A stretch of 64,000 nt of DNA, taken from Isoetes taiwanensis (Eukaryota > Streptophyta > Lycopodiopsida > Isoetales > Isoetaceae). The notes below the pieces were generated by a model that worked only from the letters and a program-made list of their open reading frames with translations, had not been told where the DNA came from and ran no database searches. Position 1 is the stretch's first letter. Each line of letters begins with the position of its first letter. A program made the translations under genes and the position numbers. The DNA lies in the NCBI GenBank assembly GCA_021234155.1, contig JAJEKV010000002.1:44133203-44197202 (forward strand). The letters run 5' to 3'. Positions 1 to 64,000 of this stretch are shown here, piece by piece.

Positions 1-135
1 CTGCAAAGACATATTTATCATACATCATAACGCATGATGTTCTACCCAGGCTCAGGCTCCTAGGGAATCGACGGCCGACTTGGTCTTCTAGAGGTCAATC
101 AGATCGAGGTACAACCTTGGCCCTCCAGAGGTTAA

Positions 136-765
136 TCAGACATAGGTAGACCAATGGCTTGGGTTGGGAAAGAAACAATGGACGTTGGGCAGCCCAGGTA
201 ATAGCACTTTCAAGTTCCTAATTAACCTCCATTGCATTAATATCCTCATCTCTAAGGATTGCAATCTGCACCGCTTCATGGACAGATTCTTTGATGATAT
301 TCCGCATAAGAGAATGAATTCAACAAAATGTTGTTGTAACATTCTAGGTCCTATTTTTGTTGCAAACCTCCCGCTACAAGAATGAGGCAAAGCCTCCAAA
401 TAGGGCGAAGACTCCAAATAGGGCAAAGACTCCAAACCCAGCAAAAAGACCCGTTGACGTTTACATTGTTCAGGGCAAGCCATTGTCCCCAATATGTCAT
501 TTCTGCTTACATCTGTATTCAACAAATCTGGTGCAGTAACGTTAATGATATTGGAAGCAGCAGGATTTAGGTCTAGAACAGAGTTTTTGCCTGTATATAT
601 GGTCACAAAAAACTTTGAGGCATCCATATTTGGTGCAGAGTCGCCATTCAGACATATTGCTGTAGACGATACCCCTTCGTTCACAACAGAGCTGAAATTT
701 TTTCTGCCATTTTTATGTACTCCTTTCTGGCAAGCATTCGAACTTTCTTCTTGAAGATAGGGCAA
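136..765 (-). other. Unrecognised open frame of 209 codons
   Basis: The frame is long for this AT-rich DNA and its N-terminal half has a balanced composition, but I recognise no domain. The middle reads through a short 18-bp repeat (386-455) and is therefore low complexity. It stops next to the copia scrap at 725-877. It may be an exon, a piece of a decayed element, or chance. No splice sites or start context decide between these. Confidence 0.2.
386..455. repeat. 18-bp minisatellite, about 4 units
   Basis: The unit is close to GGCAAAGACTCCAAATAG, repeated with small changes. It explains the repetitive NRAKTP-like peptide seen in one frame here, so that frame should not be taken as a gene. 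Confidence 0.75.
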
Positions 766-877
766 GAGTACTTCTCAATGGCGCACTCATTAGACAACAA
801 TTTGAAAATAAAAAAATAGAGTTAACATTTTTGGCAATCCACCATTGAGGAGAAAATTCTAAAAATCTTTTGCCTAA
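725..877 (+). mobile_element. Copia fossil scrap, gag-side region
   Basis: This stretch matches 34770-34925 in inverted orientation over about 150 bp at roughly 85% identity by eye, including the shared run CTAAAAATCTTTTG. The other copy lies beside the gag end of a copia element, so this is a small relic of the same family. It ends where a LINE fragment on the minus strand begins at about 880. It is old and very short. Confidence 0.6.
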
Positions 878-879
878 GA

Positions 880-1185
880 GGTCCACACCAGGGCCCGTAC
901 TATGCAGGCTATCACGATCGGCCTCTGTGTCCACCTGCACGCACCTGTGCTCCTGAACTTTCCATCTGGCGAACCACTGATCTCTCTTACCCCTCCAACA
1001 GGCCCTGAGCCGCTGCGGGCGCATTGCCACAGCGTAAGCCAGGTGCGGGAGCCGAGCATCACCCATATTAACCACTTTCTGAAAATAGACGATGTGTCTA
1101 TCAAGGGCAGGCTTGGGGCAAAGGAGAGGTGTGAGGCAAGTGAAGGGAAGGAAAAAGAAAGGAGAGTGATTGCTCTGTACAACTA
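880..1185 (-). mobile_element. LINE family A fragment (linker between RT and C-terminal domain)
   Basis: Minus-strand reading gives VYFQK, then GDARLPHLAY, then RPQRLRACW and WFARWKVQEHRCVQV. These line up with the copies at 57587-57990 (GDTRLPNLAL, GPQRLKACW) and 33980-34033 (ARWNVQEHRCIHV). This part lies between the reverse transcriptase and the C-terminal cysteine motif of the element. The copy has neither end, and the ALDRH part is one base out of phase with the later part. It is a truncated relic. Confidence 0.8.
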
Positions 1186-1357
1186 TGCTAGAGTATTATA
1201 TCTACGATCATCGAAGCATAAATGTAAAGGCCATCCAATAAAAAATATTGAAAACGAGCTCAACAACAAACTATAGGTTAAATTTCTCTGTCTTTTACTA
1301 TGTTAAACAACTTCCACATTGACAAAGCGTGTGTTCGCATTTAGAGCTCAACTGCAA

Positions 1358-1475
1358 TATATAGCATAATAACGTGTTTTTTTTTTATGTTTTTGTACGA
1401 TTTTTACTAAGGTTTTTCTATGATTTCAGTGCTATATTTGATGAGGTGTCCTAAATAGTATTTCTAGAGTGCGCC
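1358..1475 (+). repeat. Copy of the 120-bp terminal repeat also seen at 59.1 and 63.3 kb
   Basis: From ATAGCATAATAAC through a long T run, a CTATGGTTTTT-like stretch and TCTAGAGTGC, this matches 59121-59240 in the same orientation and 63213-63332 inverted. No inverted partner was seen near this copy, so it may be a solo end or a small MITE. Confidence 0.55.
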
Positions 1476-1631
1476 CTTTCTGGATCCTTGATTTTTGTAG
1501 CACTTTTCAATAATCACCTATGAATGTTCAATATTATTCCAAATTGAACATGCAAGGCTCGAGTAGGGTTCTTTGCATCTGTGCCTCTGTTTAGGGTTCT
1601 ATGACAGACTAGCCCCGATCTGTGCCAAGGA

Positions 1632-1985
1632 GGTCAGCAAAGAAACCAAGGATGTGTGTGCGACCATTTCATTCCATTTGTTGCTGAAATACTCGTTCAT
1701 TTTTACCCTTTGGCAGATAGGATCCATCCTTTACAGGGCAGCATCTACAAATGCTAATATTGATGATTTACTAGATTTTTGACCTTCAGCAAAGAAACCA
1801 CGGAGGTGTGCGCGACCATTCCATTCCATTTGTTGTTGAAATACTTGTTCATTTTTACCCTTTGGCAGGTAGGATCCATCCTTTACAGGGCTTCCAGGCC
1901 GAGCTTATTTGCAGCAACGAAGGAGTTTATTTCTCTGAAGCATCTATAGATGCTAATATTAATGATTTACTGGATTTTTGACCTC
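1632..1985. repeat. Imperfect tandem duplication, unit 150-200 bp
   Basis: Both units begin near CAGCAAAGAAACCA, contain TTTACCCTTTGGCAG and GGATCCATCCTTTACAGGGC, and end near GATTTACTRGATTTTTGACC. The second unit (from about 1786) has about 50 bp that the first (from about 1632) lacks. No gene is visible in either. The rest of 1190-2470 shows nothing I can name. Confidence 0.8.
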
Positions 1986-2473
1986 CTTTTTTCACTGATC
2001 ACCTCATACAAACAGGGGATTTTATGGCGATTCTGCCTTGGAAGCTGGAGACTCCTACGTTATGCATCCAGGTTTGATCTTTTACACCATTTCTGGATCT
2101 TGCATTTTTTTTCTCTCTTTTCGACTCTGTTTTGCAGTCCATTTTGATGTCTCATTTTATGATGTGTAATTTATGTGTATTCAAACCTAAACTTTCCACT
2201 TCTTGATGCAGCTAAAACCATCATTCATTTAAATTGGATTTATGTTTGTTCCAAAAGCACGCCACTTTTGCATACCCTTTTTTCAATATAGTGTTGTGTT
2301 GTGTGACATGCTGTTTTGCATTGTTGCAAATTTTTGCATTATAGTAGTGGGTGATTTAACATTTTCTTGTTTTAGAGAGAAGAATGTTGTGTTTGATTAG
2401 CATTTGTAGATAACAACACATCAATATACACAGAACACTTTTTACATTGTATTCACTTGATATGAAGATTACA

Positions 2474-3112
2474 TCATGGAGGGACTAGTCCTTTCTTTGT
2501 CAAATAACTCTCAAGATAGGGATCCATCTCCTTAGTCCGATCTAGTTCTGGATGCGTTTTGACAACATCTGATACTGTTTTACCAGCAGCCAAGCCACTC
2601 ATGATGGACATGAATAGTACTAGAAACTCATCTGTTCAGTAATCTTGTGGAGTATAAGTTGGTGGATTTAGAGCCTGACCTTGATTATAAAAGCACTTAA
2701 GAGCATTATCATCTACTATTATGATGTCCTCTTCTTTTGAGTGCCAAGCTGATCCATCATAGTACCAAGATGTTTCACGAAGACCGGTTTGCCATCCGAA
2801 TCTCTTGGATGTGGAAACTTTATACACTTACTTTGGTCCCAAATCATCACAAAGTCTCGATTCATGCCTTGTAACACCCTAAGTACTTCATCAACATTTA
2901 TGCGTTCCATTGAGGACCAGATGGCAACTTGAAACAATCTGAACGCCTCATTCATCATATCTTCTAAGTGTGGACGAGGATAGATCCACTTAGTATTCGA
3001 TTCTAGAGGGAGTTGCTCGAAGTCATCCCTGTTAATAAGATTCTTAGGAAACGTTTTACACAGGACACCATTCAGATCGAAGACAATGATTTTGTCACAA
3101 GCAGGTGGAGCC
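2474..3112 (-). pseudogene. Exon 4: HAD / FCP1-NLI-interacting-factor-like domain
   Basis: The exon opens with ACDKIIVFDLNGVLCK, the first HAD motif in FCP1/SCP style. The usual second aspartate of DxDxT/V is Asn here (DLNGV), which would be expected to impair phosphatase chemistry. Then follow YPRPHLEDMM, VAIWSSM (motif II with S), FVMIWDQSKC, DGKPVFVKHL and IIIVDDNALKC (motif III, DD), and a C-terminal NPPTYTPQDY, all in family order. Two faults are visible: a one-base shift between VFVKHL and WYYDGSAWH near 2765, and an in-frame TGA after QDY near 2635. Beyond it the frame stays open for about 52 codons to the stop at 2474. Homology to the HAD fold is clear; whether it acts on protein, nucleotide or nothing is unknown. 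Confidence 0.7.
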
Positions 3113-3221
3113 CTGAACCATGGAAAACAAAGAGTTAGCCATGCAAAAGTGGTCTGCAGTACACGCCAAGCACGTTTTGTCCGTCACAAGTAAGCTACAT
3201 ATCGCACATGGCGTGAATTAC

Positions 3222-5037
3222 CTTTCATCATCGCCGTCATCCCCAGCAGTCGCAGCATCTACTTCACTCCCCGGATGCTTACTTCCAGAAGCATCAACTC
3301 CACGGTTTAGTTCGGACACGTTCTCTTCTATGAAAGCTACCACAGGGTTTTGATTCCTAACCTCAGTGGTTGAATCTGAGCTTGCATGATCATCCTGGCT
3401 GGTATCAGGAACTACTGTAGTCATACCCCCAAGCTGGACATTACCAGTTGCAATATTATCAAGCATGGACTCCATATTTTTCTCCATGATCTCACGTTCC
3501 CGCGCTAGCATTGCGGCCTTCTCCTCGGGGGTTGCATTGCTTTTTGAACATTCTGGAGTTGCACTTGGAGGCTTTTGTGAACTAGTAGTCTGCTTCTGCC
3601 CTTTGTAAGGTACCAAAGCCAATGGGTTTTTATCTTTGACAGGACCCCAATCAGTCGTGGCTAGTACCTTTTCGAAAAACACTTGAAGGAAATCCCTGGA
3701 CTGGTCATCGTTGACGAAACTTAAACATCTTCTTGATGTCTTCAGGGCTTCTCTACCAATATACCCTCCAACATGTAATTCACGGCAAGTGGTATCAAGT
3801 GGTGCAAATGCCTCAACAAGATAGCTTGCCAGATTGATTGCAAACCCATGTTTATTCAAGGGCAGCAATTCCAGAGTGATGTCTTTCCGGCAGAGATTAG
3901 GAACATCAAATTCCTCGCTTTTATTCGCTTCATCCTCATCATCTGCTTTGTAGAAGACATTTTTCAAGTTGGGTTCATCCAAAAGAAAACACTGCCATGC
4001 ACCTTTATCTGATGCCCCTTTATTCTTAGCTACCTCATAGTCGTCATCTGGCACAAGGGATATCATTATGAAGATTATACAAGCGCTTTTAAATTGCATC
4101 CTCAAATCAGTATCCTTTGTCTCAAAGAGAAGAGAACCTTCCCTAACGACCTTTAGATATTCCAAGTCGTATGAAGCCACCAAAGCATGCATATGAGGCT
4201 CTCCTGGGGGGCATATGATGACAATAGTAAAGAGCTTCTCAGTTGTTAAGCCTATGCAGCTAGCAAAAAAACTGTTGTACTCTTGTTGAGTCATCCCTTT
4301 CTCTCCTTTTGCAGTCCTGCTATCCAATACAAACAGAGAAATATTGCGAGGGCCTATTGTTGTATCGGGTAGAAGACCTTTATAGCCAGTAGAGACCAGG
4401 TATTGGAGTGCAGGTAAGTCACTACCAACATCTTTCAGGACGGCAACCTTTCTTCTCAGCTCAGCCATCACCTTATCTGATAGTTTTGTGTTGTGCTGTT
4501 GATTCTTTGATTTCCTGTTTTGCAGAAATTCCTTCGACCAAAAGACGTATTTCTTGATGTCATCAGCAGACATGCCATACTTGTCTAGCAGGCCGAGTTC
4601 AGACAATGTTACATCATCAGATAGCTTCTGAAGTTCTTCACCAACTGCTACCTTCATAACTCGCATTTTCTTTATATGAGTGCAACAATCAATGAAGGAC
4701 ATTTTGTCCTTAACTGAAGAAGACTTCTTGTACAGAACTTCTTTATTTATGCATTGATTTAACAACCAAATGATTTCATCATCTTGAAGGCCCTGTACTT
4801 TCCTCATCTCTGTAGTCTTCAAATCAAATATTGAAGTATCTTGAGGAGGCACTCTTCCCATTGCGTCTGGGAGTTGTTTCTGAGCATAAGCATCCCAGAA
4901 CTTGTTCCACTTCGCCCAGACTTCGTCCTTAGCGAAGACGATCTTGCAGGCATCTGTAGGACCTCTGGAAGATGCTTCAGACGTCTCGCCTGCTTCCTCC
5001 CCAGTTTTTTTTATGACGGAGTTGTTCCACGTAAGGG
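3222..5037 (-). pseudogene. Exon 3: long open middle exon, family not recognised
   Basis: About 605 codons are open without interruption, the best-preserved coding stretch in the window. The exon starts after a TTCAG acceptor and ends at AAAG|GTAATT, joining exon 4 in phase. Visible parts are a Trp-rich start (VWAKWNKFWDAY), a helical region (ELQKLSDDVTLSELGLLD), a beta-rich core (NISLFVLDSRTAKGEKG, LFTIVIICPPGEPHMHAL) and, further on, HVGGYIGREALKTSRRCLSF. The tail is Ser/Thr/Asp-rich and looks disordered. The order of LFVLDSR, IVIICPP and the GG-GREAL-RRCLSF block recalls a degenerate N4/N6-adenine-type methyltransferase, which in bacteria and phages can sit behind ParB domains. I see no intact DPPY-like motif, so this is only a suggestion. 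Confidence 0.55.
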
Positions 5038-5137
5038 CTGAACGAATAAGGAAATCATATCAGCCAATATGAGCAGGGCATACAAAAATGAACCGCTTTT
5101 TAAAACAAGCAAACAGGATAATCAGGAAACGACAAAG

Positions 5138-5674
5138 CCAGGCATGCCAATTCGCGCTAGGCGTGTATCCATGCTGGCAATTCACGGATGAATACACGCC
5201 AGACACGAATTGGCAATGTACTGCCTGATCAAAATGCAACCGGCGTGGCTGCATGAATACACTTTGTATTTTTTATTTTTGGTCCAGCTAGACTAGTCAT
5301 CTTGTACAGACTAGCTAGAAATATCCCACTGCCGGTCAAGGCAACCAAAGTGGAGGACACGTATAGGCACAAGTTCTACCACGTCGGGGATCATGGCCGT
5401 ATAACCCCAGTAACCAACTCCCAAATATAAATATACACTGGCCGGGTTTGAACCCCCGACCAAGTGCACATTTATTTTGGCATTACTAGGCCTATACCAA
5501 CTCACCATACATCCATTGGGCAAAACTTTAGCCATACATGCACACTTTGTAGGCAGGATGAATACACGTTAGGCGCGTTTTGATCAGGCAGTACATTGCC
5601 AATTCGCGCCTGGCGTGTATTCATCGGCGAATTGCCAGGATGGATACACGCCCGGCGCAAATTGGCACGCCTGG
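5138..5674. repeat. Foldback element with ~100-bp inverted arms, split by a SINE
   Basis: The left arm (5138-5235) and right arm (5579-5674) are reverse complements with few differences; 29 consecutive bases pair perfectly around TGTACTGCCTGATCA. The arms are made of the palindrome family described separately. The loop contains the SINE at 5263-5557. The whole lies in intron 2 of the ParB-like/HAD gene. Confidence 0.85.
5263..5557 (-). mobile_element. tRNA-derived SINE with 10-bp target-site duplication
   Basis: On the minus strand the element has a pol III A-box-like run GGTGAGTTGGTATAGG (5491-5506) and, about 36 nt on, a B box GGGTTCAAACCC (5444-5455), the spacing of a tRNA. It ends in an A-rich tail (AAAAATAAAAAATAC). 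The flanks are the direct repeats ATGAATACAC at 5253-5262 and 5558-5567. This is the solitary form of the unit that makes the tandem array at 41.3-44.8 kb. The 70-odd codon frame across it is not a gene. Confidence 0.85.
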
Positions 5675-5740
5675 ACACACGTTGGACCTACTGTTATTCC
5701 TACTTGATATATCTAACTAAATGCCACCTAATATACTAAC

Positions 5741-6915
5741 CTTTTATAAAGAAAGACTTCGCCCATTTCGTTCAATGTTGTACTACTAATCTCTGCCAGG
5801 TCCTCTGCAGGGGTATGGGGGCTTAGAAACCGACACCTCCTGTGGTTGTAATGTAGCAGATACATGGTTTGTCATGTTTGCTTAGCCTGGTTGGATAGGG
5901 ATCGTTGTGCCTCAATAGAATGTTGTCCATCAATAATAAGGAAGCATACATTAGGGTTCTCCACTGTAAGCTCCTCTAGTGTTGTCCAGCTGGAGTGGAG
6001 CATCCTTTTTCCTATCCCAAGGAAGCACGTCTGCTGGCATATGAACTTGGCCTAGATTCCTCACCATCGCCCTCAAGATTTCTCTAGCATGCTCAGGGTC
6101 ATACATCCTGCTAACAAATATTGACTTATATCTCACCAGACGGTCAACATGGATGGGATGTGTAAAAGATTGGCCAAGTGGGTAGTTGCCTGCATACTTG
6201 ACTAGCCTACTCATTGCCTCTAGCTGCGATTTCTTTTCGGAGTCATTTTCTGCCAAAATGCCATCCATTGTTGCAGCTGGGATGTCCTTTCCTAAGTCCA
6301 GCAATCTTCGTACATCCCTGATATCATTTTGATGCTTCAACTCTTCCAGGTAGTAACTTGGAGAAGGTCCTCGCAAAGCTCTCCTCACTGTAGACACCCC
6401 TTCACTTATAGACACTGGAGTGAGAGCAGCATTTTGAGGCCTTCCATACTTGAAAGATGACTCAGCACTCACGTCCTTCTTCATCAGACCATCTTTGAAA
6501 GCAGTTGCCCTCGCATGTGTAAGTCTGACGAGATCTTTCTTGTAGTTCTTCACAACCTCCACTAGGAGTTGACAACATATGTCATCCTGCTCCTCACAAG
6601 TGATAAGAATACCTTGTTTCTTCATAAGATCGGTCTCTTTCTTCCTGGAGTGTAACACAAGATCCACCTTACCATTTGTTTTGCCTACATCAACATACCA
6701 CTCCGCACTGTCATCTATCTTCTCCTCGGGGCATCAAGGATCTGTGTCTGCTCTGATAATAGATCCGCTATCATCCATCGACAATGCATAGGATACTGCG
6801 TCCTCATTAGGCTTTCCCTTCTTCTGTGAGCTTGAGGTCGCTGGAGTCTCTTCCGAGCCTCTTGCTTTCTTAGGAGGAGGTGTAACAATTACCAATCGGG
6901 TTTGTCTCTTCTTCC
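5741..6915 (-). pseudogene. Exon 2: basic N-terminal region and ParB/sulfiredoxin-like module
   Basis: The exon begins after TTTACAG and continues the basic, probably nuclear N-terminus (KKRQTR, PPPKKARG). After a linker, the segment THPIHVDRLVRYKS ... DPEHAREILRAMVRNLGQ ... MPADVLPWD ... NVCFLIIDGQHSIEAQRSL has the order of a ParB N-terminal domain: an I-x-V-x-x-L start, a helix of E/A/L residues, the G-Q-x-x-P turn, then a DGQH box where ParB has GERR/GEHR. Damage seen: TGA in DTDP-stop-CPEEK (about 6733), a shift between WDRKKDAP and the DGQH stretch, and stops in each frame of the last 150 bp. The exon ends at TAAAAG|GTTAGT (5741). The ParB match is by eye. Confidence 0.5.
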
Positions 6916-7397
6916 CTGTAAATGAAAGTGCAATACACGCTTAGCACGATTTCGAGTGGTCATCCATTCCGGCCAGGCTAAACTATACAGAATGGCATAC
7001 AGTCGCCAATTACATACACACTCAAACGGCGTGACAATTATAGAAAGGCCGAACAGTCACTCGAAGGCAGGCCAAATAAACACGGTCATACTAATTTACT
7101 CACAGGTGGATAAATTATAGACATAACAGTTAATCACGAACAGGACAATTTAATGCAGGAAGGACATTAATTATGCAAATGCAAATTTAAGTCACTGCTA
7201 TAAAATTAATAGATATGAGTATGAGCAGCTATAGAAATGATAGACAGGAGTATGAGCAGCTATAGAAATTTAAGTCACTGATATAGAAATAATAGACAGG
7301 AGTTTAGGCAGAAGATTTATTGACAGTAAAAACAGAGCAAACACTGCACAATAATCAGAGCAACGAACAGAAGCCTAAACACTTGAACAATACTGAC

Positions 7398-7458
7398 CTT
7401 GAATAGCTTCTCTCGTGGCTCGGCCTGAGTTTGGAGTAGCACGACCTTTGGGCGGCAT
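7398..7458 (-). CDS. Exon 1 of the ParB-like/HAD gene
   Basis: The ATG at 7458 begins MPPKGRATPNSGRATREAIQ and leaves one base that is completed by exon 2 across a GTCAGT...TTTACAG intron (7397-6916). The longer frame starting at 7613 reads through this exon in another phase and is a shadow. Confidence 0.55.
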
Positions 7459-7938
7459 CTTCGCGACGATCTTGAGCGCCTCGGAGTTCTTGCGCCTCGG
7501 AGTTCTTGAGCATCTCGGAGCAAGTCGGCAATCAAAAAGCCAGAAATGACATTCAAAAACTTATATAGATTTCCATAAGCCGAGTCGGTCGGCTTTGGAT
7601 CGACGGGTTTCATTCGGATCGACTTTTAATCGACGGTCCGATAGAAGCGAGCGGTTATTTAAATTTCGCGGATTGACGTTTAATCGACGGTCAGCAATCT
7701 TACGATTGCCCCAAATGGACGGGACGCGATTGTACGAGCATTTAATGGCTCTACGACCGCCGTATTGTGAAATTCCATAATTAGATTTCACTCAGCCGCT
7801 AAAAAAGCAGTACAATTAACGGATAATTTGAAACTACCACCTAATCTTGCTGCCAGCCTTTCTTGTCATTCGAACTCGAAAGAACTGGGAAGAACAGGAA
7901 GAACTCGAAAGAACTTGGAAGAAGCCGGCGCCTGAGCG
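7459..7938. promoter_or_regulatory. 480-bp divergent intergenic region
   Basis: It separates the minus-strand ParB-like gene from the plus-strand DUF8039-like gene. It contains repeated CGGAGTTCTTG/GGAAGAACTCGAAAGAAC-like boxes near each start and two copies of TTTAATCGACGGTC (about 7623 and 7678). A shared bidirectional promoter is plausible; no TATA box was pinned down. Confidence 0.35.
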
Positions 7939-8266
7939 ATGTCGAGCGCCTTCATGTAAGTTCATCTACTCTTCCAGATCCCAAGCTCTAAATTAATCCC
8001 ATAATCTTACGAGATTGAACATCGTTGGAGAGGAATGTTATATGCTGACGACGAATTTGAAGAGGAGGGTGGAAAATTGCAAGATAGAATCAATCGATCC
8101 GGAAGCAGTATGCCATGGAGTTCCTCTTGGAAATGATCATGTGAAGATCCTAGTAACCAGTTGCCATTTCAACGACGAAGCATTACCCAGAAGGCATCCT
8201 GATGGAGACACAGTCGGTGAAAGCATCGGAACCTTTGTTGCATGGCCAATAATTCACGTAAAGAAG
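7939..8266 (+). CDS. Small gene or exon pair with DUF8039-like domain
   Basis: A short first exon (7939-7955, MSSAF) meets a strong donor AT|GTAAGT and joins in phase to 8014-8266 after TTACGAG. The product continues NIVGEECYMLTTNLKRR, then AVCHGVPLGNDHVKILVTS, LPRRHPDGDTVGESIGTFVAWP, ending at AAGAAG|GTGAGT. The blocks C-L, H-G-x-PLG-x-x-x-V-x-V, LP and V-x-x-x-G-TFVAWP are the order of DUF8039, a domain usually attached to plant TNP2/En-Spm transposon proteins. Here it starts almost at the N-terminus and no transposase follows in the next kb. Without the final splice the frame runs to 8323. It may be a stand-alone domain, part of the same element as the divergent gene, or the start of a longer gene whose later exons I cannot see. 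Confidence 0.5.
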
Positions 8267-8466
8267 GTGAGTTTCATTTTCTTGGAAGAAATAGAGGAAG
8301 ATGCATCAGAAAAAGTAGATTGAGTGCTTATATTAAGATGCTCAAGCTGATTCTATCATATGTATGAAATTAAAACGCTTGCATACCAGACCATTCATTC
8401 AAAATTTCAAAACTATAAGGCCTGCAGACTAGACCATTCAGGAATTTAAAAAACACTAGACACTCT

Positions 8467-8745
8467 TTACATTATTTTAATTACATCTGTGTGTTGTTCC
8501 TCAGTAGTCTCAAATGCTGGCACAATAGTCCCAAATGCTGTTGTAACAAGAGAAGCTGGCACACAAGAATCTGGCAAATAAGATGGTGCAGCTATTGGGA
8601 TATTACCCAAAATGGCTTCGAGGTCTGCAACTCTCGTTCTCAGCTGAGCATTCTCCATTTCAAGCCCCTCTAGAGTACGACACAACTCATTGAATAAGCC
8701 TATGCTTGTAGCCACCCCCGACCACATCTCACCAAGAACGATTAA
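8467..8745 (-). CDS. Coiled-coil exon, family unknown
   Basis: The reading GVATSIGLFNELCRTLEG followed by LEMENAQLRTRVADLEAIL has leucines spaced as a coiled coil, then a Pro/Ala/Ser-rich tail to a stop at 8467. The open frame extends upstream to 9090, but that part contains the palindromes at 8838-8948 and looks like intron, so I place the exon's start near 8745 without a certain acceptor. The zipper suggests dimerisation; no function is assigned. Confidence 0.35.
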   Translation of the reverse strand, partial: LIVLGEMWSGVATSIGLFNELCRTLEGLEMENAQLRTRVADLEAILGNIPIAAPSYLPDSCVPASLVTTAFGTIVPAFETTEEQHTDVIKIM

Positions 8746-9202
8746 TATGGCAGTAAATATCAAGACCTTCATGAAACTATAAGATTGGCATAGGCCCTGG
8801 CAAGAAATGTCCTTCTGCCACAGGAGGAACTTCAGTTGAATACCTGCCAGGCGTATATTCAGTTGTATACGCGCCAGGCGCGAATTCATAAATCTGTAAG
8901 TTAGAGAAAAAAAAAACAAAATAGAGATTTCGCGCCACGCGCGAATTCCATTCATTTGTAATTTAAATGCACTACTAGCATTAGTAGAAGTCTGTTGAAG
9001 TGTAAACCCATTTAATGCATTAATAAAATTAGCAGAAGTCTTTGTTGTAAGAGGAAATATTAAGATAAGAAAGCTAGTTACTGTATGCAATTCACGCTAG
9101 GCGTGTATTGGACTGCTGTACAATTTAAACATTTTGCACACAATCATATTTCGCGCATGGCGTGATTTCAGTTGAGCTCCCTCAAAATTAAGAATGAAAG
9201 AG

Positions 9203-9305
9203 CCAGTAAATCCTTGTATTGCCATTGAAATATTTTACAGCCAGTAAATCCTTGTATTGCCATTGAAACTAAAGAAACATATTACAGCCAGTAGAAATAT
9301 TTTAC
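9203..9305. repeat. 38-bp tandem repeat
   Basis: CCAGTAAATCCTTGTATTGC followed by CATTGAAA occurs at 9203 and 9241, with a third, partial unit near 9287. It is a local duplication in non-coding DNA. Confidence 0.8.
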
Positions 9306-9477
9306 ATATAAGGCCTTTTATTAGAGTTGCCTAGCTCTGTGTTACAAAATTGCAAAAGTTTTAGGCAGTTTAAGAAGATGCCTAGCTCCATTCACAATAA
9401 TCATTTGAGGCATTTTTTGGAGATGCCCAGCTCGCTTTTCTTAACAAAAAAGTAAATAACAAAAATAAAAAACAAAT

Positions 9478-9870
9478 TCAGCCCTCTACCTCCTCCTCCT
9501 CTTCTTCCTCTGAGCTTTCATCTGCCATATCTTCAAGGATGGCTTCTGCAACAACTTCATCATCGGAGGAGGAGAGGGCGTCCATTAAAATCTGCTTCTT
9601 CTCTTCCTCCAATTCTTCTCGCCACTCCTCATCTGCTTCCTCCATTTCTTCTGCTTTTTCAACCTCCTTCTCTAGCTCTTTATCTGAATCTGCTAGAGTA
9701 TGGGGGGAAGGGCTGCTAGAGCTGGTACTGAGATACTCCTTTCCCGGGCGAAGCTTGCCCTGAATAAACAAGTCCTCGCATTCATCCGGTCTGTGGTGCG
9801 GAAGGCAGCCACAGTGGCATCTGCGAGAGGGGGGAATGGATTTCTTGATCAATGGGATGGAGTGGGCGGG
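9478..9870 (-). CDS. Acidic C-terminal exon with Cys/His cluster
   Basis: After a possible acceptor CTCTCGCAG the reading is RCHCGCLPHHRPDECEDL, then FIQGKLRPGKEYL, a Ser-rich linker, a Glu/Lys helix (KELEKEVEKAEEMEEADEEW) and an acidic end closing in EEEEEEVEG. The C-x-C-x-C...H-H...C cluster could bind zinc. The upstream extension of the frame crosses a GGAA microsatellite and is unlikely to be coding. I do not recognise the family. The acidic tail would suit a chromatin or nuclear protein, but that is inference. Confidence 0.35.
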   Translation of the reverse strand, partial: PAHSIPLIKKSIPPSRRCHCGCLPHHRPDECEDLFIQGKLRPGKEYLSTSSSSPSPHTLADSDKELEKEVEKAEEMEEADEEWREELEEEKKQILMDALSSSDDEVVAEAILEDMADESSEEEEEEEVEG

Positions 9871-9897
9871 ATGGGCCGGGCAGCATGGCTCACCATG

Positions 9898-9936
9898 GTA
9901 AGGAAGGAAGGAAGGAAGGAAGAAAAAGGCGCTAGA
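9898..9936. repeat. (GGAA)n microsatellite
   Basis: GGAAGGAAGGAAGGAAGGAA-type run on the plus strand, followed by purine-rich DNA. Confidence 0.9.
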
Positions 9937-10085
9937 AGGAAGAAAGGATAGGCGGTTGAAGGAATGAAGGGTTTCATGCAAGATATAGTAGTTGCATGCA
10001 AGGTTTCGTATAGGCACGGTTGTAATTATGATTCCATCACATCATACGAATTAGCTATCATTACTTCTATTGAATTAATTATGCC

Positions 10086-10310
10086 CTAGGTTATCATTAA
10101 TTCTCTACAGAATTACCCACATGTCAGCTATACTTAAAACCTATGTTGTCATTAATTTTGTATAATTACCTAGACCTCAGCTATACTTACAACCAACTTT
10201 GGCCTATCCAGAATTACGACCTATACTTACCTCTTTATTACTACTAACATATACCCTATGTTATCATTAATTTTGCATAATTACCTACACCTAAGCTATA
10301 CTTACAACCT
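10086..10310. repeat. Three decayed copies of a ~57-bp AT-rich unit
   Basis: The unit has GTTATCATTAATTTTGCATA then ATTACCTACACC and AGCTATACTTACAACCTA. Copies begin near 10086, 10141 and 10255; the first two are adjacent. No gene is seen in 10020-10900. Confidence 0.7.
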
Positions 10311-10955
10311 ATTTTTGGCTGCACTTACAACATATATTTGCCCATTTAATGGTTTTTTTGTATTTTTTGAAGTTCCCTTTAATCTATTCTCATAATTACT
10401 TTGTCCTTTTTTCGAACTAATATTAAGACATTTAACTTTATATAGGTGAAGCGTGTGGATCCTAAAAAGGGTAAAAATGTAATACCTATCCCCCCCAACA
10501 TGTTTCAACATTGTTATCACATGTTCTTATCACATTGTTACCCCATTCCTAGGATGGGTCCTATGACCCAACCAAGTGGCGAAGTGAAGTGGTGTTCTCA
10601 TTGAGCTTTGTAAAAAATTGAGTACAATTGGATCCCTCACTAGGGATAGATAAATTTGGAAATATGAACTTTAAATGCTCCGAAACTAGACAATCATCAA
10701 GAGCATGATGATACTGAAGAATGCAACAAAAAAGATGGTTTTATCCGCCACTTGGTCGATGCAAAGGTGAGAAGACCCCGTGACTGCTCCTCATCGGGAA
10801 GAACCACGTCTTCTTAGGTTTTGAGGAAATCCGAGCAAATAGTTGAAGCACGACCCCACGCACTATGGCTACCACAAGACCTTAAACAATCCTGCAGAAT
10901 CAAGGCTGAAAGAAAAATAACCCGTCAATGAGTGAGATGCCATAGGCAAGAAGAT

Positions 10956-11415
10956 TCGGAGGCTCCAGGGCTACGCCGAGTAAGAAACAACAGCCGACCA
11001 ATCGGGAACCGTCCGCGGAATGACCATCGCGGGAAAAAACAACCGATTAGTGCTGCCTCGGAGGCTACAGCGCCACGCCGAGGAGAAAATGAAATAACAA
11101 GTACTCTCGGAGGCTACATCGCCACGCCGAGAAAGAATGATAAGTATGCCTCGGAGGCTACTATGCCACGCCGAGAGAACATGAAAAAGATGAATGCCTC
11201 GGAGGCTATAGCGCCACGCCGAGAGAAATAAAAATATAAGAAGATATGCACTTACAAGGAACATCGACAAGACAATATGGGGAGTGCCAGTGGCTGCAGA
11301 AGAGCGACCCGAGAAGTATTAAAGATGGTCAACCAAAGAAGAAGATGAAGGAAGCTAGATGAAAACCAAAGAAAACGCAAATAACTATTGTCTCAAAGGC
11401 GACAATGCCATGCCG
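10956..11415. repeat. Hairpin minisatellite, CTCGG...CCGAG units
   Basis: Near 10956, 11054, 11106, 11148 and 11196 the unit CTCGGAGGCTACAGCGCCAC then GCCGAG recurs, with a weaker copy near 11390. Each unit can pair CTCGG with CCGAG. Spacing is about 42-52 bp for the inner copies. The peptides in both directions (PRRGENE-like and its reverse) are products of the repeat. Confidence 0.8.
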
Positions 11416-11527
11416 GAAAAGAAATGAATAAGCAAATATGTAGGTCCCAAGACCGCATTAGTGAGTAAACAAAGATAAGTAAAATCCAACTATTCCGCCA
11501 GAGAATCAAGGGAGGGAGGGTGAGGGA

Positions 11528-11642
11528 AACTGGTAGGGCAGAGAAGAAGGAGAAACTAGCTCAAGAGAACGCCGATGAATGAAAATAGGAGAAGAGGCAG
11601 AATAAATAGAAGATGTGAGATGAGGCGTCCCCATCCAAGGAA
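11528..11642 (+). repeat. 113-bp direct repeat, left copy
   Basis: The stretch from ACTGGTAGGGCAGAGAAG to GGCGTCCCCATCCAAGGAA is repeated almost without change at 17373-17487, same orientation, 5.85 kb away. Identity falls off sharply on both sides. It could be an LTR remnant of a non-coding retroelement or the edge of a segmental duplication. Confidence 0.85.
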
Positions 11643-11646
11643 TGTC

Positions 11647-11672
11647 GGTTCTATTGCTATCGCAATAGAACC
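11647..11672. other. Perfect 11-bp hairpin just after the left direct repeat
   Basis: GGTTCTATTGC, loop TATC, then GCAATAGAACC. It is followed by a 35-bp segment (CCTAGGATGGGTCCTATGAC onward) that also occurs at about 10549-10580. The right 113-bp repeat has no such hairpin after it. Confidence 0.8.
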
Positions 11673-11679
11673 GTGGCAT

Positions 11680-14600
11680 TCCTAGGATGGGTCCTATGAC
11701 ACAACCAAGTGGCCGATAGAAGAGGAATCCACCCTAAGAGAATAATGCAAACTAGGTTGACCGGAGGAAAAAAGACGAAAAAGAAGTGAAGAAATGGAAG
11801 ATAGGATGGCTAAAAGACAAGATCGAAGTGGTAAATCGTGGAACAGATGATCTAATAGATATCAAAGGGGCAAAGAGGCAACAAGATAACAGAGCAACGA
11901 GACAACATGGACAGGAGGAGCAAGTAAGAAGTACTAGAGTATCGAAGGAAAAGGCTGGTTGAGAGCAACGAGCAACCAAGGCAACCAGAGTAAATGGAAT
12001 GAGAAGAAGAAACCAAGAAAAATAGAGAAAAACAGGGATAAAGAGACGTTAGAGACGAAGGAGCAATGAAGTAGAATGAGCAAGCAATGGAGTAAACAAG
12101 GCAGAAGGGGCAAGCAAGGACTTCCAGAGTACCGAAGAGAAGACCACTAGAGAGCGAAAGAACACAACTGAGTAAATCGGAGGAAAAGGAGACCAAGAAA
12201 AATGGAGCAAAAAAGGGAATAAATAGAAGGCTGAGTCAATGAAGCAACGGTAGAATGAGCAAGTAAAGACGGAATGCGAACAGTAGGATGTATAAAAATG
12301 AAAGATACAATGGCACTAGAAAAGGAGCATAAAAGTGAAGGACACAATAGGACAATGCAGCATGAAATGGGGAAAGGAACTTCTGGGAAACCCGGAGACA
12401 AAGCCACGATTATGACGACATCAACAAAGTAAAAATATCAAATGACTAATGTACCAGTAAACCACTACACTAACAAAAACTATAAAAACCGAACAAAGCT
12501 AAATAGAAAGGTAACAAGAAGTCAAAGAAATCAAAGAAGGAACGAAGGAGTAATAATGTCAACAAAGTTGAACGAAAAACAACAAGCCAAAGAATGAAGA
12601 AAACAATGTAAACACAACAAAATAGAGAAATGATATCAAAATGGAGCTACAGAGATAATGAGGAGCAAAAAGAAATCAACAAAAAATAGATTGAAAAATG
12701 TGGAATAAAGAATGGTTGAAACAAGTCCACAAGGATCACGGGAACAAAATGAAACAGAATGCACAGATGAGGCTAATGGGACATATGGAGCAAGCGGAAC
12801 AAATTGGAGAGAATAAAGGCTCAATGCGAAAAAACACGAAACATAAAAAATTGGACTAAAAAGGGGGCCAAAAAAAGACTGCCTGACAAAAGAAAAATGC
12901 CTAGAAATATATAAGCCTACTAACAAATCTGAATAAACGAAAATAAAGGCATAAAGTACTTGAGAAACTTGAAATCATGGAAAAAATTGAGCAAACTAGG
13001 CTAAAGAACAAAATGAGAAGAGAAGCAATGGTGAGTGGATGGACCAAATTGAAAAAATAAGTTTAAAGGAATAACTGGAATAAGGATATCAAGCAATGAA
13101 GCAGAGTAAATATAGAGCAAAAGGACAACTGTGATAAAACGGACTAAGCATGAGAAAGATTCGCAAAAGACATTAAGTGGAACCAATTAGAACAATGGCA
13201 CAAAAGGAGCTAAAGGGACCAACAACAGGCAAATAGCACCAAGAGATCAGTTGTCTATGTGAAGCCGAAGTTAATGTACTTCAAAAAACAAAAATAATGG
13301 GAATAAATGAGCAAACGAGGCTAAATAACAAATGAGACAGAAGAAGCAATGGCGAGCGGATAGACCAATAAAACGAAACCATCTCATCGAGTAGGAAACA
13401 ACGGAAAAAACAACATCAAGCAACAAAGTAAAGTAACCTAGAGCAACACACAACTGCCATACAAGAACAAAATATAGTAATAGAAACCGACATAGTAATC
13501 GAAAACATAGTAAGGAAAAACAACATAGGAATCGATAACAGAGTAATGGAAAACCGACATCAAGCAACAAGTTGGGTAACTTAGAGCAACAGACAACTGT
13601 CATACCAAGACAAAAACATAGTAATGGAATGCAAAAGATGTCGAGTGAAATAACTAGAACAAGGGTATAAACGGAGGTAGAGGACCAACCTAAGGCAATT
13701 GGCACAAAGGAATCATTGTTTATGTGAAGCAAAGTCCACCTGAAGCATATGACTGAATAAATGATTGTGGTCTCCATGTACGAAGGGGTCTTGCACAGAG
13801 AGAGACATCGGAGTAAGGACCAACCATTAAGAGGATCAGAAACAGAAGAGCAAAGGAATACAAATCCATCGATATCACAAAAGTTACTAGAGAAATTCAC
13901 GAACGTAAAACAGCGAAACATATGGAAACCTAGAAGCGTGAGACCATAGAAGAGCAACGACGGAATACAAATTCAACGATATCACAAAAGTTACTAGAGA
14001 AGTAGTTGAGGTAACTTCAGATGTACACATAGACGTAGGATGATAGAAACCACAAAGTCTACGAACAATATGCAGGATATCCCAAATATGCATCCAGTGA
14101 TCAAATTAAACAAATGAGCTATAAAGGATACCAACTAAAAAATGGATCTAATGCCCGCACATATCTAAAGAAGAAGAATACATCAGATGAAATCATATAG
14201 GCACACGTAAAAAGCCTAAGGACCACAAACAACCATGTAGTACAAGTGTTATCTACCAAATGCACCTGACCAAAAAATGCATCAAACATACTACGTAGAA
14301 TATCGAAGACCAAGGAAACTACATGAAAGAAACTACATTAATGTCTCCAGAATAGACGAGATGACAATATTTGATGTAAATAGCACCCATCCATCTACGA
14401 AGAACATCATATCCAAAATAGAGCAAAAAATGATGGCACAGCGAACCAAACCCCAGATAGATTTCGGATATATATGATGAAAGAGATACTGTACTGACAA
14501 ATAAACACGTTCCTTTGAAAGCAACCATAAATGATAACAATATATGGAGATCTAGCACGTGATTGCGAGAACGACTAATAATAAGAATAAACCGAACCTG

Positions 14601-17250
14601 TAGTCGCAAATTATCCAAAGATCATAAAGTACCGTCTGCTTGATGGAGGAATCGTATGACCCATGAGGCGGCCTTGAGCCGATATCAAAAAGGCAAAACG
14701 AAAAAGCAAATGTTCCATGCGTGACAAATAGGAGAAAATGTCCACAGGGCAATAAACTCAAACTTGCAACTAGACCATATCCAGGAATGAAAGATGACAT
14801 ATGTTCAGTGGGGAACTCGAATCTGAAGGAAAATGAACAGTTGCAGAAGCTACAAACCGCGGGGCCTATTTACCGCAGGAGCAATGGCACTTGCTAGTGT
14901 ATATCAGCCAACATAGGGTCACATGATCAGTAGGAGTAAAGGAGTAATAGCCCATGGAACCAATACGACAAAAATGAAATTAAGGGGACAAATTGCAAGG
15001 AATAGACGCGACAGAAACCAATAGAACTAAAGAAGCAAAACTAACAAATGGACGAAACAAAATTATGGTGAAAATAGCGAGCTATACGACACCAATGGAA
15101 CAAACCGCGTGCAAAGGAGGCCATAAGGAATAGAATAGAATAGAACCACTAAGTGAATCTTCAAACTTGAATGCAAATTGGACATGGCGATGTCATACAC
15201 ATGCTAAACTAGAGCATAATCTCTATGTTCGATACAATTTCTAATGGAACTGATCACAAACAAGTTGGAAAACATGCAAGTTCAAACCAACAAATAACAT
15301 GCAAGCCCCAAGGAATGTTCCAAAAAAGTCGAATTTTCCAAGCAAAAAATACTCCTACACTCATGAGAAACTGATCGTATTATAGAGACAAAAGCAAAGA
15401 TCGAATTCAAATTATAGAAATCAAAACTTGAAGTTGTCATAGAGAAACCAATGTGTAAGCAAAACAAACCATCAAGCATCTCGGAGACTGGAGGGGCGAG
15501 TGCAAGCCTCTGTTAGAATTCCAAATTAGCCAACGAGGATCCGCAACAGCCACCGAAATAGAAGCCAGAAGCGTGGAGGGCCGAGGCTAAGAACCGAATT
15601 TGGATCTAACCCTTCAGTACCTGCACCATCAAGCTGGAAAACCAACAACTTCGCCAATGGGGCCAATCATGGCAAAATTCAAAATTTCTCAAACAACACT
15701 GCGTTAGTGAGCTCTTATGAAATCAATAGGAACATGGTCCCAACACATGTAGAAATAAATGTAGCATGAGTATGAATAAAACAGAAATGTGAAAATACCC
15801 TAGGGCCATACCTTGTGAAACTACCCTGGAACTCTGGTCTTACTTGAATGTGAAAACTCCTCACAACAACTATTCAACAATGCACTCATCGACTGGTGTA
15901 GATACGGGCAAAGGTGGCGAGAAAAACATACCCTCCTTGGCGCAAAGCAGATGATCCGGAGCCCAAAAAATTGATGTCTACTAAGGCAAGCTAGATGACG
16001 TAACAAAAAGAGATCAACCATTAGAATTAGCAAAAACAAAATTAGGGGAAAGCGGGACCCAGTATTCCCCAGCCCGGGGGGCAAGGGAAACCAAAACCGG
16101 GTAACCCTCTCCCAAAGAACCTGCGAGCTACGCTACAGAGGTGGAGTCGGTTTCGGTTTTGCAGCTTAGATTAGAAAGGAACAACCTCGTGGCTAGGTTG
16201 CAACAGAAGATAAAAGGCGGCAGAAGATAAAAGGCGGCAGCGATGGAATGCAGAAGATAAAAAGGGGGCCAGCGATGGACTGCAGAAGGAGAGGCTAGAA
16301 ACAGCGGAATCGGTCCATCAAACTCCATCGATCTCTTATGAAGCTATTTAGACAATATATGATTTCCAAGTCTACATCTTAATTATTCTAAACAATAAAA
16401 GGATCCAGAAGCTTAGAAAACAAAAGAATCAGTAACAATATCTGAATAAGAAAGTAACAGAGAAAAGCACGGATCTGACAGTACTTGCAATCAATCAGCT
16501 ATGACAAAGACTTCGCAAATGGCTCTGATCACAGAAATTCATCTATTCATTCATACTGCGGATCTCCTTTGAATGCAGCGAAGACCATCGAGAGTTCTAT
16601 AGGATGAATCTCTCAACCGATTAACCCCAAAAACGCGAATCAAAATAGCACAAAATCGGCGAAAAAGGCAAAGCGGCAAAAGAATCCTTGGCCTCTGCCG
16701 GCTAGAAACTAACCAAAAAGGGGCCCTAAACAACTCAGGTCTGCACAAGTCGATGTATTGAAGGATGTCCAAGCAGGAGATGACAAAGGCGGTGAAGCAG
16801 CCATAGTAGCCAAACAAAGCAAGAAATCACAGAGGCGATGAACTAGCCCCGAAATTCGAGACTAAGGAACTTGCAGCCAAATCATATACAGATCTCAAAT
16901 TTGAACAAATCAAAGACCCAAACAATCTAAACAATGGAAAGCACGAAACCACAAGCTAGATCCTCATTCATGTATTGGCACAAATTTAGACGAAAACCGA
17001 GATGCCACTAAAATAAAATCTACGAGGGAACAAGAAACCACGGACCTGTGTGTTTGAATCATGCAGCTTGCCGAAAAGAAGATTCTGGAATAAAGATACT
17101 ATTATCCTCCTTGTGCCGCTGCAAACCACTGAATCTGGCCGTGACAATCTATATCCGCTTGAATCTGAACAGGACCGTCCCTGGATCCTGCCACCCATCC
17201 TGTTGCTAGATGCAGCCGCGCTTCCAAAGAGGCGATGCCAACAGGAAAAT
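11680..17250. repeat. 5.5-kb A-rich block of decayed tandem duplications, no gene seen
   Basis: The plus strand is rich in A and AAG/GAA/CAA words. Many short imperfect tandem duplications are visible: ACCAAGAAAAATAGAG near 12009 and 12188, AGCAACAAAGT-type repeats at 13400-13620, TATCACAAAAGTTACTAGAG at 13880 and 13980, and GAAGATAAAAGGCGGCAG at 16205-16260. The frames are short, mostly on the minus strand, and rich in F/S/L, as expected from A-rich complementary DNA. A weak primer-binding-site-like ATGGCTCTGATCACAG occurs near 16517 (minus). The block may be a non-coding LTR-element derivative, but this is not shown. Confidence 0.45.
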
Positions 17251-17372
17251 CTAAGTCTGAGTGGTAGATCATCGGTACAAACTAACATGTAGATGATTGA
17301 TACAACTGGTAGGAAAAACTAAGTCCTAGTGGTAGATCATCGATACAAACTAACAGGCAGATGATTGACACA
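17245..17372. repeat. 68-bp tandem repeat, two units
   Basis: Units contain CTAAGTCYKAGTGGTAGATC then ATCGRTACAAACTAACA and AGATGATTGAYAC. They abut the right copy of the 113-bp direct repeat. Confidence 0.8.
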
Positions 17373-17487
17373 ACTGGTAGGGCAGAGAAGAAGGAGAAAC
17401 TAGCTCAAGAGAACGCCGATGAATGAAAATAGGAGAAGAGGCAGAATAAATAGAAGATGTGAGATGAGGCGTCCCCATCCAAGGAAC
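17373..17487 (+). repeat. 113-bp direct repeat, right copy
   Basis: Nearly identical to 11528-11642. The DUF7869 gene begins about 20 bp downstream. Confidence 0.85.
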
Positions 17488-18135
17488 ATTGTTCTTGTAG
17501 GTCAATGGTGTGGACCACCCAAAGGGTGTTGAGGCTGAGACTACTAAGCAAATTATCCTCTACAGTAGGTTGGATTGGAAGAATAAGAAGGTGAAAGTGA
17601 AGCACCAATGCAATAAGGAGCTAGTAGGTGAAGGAACTATCATATTAGCTGATCCTATCCAATCTGTCAATGATGAAAGGTTAGGAGAGGATAAAGTGGG
17701 TGTGGCCATAACAAGTTTAGAAGAAAAATGGAGGAAAAAGGGTCAAATCACCAGGATTGCACTGCTTGTATTAAACAATTGGAGGTTCCATGCATCATGC
17801 CATGGCCTATAGCCTGCATTGAGTTTATAGGAGAATTCCTTTTACCAGAGCCAGAGGTTGTGGATGACACTGATTTTCTTAATGCACCTCCAATAGCTGC
17901 CAGGACCACATTTTCGGAGAAGAGGGCACACTCAGTGGTGAAACATTATCCTAGCAAGAGGTCCAAGTCAAGTAGTGATTGTTCACGTGAAGCTCTGACT
18001 AAGGTAAGGGGAATGGAATGTTGTTGGGCTAATTGTGTTCAGAAATTTGAAATTGATGAATTGGTGGAAGCAAGAGCCACCTTCCAAGAGTATACTTGTG
18101 ATGAGAGGAGGACTTACATGCATAGAAAAAATTAG

Positions 18136-19130
18136 TGGCTATTAATAGCCAAATGGCGATTTTGGTTTAGACAATTTTTGCGGCGAATTTTATGAAGGGA
18201 GATTTCTTTTAAAAAAATAAAAAATAGCCATAGTTAAAAAAGGTACTCCATTATTTTTTTAGGATTAGCCAAACTATTTTTTCCCTTTTCTTTAAAGAGA
18301 AAGGGATTAGCCTTTCTTTATATTACAATATTTATATATTAAATCATTAATAGCCAAACAAAAATGAATTCTTATTATAGACTTTTACAAATCCCCACAT
18401 ACCATCATCAGTGATAGTAATTTTTCAAACTACGAGTTTCTATTACATATACCACACATGCATCTTCAAAAAAAAAATTGTAAGAGATGGTCAATATCTC
18501 TAGATGCCTGAGTTGGTTGCATAACATCTTCCTTCAAGGGTTAGAGATAAGTGCAATTTGATCACTATATCTAGAAGGTGTCATTGCATTGAATGTAGTC
18601 TAGACTATGGATGTTATAAGCTATGTTGTGAGCTTCTGTTAAAAGTTTTTTAATATTACTATATGTTCTTTAATTGTTGATTATTATTTGTAATTGTAGT
18701 ACAATATATTTAAAGCTACAGAATTTAATTTACATTTTTTGCTTTTTCTAGTTAGAAAAAATAGCCAAATGAAAGTTTACAGTATATAATTCAAAAGTTT
18801 CGCCAAGTCTAAATACATATAAATGTAAAAATAATAATAATAATAACTTTAGCCAAATGTATATCATAAAATACTGTAAAATTTTGAAAAATAGCCAAAC
18901 TATTTTTTATGAAAAAATATATAGTATGCTTAATTTTTTCCCTTCCATGTACTCCATTCATGAGCTTGCACTTCAAGATGAAAAATTTCCAAAGAAAAAA
19001 AAATAACCACTGCTAGGGACATGGATATGTAAAGTTGCATGGATAAATATTCATGGCATTCCAATTTCATCTTGGCAAAATTGGCAAGCAAGTCATGCAA
19101 AGGGGAGTAAAATTGCATTACATGGAAATA
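18136..19130. other. AT-rich intron or insertion in the DUF7869 gene
   Basis: The stretch is about 75% A+T by eye and repeats ATAGCCAAACTATTTTTT-like words near 18260 and 18893, with further AGCCAAA words between. No coding signal is seen. The recurring word near both ends hints at an inserted element rather than a simple intron. Confidence 0.4.
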
Positions 19131-19648
19131 ATGGCATGTTGAGGCCAACTTCTAGGATCCTGGCTGCTAGGGAGGTTTTCGAAAAATATGTTGAATTCAA
19201 TGCTGAGAATATGCCACATAAAAGTAGGAAAGATCAACAGGGAAAAATAGTTGTCGAGAAGAGATTGCCATCCTATTGTACAGAAGAGCATATTGGAGGA
19301 AGTGAATGCTTTGCTTTGAGAACTACAGGTACCTGCAATATCTCAACCCAGCTTCAGTAGACTATGGAGCAAGCACTTCAAGCATGTCACTATAGACACT
19401 TCGAACAACTTTGCAAAGTGCAACTTGTGTGCTAAGTTGAAAGAGATTCTGGATAAGATCACAAGCAACCAAGACAAAGGGCTAAGATAAGGGAGCAAAT
19501 GAAAGATCACATGACAGACCAACTATCATGTAGATCCACTTATTGGATGTGGAGAACATTATCATGTTTGGAGCCCAATAACTATGTTTGTATTATACAT
19601 GACAAGATGGATCAATCGAAGACTTGTTTGCCACAGTATAGTTACATA

Positions 19649-19844
19649 CACTACTACAAAAATAGGTAGAAATGGCACAAAAGTGACATTTATCCTCCGC
19701 CTTTTTACCAGGCATAAACGTCACTTTTGTGCCATTTATGACGTTTGTGCTCCCCAAATGGCACAAAAGTGACGTTTATGCCCAGTAAAAAGGCGTAGGA
19801 TAAATGTCACTTTTGTGCCATTTCTACCTATTTTTGTAGTAGTG
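19649..19844. mobile_element. CACTA-type palindromic MITE, TSD ATA
   Basis: The element starts CACTACTACAAAAATAGG and ends with the exact inverse, and nearly the whole 196 bp folds back on itself (repeated ATGGCACAAAAGTGAC words). CACTA ends with a 3-bp duplication (ATA at 19646-19648 and 19845-19847) are the mark of the En/Spm superfamily. It interrupts a DUF7869 exon: removing it and one ATA restores the frame from CLPQYSYI to PKQINRAY. Confidence 0.9.
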
Positions 19845-21429
19845 ATACCCAAGCAAATCAATAGAGCTTATCCTTTGCAAGTCTCTCTGACAGGTGCAAT
19901 AGTGCATGGCTCGGTGCCAATTTATTATGGCCATTTTAGTTTGCAATTGTGGAGTGATGGTCCTGATTTTCATATTGGAAGTGTGATGAGGTGCTTGAGG
20001 AACTATGAGAGTGGTTATTCTGGTGACCTCCACAACCGTGGAGGTGGTAGCCAACCACTCTTCAGTGCATTGTTGGATAGAAAGCCTAATAATTTAGAGA
20101 AGTTTACGAAGGCAAGGTTTAGGAAGTTAGGTGCTTCTGAACATGTTGGAGCCTCAAGTTCATGTCCCCAACTTCGAGATCTACCGCCAAAGTTCCTCCT
20201 CCAACTTGACAATTGTGCTGGACAGAATAAAAACAGGTATATGTTCTCATTCCTATCTTATTTAACAGCTATGGGTGTCTTTGAAAGAGTGAATTTAGGG
20301 TTCTTAATGCCTGGACATACTCATGAGGATGTGGATGCATTGTTTCGGAAGTATAGTGCGCAGTTGAAATCTCAAACTGTGACCAATCTTCCTAGACTAA
20401 TGGAAGTTCTTAGTGAATGCATTTCACCTTCTCCTATAGGGTTGATCATACAAGAGATGCATGATTGGAAGAATTTTATCGAAGGTTATGGTCTTGATAT
20501 GGAAGGTCAATCTAGACCTCTTTAGTACACTTTCTGGGTCATGGGAAATAAGCCAATAATGCAATGGAAGATGAGACCTTCAGATGATAAATGGAGGCCA
20601 GATGAGGGAGTAACTATATGGCACGAAGATGAAAATGGTAAACCTAAGATTCCAAGGGGTCAACCAAAAGCTCTTAAGCCTTTTGCAGAGGCGGATTCAT
20701 TGCAAAGCACATTAGACGGCATTTCTGAATACATCAAGCATTGGAAAAATAACCCCGATGATACCAACCTTCCATTGATAGATTATTGGACATAGGTACA
20801 TGGATTATTGGGACAAGTAGACACATCCTCTAATGAACTGAAAGATGGATGGCTACCTAAGACTAGGTGGAGGGACTTGATAACACCTGAGGAAATTGAT
20901 GATGTGGTTAGTAGTATTCGCAAGTCGATGGCTCCTCCAGCTGCTGAAAAACACTATGTTGGTCCTAGGAAAGGAAGGCCTAAATATCTCGGCTTGGAGG
21001 ATTATGATCCCAAAGATGACTTGGTTTGCCATCAATTTGCACTTATAGTACCAGAGCGCAAAGAGATACCCTGTGTGGATGGGTTACACCATCTCAGAGG
21101 TTTACAAAGAAGTAGGTGACCGCAATGTGAACAAAGTTCATGTGGAGTGGTGGTGTCCAGTGCACCAGTTAAATGCAGTGGCAGAGGAAGAAAGGTATAG
21201 AGACTGTTGGACAAAGAGATGGAAGAGAAACCCTATTGAAGGGGATGATTGGGTTGAGTTAGATACTATTTTGTTTTCATGGACCCCAAAGGTCATCCCA
21301 GGCAAGACTGCTAGGGTTACAATACCTGTGGAAGTGAGGAAGAAAGCTATGATATCTCTAGGGGTCACTTTACACATTCCACTCAGTTATGCATCTAACA
21401 AATCCATGTTTTTTTAGAAATGTTCTATT

Positions 21430-22535
21430 ATACCAAGTCCTTGGGCTCTGTTTCAACTTTGCCCTTTTCCCCTTCAAATCCTTTTGACTGTTTCATATAT
21501 ATCTCTTCCTCTAAAATCCCATTTAAAAATGTTGTCTTGACATCCATTTGATGAATTTCGAGGTCCTCTTGAGTTGCCTTATTGATGTCATCTTTGCCAC
21601 TGGCGAAAATATTTCATCGAAACCAATCCCTAGTTGCTGAGAAAAATCCTGTACCACCAAGTCTAGCCCTATACCTTTCTGGCATACCGTCACTTGCTTG
21701 CTTCAGTTTGAACACCCATTTACACCCTATTACTTTTCTCCCTTTAGGGAGTACAACTAGATCCCATGCACGGGTCATTTCCATAGCATGTATCTCTTCC
21801 TGCATGGCATCCATCCATTTGTTTGATGCTGGATCAGCAAGTGCTTTCTTTTACTGAAAGTGGATCCAATAATTCAGCTTTGAAACATTCCCATGCACAC
21901 TTTTCTTCCAAATCAGTTTCCCACCATATATCATGTATGTTTTCAAACCAATCTTGTTGATGTTTCACGCTTGCTAGTGCTGCAAATCCCTGTGAACTTT
22001 TCCATTCTAACCATCTGCTTCTGGGATGGTGACTCCTGTTACTGCGTCTAAGCTGCATCGGAGATTGATTTGGCACCATGCTTACTGTCTGTTCTTGTCC
22101 ATTTCCTTCCCTTCCACTTCCTTCCCCTTGAATCTGAGAGCTCGATCGATCCCTTCCTGGATTCTCATGCTCTCCATTACGAATTTCTGGAGTCCTTATT
22201 TGAAGATTCTTCTTGAATTTCTAGCCACAATTCATTTTGATCTTGAAAGAGATCTCTGTCATCCAAAGTTGCATTTGCAAGATCATGGATAACCCCATAC
22301 TCGTCAAACTTGACATTGCTACTCTTAATTACCTTTCTTGTGCTGATATCCATTATTTTGTATCCTTTCCCTTCATGACAATAGCCCAAGAAAACACATT
22401 TTCTTGCTCTGGCATCTAACTTTGTCCTTCTTAACACAGGGTTTTCTGCCTCCTTGATAGATTTTACACAATTTAAGGACTGCAGCTGGCCCCAAATGAT
22501 CATTAAAGGAGACCACAGTAACTCCATTTCAGATC
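21430..22535 (-). mobile_element. Ty1/copia fossil: end of integrase to start of reverse transcriptase
   Basis: Minus-strand reading shows the late integrase region (KCVFLGYCHEGKGYKI), a variable linker (NRSHHPRSRW), and the beginning of the RT domain (TRAWDLVVLPKGRKVIGCKW, VFKLK). These are standard Ty1/copia parts. The element is partial: its upstream part is cut off where the L1 begins at about 22540, and its RT is lost at the other side. No LTRs were found. It is broken and fairly old, with several breaks. Confidence 0.85.
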
Positions 22536-22546
22536 ATTTTCCTTAA

Positions 22547-25500
22547 GGCTTGGAGTATGGAAGCTCCTTCAAGGGAGGGGCAAATTCTCCATTCAAACTG
22601 AATACTTGCCTGCTAACCAATGAAAAATTCTGTCATGACTTTCAGGAATACCACAAAGCCTTGCAGCCTCTGCAGCAAAGTGGTTCTATGAATGGGTTTG
22701 TTGTCAGAATGAGGCAAATCAAGAAATGGCTAAAGACCTGGGGTAAAAACTGGAATGAACAATTGAGAAAGGAAAAAAAGGATGTATATCTTCAAGTAAA
22801 GGAAATCAGGCAAAAGATTTTTGAAGATCCGCACAATATTTTACTGCATCAAGAGGAAGGAGTTCTTGAAAGGAAAGTAAAGAACATAAAGGAATCAGAG
22901 GCCAGAGGATTGATTGTCAAGAGCAAATGTGTCAATATCAATTGCATGGATAGATGCAGCTCCAAGTTGTTCTTCAAAACTGCCAAAGGGAGAATGCTGA
23001 ACAATGGGATCATTTCGATTTCTGATGGAAACCAAGTCATATCAGGGCAGGAAAGTTTACTGGAGTTTTTTCACGAGAAGTATAAAAATCTGTTTGCCCA
23101 TGAAGAGGTGGATGAGAACAGCTTCCAGGTCTTCTTTGACAAGCTGGGGCCAGCTGGACAAGGTACTGGATGACACTCATCTCCTTGAATGCCCTTCAAA
23201 AAGGGAGATTGAGAAGGTCCTTAAAGGTATGGCAAGTGGGAAAAGCCCTGGCCCAGATGGTATCCCCCCTGAATTTTTTGTTACCTTCTGGGATATCCTA
23301 AAGCAGGATGTCACTACCTTTATCCAGGAGGCACGGTCTGCTCCTAAACTTCACCCTGCAATTAATGCTGGGTTAATTGCCCTTATTCCCAAGGTAGATG
23401 CTCCTGCCTCTTTCTCTGATTGGAGGCCAATCTCCCTTACAAATTCCACCTACAAGATCTTGGCAAAGATTCTAGCAAATAGAATCAAGGAGACCTTACA
23501 AAAAATCATCAACCCAGTGCAATCTGCATTTCTTCCAGGGAGAAGTATTCTAGACAACTTTGTTGGAGCCCATGAAGGTCTGCATTGGAATCTCTTCTCC
23601 AAACAGAATTGCATGTTGGTCAAATTGAACTTCAGACGTGCTTATGATACCATTCACTGGAGATTTCTGTATAAAGCAATGACACAATTAGGATTTTCTG
23701 ACAAAGTTATTAGCAGGGTGCATAGTTTGAATGTTGCTGGTTGCTCTGCAGTTCTAGTGAATGGTACCCCATCAAAGTTTTTTTAGTGTAAAAAAGGGGT
23801 TAGACAGGGTTGCCCCTTGGCCCCCTATCTTTTTCTGATAGTTGCTGAAATGGTCACGAGGGCTACTCTGTCTCTTCTAGCTGCCAAAGAAATTAAATGT
23901 CTTCAACTGCCACAGAATTTGGAAGATTTCTCAATAATGCAGTATATAGATGATACATTCGCCTTTCTCCAGAATGATGGAACCAGTCTTCCAAACTTCC
24001 TGCAGATGCTAAACCTTTTTGGGGGTGCCTCTGGAGTTCAACTGAACAAAAACAAAAGCACAATTGTCCTGCAATCAGAGGAAGATGAGATCTATGGAGT
24101 AAAGGTTACAGGTCACATAACTGCCACTAAATTGCTTGGCCTCCCTTTGGCAGTTAATATGAACCTGGCAGGGCTGTGGGACCCAATTGTCAACAGGATG
24201 AAGAAAAAGATACAGATGTATCCAAAATCCCTCTCTCTTGCAGGAAGAGTCGAGATTGTCAATAGTGTGATTGCAAGTACACATATTTTCTTCTCTTCAG
24301 CCATCATTGCTGATAAATCTTCCTATAGAAAGTTAGAGTCAGCTATGAGGGACTACATTTGGCAAGGTGCTAGAATGGTATCCTGGGATAATTTGACTCT
24401 GCCCAAGAGAGAAGGAGGCCTGGGCTGCAAAGACTTATTTGTCCAAGCACAAGCCTTGGCAGCAAAGCTAGTGTGGAGATCTTTAATGTCTAATGCCCCC
24501 TCTCCAGCCTTAAAATTAGTAAAGTACTGGTTGAGGGTTACATCTCTAGTGGGGTCTCCTTCTCTCCCTCATCATCTTCTTGACTCAGCCTTTTTTCAGC
24601 TCAAAGCTGCTCCAGGCACATCCAAAATTTTGAGAAGAATTTTCTCTGCATGGAACCAGGCATCACCCTGCCTTAGAGCTCGGCCTCTAAGTTCTACCAA
24701 TGATGACTTTGGCTTCTTTTGGCATCAGGACTTGACTGAAGAAGAGGAGGGGTGTTTGGCCCTCAAACATCCTCTTAAATATAAGGAATGGTGTCATGCA
24801 GGTCTTCATACCATTGGCTCTATGAAGAATAATGATAAGTGGAAAGATTGGTGTGACCTTACCTCAATATTGCCTGACACTGATACAAATAGAAGCATTT
24901 ATGCTGCTCTAACTCGGTACCCAGTGGGGCAAGCAAATTGTGCTCAAAACTGGACGTGTGGCGGGCTATCATATAAGGTTTCAAAAATTTACAGTCTGCT
25001 TCTGGATAGGTCTCAATTAAAAGTGAGCAGAGCCTGGGGCTGCCAGTAGGACTTAGCCATCACAATTATTAGACAGGGGTGGAAACTTCAATGTGCTAAC
25101 AAAATTGGGCTCTTCAGGTGGCTATTGCTGAACAAAAGTCTAAAGACAAATGGTTTCAGGGCCCAATTCAACAATCAAGTTTCAGATTTATGCCCAATGG
25201 GCTGTGGCTTAAGGGAGACTAGTTCACATGTCTTCCTTTGTCCCTGGCTCTCCCTTTTCTGGCAATGGATCCAACCTCTGGTACAACAAAAACCTTCTGA
25301 TGAGGCATCCTTGCTACAATATCTAAATAAGAACTCCCCTTTCAAAGGGACTATCCGGACCCTTACCTGCTGGGCCATATGGAAACATAGGAACGAGGTG
25401 GCCATCTCTGGATCGGCCCTAAGTTTGAATAAGCTTAAAGCTTCCTTTCAGGTCCTCCTAGCTGAAGCTGCCATGGCTCACAAGGCAAAACAGGGCTTGA

Positions 25501-26180
25501 ATTATGACAGACAATGGGATTCCTTGGGAACCTTCAATGGTTTCTTTCAGTTTTTCACTCTACTTTTTAATGATGTGGACTCTTTGTTTGACAGAGCTTC
25601 TGCTGAGGAGGCACCATGTGGGAGGACATGTCCGTGAGGTAGATCCTGCTACTGCTCCTTTGTCGGCTATGGAGACCATAGATGCTCTTTTCTGGCTCAA
25701 AACTGAGGTTATCAGCTGCATCACCTTTACTCGGCTGCTGGGCGATGAAGATCTCTGGAGGTTCAATCTGGAGATAAAACCTTATTTCCAAGCCAAGCTG
25801 AAAATTCATGAAGACGCTCGGGACGCCTGGATCATGTACCTTTTGGATTCAACAGGCTATGGGCCGAATGAATTAGATGATCTGATGTTCATCCACACAG
25901 AGGAGGCCTTTGCTATAATCACTCTTGAGGGGGTCCCTGATATTCTGTGAAGTGTTGACCAGAATTCTAGACTAAGTCTTTTCTTCTCTGAACTATTTTA
26001 AAAAAGTGATCCTTTTTTGAGTGGGTATCCTTCCCTTAAGGGATTGTGATGGTTCTACTCTAGCCATCACCATTTTTCCATTGTAAGGTTGATGCCTGCA
26101 ATGGTTTTTTTATATGTATAACTATGTAATTTCCCCATATAGTAATACAATCTCTGCCGTTTCTTCAAAAAAAAAAAAAA
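22547..26180 (+). mobile_element. L1-type LINE, 5'-truncated, with poly(A) tail
   Basis: ORF2 remains without its endonuclease. Visible in order: the pre-RT region (SPFKLNTCLLTNEKFCHDF), RT with GKSPGPDGIPPEFF, LIPKVDAPASFSDWRPISLT, AFLPGRSILDN, motif A KLNFRRAYDTIHW, RQGCPLAPYLFL, motif C MQYIDDTFAF, and the C-terminal zinc-binding region (CPMGCGLRETSSHVFLCPW). Motif A has Asn where the catalytic Asp (LDF) belongs, so the copy could not be active even apart from its breaks: one frame change near 23150-23170, a TAG at 23784, a TAG after RAWGCQ at 25047, and a frame change near 25600. The 3' end has an AATACAATCTCTGCCG stretch and 14 A residues (26167-26180). It lies directly against a copia fossil. 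Confidence 0.92.
25640..25950 (+). pseudogene. C-terminal tail of the L1 ORF2 in a shifted frame
   Basis: The frame REVDPATAPLSAMETIDALFW through DARDAWIMYLLDSTGYGP to GVPDIL stop is well formed and lies between the zinc region and the 3' UTR. It looks like the true end of ORF2 after a frame change near 25600. I cannot match it to a known domain; an added small ORF is possible. Confidence 0.4.
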
Positions 26181-26187
26181 CAAACCC

Positions 26188-27363
26188 GGTCACAGCTAGC
26201 CTTAACCTCAGTCAACTAGCAGGAGCATCTACCAAGGTCAATCCCTACGATAGTATTATCTGCCCAAACTAAGACTAAAGTCTATGCTGGCATTTGTACT
26301 CCCAAATTTATGTATTAAACCCATATGCATAAAACCATTGTATATTCTTTACAACCACGAATACAATCAGCCAGCATAATAGACAATTTCCTTATGCAAT
26401 GCATTTTTTTTTGTTGCACCACATTCCTTTGGTGCTGTCCAAAATGACTCAATATAAGTATTTCAACCGTATGCATCATTTACATGCTACACCATTTATA
26501 TTATAGTGGTTCCAAGTAAAAAAAACCCGACACATTCTGTCAAGAGTAAGCTTTTATACATCTAGTTTTATCCACTATCAAAGCTAAAAGCCTGAATTAA
26601 GAGCCATTATGTATGTTATTGTATTGTTTAAATGATCATAGATAGGAATAAAAGTCAATGTAAACCATATTGTTATCATGACCTGTATAATCATCATTTA
26701 AATTTCTCATAACGTTTCCTGATATTAAATCTCGAAAAGAATCCTTTCCATTACATTGTAATCCTGTTATTTTGTCATTTCTTTTCCAGCCATATGCCAC
26801 ATTTTGGTAAACACGTATGAATCAGCTAAACGTGTATGAACACAAATAGATATTTTATGTTTTTAGAATGCCATACTTCATCTGGTTTCTCGGTTCTTCA
26901 CCGGTCACCATTTGCTCCTTACCAAATAAGAAACTCAAGAACAGACTGAACTAGAAGTAAAATTATAAAACTTATATATTTTCAGCATAAAGCAGGCTAC
27001 ATTAAGCATAATCAAGTGTAAAGAGACAATATCCTGCCAAAGTATTAAGGCATTCTCTAAAGGTGGTATCTACATCCATGATTCCCTTCCATCAGATGCA
27101 AGATTGCATGTAAAATCACTTCGTATTGTTATCCCTTTCTTAAAATATTAAAATACCCAAAATCAGACCTGATAATCTTCCTGTTCATCATCAGATTCAT
27201 AGTCTGATCGCTGGTTGTATGCAGCACTCTTTGAGGATGATCCACCCTGTTTATTTCCACCATGCTTCATCCAATTGGTGTTGTTTTTCTTAGCTTTGCC
27301 CCCATTGTCTTCTTGTAGAGGGCATTTTTGCCCATTAGTATTTCTGCATTGCATCTCCTCCAT
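26188..27363. repeat. Segment A+B, first copy
   Basis: Part A (26188-26880) recurs at 28311-29013 and part B (26880-27363) at 31438-31925, nearly identical (a handful of differences). In this copy A and B are joined at CTTCAT|CTGGTT. The L1 poly(A) tail ends 7 bp before it. B contains the last exon of the gene at 27163-28172; A shows nothing coding. Confidence 0.9.
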
Positions 27364-28172
27364 GGGATCGATGTTACATGTTTTGTCAAAGAAATGTGTA
27401 TCGATAGACATCTTAATTTCATCCTTATTGACAAATTTCTCCATCTTTTTAGCAGCAATGCTGGCAGCAGCTAATTGGTCCACAGAAATGTTCCCTAGAA
27501 TTATCCAAGCTTCTTTGCTGATTGGGGCTAGCGCTCCAAAGTTTTTAGATCTCCAAATACCTTGATTGTAAAGAAAAGCATGGTTTTCTACCAATCTAAT
27601 GGGAATGATGGGAAACTTAAGGCAGTTATGCAGAGTAAAGTCAAAAATTCCGCCTTCATCAAGTTCAGTCATCTTATTGTCAACCTGCAAGGTGATTTTA
27701 TCTTGTTCCGATAGGAGATTGTCCCCAAAAGGATCGTCCTCCTCGTTCATGTCTTCATTGAAGATCAAAGGTTTATCACCTTTCTTCTATCTAAGGCTTT
27801 TAGGCCTGTAAAAAACTGTTTTCTGCATGCTTCTTCCTCCTCTGTCCAATGAAATATTTTGTCGGGGAGTGCATCATAAATAGAATTAATGACTAGATAT
27901 ATGCTGTCCCAATTGTCCCCAGCTTTATTAATCCGAGGTGCAACTGTGATCCATTCACTGAAGCCCAAGTGTGCTATTATAGAGAACTCACCTGCCTTTC
28001 TGGTGTTCTCTCTTTGTATGATATATTCATGTGCCTTGACATCCTTTATACAACCCAGTACAGTCTGGACCGCATAGCTGGGGCAGTCTATTTTGATGCT
28101 GCTGTAGCCAAGGTCAGCAAGATCTTTTTTCCATATTGGTAAAGATAGTGGCATCTGCATATCTCTCTCCTG
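27163..28172 (-). CDS. Unrecognised gene, last exons
   Basis: A strong polypyrimidine tract and TTCCAG precede GAGAGAGATATGCAG (about 28172). The frame gives PIWKKDLADLGYSSIKIDC, then KDVKAHEYIIQRENTRKAG, IAHLGFSEWITVAPRINKAG, DALPDKIFHWTEEEEACR. One frame change near 27780 leads into GDKPLIFNEDMNEEDDPFG, IPIRLVENHAFLYNQGIWRS, KEAWIILGNISVDQLAAAS and a charged tail (MEEMQCRNTNGQK ... ESDDEQEDYQV). Composition and length look like real protein, about 340 residues for this part. I recognise no family. The tail exon is duplicated at 31725-31925. Confidence 0.5.
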
Positions 28173-28310
28173 GAATGTAATGCAGTTAAACACAGGTTGA
28201 ATGTGAAGAAAACAAACTTGAATAAACAATAGTCATACAACAAATGAGCTAAATATCAAAATTTGGGATACAAAATGTCACTGGTAAGACCAATGAATAG
28301 AAGTATCTAA

Positions 28311-29013
28311 AAAAACCCGGTCACAGCTAGCCTTAACCTCAGTCAACTAGCAGGAGCATCTACCAAGGTCAATCCCTACGGTAGTATTATCTGCCCAAAC
28401 TAAGACTAAAGTCTATGCTGGCATTTGTACTCCCAAATTTATGTATTAAACCCATATGCATAAAACCATTGTATATTCTTTACAACCACGAGTACAATCA
28501 GCCAGCATAATAGACAATTTCCTTATGCAATGCATTTTTTTTTGTTGCACCACATTCCCTTGGTGCTGTCCAAAATGACTAAATATAAGTATTTCAACCG
28601 TATGCATCATTTACATGCTACACCATTTATATTATAGTGGTTCCAAGTAAAAAAAACCCGACACATTCTGTCAAGAGTAAGCTTTTATACATCTAGTTTT
28701 ATCCACTATCAAAGCTAAAAGCCTGAATTAAGAGCCATTATGTATGTTATTGTATTGTTTAAATGATCATAGATAGGAATAAAAGTCAATGTAAACCATA
28801 TTGTTATCATGACCTGTATAATCATCATTTAAATTTCTCATAACGTTTCCTGATATTAAATCTCGAAAAGAATCCTTTCCATTACATTGTAATCCTGTTA
28901 TTTTGTCATTTCTTTTCCAGCCATATGCCACATTTTGGTAAACACGTATGAATCAGCTAAACGTGTATGAACACAAATAGATATTTTATGTTTTTAGAAT
29001 GCCATACTTCATG
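28311..29013. repeat. Segment A, second copy
   Basis: Matches 26188-26880 from AACCCGGTCACAGC to GCCATACTTCAT, with a few single-base differences. It is parted from segment B (31438) by 2.4 kb that includes a Helitron. Confidence 0.9.
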
Positions 29014-29062
29014 TGTTATATTCCTGCCAGAACCAGCAAACTGTACATGATCATAAAGAGCA

Positions 29063-31070
29063 TCTTATATTATAAAAATATAGCGTGTGTCTTCCATGGA
29101 GACCTAGATCGAACGGTTGAGGATTTGATCGACCGACGATGAAGATGACATGTGCGTGATTTCAACCAAAATTTCATCTTGACTGTTGCTTCAATAAGAT
29201 TCACTCAATCCGACAGTGAAGGGGTAAAAGGGAAAAGGAAAAATGGAAAAGAGAGGAAAAATGAAGAAAAAAGGAAAAGGGAGGGGAAAAGGACAAAAGA
29301 AAAGGGAGAAAGGAAAAAGGGGAAATAGAAAAAAATAAATAAAAGATAGATAGATAGATGAAAATAGAAAAAGGAAAGGGGAAAGTGGGAAAAAGAAAAA
29401 AAAGGGGAGGGGGGGGGGAAGTGAAAAGGGAAAGGGAAGGAGAAAATGGAAAAAAGGAGGGCAAAAGGGCCGAAGGAAAAGGAGAAAGTGAAGGTAAAAG
29501 GGCCGAAGGAAAAGGGAAGGGGAAAAGGAAAGGAAAAAAAAGTGGAGAAAAGGGGAAGGGAAAAAGGGCATAGAAAAAGGAAAAGGGAAAGAGAAAAGGA
29601 AAAAGGCGAGGGAGGTAGGAAAATGAAAGGGAAAAAAAGGGAAGAGAGAAAGTGTTAGGAGGAGGAAAATGGAATGGAAAAAGGGCCATCGGGAAAAGGG
29701 AAACGGAAAGGGAAAGGGAAAGGGAAACGGAAAGGGAAAGGGAAAGGGAAGGGAAGGGAAAAGGAAAAGGGTGAAAGGCACGGGAAAAAAGGGAAGAGGA
29801 AAAGGGTGAATAAAAGGGAAAAGGGAGGGAAAAAGGGTATGAAAAAATGGAAGGGAAAAAGGAGAAAAGAGGAAGGACGAGGAAAGAAGAAAAGGGAAGA
29901 GAAAATAGCATGGGATAAGGGCACCGAAAAAAGGGGAAGAGTGAAAGGTTGGGAAAATAAGGAAAAGGGAAGGAAAAAGGGGAAAAAAGGGATGGGGAGA
30001 AAGGAAGGGAAAAAGGGCATAGACAAAGGGAAAGAGAAACGAAAAGAAAAAAGAAAAAGAAAGGGGAAAAGGGAAGCTAAAAAAAGGGAAGAGGGAAACG
30101 GGACGGGGGAAAGGGCACGAGATAAAGGGGAAGAGGATAAGGAAAGGCAAAAAGGCATGGAAAAATGGAACGCGAAAGAAAAAAGAAAAAGGGAGGGGAA
30201 AGGGAACTTGAAAAAAGTGCACGAACAAAAAGGGAAGAGGTAAATGGGAAAAGGGAAGGGGGAAGGGCATGGGAAAAAGGGGAAGAGGGAAAGGGTGAAG
30301 AAAGGGAAAAAGGGAGGCAAAAAAGAGCATGCGAAAACGGAAGCAAAAAAGGGCATGGGAAAGAGGGAAAAGAAAAGGGAAAAAAGGCATGGAAAAAAGA
30401 AAGCGAAAGGAACGAAAATATAAAAAGAAAGGGGAAAAGGGAACCTGGAATAAGGGCATGAGAAAAAGGGAGGGAAGGGGAAAGGGGGCAAGATAAAGGG
30501 AAAGAGGAAAAGGGTGAAGAAAAGGGAAAAAAGAAAGCGGAAAAATGCATAAAAAAGGAAAAGGAAAAAGAAAAGGGGGAAGAGGAAAAGGTGGGAAAAA
30601 GAGGAAAATAGGGATAGAAAAAAAGGGAAGAGAAAAAAATGTGGAGAAAAGGGCATGGAAAAAGGGAAATGGAAAAAGAAAGAAAGAGAAAAGGGAAAAA
30701 AGGCACAAAGAAAGGGGAAGAAGGAAGGGGTCGAGAAAAGAGAAAAATGAAAAGGAAAAAGTCCATCAGGAAAAGGTAGATGGGAAAGGGAATAGGGAAG
30801 GAAAGCGGAGGGTGGAAAGGGGTGGAGAGAAAAAAAGGGGGGAGAATAAAAAGAAAGCATGTAAGGAAAATGAGAAAAAAAGTAAAAAAAAATGGAAGTG
30901 TGTAGGGAAAAGAAAAAGGATAAACGCGAGATAGAGCAAATGGCATAAGGGACGAGAAACGACGTCGAATGCTTTAATAGTGGAGCTCTTTTAGGTTATT
31001 CTCTTATTGCTACAATATATCATTTATAGATTCTCAGCTTATGCCCAGCAACGCTGGGCACCGTTCCTAG
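29063..31070 (+). mobile_element. Non-autonomous Helitron, ~2 kb
   Basis: The 3' end has a hairpin TGCCCAGC-AAC-GCTGGGCA (31042-31060) followed by exactly ten bases ending CTAG, then T. The proposed 5' end is TCTTATATTATAAAAATATA preceded by A. Insertion between A and T, no target duplication, a 5' TC and a hairpin about 10 bp before CTAG are the hallmarks of Helitrons. No Rep/helicase is encoded. The interior is a 1.7-kb purine tract. The 5' boundary is less certain than the 3' one. Confidence 0.75.
29217..30950. repeat. 1.7-kb polypurine tract inside the Helitron
   Basis: The plus strand is almost all A and G, built of GGGAAAAGG-like words with occasional GCAT and TAGATAGATAGATG. It gives frames of up to 505 codons made only of F, P, S, L on the minus strand and of K, G, E, R on the plus strand; these are not genes. 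Confidence 0.95.
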
Positions 31071-31437
31071 TTTTAATAATAAAAGTATTCAATCCTGTTT
31101 ATAAACATAGTTTGGACATGGAGTACTCTCATGATCTTATCTATCAGAAGATGCACTATTAGATAAAGTAATTCATTGACAGCATCCAAAATTCATAGAT
31201 AAAAATGTTCAGCTTAAGTATCGGCATCATTACTACACATCGATCTGTTTCTTCATATAAAGGATAGATATTACTTGTTCACATTGCTGATTCTTCATAC
31301 TCAAAACATCAATAGTCCATCCTCAAGCCCTTACTCCAGAAAACAGCAAAAAAGCAACAAATAGAAGAGAAACCAAGTACCTGCAGCCAATCAATACACT
31401 GTTAGCCTGAAAAGGGTAAGAGTGCAAGGGCCAAAAG

Positions 31438-31925
31438 GTACATCTGGTTTCTCGGTTCTTCACCGGTCACCATTTGCTCCTTACCAAATAAGAAACTCAA
31501 GAACAGACTGAACTAGAAGTAAAATTATAAAACTTATATATTTTCAGCATAAAGCAGGCTACATTAAGCATAATCAAGTGTAAAGAGACAATATCCTGCC
31601 AAAGTATTAAGGCATTCTCTAAAGGTGGTATCTACATCCATGATTCCCTTCCATCAAATGCAAGATTGCATGTAAAATCACTTCGTATTGTTATCCCTTT
31701 CTTAAAATATTAAAATACCCAAAATCAGACCTGATAATCTTCCTGTTCATCATCAGATTCATAGTCTGATCGCTGGTTGTATGCAGCACTCTTTGAGGAT
31801 GATCCACCCTGTTTATTTCCACCATGCTTCATCCAATTGGTGTTGTTTTTCTTAGCTTTGCCCCCATTGTCTTCTTGTAGAGGGCGTTTTTGCCCATTAG
31901 TATTTCTGCATTGCATCTCCTCCAT
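31438..31925. repeat. Segment B, second copy
   Basis: Matches 26880-27363 from CATCTGGTTTCTCGG to CATCTCCTCCATG. After that the two copies diverge completely (ATCTCAGATG here, GGATCGATG there), so the breakpoint lies inside coding sequence. Confidence 0.9.
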
Positions 31926-32036
31926 GATCTCAGATGATTCTTGAATGGATAAATAGAGTATTTCGTCCTCTATCAAATGGCCATCAGAATCTGAACTAAC
32001 AGAGACTCCATCTGAGTTATATTCATACCCAAACAT
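31725..32036 (-). CDS. Duplicated tail exon with a different 5' part
   Basis: The frame starts MFGYEYNSDGVSVSSDSDGH, continues EDEILYLSIQESSEI and then joins the same tail as the gene at 27163 (MEEMQCRNTNGQKRPLQED ... DYQV). One of the two loci is a chimera made at the duplication breakpoint. The acidic N-terminus resembles other host nuclear proteins only in composition. Whether it is transcribed cannot be told. Confidence 0.35.
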   Translation of the reverse strand: MFGYEYNSDGVSVSSDSDGHLIEDEILYLSIQESSEIMEEMQCRNTNGQKRPLQEDNGGKAKKNNTNWMKHGGNKQGGSSSKSAAYNQRSDYESDDEQEDYQV

Positions 32037-32039
32037 TTT

Positions 32040-32830
32040 TCAAAGCCCTTAGAAGTCTCGGTGGGAAAAGCTACTGACTAGAGTACACAAAGTTAAATGC
32101 TGCTGCCACCACATGCATGAGAAGGATATCGGCTAAATTCTGTATACCAGCTTATATGCTACTCTAAGCATTAAAACATTGAAGGTAAAACTTGCCTTGT
32201 GCTAAAAGCTATTGTCAGTGCAACCGCCATGTCCATTCCCGAAGACTGGAAAGTCTCACCAGTATCTTGTGCCAGAACTTTTTGCAGGCTCCATATCCGG
32301 ATTCACATTAAGTTGAGAAGCAAAATGCATCCATTGGCTAAAGATTACATCAGGTCCCACCCTTACTCGGTAGCTTCCCAATCGTAGACCTGCCGGATTT
32401 AGGGTACTACCAGTAGCGAACCAATTTTATGGTCCGGGAAGATGAAAATACTTAATGACTAGGATAAACATATATGTTCAAACTCCATAATGTGAATGTA
32501 AAGCTTTAGACACCCATGACGATGGTGTTTTTCATATTTTAAACATCATACAATAATGCTACTAGATTATGCATAGATTACTACCATATAGATGCAACTT
32601 GTGGTCTTTTCCCATCTCGAACACCTTTGAGTGTGCAATATACCTAGTAAACATGCTCACTACCTCTTTAAATGCCAAGATACCAAATCCAAAGAATATA
32701 TGTACATAGATTTTTATCTATCTTGAATTTTTCAAAGTTCCTAAATTCAAAAAGGAAGCAGAAGACTTATTCCTTTTAAACTTTTATCATAAACTTTAGT
32801 ATGCAAACAACACATGTGTGTATAGTATTA
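32040..32830. other. No feature seen
   Basis: Moderately AT-rich DNA between the duplicated exon and a copia fossil. A frame at 32199-32387 is short and without family resemblance. Confidence 0.4.
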
Positions 32831-34925
32831 AGCATTATTAAAAAAAAAAAAGGGGGCAGCACATCCAAACACTTTGAGATGATTCACATCTGGCTTTTCT
32901 CCAGTCCACATCTCCTCTGGAGTTTTATTTTCAAGAGCCACTATAGGTGACCTGTTTTGAAGATAGCATGCAGTTAGAATTGCTTCTCCCCAAAATTGAT
33001 TTGACAAATGTGCCCATTTCAGCATACTCAAGGCTCCTTCCTTCAATGTTCTTATTTTTCTTTCTGCTACTCCATTTTGAAACTGCTCATAAGGAGCTGT
33101 CTTTTAATGCCTTCTTGCTGCAAACATCTATTGAACTCATGAGAAACAAACACTGTACCATTGTCACTCCTGATTGCTCCAATGTACTGGCCTGTTTCCC
33201 TTTCTATTTGCTTCATCCATATTTTGAATGTTTCTAACACTTCATTCTTTTTCTTTAGCAGAAACACAATTGTTTTCCTGGAGTAATCATCTACTATTAC
33301 AAGAATAGAATAGAATAGAATAGTTTTTTTATCGTCCACTGAGACCAATCGGCCTATGGGACCCAGAAGGAGCGCAGCAAACTTATTACTGTCCGGGTTA
33401 AAAAACCCCCGCCCCGAAGGGTTTTCGAGGGAAAAACCGTGGCAGTAATAAAAATGCTGTCAAACTGTACAAGTATACATCATCATGAAATAAATGTGTA
33501 TGTACATGTCAAGTGCGTGCCCGAGGACATAGCTGATCTCGCATGTCCATGACCTCCTGAAGGTATGATCCTAGCATCCGTACGGATGCCGTGCTCAATG
33601 TCACATGTAGCTGCTGGCCAGGCCTGACCAACTCAGCATAGCGCATCCGGATTTGATCATATGCTGGGCAACTTTGAAGGGTATGAGATTCATCCTCAAT
33701 GACTCCCATTTGGCAGCATTGACAGAGCCTGTCCTGACGTGGCTCACCAATCCATCTGCCTGTCTCAATTCGAAGATGATGTGCCCCTGTGCGAATGGAG
33801 GCAATGAGTCTGCGTCTTTTCATGGGCAAGTGGGTGCGCAGGTAGCATTGTGGGCCTCGTTCCAATGTGGGATTTATGTGGCGCTGGTAGTGTGCTGTCT
33901 TGACCTGTTCAAGGGCGCTGGCATCCCAAAGCTTGCTGATGAAGCAAGCGTCAAGATATTGCCTCAAGCTATGGCGATCTGCCTCTGTTTGCACATGTAT
34001 GCACCTGTGCTCCTGCACATTCCATCTAGCCAAATATTGTGAAATATTTGGAAATATTGTGCCTTTCCAAATGTCTTTACTGGCATCTTTCCACTAAGAT
34101 CTGTGTGCACAAGCTGCAAGGGTTTTGTTGCTCTTTTTCCTCGCCTTTTCACCTTCTTGTATTGATACAGCTATTCAAACATCTGTCAACCTCGCTAAAG
34201 ATAGCAGATTTTTAGATAATCCAGGTACAAATAGTACATGGTCCAAATCTCGAGGTCAATCAGCAAAGTACAGTGTAATGGTACCCATGCCTGCTATGCT
34301 CAATCCTTCTGCTATGCCACTTACTTTTCTACCACTTGTCTCATCCTCATATTTCTTAAGCCATGCTCTACAATTTGTCATAACATGTGTTGCAGCTGAA
34401 TCCAATATCCATGTTTTTTGTTGAATTTTAGAGGCCACTAACGCTATGGCCTGTGATCCCTTGACCTCAGCTACCAAACCCACTCATCTTTTGTCTCACT
34501 GTCAGATGCACTTTTTGCCCCTTTTTGCCCATCTTTGTTCAAGAAAATTTCTACATGTGTGCCTCCAAACAAAGGCCATGTTTGCCTCTATCTCACTATA
34601 TCTTCTTTAGATGATTTTTCACTCTGTTCTTCTGCCATATGAGCCCTAGATGTTCCTCTAGTTCGTTTATTGTTCCATATTTTTCCAAATTTGGCTTTCT
34701 TGCCTTTATCTTTTTTATCATCTTCTTTTTCTCTAGTATTTTTCTTCTCATCACTCTTCTTTGTCTCCCAAAAGATTTTTAGAGTTTTCACCTCAACAGT
34801 GGACTGCCAAAAATGTTGATTCTATTTTTTTATTTTCAAATTATTATTTACTGAGTGCGCCATTGAGAAAGTACTCTTGCCATATCTTCAAGAAGAAAGT
34901 TTGAATGCTCGCCCAAGCTACGTCA
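32830..34925 (-). mobile_element. Ty1/copia fossil, interrupted by a LINE
   Basis: Minus-strand parts in order: a Lys-rich gag end (34588-34791), protease (WILDSAATHVMTNCRAWL), the start of integrase (LQLVHTDLSGKMP), then, after the LINE at 33296-34038, the integrase core (VIVDDYSRKTIVFLLKKKNE, IRSDNGTVF) and the NRSPIVALENKTPEEMW region. RT, RNase H and LTRs are not visible. It is broken in several places and is older than the LINE inside it. Its gag-side flank recurs inverted at 725-877. Confidence 0.88.
33296..34038 (-). mobile_element. LINE family A, 3' end copy, inserted into a copia fossil
   Basis: Minus strand: WFARWN-type linker (ARWNVQEHRCIHV), LWDASALEQVKTAHY, RLIASIRTGAHHLRIETGRW, and the CCHC-like region DRLCQCCQMGVIEDESHTLQ followed by SCPAYDQIRMRY, ending at PRART stop (33509). 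The 3' UTR (33300-33508) has the conserved CCCTTCGGGG hairpin and GTCTCAGTGGACGAT, then a CTATT-repeat tail. The 174-codon frame is open, making this one of the younger copies. The 5' end is truncated. Confidence 0.9.
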
Positions 34926-34929
34926 TTCG

Positions 34930-35690
34930 TAGAAAACCTTGAGCTTTCCATTTATGCTACTTGGATCTAGTCCGAGGCTTGTAGTAAAGTCCTTTTAGAG
35001 TTTGCTCTTCTCAGCAGTGGAATGGGTAAAAGTGACTTATAATTTTCAATTTGAAAATTAAGATTTCTCGAGTGCACCGCTAACATCTATATCAGTTAAT
35101 CATTCTTCTCAATGAATTCGCCGATAGAAGTGCTCTAGCTTATTCTTAGGATAGTCCAACCTTACTGCTTAGCTGCCAGCTTAGCATTTGCCATCCTTAC
35201 CTGTTTAGCTAGTAGCATATCGAAACATACAACAAGGATGGCTAAAAATATGATCGATTGTATGGCCACACTCTACCAAATGATAGAATTTGAATGGAAT
35301 TTTATCATCCACGGAGACCAGATGGCTTATAGAGGAGAGTGGCACAGAACTTCAATTATAATTAGACTAAGTAAGTAATCGATCATGCACCACTAATATG
35401 ATTATAACTTTACCACTCTTCCACCTCCCAATAGAGATAGGGCATCGTGTTGATGCAAGAGCAAATACCTTTACCATATCCAAGAATGATGATGTATTCG
35501 TCATGGTAAAATCTACATCCAATGGAGAGGAGTGATCGAAGCAGGCAGAACGACCTATGCCATTCCAAGGCATGTAAGTTAGAGCTTACTATTACTGGAG
35601 AAATGATTTTTATAGCTATTGCAGGTCTAGCGGGAGGCAGATGGACTATCAAATGAAAAGAACATAAAAGAGATCACAAGCAAGCAAGAT
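34930..35690. other. Unexplained stretch with a possible LINE tail relic
   Basis: No gene is visible. At 35287-35360, GGAATTTTATCATCCACGGA then GACCAGATGGCTTATAG resembles the 3' UTR end of LINE family A (ATTTTTAGCGTCCACGGAGA then CCGACTGGCCTATGG), minus orientation, without coding sequence attached. Confidence 0.4.
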
Positions 35691-36490
35691 GTTTGTGGTT
35701 CAATCCAATCCCAAGAGTCTGACAGAACAATGGTTCTCTTTCTAGATTTAGCAAAGATATGGATAGGCTAGGAAGATACTAGACTAGAATAATGGCTAGT
35801 ATACTGATTACTAATCTGTTTAGTTCACAATCTTTCCTGGATTCCAGTTTATCTAATTCCGCTTCTGCTTGCAGCTTCTTAAAGGACAAGATTTGTTGAT
35901 CTTCTTTCTTTCCAACACTGCTTTATATTCCTTAAAAAGGTGTATACTTAGATATTTTCTACAAAGGGTGGGCACTTCCCTTTATTAGTCTATTGTGAGC
36001 AAATCGACCTTTAATATTATGGTAAAGTCATAGACATGGCAATTTCGAGCCTTTAATCTCTGGCTATTTTGAGCATCTTCCAGAAGCCTGTGCTCGGATC
36101 CATGAAGCATGGCCGCAATTCACTTTTAAGAGGCCTCGATCCGTTATCAACCATCATTTAACTTTTAATAGCAAGTGTTGGATATGGTTTCTTATAAAAT
36201 TAGATGTTCATAAGGGTTATATTTAAAACTTGAATTTTCAAATGAAGGATCATTCATATGACTATTAGGCTAGTGGGAATGTTATGGCAAATACAATGCT
36301 TGCTTAATGCTCAATTGTCAAGTCTCTTGAATCGCTCCCCCAAGCCTCAAACATGTGCTATTGGAAAGAATACTTCCCCCAAATACACCAAATATGGATC
36401 AGTATATTGAAAGATTTTTAGGATGTTCATATAAGAGGTGCACCGTTCCAGTTGGATTTTTAATTTTAACTATAAAAGTAGTAATTACTA
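35690..36490 (+). repeat. ~800-bp dispersed repeat, first copy
   Basis: Matches 48700-49490 in the same orientation at roughly 85-90% by eye, with landmarks GATATGGATAGGCT, CCTGGATTCCAGTTTAT, CCGTTATCAACCATCATTTA and TCATATGACT. A frame in it (QVAFNKRLRPVINHHLTF in the second copy) has a faint look of a retroelement C-terminus but is not identified. Confidence 0.85.
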
Positions 36491-37140
36491 TTATTATGTT
36501 GTATTATTATATTGTATAAGCTTTTACGTCAATAATGACCCGACGTCCCATGGCTTGAATACAAGGTATGAGCACAACTCCTAACATGGCTTTAAGTCTA
36601 TATATCTAAGGGCAACTATTTTAGTCATAAGGTCCGGCAGAAGTGATGAAAAGAAACCCAAATTTTTAACCTGGGAAAAAACAACTTCCCCATTCCCTGG
36701 ATACCCATATTGCGACCTTATGGAGCTGGTTCCAACCCTTCTCCATTGGTGGACTTTTGTGATCTTTGGCGATATTGTATCTGCTCTCATGTTCTTCCAA
36801 TATCCTTCCAAACTTTGGGGTTTATCTTATATTATAATGTTTTGCTGTAATTCTTGGATCCAGCCCTAAATTGGAAGGCGAGGATTTATTGCCTAATTGG
36901 ACGATGAGGATTTAACAAAAAAAAAAGGGCAACGTTGCCCTATTGAAGCTTACGGCAACACAGCAGAGGGACGAGTCGTCGTGGAATAGAGCAGAGAACG
37001 GGTCGACAATTCTATGGTTCTGCTCAAACAATCAAGAACATTACATATCTTTGGAGCCAATCGAGCTGCAACGGTCGGAGCTGCAAATTTGGCATGATTC
37101 AGATAGGTATTAACATCTTCGTGCTTTTGAGCCAAAATCC

Positions 37141-38514
37141 ATGGAAGCCATCATTCATAGACTCAAAAACACAGTGAAGGGCTTTAGTCGTGTTGCTTCA
37201 CGCTCTTCACAAAACAGGTTCTTGCTATTTCTGTATTTTCGTTCTGCCTAATCTCCTTTATGTAGGATTTATCGTCTGTATTTGCTGAACAGCTATGGCG
37301 GCATCATGTTAGTTAGACGGTTTTGATAGTCTGCATTTCTATGAGCCCCTCTGATGCAACCATTCCGCCAGTGCACAACATGAAGTAAGCTATTTTGAAC
37401 TCTTTTTGTATTAAAATATCTGTGCAGGGTATTGGAGGAGATTTATTAGGTATCCAACTGCTATACATGACTATCAAACATAGATTAGCGTGGATTAGCA
37501 GTGCCTAAGTAGGTTGATGCCAGCCAGCATATTTAAGGCAATTTTGTCTTTCTAGCAGTTAGGGTTCTTGCACTGTTTTTTTGGGAATGAGCTTCAGCCC
37601 TTGCTTTTGGAGCATCGGACATGCATCAGGTTACATGCCGGAAACCAGAAGGCTCAATTCTTTTAGTCCAGAGGTGAACAGATGATCTGCTTTCCTTTTC
37701 TCTACTTTTCTTGCATAATGTTTATCTTTTGCAAATAAGAAGGATGATTTTTGCTTGCAAAGAAATGTTGGTAAATCTAATATTTCTAAATGATGTGACA
37801 CAGCTGTCTGTAAATTTAGGATTTGATAGATGTTTACGTTTATGTTTATGCCACTGAACAAATGATTGTCTTACCAAATATTTGAGCAAAGTCACAGATG
37901 TTCTCCCTGATCATTATCATGTACAATAGAAACTGTTTGATGGACTACGTGTTGTTAATATTGTATGCTTTCCTTTTCAGACGCTCTGTGCAATACTTTT
38001 AAAGATTACAAAGTTTAGTTTGTGCTTAAATTTTGCAGGCTCGCAGCATTGGATCAGGAAAGAAGAATATAAGGCAACATTTCCAAGGTAAAATTGTTTA
38101 CCTCTTATGGTTGGTGATTTTAGGGTAAAAAGTTAACTGATCCTCTTCCTTTGTATAACATTCAGATTGATGGGTCTTGCCACCACACTGTCGAAAACTT
38201 TTCACAGCAAATCAGATAAAAGGAGGTAATTTCTTTTCTAGACCAATTGATAACCACATTATGTGGGGAATACAAGGCTAACATTATTGTATTACTATCT
38301 GTAGCTTGATTCTATGATGCAAACAGTTCCAAGCCAAATAGTATGGAGGGCCAAATGGAATTAACAGCAATGATGTGTAGAGCCAAATTATGAAGAGTAC
38401 TTTGCAATCTGGAAATAATTCTCTAATTGGTCATTTCGATGGAAATTCAGGAATAGAATAGCGAAGGATTGCCTATGCAGAGACATAATACAGGCTTGGG
38501 AACTTAAATCATAG
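37141..38514 (+). CDS. Five-exon host gene, 93 residues, family unknown
   Basis: Exons 37141-37217, 37598-37629, 38039-38087, 38166-38225 and 38451-38514 all have GT donors and AG acceptors, and all phases agree: 282 bases, ATG to TAG, without an internal stop. The product starts MEAIIHRLKNTVKGFSRVAS, a basic amphipathic N-terminus without acidic residues after position 2, compatible with an organelle-targeting peptide. It continues PCFWSIGHASGSQHWIRKEE, YKATFPRLMGLATTLSKTFH, KSDKRRNRIAKDCLCRDIIQ and ends AWELKS. I do not recognise the family. Because five exons fit together by sequence alone, I think this is a real gene. Exon 2 (32 bp) is the least certain part. The minus-strand frame at 36950-37135 is not supported. 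Confidence 0.55.
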
Positions 38515-38517
38515 GGT

Positions 38518-38960
38518 GAGGTTTTTGTAGAGGGACAACATCAGGACCAAACTCTTCTTCTTGGCAGTTCCCATCAATTATATATTTTAGGACTGTTTCT
38601 GCAACTCTAGATCTATTGGGCATATGACTACCAGCTATAAATCTCATGCATAATTTATCTCATTCCGCCATCCGGGCCCCTTTTAAGAATTATACCACAT
38701 GCTCTCTGTTCTTGAGTGACTTGCCAAGTCCAAATTTAAGATGGTTTTACGGTGTAAGGAGAGCACTTGGTTTAATGGGCAACAAATATGCTGCCCTTAT
38801 TTTATGTGGAATGTTGCAATCACAACGTCAAATCACGTATCATCTGCAATATATATTAAACTTTGAAAGGTACACAATGTTAATAGGAACTTACGACAGT
38901 TGGGAAAACCATGCACAAGGAATCGTGCACTACATCACTCTCACAATAACACTGACAACT
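38518..38960. other. 3' flank of the five-exon gene, no other feature seen
   Basis: A 141-codon frame at 38646-39071 runs into the 62-bp tandem repeat and lacks any family resemblance, so I do not call it. Confidence 0.4.
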
Positions 38961-38964
38961 TATA

Positions 38965-39140
38965 AATGTTACTTTTACAATGTTAGTGCTAGAGATACGA
39001 AACACTTAGTGCATTGCATATTTGGCAATGTTACCTTCACAATGTTAGTGCTAGAGATACTAAACACTTAGTGCATTGCATATTTAGCAACGTTACATTC
39101 ATAATGTTAGTGCTAGAGATAACAAACACTTATTGCATAA
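38965..39140. repeat. 62-bp tandem repeat, three units
   Basis: TGTTAGTGCTAGAGATA recurs at 38981, 39043 and 39105, exactly 62 bp apart, with ACACTTAGTGCATTGCATAT in each of the first two. Confidence 0.92.
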
Positions 39141-39384
39141 TGGAATCTGGGGAACATAGTAGCATTTGACAACCCAAGTGTAGACACTATGTGCAACAAG
39201 AAAAAAAGTCACAAAAATACACACATCTTTTCCTTTTTGTTGTAAATGCCAATGGAATTTGAGAGCATCGTAGCAGTTAAGAACATCAACCAACAAGACC
39301 TACAGAAAAAAATAGCAGATCTCAAAATTGTTATGAACAAGCACAAGATTATTCTACTCAAAGCTCTCAGAGATACTGATGCAA

Positions 39385-39608
39385 CATTATTTAACATCAA
39401 GGAGACGTTAAACTGCCATACCCAAGGTCACGGGTTCAACGCCTCGTTGTGAAAGTGGCCATGCAATGTAAAGTTGGTGGGGGAAGGACCCACTTCAGCA
39501 ATGTAAAGTGGTGGGGGCAGGACCCATCTGGGTGTGTTGTAAAGTGTCACATGTCCGATAGGACGCTGCCTTGTGGCGTGACGTTAAAATCTCTTCTTCT
39601 TCTTCTTC
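39385..39608 (+). mobile_element. Probable tRNA-derived SINE with TTC-repeat tail
   Basis: GGTCACGGGTTCAACGCCTC (39426-39445) matches a tRNA T-arm/B box, followed by a repeated GCAATGTAAAGTKGGTGGGG body, GGACGCTGCCTTGTGGCGTG and an end of TCTTCTTCTTCTTCTTC. This layout (B box, short body, simple-repeat tail) is that of a plant SINE. The A box and the exact 5' end are not clear. Confidence 0.5.
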
Positions 39609-39704
39609 AAACATTGTTAAACCTTTGAAAAAATTTTATTACGGTTGGATTATTACTGCATGCATTTCTCATTGCGACCAAAACGTGTTTAGGCTCCCAA
39701 CTTA

Positions 39705-39733
39705 TGCCCAGCAACACTGGGCACTATTACCAG
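39705..39733 (+). mobile_element. Second Helitron-like 3' terminus
   Basis: TGCCCAGCAACACTGGGCA then ten bases ending CCAG, followed by T. It differs by few bases from the end at 31042-31070 and shares the upstream CTTA and downstream TTTTTAAT context. The CTAG terminus has changed to CCAG. The 5' end was not found. Confidence 0.5.
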
Positions 39734-39774
39734 TTTTTAATAGTGGTATACAAAAATGTGAAATTTCAGCACAT

Positions 39775-40450
39775 CTTCAGCCCTTGCTTTCTTGGCAAGC
39801 TCTGGGACCCCAGCGCTCTAGAGCAGGTCAAAACGGCCCATTACAAGGAGCACATCAACCCCGTGTTAGCCCGGGGCCCACAGCTCTACCTGCGTTCCCA
39901 GCTGCCCCTGAAAAAGTGCAGACTCATTGCCTCCATTCACACAGGTGCCCACCATCTTCGCATCGAGACGGGCAGGTGGATTGGGGAGCCCCGCCAGGAC
40001 AGGCTCTGTCAGTGCTGTCAAACGGGTGCCATTGAGGATGAGTCTCACACTTTCCAGAGCTGCCCAGCATTCAGTCAGATCCGGGCCAGATACGCTCCCT
40101 TAGTACGGCCGGACTTGCCCCTACATTTGCTGATGAACACGCCGTCAGTACGTGCTCTGGGGTCGTACATTCAGGAGGTACTGGATCTGCGAGCTCACCT
40201 TTGCCCCCGCATGGCTGCCCGCTGATCAGGCACTACGGGTGCGGTGCATGAGTGTATATATTTGTGTGTTTTTGCATTTTGTATATTGGAACAGTTTGTC
40301 AGCAGGCTGATTGCTGCCACGGTTTTTCCCTCGAAAACCCTTGGGGGCGGGGTTTTTTTAATCCGGGTAGTAATCCGCTTGCTGCGCTTTTGTATTGGGT
40401 CCCATAGACCGATTGGTCTCCGTGGACGATAAAAATACCTTCCTTCCTTC
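39775..40450 (+). mobile_element. LINE family A, 3' end copy
   Basis: Open frame: FLGKLWDPSALEQVKTAHYK, RLIASIHTGAHHLRIETGRW, DRLCQCCQTGAIEDESHTFQ, SCPAFSQIRARY, ending MAAR stop at 40225. The 3' UTR carries CCCTTGGGGGCGGGGTTTTT and CCGATTGGTCTCCGTGGACG, then a CCTT-repeat tail (40439-40453). The tail repeat differs from the CTATT tails of the copies at 33.3 and 57.1 kb. The coding part is undamaged over about 150 codons but is 5'-truncated. Confidence 0.9.
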
Positions 40451-40571
40451 CTACCGCTAGTTTAATGAAGGACGACAAACTCTATTCAATATTCAAAAGA
40501 AGTACACAATTGCAAAAGACAAGAACAAAATCTCGGTAGACAAAGATAATCCATTGAATGAAGCAATCTGC

Positions 40572-41202
40572 CTATGTATAAGATAATATACCCAAACATT
40601 CCTCAAAAATCAAGAGTCTCTTCTCAAGAGCAAGCTGAAGACATAGGTATGCCTTCACCAATCTATCTTGTGCCTTGTTAAGAACTTGGTCAGCACTAAT
40701 TCTTAAGCGCTTGAAGATATACCACAGCCACCTTTTCCAAATAGACCATAACAACCATCCTGTTGCTGCAAATTGTTTTCCCATTTATGTTTAGACTGCA
40801 TAGACATCAATCATAGTCTTGTCACTCAAAGATTCATTCTTGGAGAGAAAGTTCAAGGAAGAGTTTAGATCTATTTGAAATTTTTCCTTTAGCACGTTGA
40901 GGTCTAAAATCATGACTGTAAAGATGTTTCCCAAGCTGCTCATCATTGGAAGTAAGAACATCTTTCCCTTTCTGCTTATATCTTTCAATATCATTATCTT
41001 TGACAATGCCCTTGTAAAATCATAAGAAGATACCTTTGTTTAAAACTGTAACTGCTTTTTCATGATCATTTTTATGAGTCTTTGAATTTGAGAAGGAGGC
41101 AATTTGATCTTCAAGAACCTTATTACCATCATTTTCTCCAGATAATCTCTTTTTTTTTTTATATTCTTCTTGCACTACCATTTTGGTTAACAAAGGGTCC
41201 AA
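40572..41202 (-). other. Possible decayed coding region, unrecognised
   Basis: Three adjacent minus-strand frames (41202-41020, 41006-40791, 40784-40572) follow one another with short gaps and have protein-like composition (QEEYKKKKRLSGENDGNK; LNVLKEKFQIDLNSSLNFLS; WSIWKRWLWYIFKRLR). They may be remnants of one ORF. No family is visible. Confidence 0.25.
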
Positions 41203-41321
41203 TTATTTGAGTTTCTTGAATTGTGATGTTTGATAGCAACAATAAAGTTATCCACTGTAATACCATTGTTTTTCTTGCTGAATTAATCCTTCAATACATA
41301 AGGATTAGAAGTAGCCATATT

Positions 41322-44300
41322 TGTATTTTTGTTTAAGGTCCAAGCTAGACTAGTCTTGTCACTAGAATATCATCTTGTACAGACTAGCTAGAATACCCTA
41401 CCACCGGTCAAGGGGCCAAAGTGGAGGACACGTATAGGCACAAGTTCTACCACGTCGGGGATCATGGCCGTATAACCCCAGTAACCAACTCCCAAAGATA
41501 AACATACACTGGCCGGGTTTGAACCCGTGACCAAGTGCACATTTATTTTGGCATTACTAGGCCTATACCAACTCACCACACATCCGTTCGGCAAAACTTT
41601 AGCCATACATGCACACTTTGTAGGCAGGATACCTCCTAGCCTTAGGATGTCCGCAGTGTATTTTTGTATTTTTGTTTAAGGTCCAAGCTAGACTAGTCTT
41701 GTCACTAGAATATCATCTTGTACAGACTAGCTAGAATACCCTACCACCGGTCAAGGGGCCAAAGTGGAGGACACGTATAGGCACAAGTTCTACCACGTCG
41801 GGGATCATGGCCGTATAACCCCAGTAACCAACTCCCAAAGATAAACATACACTGGCCGGGTTTGAACCCGTGACCAAGTGCACATTTATTTTGGCATTAC
41901 TAGGCCTATACCAACTCACCACACATCCGTTGGGCAAAACTTTAGCCATACATGCACACTTTGTAGGCAGGATACCTCCTAGCCTTAGGATGTCACAGGT
42001 ATTTTTGTATTTTTGTTTAAGGTCCAAGCTAGACTAGTCTTGTCACTAGAATATCATCTTGTACAGACCCCTACCACCGGTCAAGGGGCCAAAGTGGAGG
42101 ACACGTATAGGCACAAGTTCTACCACGTCGGGGATCATGGCCGTATAACCCCAGTAACCAACTCCCAAAGATAAACATACACTGTCCGGGTTTGAACCCG
42201 TGACCAAGTGCACATTTATTTTGGCATTACTAGGCCTATACCAACTCACCACACATCCGTTGGGCAAAACTTTAGCCATACATGCACACTTTGTAGGCAG
42301 GATACCTCCTAGCCTTAGGATGTCACAGGTATTTTTGTATTTTTGTTTAAGGTCCAAGCTAGACTAGTCTTGTCACTAGAATATCATCTTGTACAGACTA
42401 GCTAGAATACCCTACCACCGGTCAAGGGGCCAAAGTGGAGGACACGTATAGGCACAAGTTCTACCACGTCGGGGATCATGGCCGTATAACCCCAGTAACC
42501 AACTCCCAAAGATAAACATACAATGGCCGGGTTTGAACCCGTGACCAAGTGCACATTTATTTTGGCATTACTAGGCTTATACCAACTCACCACACATCCG
42601 TTGGGCAAAACTTTAGCCATACATGCACACTTTGTAGGCAGGATACCTCCTAGCCTTAGGATGTCCTGTGTATTTTTGTATTTTTGTTTAAGGTCCAAGC
42701 TAGACTAGTCTTGTCACTAGAATATCATCTTGTAATGAGACCCTACCACCGGTCAAGGGGCCAAAGTGGAGGACACGATAGGCACAAGTTCTACCACGCC
42801 GGGGAATCATGGCCGATAACCCCAAAGAACCAACTCCCAAAGATAAACATACACCTGGGCCGGGTTTGAACCCGTGACCAAGTGCACATTTATTTTGGCA
42901 TTACTAGGCCTATACCAACTCACCACACATCCGTTGGGCAAAACTTTAGCCATACATGCACACTTTGTAGGCAGGATACCTCCTAGCCTTAGGATGTCAC
43001 AGGTATTTTTGTATTTTTGTTTAAGGTCCAAGCTAGATTATTCTTGTCACTAGAATATCATCTTGTACAGACTAGCTAGAATACCCTACCACCGGTCAAG
43101 GGGCCAAAGTGGAGGACACGTATAGGCACAAGTTCTACCACGCCGGGGATCATGGCCGTATAACCCCACTAACCAACTCCCAAAGATAAACATACACTGG
43201 CCGGGTTTGAACCCGTGACCAAGTGCACATTTATTTTGGCATTACTAGGCCTATACCAACTCACCACACATCCGTTGGGCAAAACTTTAGCCATACATGC
43301 ACACTTTGTAGGCAGGATACCTCCTAGCCTTAGGATGTCACATGTATTTTTGTATTTTTGTTTAAGGTCCAAGCTAGACTAGTCTTGTCACTAGAATATC
43401 ATCTTGTACAGACTAGCTAGAATACCCTACCACCGGTCAAGGGGCCAAAGTGGAGGACACGTATAGGCACAAGTTCTACCACGTCGGGGATCATGGCCGT
43501 ATAACCCCAGTAACCAACTCCCAAAGATAAACATACACTGGCCGGGTTTGAACCCATGACCAAGTGCACATTTATTTTGGCATTACTAGGCCTATACCAA
43601 CTCACCACACATCCGTTGGGCAAAACTTTAGCCATACATGCACACTTTGTAGGCGGGGATACCTCCTAGCCTTAGGATGTCACATGTATTTTTGTATTTT
43701 TGTTTAAGGTCCAAGCTAGACTAGTCTTGTCACTAGAATATCATCTTGTACAGACTAGCTAGAATACCCTACCACCGGTCAAGGGGCCAAAGTGGAGGAC
43801 ACTTATAGGCACAAGTTCTACCACGTCGGGGATCATGGCCGTATAACCCCAGTAACCAACTCCCAAAGATAAACATACACTGGCCGGGTTTGAACCCGTG
43901 ACCAAGTGCACATTTATTTTGGCATTACTAGGCCTATACCAACTCACCACACATCCGTTCGGCAAAACTTTAGCCATACATGCACACTTTGTAGGCAGGA
44001 TACCTCCTAGCCTTAGGATGTCACAGGTATTTTTGTATTTTTGTTTAAGGTCCAAGCTAGACTAGTCTTGTCACTAGAATATCATCTTGTACAGACTAGC
44101 TAGAATACCCTACCACCGGTCAAGGGGCCAAAGTGGAGGACACGTATAGGCACAAGTTCTACCACGTCGGGGATCATGGCCGTATAACCCCAGTAACCAA
44201 CTCCCAAAGATAAACATACACTGGCCGGGTTTGAACCCGTGACCAAGTGCACATTTATTTTGGCATTATTAGGCCTATACCAACTCACCACACATCCGTT

Positions 44301-44818
44301 GGGCAAAACTTTAGGGTGAAAGCATGCTAGGGTGTACCATATAAATTACCTTTTAGGGAGTGCAAAACTACCCAAAAAAGTACCCAGTACTGGGTACTGG
44401 GAACTTGCATAAATGTCTCAATAAACAATAAGTTTGAGAGTTGATTGATTCATTTTAGTTTCTAATGGTGTTGTTATACTTTGATACTATAGATTGACAT
44501 GTTATTGATCTTCAATTCAAATTTTTTTTATTGATTTTAGTGGAAAGAAAACTATGAAAGTACCAGATTTAAAAGTACCCAGTGTAGGTACTTTTGAGGG
44601 TTCCAAAAGTGGTACACCGTAGCATGCTTTCACCCTTTAGCCATACATGCACACTTTGTAGGCAGGATACCTCCTAGCCTTAGGATGTCACAGGTATTTT
44701 TGTATTTTTGTTTAAGGTCCAAGCTAGACTAGTCTTGTCACTAGAATATCATCTTGTACAGACTAGCTAGAATACCCTACCACCGGTCAAGGGGCCAAAG
44801 TGGAGGACACGTATGAGG
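41322..44818 (-). repeat. Head-to-tail array of ~10 tRNA-derived SINE units, period ~342 bp
   Basis: The start of each unit, TTTTTGTTTAAGGTCCAAGC, occurs at about 41330, 41668, 42006, 42338, 42678, 43012, 43351, 43693, 44035 and 44704. Every full unit carries, on the minus strand, the A box GGTGAGTTGGTATAGG and the B box GGGTTCAAACCC of the solitary SINE at 5263-5557. Units differ by few bases and small deletions (for example CTAGCTAGAATA lost near 42068). The repeated 98-codon minus frames are read-outs of the repeat, not genes. The last unit is cut off at 44818. The extra gap near 44314 is a MITE. Confidence 0.93.
44314..44635. mobile_element. TIR MITE inside a SINE unit, TSD TTTA
   Basis: GGGTGAAAGCATGCTAGGGT is matched at the other end by its inverse; 25 of 26 terminal bases pair. 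The flanks are TTTA at 44310-44313 and 44636-44639, and removing the element with one TTTA restores the SINE unit exactly. Because the ends are partly palindromic the duplication could be read as 4-6 bp. The GGG end and T/A-rich duplication recall Tourist/Harbinger MITEs, but the superfamily is not settled. It contains GTACCCAGTACTGGGTAC. Confidence 0.88.
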
Positions 44819-44819
44819 C

Positions 44820-45550
44820 ACCCACTTACTTCATGTTATCCTCTACTTGGAGCTTGTTGTTATCCTCACATGATATGCACCACATATACCATCTGTCATG
44901 TTTCTCACACAAAAATGGTAAACCAGCCCAACTTTCATGTAAGATATTTTTTTTTGACCAAGGAAGTCAATATAAGGGATGGCAGTGGGGATAGGTTTAG
45001 AAAGATCAAGTTGGACAAATGTACGGTAGTGTCTCAAGGATATGTATTCAATGAAATTGTAGGTACTAAGAGAGCAAAAAAGCTTGGTTATGTCAATTTC
45101 ATTCCAGTAAATAAGGCTAGATTTTAAACTGAGATAAAGCAATGCAGAATTGGAGTTTGAGGAAGCCATTTAAGAAAAGTAAGCTGGTAACCATCATAAG
45201 ATAGTGTTCCAAATTTCAAAAGAAAAAAAAAGATCGTTTTGAACCGCGCTCAACCATTAGAAAGGGGTAGTTAAGCCAATAGACATTTATTGGCATGCCT
45301 TTATTTAGATTCGTCCGTTAAGCCTATAGTTTTATGTATAATTCCAACATTGTTGACTTTGACTACTATAGCAGTCTCATTCAAAGTTAATTTTGGAAGA
45401 AGCTAAAGGTGAATTCAAGAAAATATCTTTGCACTCTTTATGCATTGGTTCCATTAGAGGCTTGGTATATGTCAAAATTTCATCAAGGATATGGTTAGAA
45501 TGAATTGTTCTTCATTTTTGAGGTCTGGTAATACCATGAATTCTTGGAAT
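44820..45550. other. No feature seen
   Basis: AT-rich DNA after the SINE array. Short overlapping frames on both strands (44800-45169) show no family resemblance. Confidence 0.4.
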
Positions 45551-46559
45551 ATCCAGTAAATCTAGCACACGCATGCACACAAAAATCTATTCGATTTACT
45601 TATCTTTACTTTTGTAACCAATTTGAAGTCTGCTCCTCTCCTAAGCTTATGCTTTTTTCTTGCATGGGAACTTTTAGGTGCTATATCAACAAATTGAACA
45701 TGTGAATTATGTGCAGTAGGTCATGCTTTTGCTCTATCATCGTCTTTTGGTGTTTTTGGTACTATATTTGTATTGGACGCTAGTTTTGGATTTTGATGTT
45801 TGTAATGAGATCCTCTGCATTATTGTTTTTGATAAAGTTGCTAAGTTTTGCAGGAAAATATGTCATTCATATCAAAATGATATCAGATGCCAAGTCCTTC
45901 TAAAAAATTCTTATGCAATGGCCCAAAGGAGATTCAATACCCCAGAAGGCCAATATAATGAAGCCATGAATACTTCGCTCAAATTGCTGTTTATATTGAA
46001 AATCCTGCTGCATCCAGCTTTATTGAGAACCAAAGGAAATTGCTATAACACTGCTATATTATATGGTTTATATATATATTTGCAACCACCTTCGCCAATA
46101 ACTTCTCTGCCAGATAATCCCTCTCCTAACACAGAAAGACTAAATGGCTGGAGAAGGTTGAAGGAATGCCGACACATACAGGAGATAAACGAAGCCCACC
46201 AGCAGTTTTAGGATTTCTAGCTTCATGGGAAACTTTCTTTGAGAGAGCCAAAGCCACAGAGTAGAAATTGCAAACCATGGACAAGTATTTAACTGATGTT
46301 GCTAGAATATGGTGGTAAGTTTGAAAGAAACTGCTACCTCAGATAAAAACATGGCAGATTGCAAAAAGGCATTTGAATCGCATAATTTACATATCAATTA
46401 TTATCCAAATCTTAAAAGAAATGGGATCTCTTCAAACAAAGGGAACATGATTTAATACATCATTTCTATTCCAAGTTCTCATACTTGACAATTTGGATGG
46501 GAGAATTGCAACCCAGATTTATCAAAAGTGAAACAACAAGAAAATTTATAGCAGGATTG

Positions 46560-48180
46560 AGAGACCTGATATTGATAAACCACGTATAAAAGAACGGAAT
46601 CCATTAAGCCCTGCGATTGTTGTTCTGCATTGCATACAGTGCCTTCCAACCTGCTGCCACATGTAATCGGATGGAAGTATCCCAGTATCTGATAGTGAGG
46701 AACTCTATGCCCAGGTACTTGTAGGTGGGTGCTACCTCCACATTTTACCTCTGATAAGTAAAGGAGGAAAGCCTCAGATGGCGCAAAGATGAGACAAGAA
46801 ATATCTAAGTCTTGACCAAATTGACTTCCATTCCCATGGTTCTGCAGAAAGTGTCCAGGGCATGCAAATGATGTTGCATGTCTTTCGCGGCGTGGGCCAG
46901 AAGGTCAAAATCATCAGCATATATTTGCTGCTTAATAATCTGATGCACAAGCTGAGCTCCATCACCTCCATGATCAATAAGCCACCCTTTCAACTATTCA
47001 ATGTAGAGGCCAAACAATGTTGCAGAAAGCGGGCTTCCTTGTTGGACCCCAATATTGTTGTCTCATACAGCCTGTACACCACATTTTGCAAGTCCACGCT
47101 CCTAGTTGTCTTAATCTCGCCGACAACTCGTCGTGAGGCATAGTGTCAAAAGCCCTTGTGAAGTCAATGAAGCAACAATAGAGTTCCTATTATCAATTTT
47201 GCTATCCTCAATCCAGGGATAGGTTCAATACGCTGTATGTTTTATACGGAATACATATGAATTGTATGATACGGCACATATTTGCCGTATAAAACGTATA
47301 AAATACGGCAAAAAAAAATTCCGACGTCGGAAGATTTTCGCGTATGCGAAAACAACTAGTTCACAGCGACTGTGAAAGTTTTTTACAGACGCGAAAACAG
47401 AGGTTTCCAGATAACGCACGCCAAACCTTCCGCTTTACGCGGCGCGAAAGTTTTTCGCGTGCACGCCGAAATAGTAGGTTTGACGCCACGGGGAATTTCC
47501 GCAGACGATTTTTGAATTTGAATTTTGATCGCCGAAATCCTATAAACCACGTACACGGAACTTTTTCGCGATCATAAAAACCGTATAGCGGGTTTTTTTT
47601 TTTTTTTTTTTTTTTAATTTGAATTTGAAAACCACAGATGCGTAAACCTTTTGTTTCGCGGTCGCGCGAAAGTTTCGGCGCAGACGCGAAAACGTAAGGT
47701 TTCAGCGACTGTAAAAAAAAAAAAAGGGCTGCAGTTTTACTATTTACAGACGTCCAACGCGAAAAACTTTCACAGACATAAAACGTAAGACGTCTAGGAG
47801 ACGTCTACTTATATGATTTCTAATACTGGTCTCGTCTATGGGGTATCTCTACTCGGACCCCAAGAGGATCATAGAGCAGATGCAAATATTGTACCCACTT
47901 ATCAAAGCTGATATTTCCTGTAGGCTGCATGGATTTGTGCAAGACGTTTTTCCAAAATGTCCTGGGGTGCCAGTCCATGAGATGGAACATTCTCCTCTGA
48001 TGCTGTGCAATGTATTTGGCTTTCTTGCCTTTCAGAAACAGACAATATTGTTTAATTCCAAGGGGATGCAGAGCAGTTTCAATAACCTGTTGAAGCCATC
48101 ATTTGAGTTCCCTTCATCTAGCATGAAACCACTGGTTACAAGGGAAGGTTGTAGCCCCTGATGTTCTTCGTGGACGGCTT
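46560..48180 (-). mobile_element. LINE family A, internal RT fragment, split in two
   Basis: Minus strand, upstream part (48180-47830): KQYCLFLKGKKAKYIAQHQR, HPRTFWKNVLHKS, WVQYLHLLYDPLGV, the region before RT. Downstream part (47220-46560): CCFIDFTRAFDTMPHDEL (motif A), GVQQG- and LFGLYIE-like words in shifted frames, IYADDFDLLAH (motif C), MEVNLVKT and PTYKYLGIEFLTI. The catalytic Asp residues of motifs A and C are present. At least two frame changes lie between motif A and motif C. The CpG-rich block at 47225-47825 separates the parts, and RT residues before motif A are missing there. Confidence 0.82.
47225..47825. other. CpG-rich 600-bp block with GCGAAA/TTTCGCG words
   Basis: Words such as GACGCGAAAAC, TTTCGCG, CGCGAAAGTTT and CCGTATAAAACGTATAAAAT recur, with two A/T homopolymers (about 22 T near 47600, 13 A near 47713). 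CpG is far denser than in neighbouring DNA. No frame is convincing. It sits inside a LINE fragment, so it is probably an inserted sequence; the source is unknown. Confidence 0.6.
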
Positions 48181-48699
48181 CTGCCAAAGCATCCCTTGCC
48201 AACAGTCATAATGCCTTGGACCACTTGATCTGTCTATTCCTGCAAAGTGGGAAGCTAGAGAATTCCCTCTAGGTCATGAATGAGGAATAGCCAAGAATCA
48301 GGCTAGAATTCCTTTGGGTGAACATTATAATTCTGGAGATATTATTACAAACATCATTGCCCAAAACTAGCACCCAATACTAAAATAATAAAGAACCACC
48401 AAAAGATGACAATCGAGCAAAAGCACGACCTACTGCACATATTTCACATGTTCAATTCATTGATATAACACTTGAAAGTTCCCATGCCAAGTTTGACAAG
48501 GGAAAAGTAGAATCTTATAAAAGGAGCAGACTTCAAATTGGTTATCAAAATTAAGATAAGTAAATTAAACAGACTTGCGTGTGCATATGAGTGTTAGATT
48601 GACTGTGCATTGTAATCATTTCGTTTGAATTAAGAAGTTATGTTTTCTTTCAAATGTTTAATTAAAATGAGATTAGTGTGTCTACTTGTCAAAATCAAT

Positions 48700-49490
48700 C
48701 AAAGTACTGAGAGAACAATGGTTCCCTCTCTGGATTTAATAAAGATATGGATAGGCTGGAAAAAAGGATTTTGATACTAGACTGCATTATGGCTAGTTTA
48801 GCAATTAGATAAACTCAATCCGTTTTGCTCTCAATCCTTCCTGGATTCCAGTTTATGTAATTCCACTTTTGCTTGCAGCTTCTCTAAGGTCAGAATCCAA
48901 TGATCTTCTTTGTTTCCAATGCTGCTATATATTCCTTAAAAAGGTGTAAACTTAGACATTTTCTAGACAAAGGTGAGCACTTCCTTTTATTAGTCTATTA
49001 TGAGCAAATCGACCCTTAATTTGATAAATCCATAGACATGGCAATTTGAGGCCTTTAAACTCTAGCTATTTCAAGCATCTTCTAGAAGCCTACAATCAGA
49101 TCGGGGAAGCATGGTCGCAGGTCGCTTTCAACAAGAGACTGCGACCCGTTATCAACCATCATTTAACTTTTAATAACAAGTATTCGATATGGTTTCTTAT
49201 GAAATTAGATGTTCGCAAGGGTTATATTCAAAACTTGAATTTTCAAGTGAAGGATCATTCATATGACTGTTAGGCTAGTGGGAATGCTATGGCTAATACT
49301 ACACTTGGTTAATGCTCAATTGTCGAGTCTCTTGAACTGCTCCCCCCAGCCTCAAAACATGTGCTATTGGAAAGAATACTTTCTCCAATACACTTAGTAC
49401 AGATCAATAGATTGAAAGATACTTAAAATTTTGATATAAAAGGTGCACTGCTCTAGTTGGATTTTGAACTTTGAATTATAAAAATAGTGA
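48700..49490 (+). repeat. ~800-bp dispersed repeat, second copy
   Basis: Matches 35690-36490 in the same orientation. It ends exactly where copia coding sequence begins at 49491, so one truncates the other. Confidence 0.85.
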
Positions 49491-51640
49491 TTACCATCTT
49501 GAGAAGTGTTTTAGATATAACTTCTGTAAAAACATTGAACCGACCAAATACTTTTGCCATTCAATAACCTTGGATGAGAGCTTTCTAACAAGACTAAATT
49601 CACGTAGTGCAGACCTGGTGCAGACCTCCCAGAATTCTTTGTCCTTTGCTGTTATTAGACCTTTCCTTGCCATTAAGGCCATATTTGTCATGTTAGTATG
49701 GCATAATCGCGCATGCCATGTATTCATTGATACAGATTCAATAACATTCAAACTGGGCAAATGATCAAAATCCAGACCAAAAAGATTTCCAACTCATTTT
49801 CCAACAAACTTTATTTCATTTTCAAGCAAGATCTTACATTCAAGTTTCTCAAAAACAACCTTATATCCGAGGTCAACTAACTGACATACAGAAATTAAAT
49901 TTCTGACTAGATTTGGTACACACAAAACTTCCTTAAGCTCCACTGCCTTTTCTTCAAGATCATAAATCTCAAGTATTCCGGTATCTTCAATCTTTTGCAA
50001 TGCTCCGTTTCCTAATTGCACATGTCCTACTCCACATTTTCTGCGCTTCTTCAGCAGACTTGAGTTGCAAGTCACTGTTTTCTCAGCTCCTGAATCTATT
50101 ATTATAAAATTGTTATCCCTTTTATCAGAAGTATCCAAAATAGAAAAGATATTATGGCACTTTACCTCAGCTGTATCATCAAGATGTTCTTCTTCTACTC
50201 AGCTTCTTGCACAAGATTCATGGTCGGATTTCCTTTATGATAAGACCTTCCTTTTGGTAATGCTCCTCTGGCATTTGTATATTTTCCCTTACCTCTGCCT
50301 CTTCCAGACGACCCTTTAGGGCTTGGACAGTTTACTGCCATATGGCCTTTACCATCACAGTTGAAACATTTTACAACCTTAGCTTCATTTGGACAATCTA
50401 TTTTTAGATGTCCATACTGATTGCAGTTATTGCATGGCCCCAGCTTCTCCTTATTGACACCTCCTCCTCTTCTCGATTTTCCTGTGTATAAAAGTTCAGG
50501 AGAATTCTCACTATCATCAACTCCAGTTCTTCTTTGCTCAAATTCAGTTCTAATCATTCTTATTGCATGTTCCTTGGATTTAGCAACGTTTCTTATCAGA
50601 GTAGCCAGCTGCTTATTGTGAGATACAGCCCTTGCCAAGGGAAAAATATGATATTGTTCATTCAGTATTATTCCAGCTCCTTCCAGATCTGCTATAATTT
50701 ACTCAAATTTCTCCAAATATTCTGTCATGTTGTCTTTCTCATGCAGCTTCAGTTTTCTGAGTTGTTTCTCTAAAACATCTATCTGAGGCAAAGTTTTTAC
50801 TTTGTATTGACTTATCATATATTCCCACATTGCCTTTGGACTCATTCCCCTCAACTTGAGTTTGATGGTGGCTCCAACCTTACTAGTTATTATTGCCTGA
50901 GCTTCCATGATCTTTATGTTGTCAACTTGTTCTATAGGCAATCTGGAAGTTACAGTACCACTAGCAGTTCCACCTCTATCTCCAATTGGCCTCTCAGCCA
51001 CTGAACTTTCTCCTTCATCTGCATTTGACTCATCTGAACTTACTTCTATCACAGTTCTGGCAGTGCTTCCATCAATGAGATGCCACAAATTTTCAAACTC
51101 CAGCACCTGCCTGATACCTTATTTCCGGATCTGAAAATCGTCTTCTCCTTTGAACACTTCAATCGAAGTCAGTAAGTTTGCACCAAACCATGTAGACATC
51201 TTCTATCCTGTGCTCTGATACCAGTGAAGATATTTAAAGATGATATTCAGCTATAACTTAGTATCTAACACTTTAGATTATTTAGACTAGCAAAATATTT
51301 CTAATGCACAATGACTCGGTTCTCTCTAAACCATGCAAACTTATAACCAAGATATTGTTCACTTATTTGATCGGCCCAAGTACTGTTCACAAGCTGTGTA
51401 TATTACTTTCAAAAAAATACAAGCGATCCTCATATTACTGAATGAGACCACGATTCACTCTTGCTGATACTGCTGTAATCGTACTTCTTGTTTTTTTATC
51501 TTGATCAGTCCGATATGTCTACCGGACCGACCTCTACCAGTTCATGGAATAATACAAAACCATATATTTTGTCTCAACGTCATTCGTCCTTCTAAATATC
51601 TTCTATAATTATAAGGCTATTCTATTTAAAGAACAAGCCC
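49491..51640 (-). mobile_element. Ty1/copia fossil: gag, protease, start of integrase, with PBS
   Basis: Minus-strand order: a primer-binding site TGGTATCAGAGC (about 51211-51222, the initiator-tRNA-Met type) just inside a putative LTR edge; gag (51106-50699 with a coiled EKQLRKLKLHEKDNMTEYLE helix); two CCHC knuckles (CNNCNQYGHLKIDC, CFNCDGKGHMAVNC); protease (FIIIDSGAEKTVTCNSS); and the pre-integrase HARLCHTNMTNMA. The rest of pol and the other LTR are missing: the element stops at 49491 against a dispersed repeat. The LTR extends to the right of 51222 for an unknown length. It is broken but keeps long frames, so it is younger than the copia piece at 21.4 kb. Confidence 0.9.
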
Positions 51641-52930
51641 AATGATATCCTTAGCCATCCTTTTATTTCGACCATTGGAATTTGACTTTTCTCGACTCAT
51701 TAGGATCTCCTTTTAGACTGATCAAACTATATCCATCTATATTACATGAATCAATCATTTCCTTCAGGATCTGCTGTAATAAAGTCGAAACCTCCTCCAT
51801 AGATATAAAATCACCAAATACGAGCAAAAAAATGCTTAGGATCAGAGCAGGCAAATACCGGTAAGGGATTCCGGTTCCAACTATCATGAATCTACGCGAA
51901 AACAAGGAAATGAAATACGAAAGAAATACGCCAAGATCGACAAAGAATCTGATATATGAACATGAATCAAGAGTACAATGGCCCGAAGGCAAGCAAGAAT
52001 AAGATGCCTAGAAGGCTCAAGACTGGCGTTGAAACGGAATAGTTCGACAAGAAAAAGGTGTCTCCTTATATATCTAGGTCAACAGTTAGGATCGCGCCAC
52101 CCCAATGGATGAGATCATGCCAAGTGTCGGGCATGCATGTAGGTTCTAGAATATTCTAGAACCTCCTAGAAGCAACCCCGCATATGAGAAGGACATGAGG
52201 GAATGTCTTTATATAACAAATATTGGTAGCGCACTTGACAAAGGTGTGTAACTCGCAATTGGAAGGTTGTGAATTCAAACCCTGTTTTGTGCAACTACCT
52301 TTTTGCATCCGTGTGACGACCATCTTTTGTACGTACGAGTATAATGTTCTATGATATGAATATCCGTATGGTCGTCACAAGTAGGGAATGAGCTGGAAAA
52401 AGCAATAGTGGCAGAAGGAACTGCAGGAGTTGGAATGGATAGGTGGGGATAGGTTTGCTAGAAAGTTGTTGATTGTGAAAGAAGAGGGAGTAAAAGAAGG
52501 AGGCAGTTGCACATTTAGATTTTCTACATTAGGATGGGCTTCTAAATAACAACATCAACACTAACAGTAATAACAATAAACTACCTCGAAGGATAATGAT
52601 AATCATCCATCCATCGTATCAACACAACAATGTGTTCGTACATCAATAAAACTTCTACCTAGGCTCAGACTTGAGGTGGAAGTCGACTAACGGCCAGGGG
52701 TCTGCAGATAGAATAGACCGAGTTATGGCAATGACTTGGACTGGCAATAGACAATGGCAAGGTTGACCACTTCATCCATCCCTCCTCTGCATACTTTGAG
52801 GTAAACTGGATCAAAAGCTCTGGCATGACTGTAACTTGCTGGAGATGCAATCTCATGGAATCACCTAATGATACTACTTCAGGTTGCATCTCTCTGATCT
52901 GTTGAGATAGAAGGGTTGCATCTTCGCTTT
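51640..52930. other. Mostly unexplained; a tRNA-like stretch at 52225-52330
   Basis: TTGGTAGCGCACTTGAC and, about 35 nt on, GTGAATTCAAACCC resemble A and B boxes of a tRNA-derived repeat. Just after it, TGTGACGACCAT and ATGGTCGTCACA (about 52312-52380) form a 12-bp stem. The cloverleaf is not convincing, so I do not call a tRNA. A minus frame at 52665-52949 is unassigned. Confidence 0.35.
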
Positions 52931-52989
52931 CGAGGTGCAGTGGCTTCATGGGCGGCTAGAGGACTGTGGCAACACGTCCTTTCTCGACC

Positions 52990-54715
52990 GAACTCCCAAA
53001 ACAAGAGCCAGTCTGACACCTACAACTCTTAAGAGTCAGGGCGACACCATTGATCCAGGAAGTGTCCCACCCATACCCAGCCTACATGAAGTGACCAGCT
53101 ATAAGTCTAGCCCAATATGGGTACCCAGCACTTTACCACTGATCCTGTCATGCAGTGCTCAGGCACTCCACCATCGATCACATTTTCACCTTGCGTGCTT
53201 GATAAAAGACAACGAAAATAAATGATAAGACTTGTACCGCTGCTTTGTGGACTTTGCCAAAGCTTTTGATACGGTCCCTAGAGAGAAGATATGGGAAAGA
53301 TTAATGAGCTTGGGAGCCTCCAGGAAATGCAAATAGTTGTTTACAGGCTATAAAATCTGCACAACTCAAGTGCCACCCTCGAATAGGATTACCAACAACA
53401 GTATTGGGGTTCAACAGGGTTGCACAATATCTCTTACATTGTTTGGATTGTATATTGATCAGTTAGAAGATTGGCTTGCACAACATGAAGGGTGGGAGGG
53501 CCAAGCTTGCTCACCATATCGTCCAACAGATCATATATGGGGACGATGTCAATCTCCAACATAGACTCCATCGAGTATGTAGCAACACCGGGATGCCTTG
53601 AATACCTTATGCCATACAACTGGAATGTGCGTTGACTGGCCAAAATCAAGTGCTCCTTGTGTCATCTTCGAGGCAACAGAAACAACCTCGCTTCACTTGC
53701 CGAGGTCAAGAGGTAGAGGTAGTGCAAACATACAAGTACTTTGGAGTGGAGTTTACTACCACAACATATTGTGATACTTGTATCAAATAGCAGGTAGCGA
53801 TAAGTTGAAAAGTATGTCATGCAAAACAAACTGTCACGTATCAGCGCTTTATGATTGGTCAAACTAGTCGCATTTGGTCAGGATATTGGTGGAGCCAGTG
53901 CTTATTTATGGTGGAGGTATGAAGACCAGTGATATCACTTACAAATTGGGATGATTTGGAATGAGTGTAGAATGCCTTTTTGACCGGAGAACTTGGAGTC
54001 AAACCCAAGGTCCCAAATTAGATTCCCTTGCAAGGGGCTAAGTTTTTACCTCTTCAAAGAGCTGCTTTGGAATGTCATCCTTCCAAAAAGTGGTAAGCAT
54101 GGAGGACAATGCCTTGCGAATTTCGCCTACACAATGGTTATGGTCCACAATGTCTTAAAGCCTATTGGAAGAAGAAAAGAGCCACATGATTCTCCAGATG
54201 GCACATCTAGGAGCAGAGGTGCATATAGGTACATAAAGACGAGGATCACAATTACATAAAGCAGTATGCAAACACATGTTTCCAGTGTAAGCTTTGGAAT
54301 GACAATGTTTTGGAGTTGGTGGAAACATCACCCTACAAAGACCTAATAAATCCAATGCTTGCTAGGGTTCCACAATGGTACTTGCAAACATATCTAGCCG
54401 TGAAAAACCATAGAATGATTACCTCCATGAGCACACCACCTCAGAATCGGGACAAGAAGATGGATGAAGGAATAGCAAGAACAGAGGTTCTACCAATGCT
54501 GCCAGCTAAGATGAAAGCCACATGCTTCAACATTATCCATTGTTTGCAGTTTGATCACATATGATTTTTCGCTACATGTCGCAGTAGGAACGTTGGCATC
54601 ATGCATTCAGGAGATATTGCTAAGCCTATTATTGCTAAGGTTTTTTCATCAAAAGCCTTTACGGCCGGGGTTTTTTGATCCTGAATAGCAATATGCCTAC
54701 TGTTCTCTGTCCCTC
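52990..54715 (+). mobile_element. LINE family A, longest but strongly decayed copy
   Basis: From RT start to 3' UTR in order: STIDHIFTLRA (about 53165), LYRCFVDFAKAFDTVPREKI (53235-53295), GVQQGCTISLTLFGLYIDQL (53406-53465), YGDDVNLQ (about 53535), QTYKYFGVEFTTTTYCDTCI (53727-53790), then, shared with the other copies, YKDLINPMLARVPQWYLQTY (54335-54395) and a decayed CCHC region. The 3' UTR GGCCGGGGTTTTTTGATCC (54663-54681) matches the family hairpin region. Motif C reads YGDD, not YADD. Many stops and frame changes mark this as an old copy. Confidence 0.85.
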
Positions 54716-54744
54716 TCTCTTCCCCTCCCTTTTTTTTTGGTTTG

Positions 54745-54945
54745 AGTGTTAGCATACGTCTATGCAAGGCCATGAATCAAGACACTTACGACAATAAGAT
54801 ATATAATGAGCCAACTTATTTCTTGCAAGCGAATGGAGACATATGTTCTGGACATGTATTAGCAGACATCTATGCAAGGCCATGAATCAAGACACTTGCT
54901 ATGTAATGAGCCAGCTTATCTCTTGCAGGGAATGGAGACATTGAA
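54745..54945. repeat. ~110-bp tandem duplication
   Basis: GTCTATGCAAGGCCATGAAT (54758) recurs as ATCTATGCAAGGCCATGAAT (54868), each followed by CAAGACACTT and AATGAGCCARCTTATYTCTT. The second unit has lost about 20 bp. Confidence 0.88.
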
Positions 54946-54949
54946 ACAC

Positions 54950-57090
54950 AATTAATGATAACAGCAGCATGAAGAGTTGTCATATCCATTTTAGAAGTAT
55001 ACATGCAAACTGAAAATTGGATGAAAATCCAGAGCACAACCAATCAGATTAGTTTTGAAGGTAATTTGGATGGCTGTGTCTACTGCCAGTTACGTTCATA
55101 AGCATGGATATGATGATCAACAGTTCTATACCTAGCATTTCCAACCGAGCTGAATACAAATGACAGCGATCTACTAACAAATTACCAGTGGTAAGCTTCT
55201 CACAACTCTTTGCAAAGAAGCTCTAAAGAAGCATGGAACTGGGATCTGCGTTTGATAGACACCCACTTCTTTAGATTGTGCGCAAATGTGCATAGAGATG
55301 CATTTTCTTTTTTCTTAGCCTAGCAACGTTCATTAGGATGAGATCATTTACGAATCATGATGGTCTTTGAGGTTCCGGCACTATGCCATCATGATGAGGT
55401 TCTCTCTTAAGCATTTGAGATATGGGATTGAATCATCGCCGAATCAGAGATTGAAAGAAATGGTTGAAATACTGCACTTATTGGGGCAATGGGCTTTTGA
55501 ACCTTTTAGTTCTTTCTCGGTCCTTGCAAACATATGTAGCAGCATAGGATTTTCTTGCATGTCTTAAAGTGTGATTTTCTTGCTATGCCACTATTACATT
55601 TAGCTGGAAGTCTATAACTTCATACTGTTGTGATTACTTCCTTACTGGCTCTTGCGTTTTTGTGCAGATGTAGGCTTGATGTATTAGTCAGTGAAGCTAT
55701 ACATTTACTACGATGTTCTTGGGGTTAGTTTTGAGGACGTGTTTAAATATTGCTGCTCACAATAGGAAGGAAGACTTTATAGCAATCTATTAGAAGTCTA
55801 TATCTGTCAATGACATTAATGCTTGCTAATAATTGTTTCATTTATTCAATCTTTGAAGTGCATCATGAAGATATAGTAAGTATCTATTGGGATCGCATAT
55901 GCTATCATATCCACACGTAATGCATAATTTTTTTTCATGGATTATCTGATCATTACCTCTCCAACAAATGTATGACAAAACTTTCTGTCTGCTTTTATCC
56001 CTTTTCTCAATTGCTATTGGACTTCTGCTGTTGGAACCAAATTATATCATAAGCACTTTTGTGTACTAGAGGTAGTTTTAAAGAGCGGTCAAATTTGCAT
56101 GAAATTGGGTTTTCTTGCTGATCAACTGACAGCATTACAAGGGCACAATGAGAATGATTGATAGAGGTACATGACGGTAAGAAAACATTTAACAGAGATA
56201 GGGGCTATAATTCCCTTGCAAACATGTCTCAATTGGCAGGCAGGGTATGTTGTCTTATCCTCATTTCTCCAGAATATGTAGTAACTGAACTCAACCATTT
56301 CATTTGAAGTTATCCATTGAGTCTACGGATGTATGTTGAAGCTCTTTCATCCACAGCACAAAAAATATATAGCCATGGTCCAACATGATGGGTTTATGCA
56401 TCCTGATTTGGTTACTAACACAGTTCCAAGATTTCCACAAGTAGATAGAATTAAGCCCACTTTCCCTTTGTTGCAAAGTGTCATTATATCTATTAAAAAA
56501 TAAACCATAGATTGTTTATGCTTGGATAGCTACACATTGCTATTGAGTGACAACTACTTTTTCCAATTTCATTTAAAACTTCCTTTCTTCATTTCTTTCT
56601 TTCTTTCTTTGCTACACATTGTTATTAAGGTTTCGGATTTCCTTAAAAGATTTTGCTAGCATTTCAGTATCAAAAAGTAATTTCTGATGTTAAACGGTAC
56701 AATAGCTGCTTCTTTTTGCTTCTAGCTTATACTTGACAACGTGATAGAAGGCCTTTCCTGGGAGAACGTGGTCGAAAGCCTTCCATGGATCACAAGTTTG
56801 GCCTTATTGGATGTTTCTTCGACAAGCATTTCACCCTCTTTTTCTACCATGTACATTAATGACAATGGTTGCTTGAATGCTGCTATACATCTTAATTAAT
56901 AGAATTGTAGTAAGTGGACCTGAATTGTGTCATTTTGGCATATCCTTAAAGATGTGTAAGCAGTTCTATATGTAATCTGTGTTTTGAAAACATAGTGCGA
57001 TTCTCTAGGAAACATGCATCTCATTTATAGTGTTTCCATTGTGCTCTTTTCCTTCCTTTTGTCTAAGACAGGGATTTGATATTGACTTTT
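54950..57090. other. No gene seen; one TTTC microsatellite
   Basis: AT-rich DNA with scattered T tracts and many short frames, none with family resemblance. (TTTC)n occurs at about 56589-56612. It could be intron of a large host gene. Confidence 0.4.
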
Positions 57091-57091
57091 A

Positions 57092-57990
57092 AGAATAGAA
57101 TAGAATAGATTTTTAGCGTCCACGGAGACCGACTGGCCTATGGGACCCATATAAAAAAGAGAGCAGCAAACGTATTACTGACATAATTAAAAAACCCCCG
57201 CCCCGAAGGGTTTTCGAGGGAAAAACCTTAGCAGTAATAAGTCTGCTGGCATGCTGTACAATTGTGTAGGACAGTTCAATGCCGTCATGGAAGACACAAC
57301 TGAGTCTGTGAATCCATAACCTCCTGGAGGTATGACCTCAACAAACCCACTGACGCCGTATTCAACAACTCATGCAACGGTTGGCCAGGCACTAGCAATC
57401 GATCATACCGCTCTCTGATATGGGCAAACGCTGGGCAGACCTGGAGGGCATGACATTCATCCTCAATGGCGCCCTGGTGGCAACACTGGCAAAGCCTTTG
57501 CTCTCGTGCTTCCCGAGCCCAACGTCCTGTCTCAATACGGAGGCGATGTGCACCCGTGCGAATGGAAGCTATAAGTTTGCGCTTCTTCATGGCAACTGGG
57601 TGTATAAGTACTGGTGTGGGCCTCTCGTGAGCCTGGGATTGACTTGCTGCTGATAGTGTGCCAGCTTAACGTGCGTCAGAGCATCTGCATCCCAGAGCTT
57701 GCGAAGGAAAGTAGCATCTAGGTACAACTTAAGTGCCTTGTGATCTTTCTTTGTCCTTACATGTACACATCTGTTTGCTTGTACACCCCAGCGTGAGAAC
57801 CATTGAGCTTGCTTGTCCTTCCAGCAGGCTTTCAGGCGTTGGGGACCCATCGCCATGTCCAAAGCAAGGTTGGGCAAACGTGTATCACCCATAGCGACCA
57901 TCTTCTGGAAGTAAATGATATGGCGTTCCAATGCAGCCCGTTGAAGGGGCAGAAAAACTGTCTCCTGGAGTAGGATCTGGTATGAAGTTG
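57092..57990 (-). mobile_element. LINE family A, 3' end copy
   Basis: Minus strand: LLQETVFLPLQRAALERHII, GDTRLPNLALDMAMGPQRLK, LWDADALTHVKLAHYQQQVN, then after a one-base shift near 57590 (QLP to MKKRKLIASIRTGAHRLRIE) the CCHC region QRLCQCCHQGAIEDECHALQ. Stop at 57285. The 3' UTR has the CCCTTCGGGG hairpin and ends in a CTATT-repeat tail (57092-57106). It starts further upstream than the copies at 33.3 and 39.8 kb. Confidence 0.9.
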
Positions 57991-58279
57991 CTTTATCATT
58001 TGAATGTACTTGGTGATAGATGGCTAGGTTCTGTTAGCACTTTCCCATGTAGTACTTGTACTTTAGCTACTGTTTAAAAAGCCATCATTGCAGACAAAGT
58101 TTTAAGCTTTTCTATATACTACAGAAAATGTTGTTACAAACTTATCCCAAGAGGGAACTTGAGCGTATTAGATCATAAAATCTTGAGGTGCATTGTGTTT
58201 TAATTCTAATGTCGTGCCTATAATTTAATAATTTTTTTCAATTCTCCTGTTTCTCTCTTGCCCCTATTTCAATTTAGCA

Positions 58280-58715
58280 ACACATTCTACACAAACCATT
58301 ACATTAATCACTCTAAAATTAAATCTCCCTTGAAACCCCCTGTGGTTTGGGTGCAATTCACACGAGGGGTGACTTCGGGCATCGAGAGCTGTCGGATTGG
58401 CATATTTGCCCTTTATTCCTTGATCTGAACCATAGATAGCGATCCTCATTTGTGGGGTATGCTTGTACAAGTTTTGGTATACTATATATTGAGGCTTGCA
58501 AAATACTATAAGGTTTACGGCAATATACTAAATGGTGTTGATTTTGTACATGTGTTATATAATTTTAGGGGCTCTCGCTGCCCTATGTCACCCCTCGTGT
58601 GAATATGCTCCCAACCCACAGGGGGTTTCAAGGGGGATTTAATTTTAGAGTGATTAATGTAATGGTTTGTGTGTTAACCCAAAAAACTTTTGGCCCCTTC
58701 GGGGTCTTAAGGATT
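58280..58715. mobile_element. Foldback MITE with ~85-bp or longer inverted ends
   Basis: CCATTACATTAATCACTCTA then AAATTAAATC and CACACGAGGGGTGAC on the left (58295-58373) is mirrored on the right (58590-58672) with few differences. The right end goes on to GGCCCCTTCGGGGTCTTAAG. A second copy at 60890-61115 shares the interior (GAGAGCTGTCGGAT, CATATTTGCYCTTTATTCC) and the same left end. No coding sequence. Confidence 0.85.
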
Positions 58716-59720
58716 GATGAACGAAGTAGAAAACATTGGTAATCATATTATAGACACAATTAGAAACATTTTATTGATATCTATTTATTTAGGAATTTAA
58801 AATAGCAAAAAGAAATAGAAACCATGATATAAAGTTTAAAGGCTTGAATGTTGTAGCGATGTAAGATGTGATAATATTGATTGATGCTGCTCATAATAAT
58901 GGTAGGCCATTTTCATCAAAATCTCTTGAGAACATCATCCTTGTCATTGGAGCTGTGAGAATATTAAAATCTCTTGGAAGACCTATTTGAAAATCCATGT
59001 GGCAAAAAGCCATAATAGTTTATGTTCCAACTCTAACCAAGTCCGCAAAACAAAGGCATCATCCCAGACTTACTAGCTTGTATGGTAGTTATAGCCCAGA
59101 GAAATGATATATACTATGAATATCTAGCATTATAACAGGGGTTTTTTTTGTGATTTTATACGCTTTTTGGCATGGTTTTTATATGATTTCATGGGCGTAT
59201 TGCACGAGGCATACTAATCAATATATCTAGAGTGCACCAAGTTTTTGCATGCATTTTGTGCAATTTTTGTTTCATGCTCCTCAATGGTTAAGATCAGAGG
59301 GCTTACAAAGAAAGCCCTCTTTTAATATAAAAAGATCCAAGGGCTTATAATGAAAGCCCTTTTCTCATGAAATTCGAGACACCGGAATTAGGGCACGGTT
59401 AGGGTTTGTGGAACATAACCTTGCCCTTTTGCATGAGCCTTCCCTTTCTGCCTTTTACAGGCCAGTACTTACGACCAAACATTTCTGATCCGGCAAGAGC
59501 TGCTGCAGCCAGGCTGTGTGCTGACCTGAGAAATTGTTAGCATGGGAGGAACAACACCAGTATTAGTTGCACAAAGGTTGAGATATAAGGGAAATGAAGT
59601 ATTGGACTACAGAAAACTCAGACATTTAGATTCTTGTTTAGACGTTTCCTTGCCTTATTATCTTCCTTGTGCATGCATGTTGACAGACTAACACTGGCTC
59701 CTCCAGTTTCTCTTTTGCAG

Positions 59721-60392
59721 AAGCCAGAAAAGACCAAGAAATTGGAGCCATATGATGTGGAATGTAGTAGGCAGCAGACAAATTCCAGAAGCGTACATGC
59801 CTCCGAAGACAATGCTTGTGCATTACGAACAGGAGGTTATACAGAGAAAGGGAGCATTTGTTTTAGTAAGAAAGATGCAAGGTTATTTCAAAGCAGCTTA
59901 CGCCAGTTTTGCACCACCTGATCTTTAGTAAAACATGGTGAAAGAAAACTATTAGAAGTGATTGTTAGCATCTGGAGGAAGGGAACCTAAAAGCCACCTC
60001 CATGTGACTGACATAACCAAAAACGTCATTGAAGAAGTTGGAAGTGAGATTCGGGATAACAAGTCAGTTAATACAGCTGCGGAATGGAAAAGAATTAAGC
60101 AACTAATGGCCCAAAGTACCCCACTTTGCAAAGGCCACAAAGAACCCTGCGTTGTCCGGACAGTCAAGAAGTCTGGACCAAATGTTGGGCGTAGCTTCTA
60201 TGTTTGTGCTCGTGCAAAGGTTGAAATTTATGCAAGTTTTATGTTACCTTATTAAGTGCTGAATCTGACTGACATCTTTTGTTTTGTGTCCTTGTTGGAT
60301 AGGGTCCAACTACAAATGCCCAAGCTAGATGTGACCATTTCGAATGGGCAGTTGCCAATTCCAAAGGGAAGAAGAAAGAAGTATTTGATTAG
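59721..60392 (+). pseudogene. APE2: APE2-like AP endonuclease, C-terminal exons (PIP-like box and GRF zinc finger)
   Basis: Exon 59721 to about 59925 follows TCTTTTGCAG and encodes a Ser/Lys-rich stretch ending LFQSSLRQFC, a PIP-box-like QxxLxxF. The next exon (frame from about 59955 to 60219) reads [46 protein letters not shown]; a GTTGAA donor and GGATAG acceptor join it in phase to 60303-60392 (GPTTNAQARCDHFEWAVANS, stop TAG). C-H-C, GPNxGRxFYVC and C-x-x-FxW are the zf-GRF of plant APE2, which binds single-stranded DNA and guides the nuclease. A TGA and a +1 change of frame lie between the PIP-like part and the GRF part. The catalytic domain is not in the window as far as I can see. Either a real gene with distant upstream exons and an unseen splice, or a captured fragment. 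Confidence 0.75.
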
Positions 60393-60889
60393 GATTTTGC
60401 CTAGGCCTCAAATCTATGGCATGTATCCATCGTGACCCATTTTGTAAGATGGCAAAGAGTAAGATAAGATTTGTTTCATCAGTCCCTAAAGCTTGAAGAA
60501 GGTAGGTATCAGTTATTGTGATTTGACTTCCCGGATTTTATAGGCAAAAAACTTACAGAAACAGAAATTTCCATGATGGTCATCTTGTCATTGTTAGCAT
60601 ATTTCTAAATTCTTAGTTTTGTTGCTGCACTTGTTCTTTTCAGATTTGTTTGGTCTTGAATTAATGTTTTCTGTTTTTTAAATGTGTTACCATTTGTCTA
60701 TTATCTATCATGGTATTATGTCACACTTAATATTAGGACTTCGAATGTAATGGCTTGTTTTTAGCTCTACTACCATTTTCTATTATGATTCATATGCACT
60801 AAGGAATCTCCATGCACAGATATTATATGCACAATATTACATGCACTAAAGAAACTCCATGCACAATATTACATGCACCCCTACACCAT

Positions 60890-61115
60890 CCTTAAGGGCC
60901 CGAAGAGACCAAATTTTTTTTTAGTTACACAAGTACCATTAACATTGTTAACACAAATCATTGTATTTGACACATTTAAATTAAAATCCCCCTTAAACCC
61001 TTTGGTTTGGGTGCATATTCACACGGGGGTTACGTAGGGCAGCGAGAGCTGTCGGATGGGCATATTTGCTCTTTATTCCAAGATCTGGACCGTACATAGC
61101 GATCCTCGTTTGAGA
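60890..61115. mobile_element. Second copy of the foldback MITE, one end and interior
   Basis: CCTTAAGGGCCCGAAGAGAC at the start matches the inverse of the right end of the copy at 58280-58715. The interior GCAGCGAGAGCTGTCGGATG and GATCCTCGTTTG follow as in that copy. The other inverted end is missing. Confidence 0.75.
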
Positions 61116-61119
61116 GAAT

Positions 61120-63210
61120 GTACTATAAGGTTTGTGATAGAATAATAAAAACCAAGAAAGAAAACCAGAACATACACAGCTCTACATTTTGCTGCATGTA
61201 ATGTGCATGTTTGCAGCTGCTATACAAATGCTTCAAAATAACCTGAAAATGATTATATTGGATGGAAGATATAGTGATGGCATTGCCTGGATATGGCATT
61301 GTGCAAGAATAAAGGACGCATTTTCACAGACAAGGATCATCCTATATCCATCTGTTATGTTGCATTTCCACCATAGCTACTTGACAGCATCCAATACCAT
61401 GGATCCAATAGTAAGAATAAGATTGTGAATCGTTGGAATTGGGCATAGAGATACCGGCCTTTTTCAAGATCTTAGAAGTAGCTTCAATATAAGTATGATT
61501 ATCAAATAACATGGAATAGAGAAGGCCCGAAAAGTCAAGAAGCAAATGTATCTTGGACCCATGTGACCTGAAGCTTCAAATGTATCTTGGCTCTGTCTGA
61601 ACCCTGACAGATGTTCTGTAGTCCAATATCTAAGAACAGCTCAAATATGTAGCATAATAACAGCTCAAAAACCTTTCAAACTAATTGGATCCATTGGTTT
61701 TAACTTTCAAATTGAACCAACTCCTCCAGATTAAGCTTACCGTATAGCTTCTTCTTCTTAATCCTGGGAGACAAAATGGATTTCGTTTTTAGAAAAAGCA
61801 ATCCTCTTAGCATTTGGAATGAAAGCAAGAATTTAACTTACAGAACCAAATACATACCCAGTTGTGGGTGTCTATGCTGCTGCAGATCCTTGCTTCATCT
61901 CAAATGATGAGGGAGAATGTCGTCAGACAAAAAATATAAAGAGCAATACAACATGGAATTCCTGAGATATGTAAGAACAGGCTGAATGGAATTGAAATAG
62001 TGGCAAACCCCTTCGGAACAACCTGATACAGAAATGCAAAACAATCTTATTATCAATTCTTACCTCGTCAGCCCAAAGCAGTTGGGCAAAACGATCTGTG
62101 ATCAATGACCATGGTGATGGGACTCTTGTTAGATTCCTCAGCATCTGACAGAAAAACAAGGACTATTTTTTCAGCTTTCGCCATGAACTGGATCTATCAG
62201 GCCAAGCCCTGATCATTCGACCCGACTGGACAGACCAGTTGCCTGGCTCCAACAAGGGATTCTTTTCTTCCTTCATATATCCATACTTCAATTGTTTACA
62301 AAAGACTGACAGATCTTTAGAAAAAAATTGGACTGAGAAACAGACAAACATCTTGGGTCCCTTTCCTACTTCTTATTTCTCAAAAGGCAGATCAGAACAG
62401 ACACAATGCAAAAAAAATAATATAATTATAGCATAGATACAGCCCTATTTCCTTCTCCTCCTCTTGGCTTGATCCAAACATTCTTCTCGTGTTTATGACA
62501 CAGTTCTGTATGAGTGATTTATATTACATGAAGCTGTTTTTTTTTTATGGGCACAGATCAATCCGAAAAAGTATTTCCTGTGCTACAATCTGCTCAAATC
62601 CGGCCTCCAGCTTCGATTTGGATCGGATTAAGGTTTTCGACCCCAGAAGCATTGATTTGAATAAAAAATGGCGAGGACCCAAGAGATTTTGCGCAAGACC
62701 CCAAGGGGGTCGGAAAAAAATTTAAGGCATGTAAACCTTGTTTTCGCATTTGCATCTCCATGCTTCAGGATAGTACTCCATACGGTTCTACAGATCCACG
62801 CTTCTACAACCTAGTTATTCTGTTATCTATCCCTATGCACATGGAATTTTGATTTGGGAACGAAAATCAAAGGATATATATGCCGTGACAAGGATGCAAG
62901 CAAGAATTGCTCCATTGTTGATAGCTTCCGCCACTGCTTCATAAGCATAGCTTCAACCGCTGCTTTGTCCTCCTGAAATCGAAGGAAATTTGGCAACCCT
63001 AAGCGCACTCGAAAGCCCCTTTCCTACATGAACCCTAAAACAGAGCACGTCGATGCCCTTTTTTTTACGTGAACCCTAAAACAGTGGACCTCGATGCTTG
63101 CATGTCTTTATTTGGAATTTAAAAATATTTTCGTTTGTCAATAGAAAATATCTAATATGAAACCATTACAAAACCATAGATAAATATGCCATTTAGATAT
63201 AAAGAATACC
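61120..63210. other. No gene called; possible minus-strand exon traces
   Basis: Short minus-strand frames look protein-like: DNHTYIEATSKILKKAGI (about 61490) and, in a different frame from the listed ORF, SYAYEAVAEAINNGAILACI then LVTAYISFD (about 62870-62945), the latter preceded by TGA. Neither has a family I can name. They may be relics of a minus-strand gene. Confidence 0.25.
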
Positions 63211-63349
63211 GTGTGCACTCTAGATGTACTGATCAGTAGGTCTCTTGTAATACGCCCATCAAATCATATGAAAAACCATAGAAAAGAGCGTATAAAAATA
63301 CAAAAAAAACCCCTTGTTATTATGCTAGATATTCTACCTATGCAACTTC

Positions 63350-64000
63350 ATGCTTGCCTACAATAGAATTCTACTTAGGTTTGGCAATGACAAGCTCTGT
63401 TATTAGTCAAAGTTATGTTTCTAACTCCATTTTCTAATAGATGTAAGAAATCATGTTAAATAAGGTCATTTCATTTTGTTATTACAAGGGTTTGAGGGCA
63501 TATACAAGTAGAAACACTGCTACCCAGTATGTACAACATTGTAATAGTTTAGAGTGTTCTTGGCATAAAGATCTCAGTTTGGCTATAAATCAATCAATCA
63601 TATGATTGTATAAAGGATGGCAATCCGTTCCAACTTAATAACCTATATAAGAACTACTTCACACGCCAAACAATTTGCAATTGGGTTCACTACAACTAAA
63701 TAACCTACACAGGAACCCTTGAATACAAACATGTATCACACAAATTCCTATGTCATCATTGAATTTTGAATACCTTCAATAGTTGTAATTGTTTGGCAAC
63801 ACTTCAAGAATTGGAAAGGACACCTGTTTCATCTCTAAATCTTTGAATAAAAGAATATGGCAACAATTCAACACTTCATGAATCACAAGCCATTTCATCA
63901 CCGTACTTAATCTAGGAGTAACCATAAGCCCATGTACGCACGAGACTTTACAAATAAGGGAACGCTATCCTCACATATTCAAAACAACAATACATACATA
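63350..64000. other. No feature seen
   Basis: AT-rich DNA without open frames of note. Confidence 0.4.

What the first reader, a model, noticed from the sequence alone, without database searches (positions are those of the whole stretch)
2474..7458. Unfamiliar three-part protein: ParB-like DGQH module, large middle region, HAD domain
The sequence shows four exons joining in phase, with a ParB/sulfiredoxin-like order of motifs ending in DGQHSIEAQR and a C-terminal HAD core with FDLNGVL, IWSS and IIIVDD. ParB-type and FCP1-type domains in one plant protein is not an architecture I know. The first HAD motif has Asn for the second Asp, so the domain may bind rather than cut phosphate.
Basis: partly seen in the sequence, partly recalled or inferred. 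Interest (0 to 1): 0.85.

Follow-up and report, generated by a model that had tools for sequence, protein, structure and literature searches.

The report
Broken plant gene with phosphatase-like domain
This is a damaged, multi-exon copy of what is probably a plant gene whose protein ended in a phosphatase-like domain that lacks one catalytic residue; the claimed bacterial-type ParB part could not be confirmed, and the gene sits in a stretch that looks like a mobile element with its own repeated DNA sites.

Summary
The gene model is largely real: minus strand, ATG at 7458 to TGA at 2474, four exons. It is not intact. Exons 1-2 and 3-4 join in phase, exons 2-3 do not; three in-frame TGA stops and about three frame changes break it. 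The C-terminal domain is a confirmed NLI/FCP1-type HAD domain (Pfam NIF, E 6.9e-10 open piece, 8.5e-16 with both frames joined), with Asn for the second Asp of DxDx(T/V). The "ParB" call rests on a DGQH motif: library searches gave only chance-level hits, and ParB profiles built here did no better than shuffles. The middle region has no credible hit; a methyltransferase-like layout seen by eye failed its tests. New here: a 22-bp CpG-rich near-palindrome occurs at 13 places in 3.16-9.17 kb (eight in this gene's introns, five at a neighbouring open frame), against 3 in the other 58 kb. A divergent neighbour weakly resembles En/Spm TNP1. Most likely this is a decayed gene of, or carried by, a plant transposon. 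No eukaryote collection was at hand, so intact relatives and novelty could not be tested.

The parts
7398..7458 (-). Exon 1, start ATG at 7458, 20 codons plus one base, donor AAG|GTCAGT
   Evidence: joins exon 2 in phase
5741..6915 (-). Exon 2: basic/low-complexity N-terminus, then a region ending in the DGQH module; broken by TGA at 6734-6736, a frame change near 5950-5957 and TGA at 5872-5874
   Evidence: the last part (5741-5955) has flat codon usage, so the end is uncertain
5887..5943 (-). Stretch FLIIDGQHSIEAQRSLSNQ with the DGQH motif, readable only in the frame after the shift
3222..5037 (-). Exon 3: large middle region, 605 codons without a stop in the long frame; a frame problem lies in its first 33 bases (8-base run 5005-5012); no credible family hit
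   Evidence: single-sequence folds of low confidence
2474..3112 (-). Exon 4: NLI/FCP1-type (NIF) HAD domain and C-terminal tail; motifs DLNGV, WSS, KPVFVK, VDD; broken by a frame change near 2755-2770 and TGA at 2636-2638; final TGA 2474-2476
   Evidence: (PF03031)
3157..3220 (.). Two copies of the 22-bp near-palindromic site, in intron 3 (starts 3157 and 3199)
5149..5663 (.). Five copies of the site in intron 2 (starts 5149, 5190, 5560, 5601, 5642; 41 bp apart within each group), partly in a 100-bp inverted repeat 5138-5237 / 5575-5674 around a copy of the window's 341-bp satellite unit (5288-5559)
6931..6952 (.). One copy of the site in intron 1, near its acceptor
8838..9169 (.). Five copies of the site (starts 8838, 8865, 8926, 9089, 9148) in and just beyond a neighbouring minus-strand open frame (8467-9096) whose coding parts are not known
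7997..8323 (+). Divergent neighbouring open frame with a weak, below-cutoff match to Transposase_23 (TNP1/En/Spm)
   Evidence: E 0.0033, 17.7 bits against a cut-off of 21
7459..7939 (.). CpG-rich spacer between two divergent starts (CpG observed/expected 1.61 for 7459-7960, window 0.48), probable two-way promoter (inference)

Best explanation
A decayed copy of a multi-exon gene of about 1,230 codons, probably from a land plant and probably belonging to, or carried by, a DNA transposon. The intact protein would have had an N-terminal region with a DGQH module, a large middle region of unknown fold, and a C-terminal NLI/FCP1-type HAD domain. The HAD domain keeps the nucleophile Asp, the Ser, the Lys and the Asp pair, but has Asn where the general acid/base Asp should be. 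So it most likely binds a phosphoprotein partner (by analogy, a phosphorylated polymerase tail or similar) rather than dephosphorylating it. SHOWN: gene structure, lesions in this sequence, NIF domain, the Asp-to-Asn change, the clustered repeated sites. INFERRED: plant host, loss of catalysis, mobile-element origin, the role of the sites as binding sites for an element protein. UNKNOWN: whether the DGQH part has a ParB/Srx fold.
For: NIF domain: E 6.9e-10 open piece, 8.5e-16 over profile positions 1-155 of 160 with both frames joined. Splice sites and phases. Long exon 3 frame against simulation. Lesions. All three stops are TGA, as CpG deamination of CGA would give (inference); CpG is depleted in the exons (0.38-0.48), though also in the window as a whole (0.48). 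Site cluster: 13 of 16 places within 3.1-9.2 kb. Neighbour with weak TNP1/En/Spm match. Other transposon domains in the window: reverse transcriptase, integrase core, CCHC zinc knuckle, and a below-cutoff copia gag match.
Against: No convincing terminal inverted repeats or target-site duplication were found, so the element is not delimited. The Transposase_23 match is below the curated cut-off. The host was never identified (no genome held). Some frame problems lie in or near base runs and could be assembly errors rather than decay. The site motif was chosen after seeing it. NCBIfam's FCP1_euk and HAD_IIID1 models matched the HAD piece only far below their cut-offs, so it is a distant member.
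Confidence: 0.5

Rival explanations
1. A live, ordinary plant host gene of the FCP1-like family; the stops and frame changes are assembly or sequencing errors, and the gene has nothing to do with a transposon.
For: One frame change may lie at an 8-base run (5005-5012) and one at a short C run. The CpG-rich spacer at the gene's start is preserved. Codon usage is still strong in the right frames.
Against: Three TGA stops are not a typical long-read error (recalled). The exon 4 frame change is in no long base run. The site cluster and the neighbour with a weak TNP1-like match point to a mobile element.
Confidence: 0.2
2. One reading: a ParB/Srx-fold N-terminal domain joined to an FCP1-type domain, working as a nucleotide- or DNA-binding partner of the HAD domain.
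For: Order of motifs in HPIHVDRL..SRMYDPEH..ILRAM..FLIIDGQHSIEAQ resembles ParB-type DGQHR proteins by eye (recalled, not a test).
Against: No library or PDB hit better than chance; tests against profiles built here failed; the Arg of the DGQHR motif is absent.
Confidence: 0.2
3. The middle region is a dead beta-class DNA methyltransferase, so that exons 2-3 descend from a ParB-methyltransferase fusion of the kind found in phages and bacteria.
For: The stretch NISLFVLDSRT stands where vDLivtDPPY would, and INLASYLVEAF..DTTCRELHVGGYIGREALKTSRR where motifs X and I would (motifs recalled). Profile alignment placed both in that register over 182 columns, and the motif-I block's best place in the 937-residue reading was this one.
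Against: Scores are not significant: 13 of 100 shuffles reached the first, 965 of 1000 reached the second. The motif-IV block did not place the expected stretch among its four best (its best was elsewhere, reached by 175 of 1000 shuffles). HMMER found nothing and a narrower profile aligned elsewhere. Catalytic motifs are absent. The idea arose by eye.
Confidence: 0.1

Closest known systems
NLI interacting factor-like / FCP1-SCP-type HAD phosphatase domain (Pfam PF03031)
   Same: Near full-length profile match with both frames joined, nucleophile Asp, Ser of motif II, Lys of motif III, Asp pair of motif IV (motifs recalled)
   Different: Second Asp of motif I is Asn (DLNGV); placed behind about 1,000 residues of unknown kind; broken copy
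ParB/sulfiredoxin-fold proteins, DGQHR/DndB group
   Same: A DGQH motif after a hydrophobic strand-like stretch, seen by eye
   Different: No significant profile or PDB sequence match; Ser instead of Arg after DGQH
CACTA/En-Spm transposons with a TNP1-type protein and repeated binding sites (recalled)
   Same: Neighbouring open frame with weak Transposase_23 match; many copies of one short CpG-rich site in both orientations
   Different: No CACTA ends or convincing terminal inverted repeats found; many sites lie in introns rather than near ends
Phage and bacterial ParB-methyltransferase fusions
   Same: Only a suggestive order of weak motifs
   Different: All profile tests negative; catalytic motifs absent

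Membership tests
NIF/FCP1-type HAD domain (PF03031) | Profile score over the curated cut-off | tested here: met
   39.3 bits and 58.5 bits joined, cut-off 21.8
NIF/FCP1-type HAD domain (PF03031) | DxDx(T/V) with both Asp (catalysis; motif recalled) | tested here: not met
   FDLNGVL, second Asp is Asn
NIF/FCP1-type HAD domain (PF03031) | Ser/Thr, Lys and Asp pair of motifs II-IV (recalled) | tested here: met
   IWSS, KPVFVK, IIIVDD, across one frame change
ParB/sulfiredoxin fold | Significant match to ParB, Srx or DGQHR profiles | tested here: not met
   libraries; profiles built here
ParB/sulfiredoxin fold | DGQHR-like motif | tested here: inconclusive
   DGQHS: four of five residues
ParB/sulfiredoxin fold | Fold | not testable with these tools
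Beta-class DNA methyltransferase | DPPY and FxGxG motifs | tested here: not met
   DSRT and HVGGY in the presumed places
Beta-class DNA methyltransferase | Profile match | tested here: not met
CACTA/En-Spm transposon | Terminal inverted repeats beginning CACTA | tested here: not met
   ends sought in 1-3150 and 9101-16000 only; no CACTA in 1-3200
CACTA/En-Spm transposon | TNP1/TNP2-type protein | tested here: inconclusive
   PF03017 E 0.0033, below cut-off

The most novel reading that the evidence does not exclude
A plant transposon encodes a large protein joining a ParB-like module, a dead ParB-linked DNA methyltransferase and a dead FCP1-type phosphatase, and this protein or its divergent partner recognises the 21-22 bp CpG-rich near-palindromes scattered through the element's introns: a eukaryotic mobile element with a ParB/parS-like site system tied to the transcription machinery.
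Probability: 0.04. Interest if true: 0.8.

Novelty: new variant of a known kind. Interest (0 to 1): 0.38.

Why it matters
If intact relatives exist, they would be a large plant protein family with a likely non-catalytic FCP1-type domain, probably mobile, with a candidate set of repeated target sites. That would offer a concrete case of a transposon protein that reads phosphorylated host proteins. As it stands it is a broken copy and a pointer to such relatives.

Tried and rejected
ParB: Pfam, NCBIfam, PHROGs and PDB searches, then profiles built from bacterial and phage ParB sequences; nothing significant. Methyltransferase: seen by eye; one profile aligned in the expected register, but no test beat its shuffles and the motif-IV block did not point to the expected stretch; kept as a minor rival. 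In one search the three profile settings gave identical output, so the softer settings had no effect there; the reading had no match, while 637 of 2000 shuffles had some match (best 7.2 bits). Cross-controls: exon 2 region against the methyltransferase profile, 98 of 100 shuffles reached it; middle region against the ParB profile, 83 of 100. A phage, plasmid or prokaryotic source: tblastn of exon 3 in phages found no match at E up to 1; exon 2 in phages and plasmids gave 1 and 4 records at E 1-10; part of exon 3 in plasmids 17 records at E 4-6; scans of viral contigs with exon 3 and exon 2 and of genome contigs with exon 2 found no relative, but such scans reach close relatives only. Structure: two single-sequence models of the middle region (264 and 590 residues) had mean pLDDT 38.9 and 35.6 and no fold search was completed (one search failed: library absent). 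Paralogues within the window: chance-level tblastn hits only. Terminal inverted repeats: none convincing (the best, 14 bases, had no target-site duplication). Papers: none held both ParB and NLI interacting factor, ParB, FCP1 and fern, FCP1 homology domain, transposable element and fern, or ParB domain, land plants and horizontal gene transfer. Searches listed papers, of which I saw listings and abstract starts only (20 of 2,265); none appeared from title and abstract start to concern this gene. No paper was opened.
Full report
Gene structure. The gene lies on the minus strand, from an ATG at 7458 to a TGA at 2474-2476. Exon 1 is 7458-7398, exon 2 starts at 6915, exon 3 is 5037-3222 and exon 4 is 3112-2474. 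Exons 1-2 and 3-4 join in phase with GT..AG sites. Exon 3 lies in a 613-codon stop-to-stop frame; the longest in 40 Markov simulations of the 64 kb window was 253. A codon score trained on part of exon 3 is positive in the expected frame in nearly all windows of exon 2 up to the frame change, of exon 4 and of its tail; windows in introns and flanks are mostly lower, the highest 0.32.

It is broken. Three in-frame TGA stops lie at 6734-6736, 5872-5874 and 2636-2638. The frame changes near 5950-5957, directly before the DGQH motif, and near 2755-2770, between the IWSS and IIIVDD motifs. If exon 2 ends at the good donor at 5740, a third change is needed, perhaps at the 8-base run 5005-5012. The last part of exon 2 has flat codon usage, so this end is uncertain. 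All three stops being TGA fits CpG deamination, which is inference; exon CpG is 0.38-0.48 of expectation, and so is the whole window (0.48). Assembly error remains possible for changes in or near base runs.

C-terminal domain. The open part of exon 4 matches Pfam NIF at E 6.9e-10, and the two frames joined with an X match it at 8.5e-16 over profile positions 1-155 of 160. NCBIfam's FCP1_euk (E 0.063) and HAD_IIID1 (E 0.0094) are far below their cut-offs. The best PDB match is UBLCP1 at E 0.025. The first motif is DLNGV: the nucleophile Asp is kept and the second Asp is Asn. From what is known of HAD phosphatases (recalled), that should remove the general acid/base and leave a binding domain. 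I recall that plant NIF proteins with DxNG motifs exist; no call tested this.

The DGQH part. Exon 2 pieces, alone and joined over the frame change, gave no ParB, Srx or DGQHR family in Pfam, NCBIfam (pieces ending at SNQ) or PHROGs at E up to 10; the hits were gp37_trimer at 0.047 and an uncharacterised PHROG at 0.12. PDB by sequence gave nothing for the 143-residue module and nine chance-level hits for a longer piece. I then built ParB profiles from the loci: 205 domain hits, 196 long enough, 46 after removing similar ones. The region scored no better than its shuffles (45 of 100 reached it). A motif block from 35 of the 46 found its best place over the DGQH stretch, but in the wrong register, and 1342 of 2000 shuffles reached the score. 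So the ParB label is neither shown nor excluded.

The middle region. No PDB or PHROG hit; in Pfam a below-cutoff UDG-inhib_P56 match (E 0.06, 0.11) and in NCBIfam two matches far below cut-off (E 0.01 and 0.45). Two single-sequence models are of low confidence. By eye its second half resembles the order of a beta-class DNA methyltransferase. A profile of 48 methyltransferase domains (of 221 hits, 193 long enough) aligned in that register over 182 columns, but 13 of 100 shuffles reached the score. The motif-I block (36 sequences) chose that place as its best in the whole reading, yet 965 of 1000 shuffles reached its score; the motif-IV block (42 sequences) did not have the expected stretch among its four best places. 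HMMER gave no hit, and a narrower profile from 76 of the 80 viral loci aligned elsewhere. I report it as a weak lead.

Surroundings. Within 3157-9169 there are 13 places with a 22-bp near-palindrome (AATTCGCGCCTGGCGTGTATTC, up to 7 mismatches), against 3 in the other 58 kb. Simulation gives 1.9 per 64 kb (largest 5 of 30 runs) and 0.17 per 6.1 kb of local composition (largest 1 of 100). Eight lie in introns 1, 2 and 3 of this gene; five lie in and just beyond a neighbouring open frame (8467-9096) whose coding parts are unknown. Groups in intron 2 are spaced 41 bp. Five sites have at most 3 mismatches, with none in 100 shuffles. The two arms form standard pairs in 82 of 130 cells and G-T in 20; with the axis moved by half a base or one base the figures are 27 and 6 of 130, and 41 and 21 of 117. 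I chose the sites and their orientation (one, at 8926, in a poorer register), and the motif was chosen after it was seen, so these figures overstate the case. The frequent G-T cells would follow from CpG-to-TpG change in one arm of a once more perfect palindrome (inference). Across a CpG-rich spacer (1.61) lies a divergent open frame with a below-cutoff match to Transposase_23. No convincing terminal repeats were found. Together this suggests a mobile element, not delimited.

Mechanism. Most likely the intact protein was an element-borne or element-associated nuclear factor. Its HAD domain would bind a phosphorylated partner without cutting, and its N-terminal or middle part would act on DNA or nucleotides. 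Only the domain identity, the residue change and the lesions are shown. The host is called a plant from the transposon types and splice structure (inference); no genome was held for the window.

Verdict. A real but broken gene with one confirmed domain, an unconfirmed ParB label, and an interesting cluster of repeated sites that the finding does not mention. The architecture may be new, but the collections at hand are of prokaryotes, viruses and plasmids, so novelty could not be tested.

Noticed in passing
3157-9169: Thirteen copies of a 21-22 bp CpG-rich near-palindrome, eight in introns of this gene and five at a neighbouring open frame, some 41 bp apart in alternating orientation.
   Followed up: partly
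7200-8100: One of two CpG-rich islands in the window (500-base windows), between the starts of two divergent open frames; the other is near 47000-48000.
   Followed up: partly
41320-44314 and 5288-5559: A 341-bp satellite array of 8.8 copies; one copy of most of the unit, about 93-94% identical to most array copies, sits inside intron 2 between 100-bp inverted repeats.
   Followed up: partly
19773-20525: Open frame with DUF7869 (E 5.2e-38); a 196-bp self-complementary stretch (about 90%) at 19649-19844 overlaps its 5' end.
   Followed up: no
22547-25637: LINE-like element with a reverse transcriptase split over two open frames.
   Followed up: no
8467-9096 and 9478-10041, minus strand: Neighbouring open frames ending in coiled-coil-like and very acidic sequences (by eye), possibly exons of further genes of the same element.
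   Followed up: no
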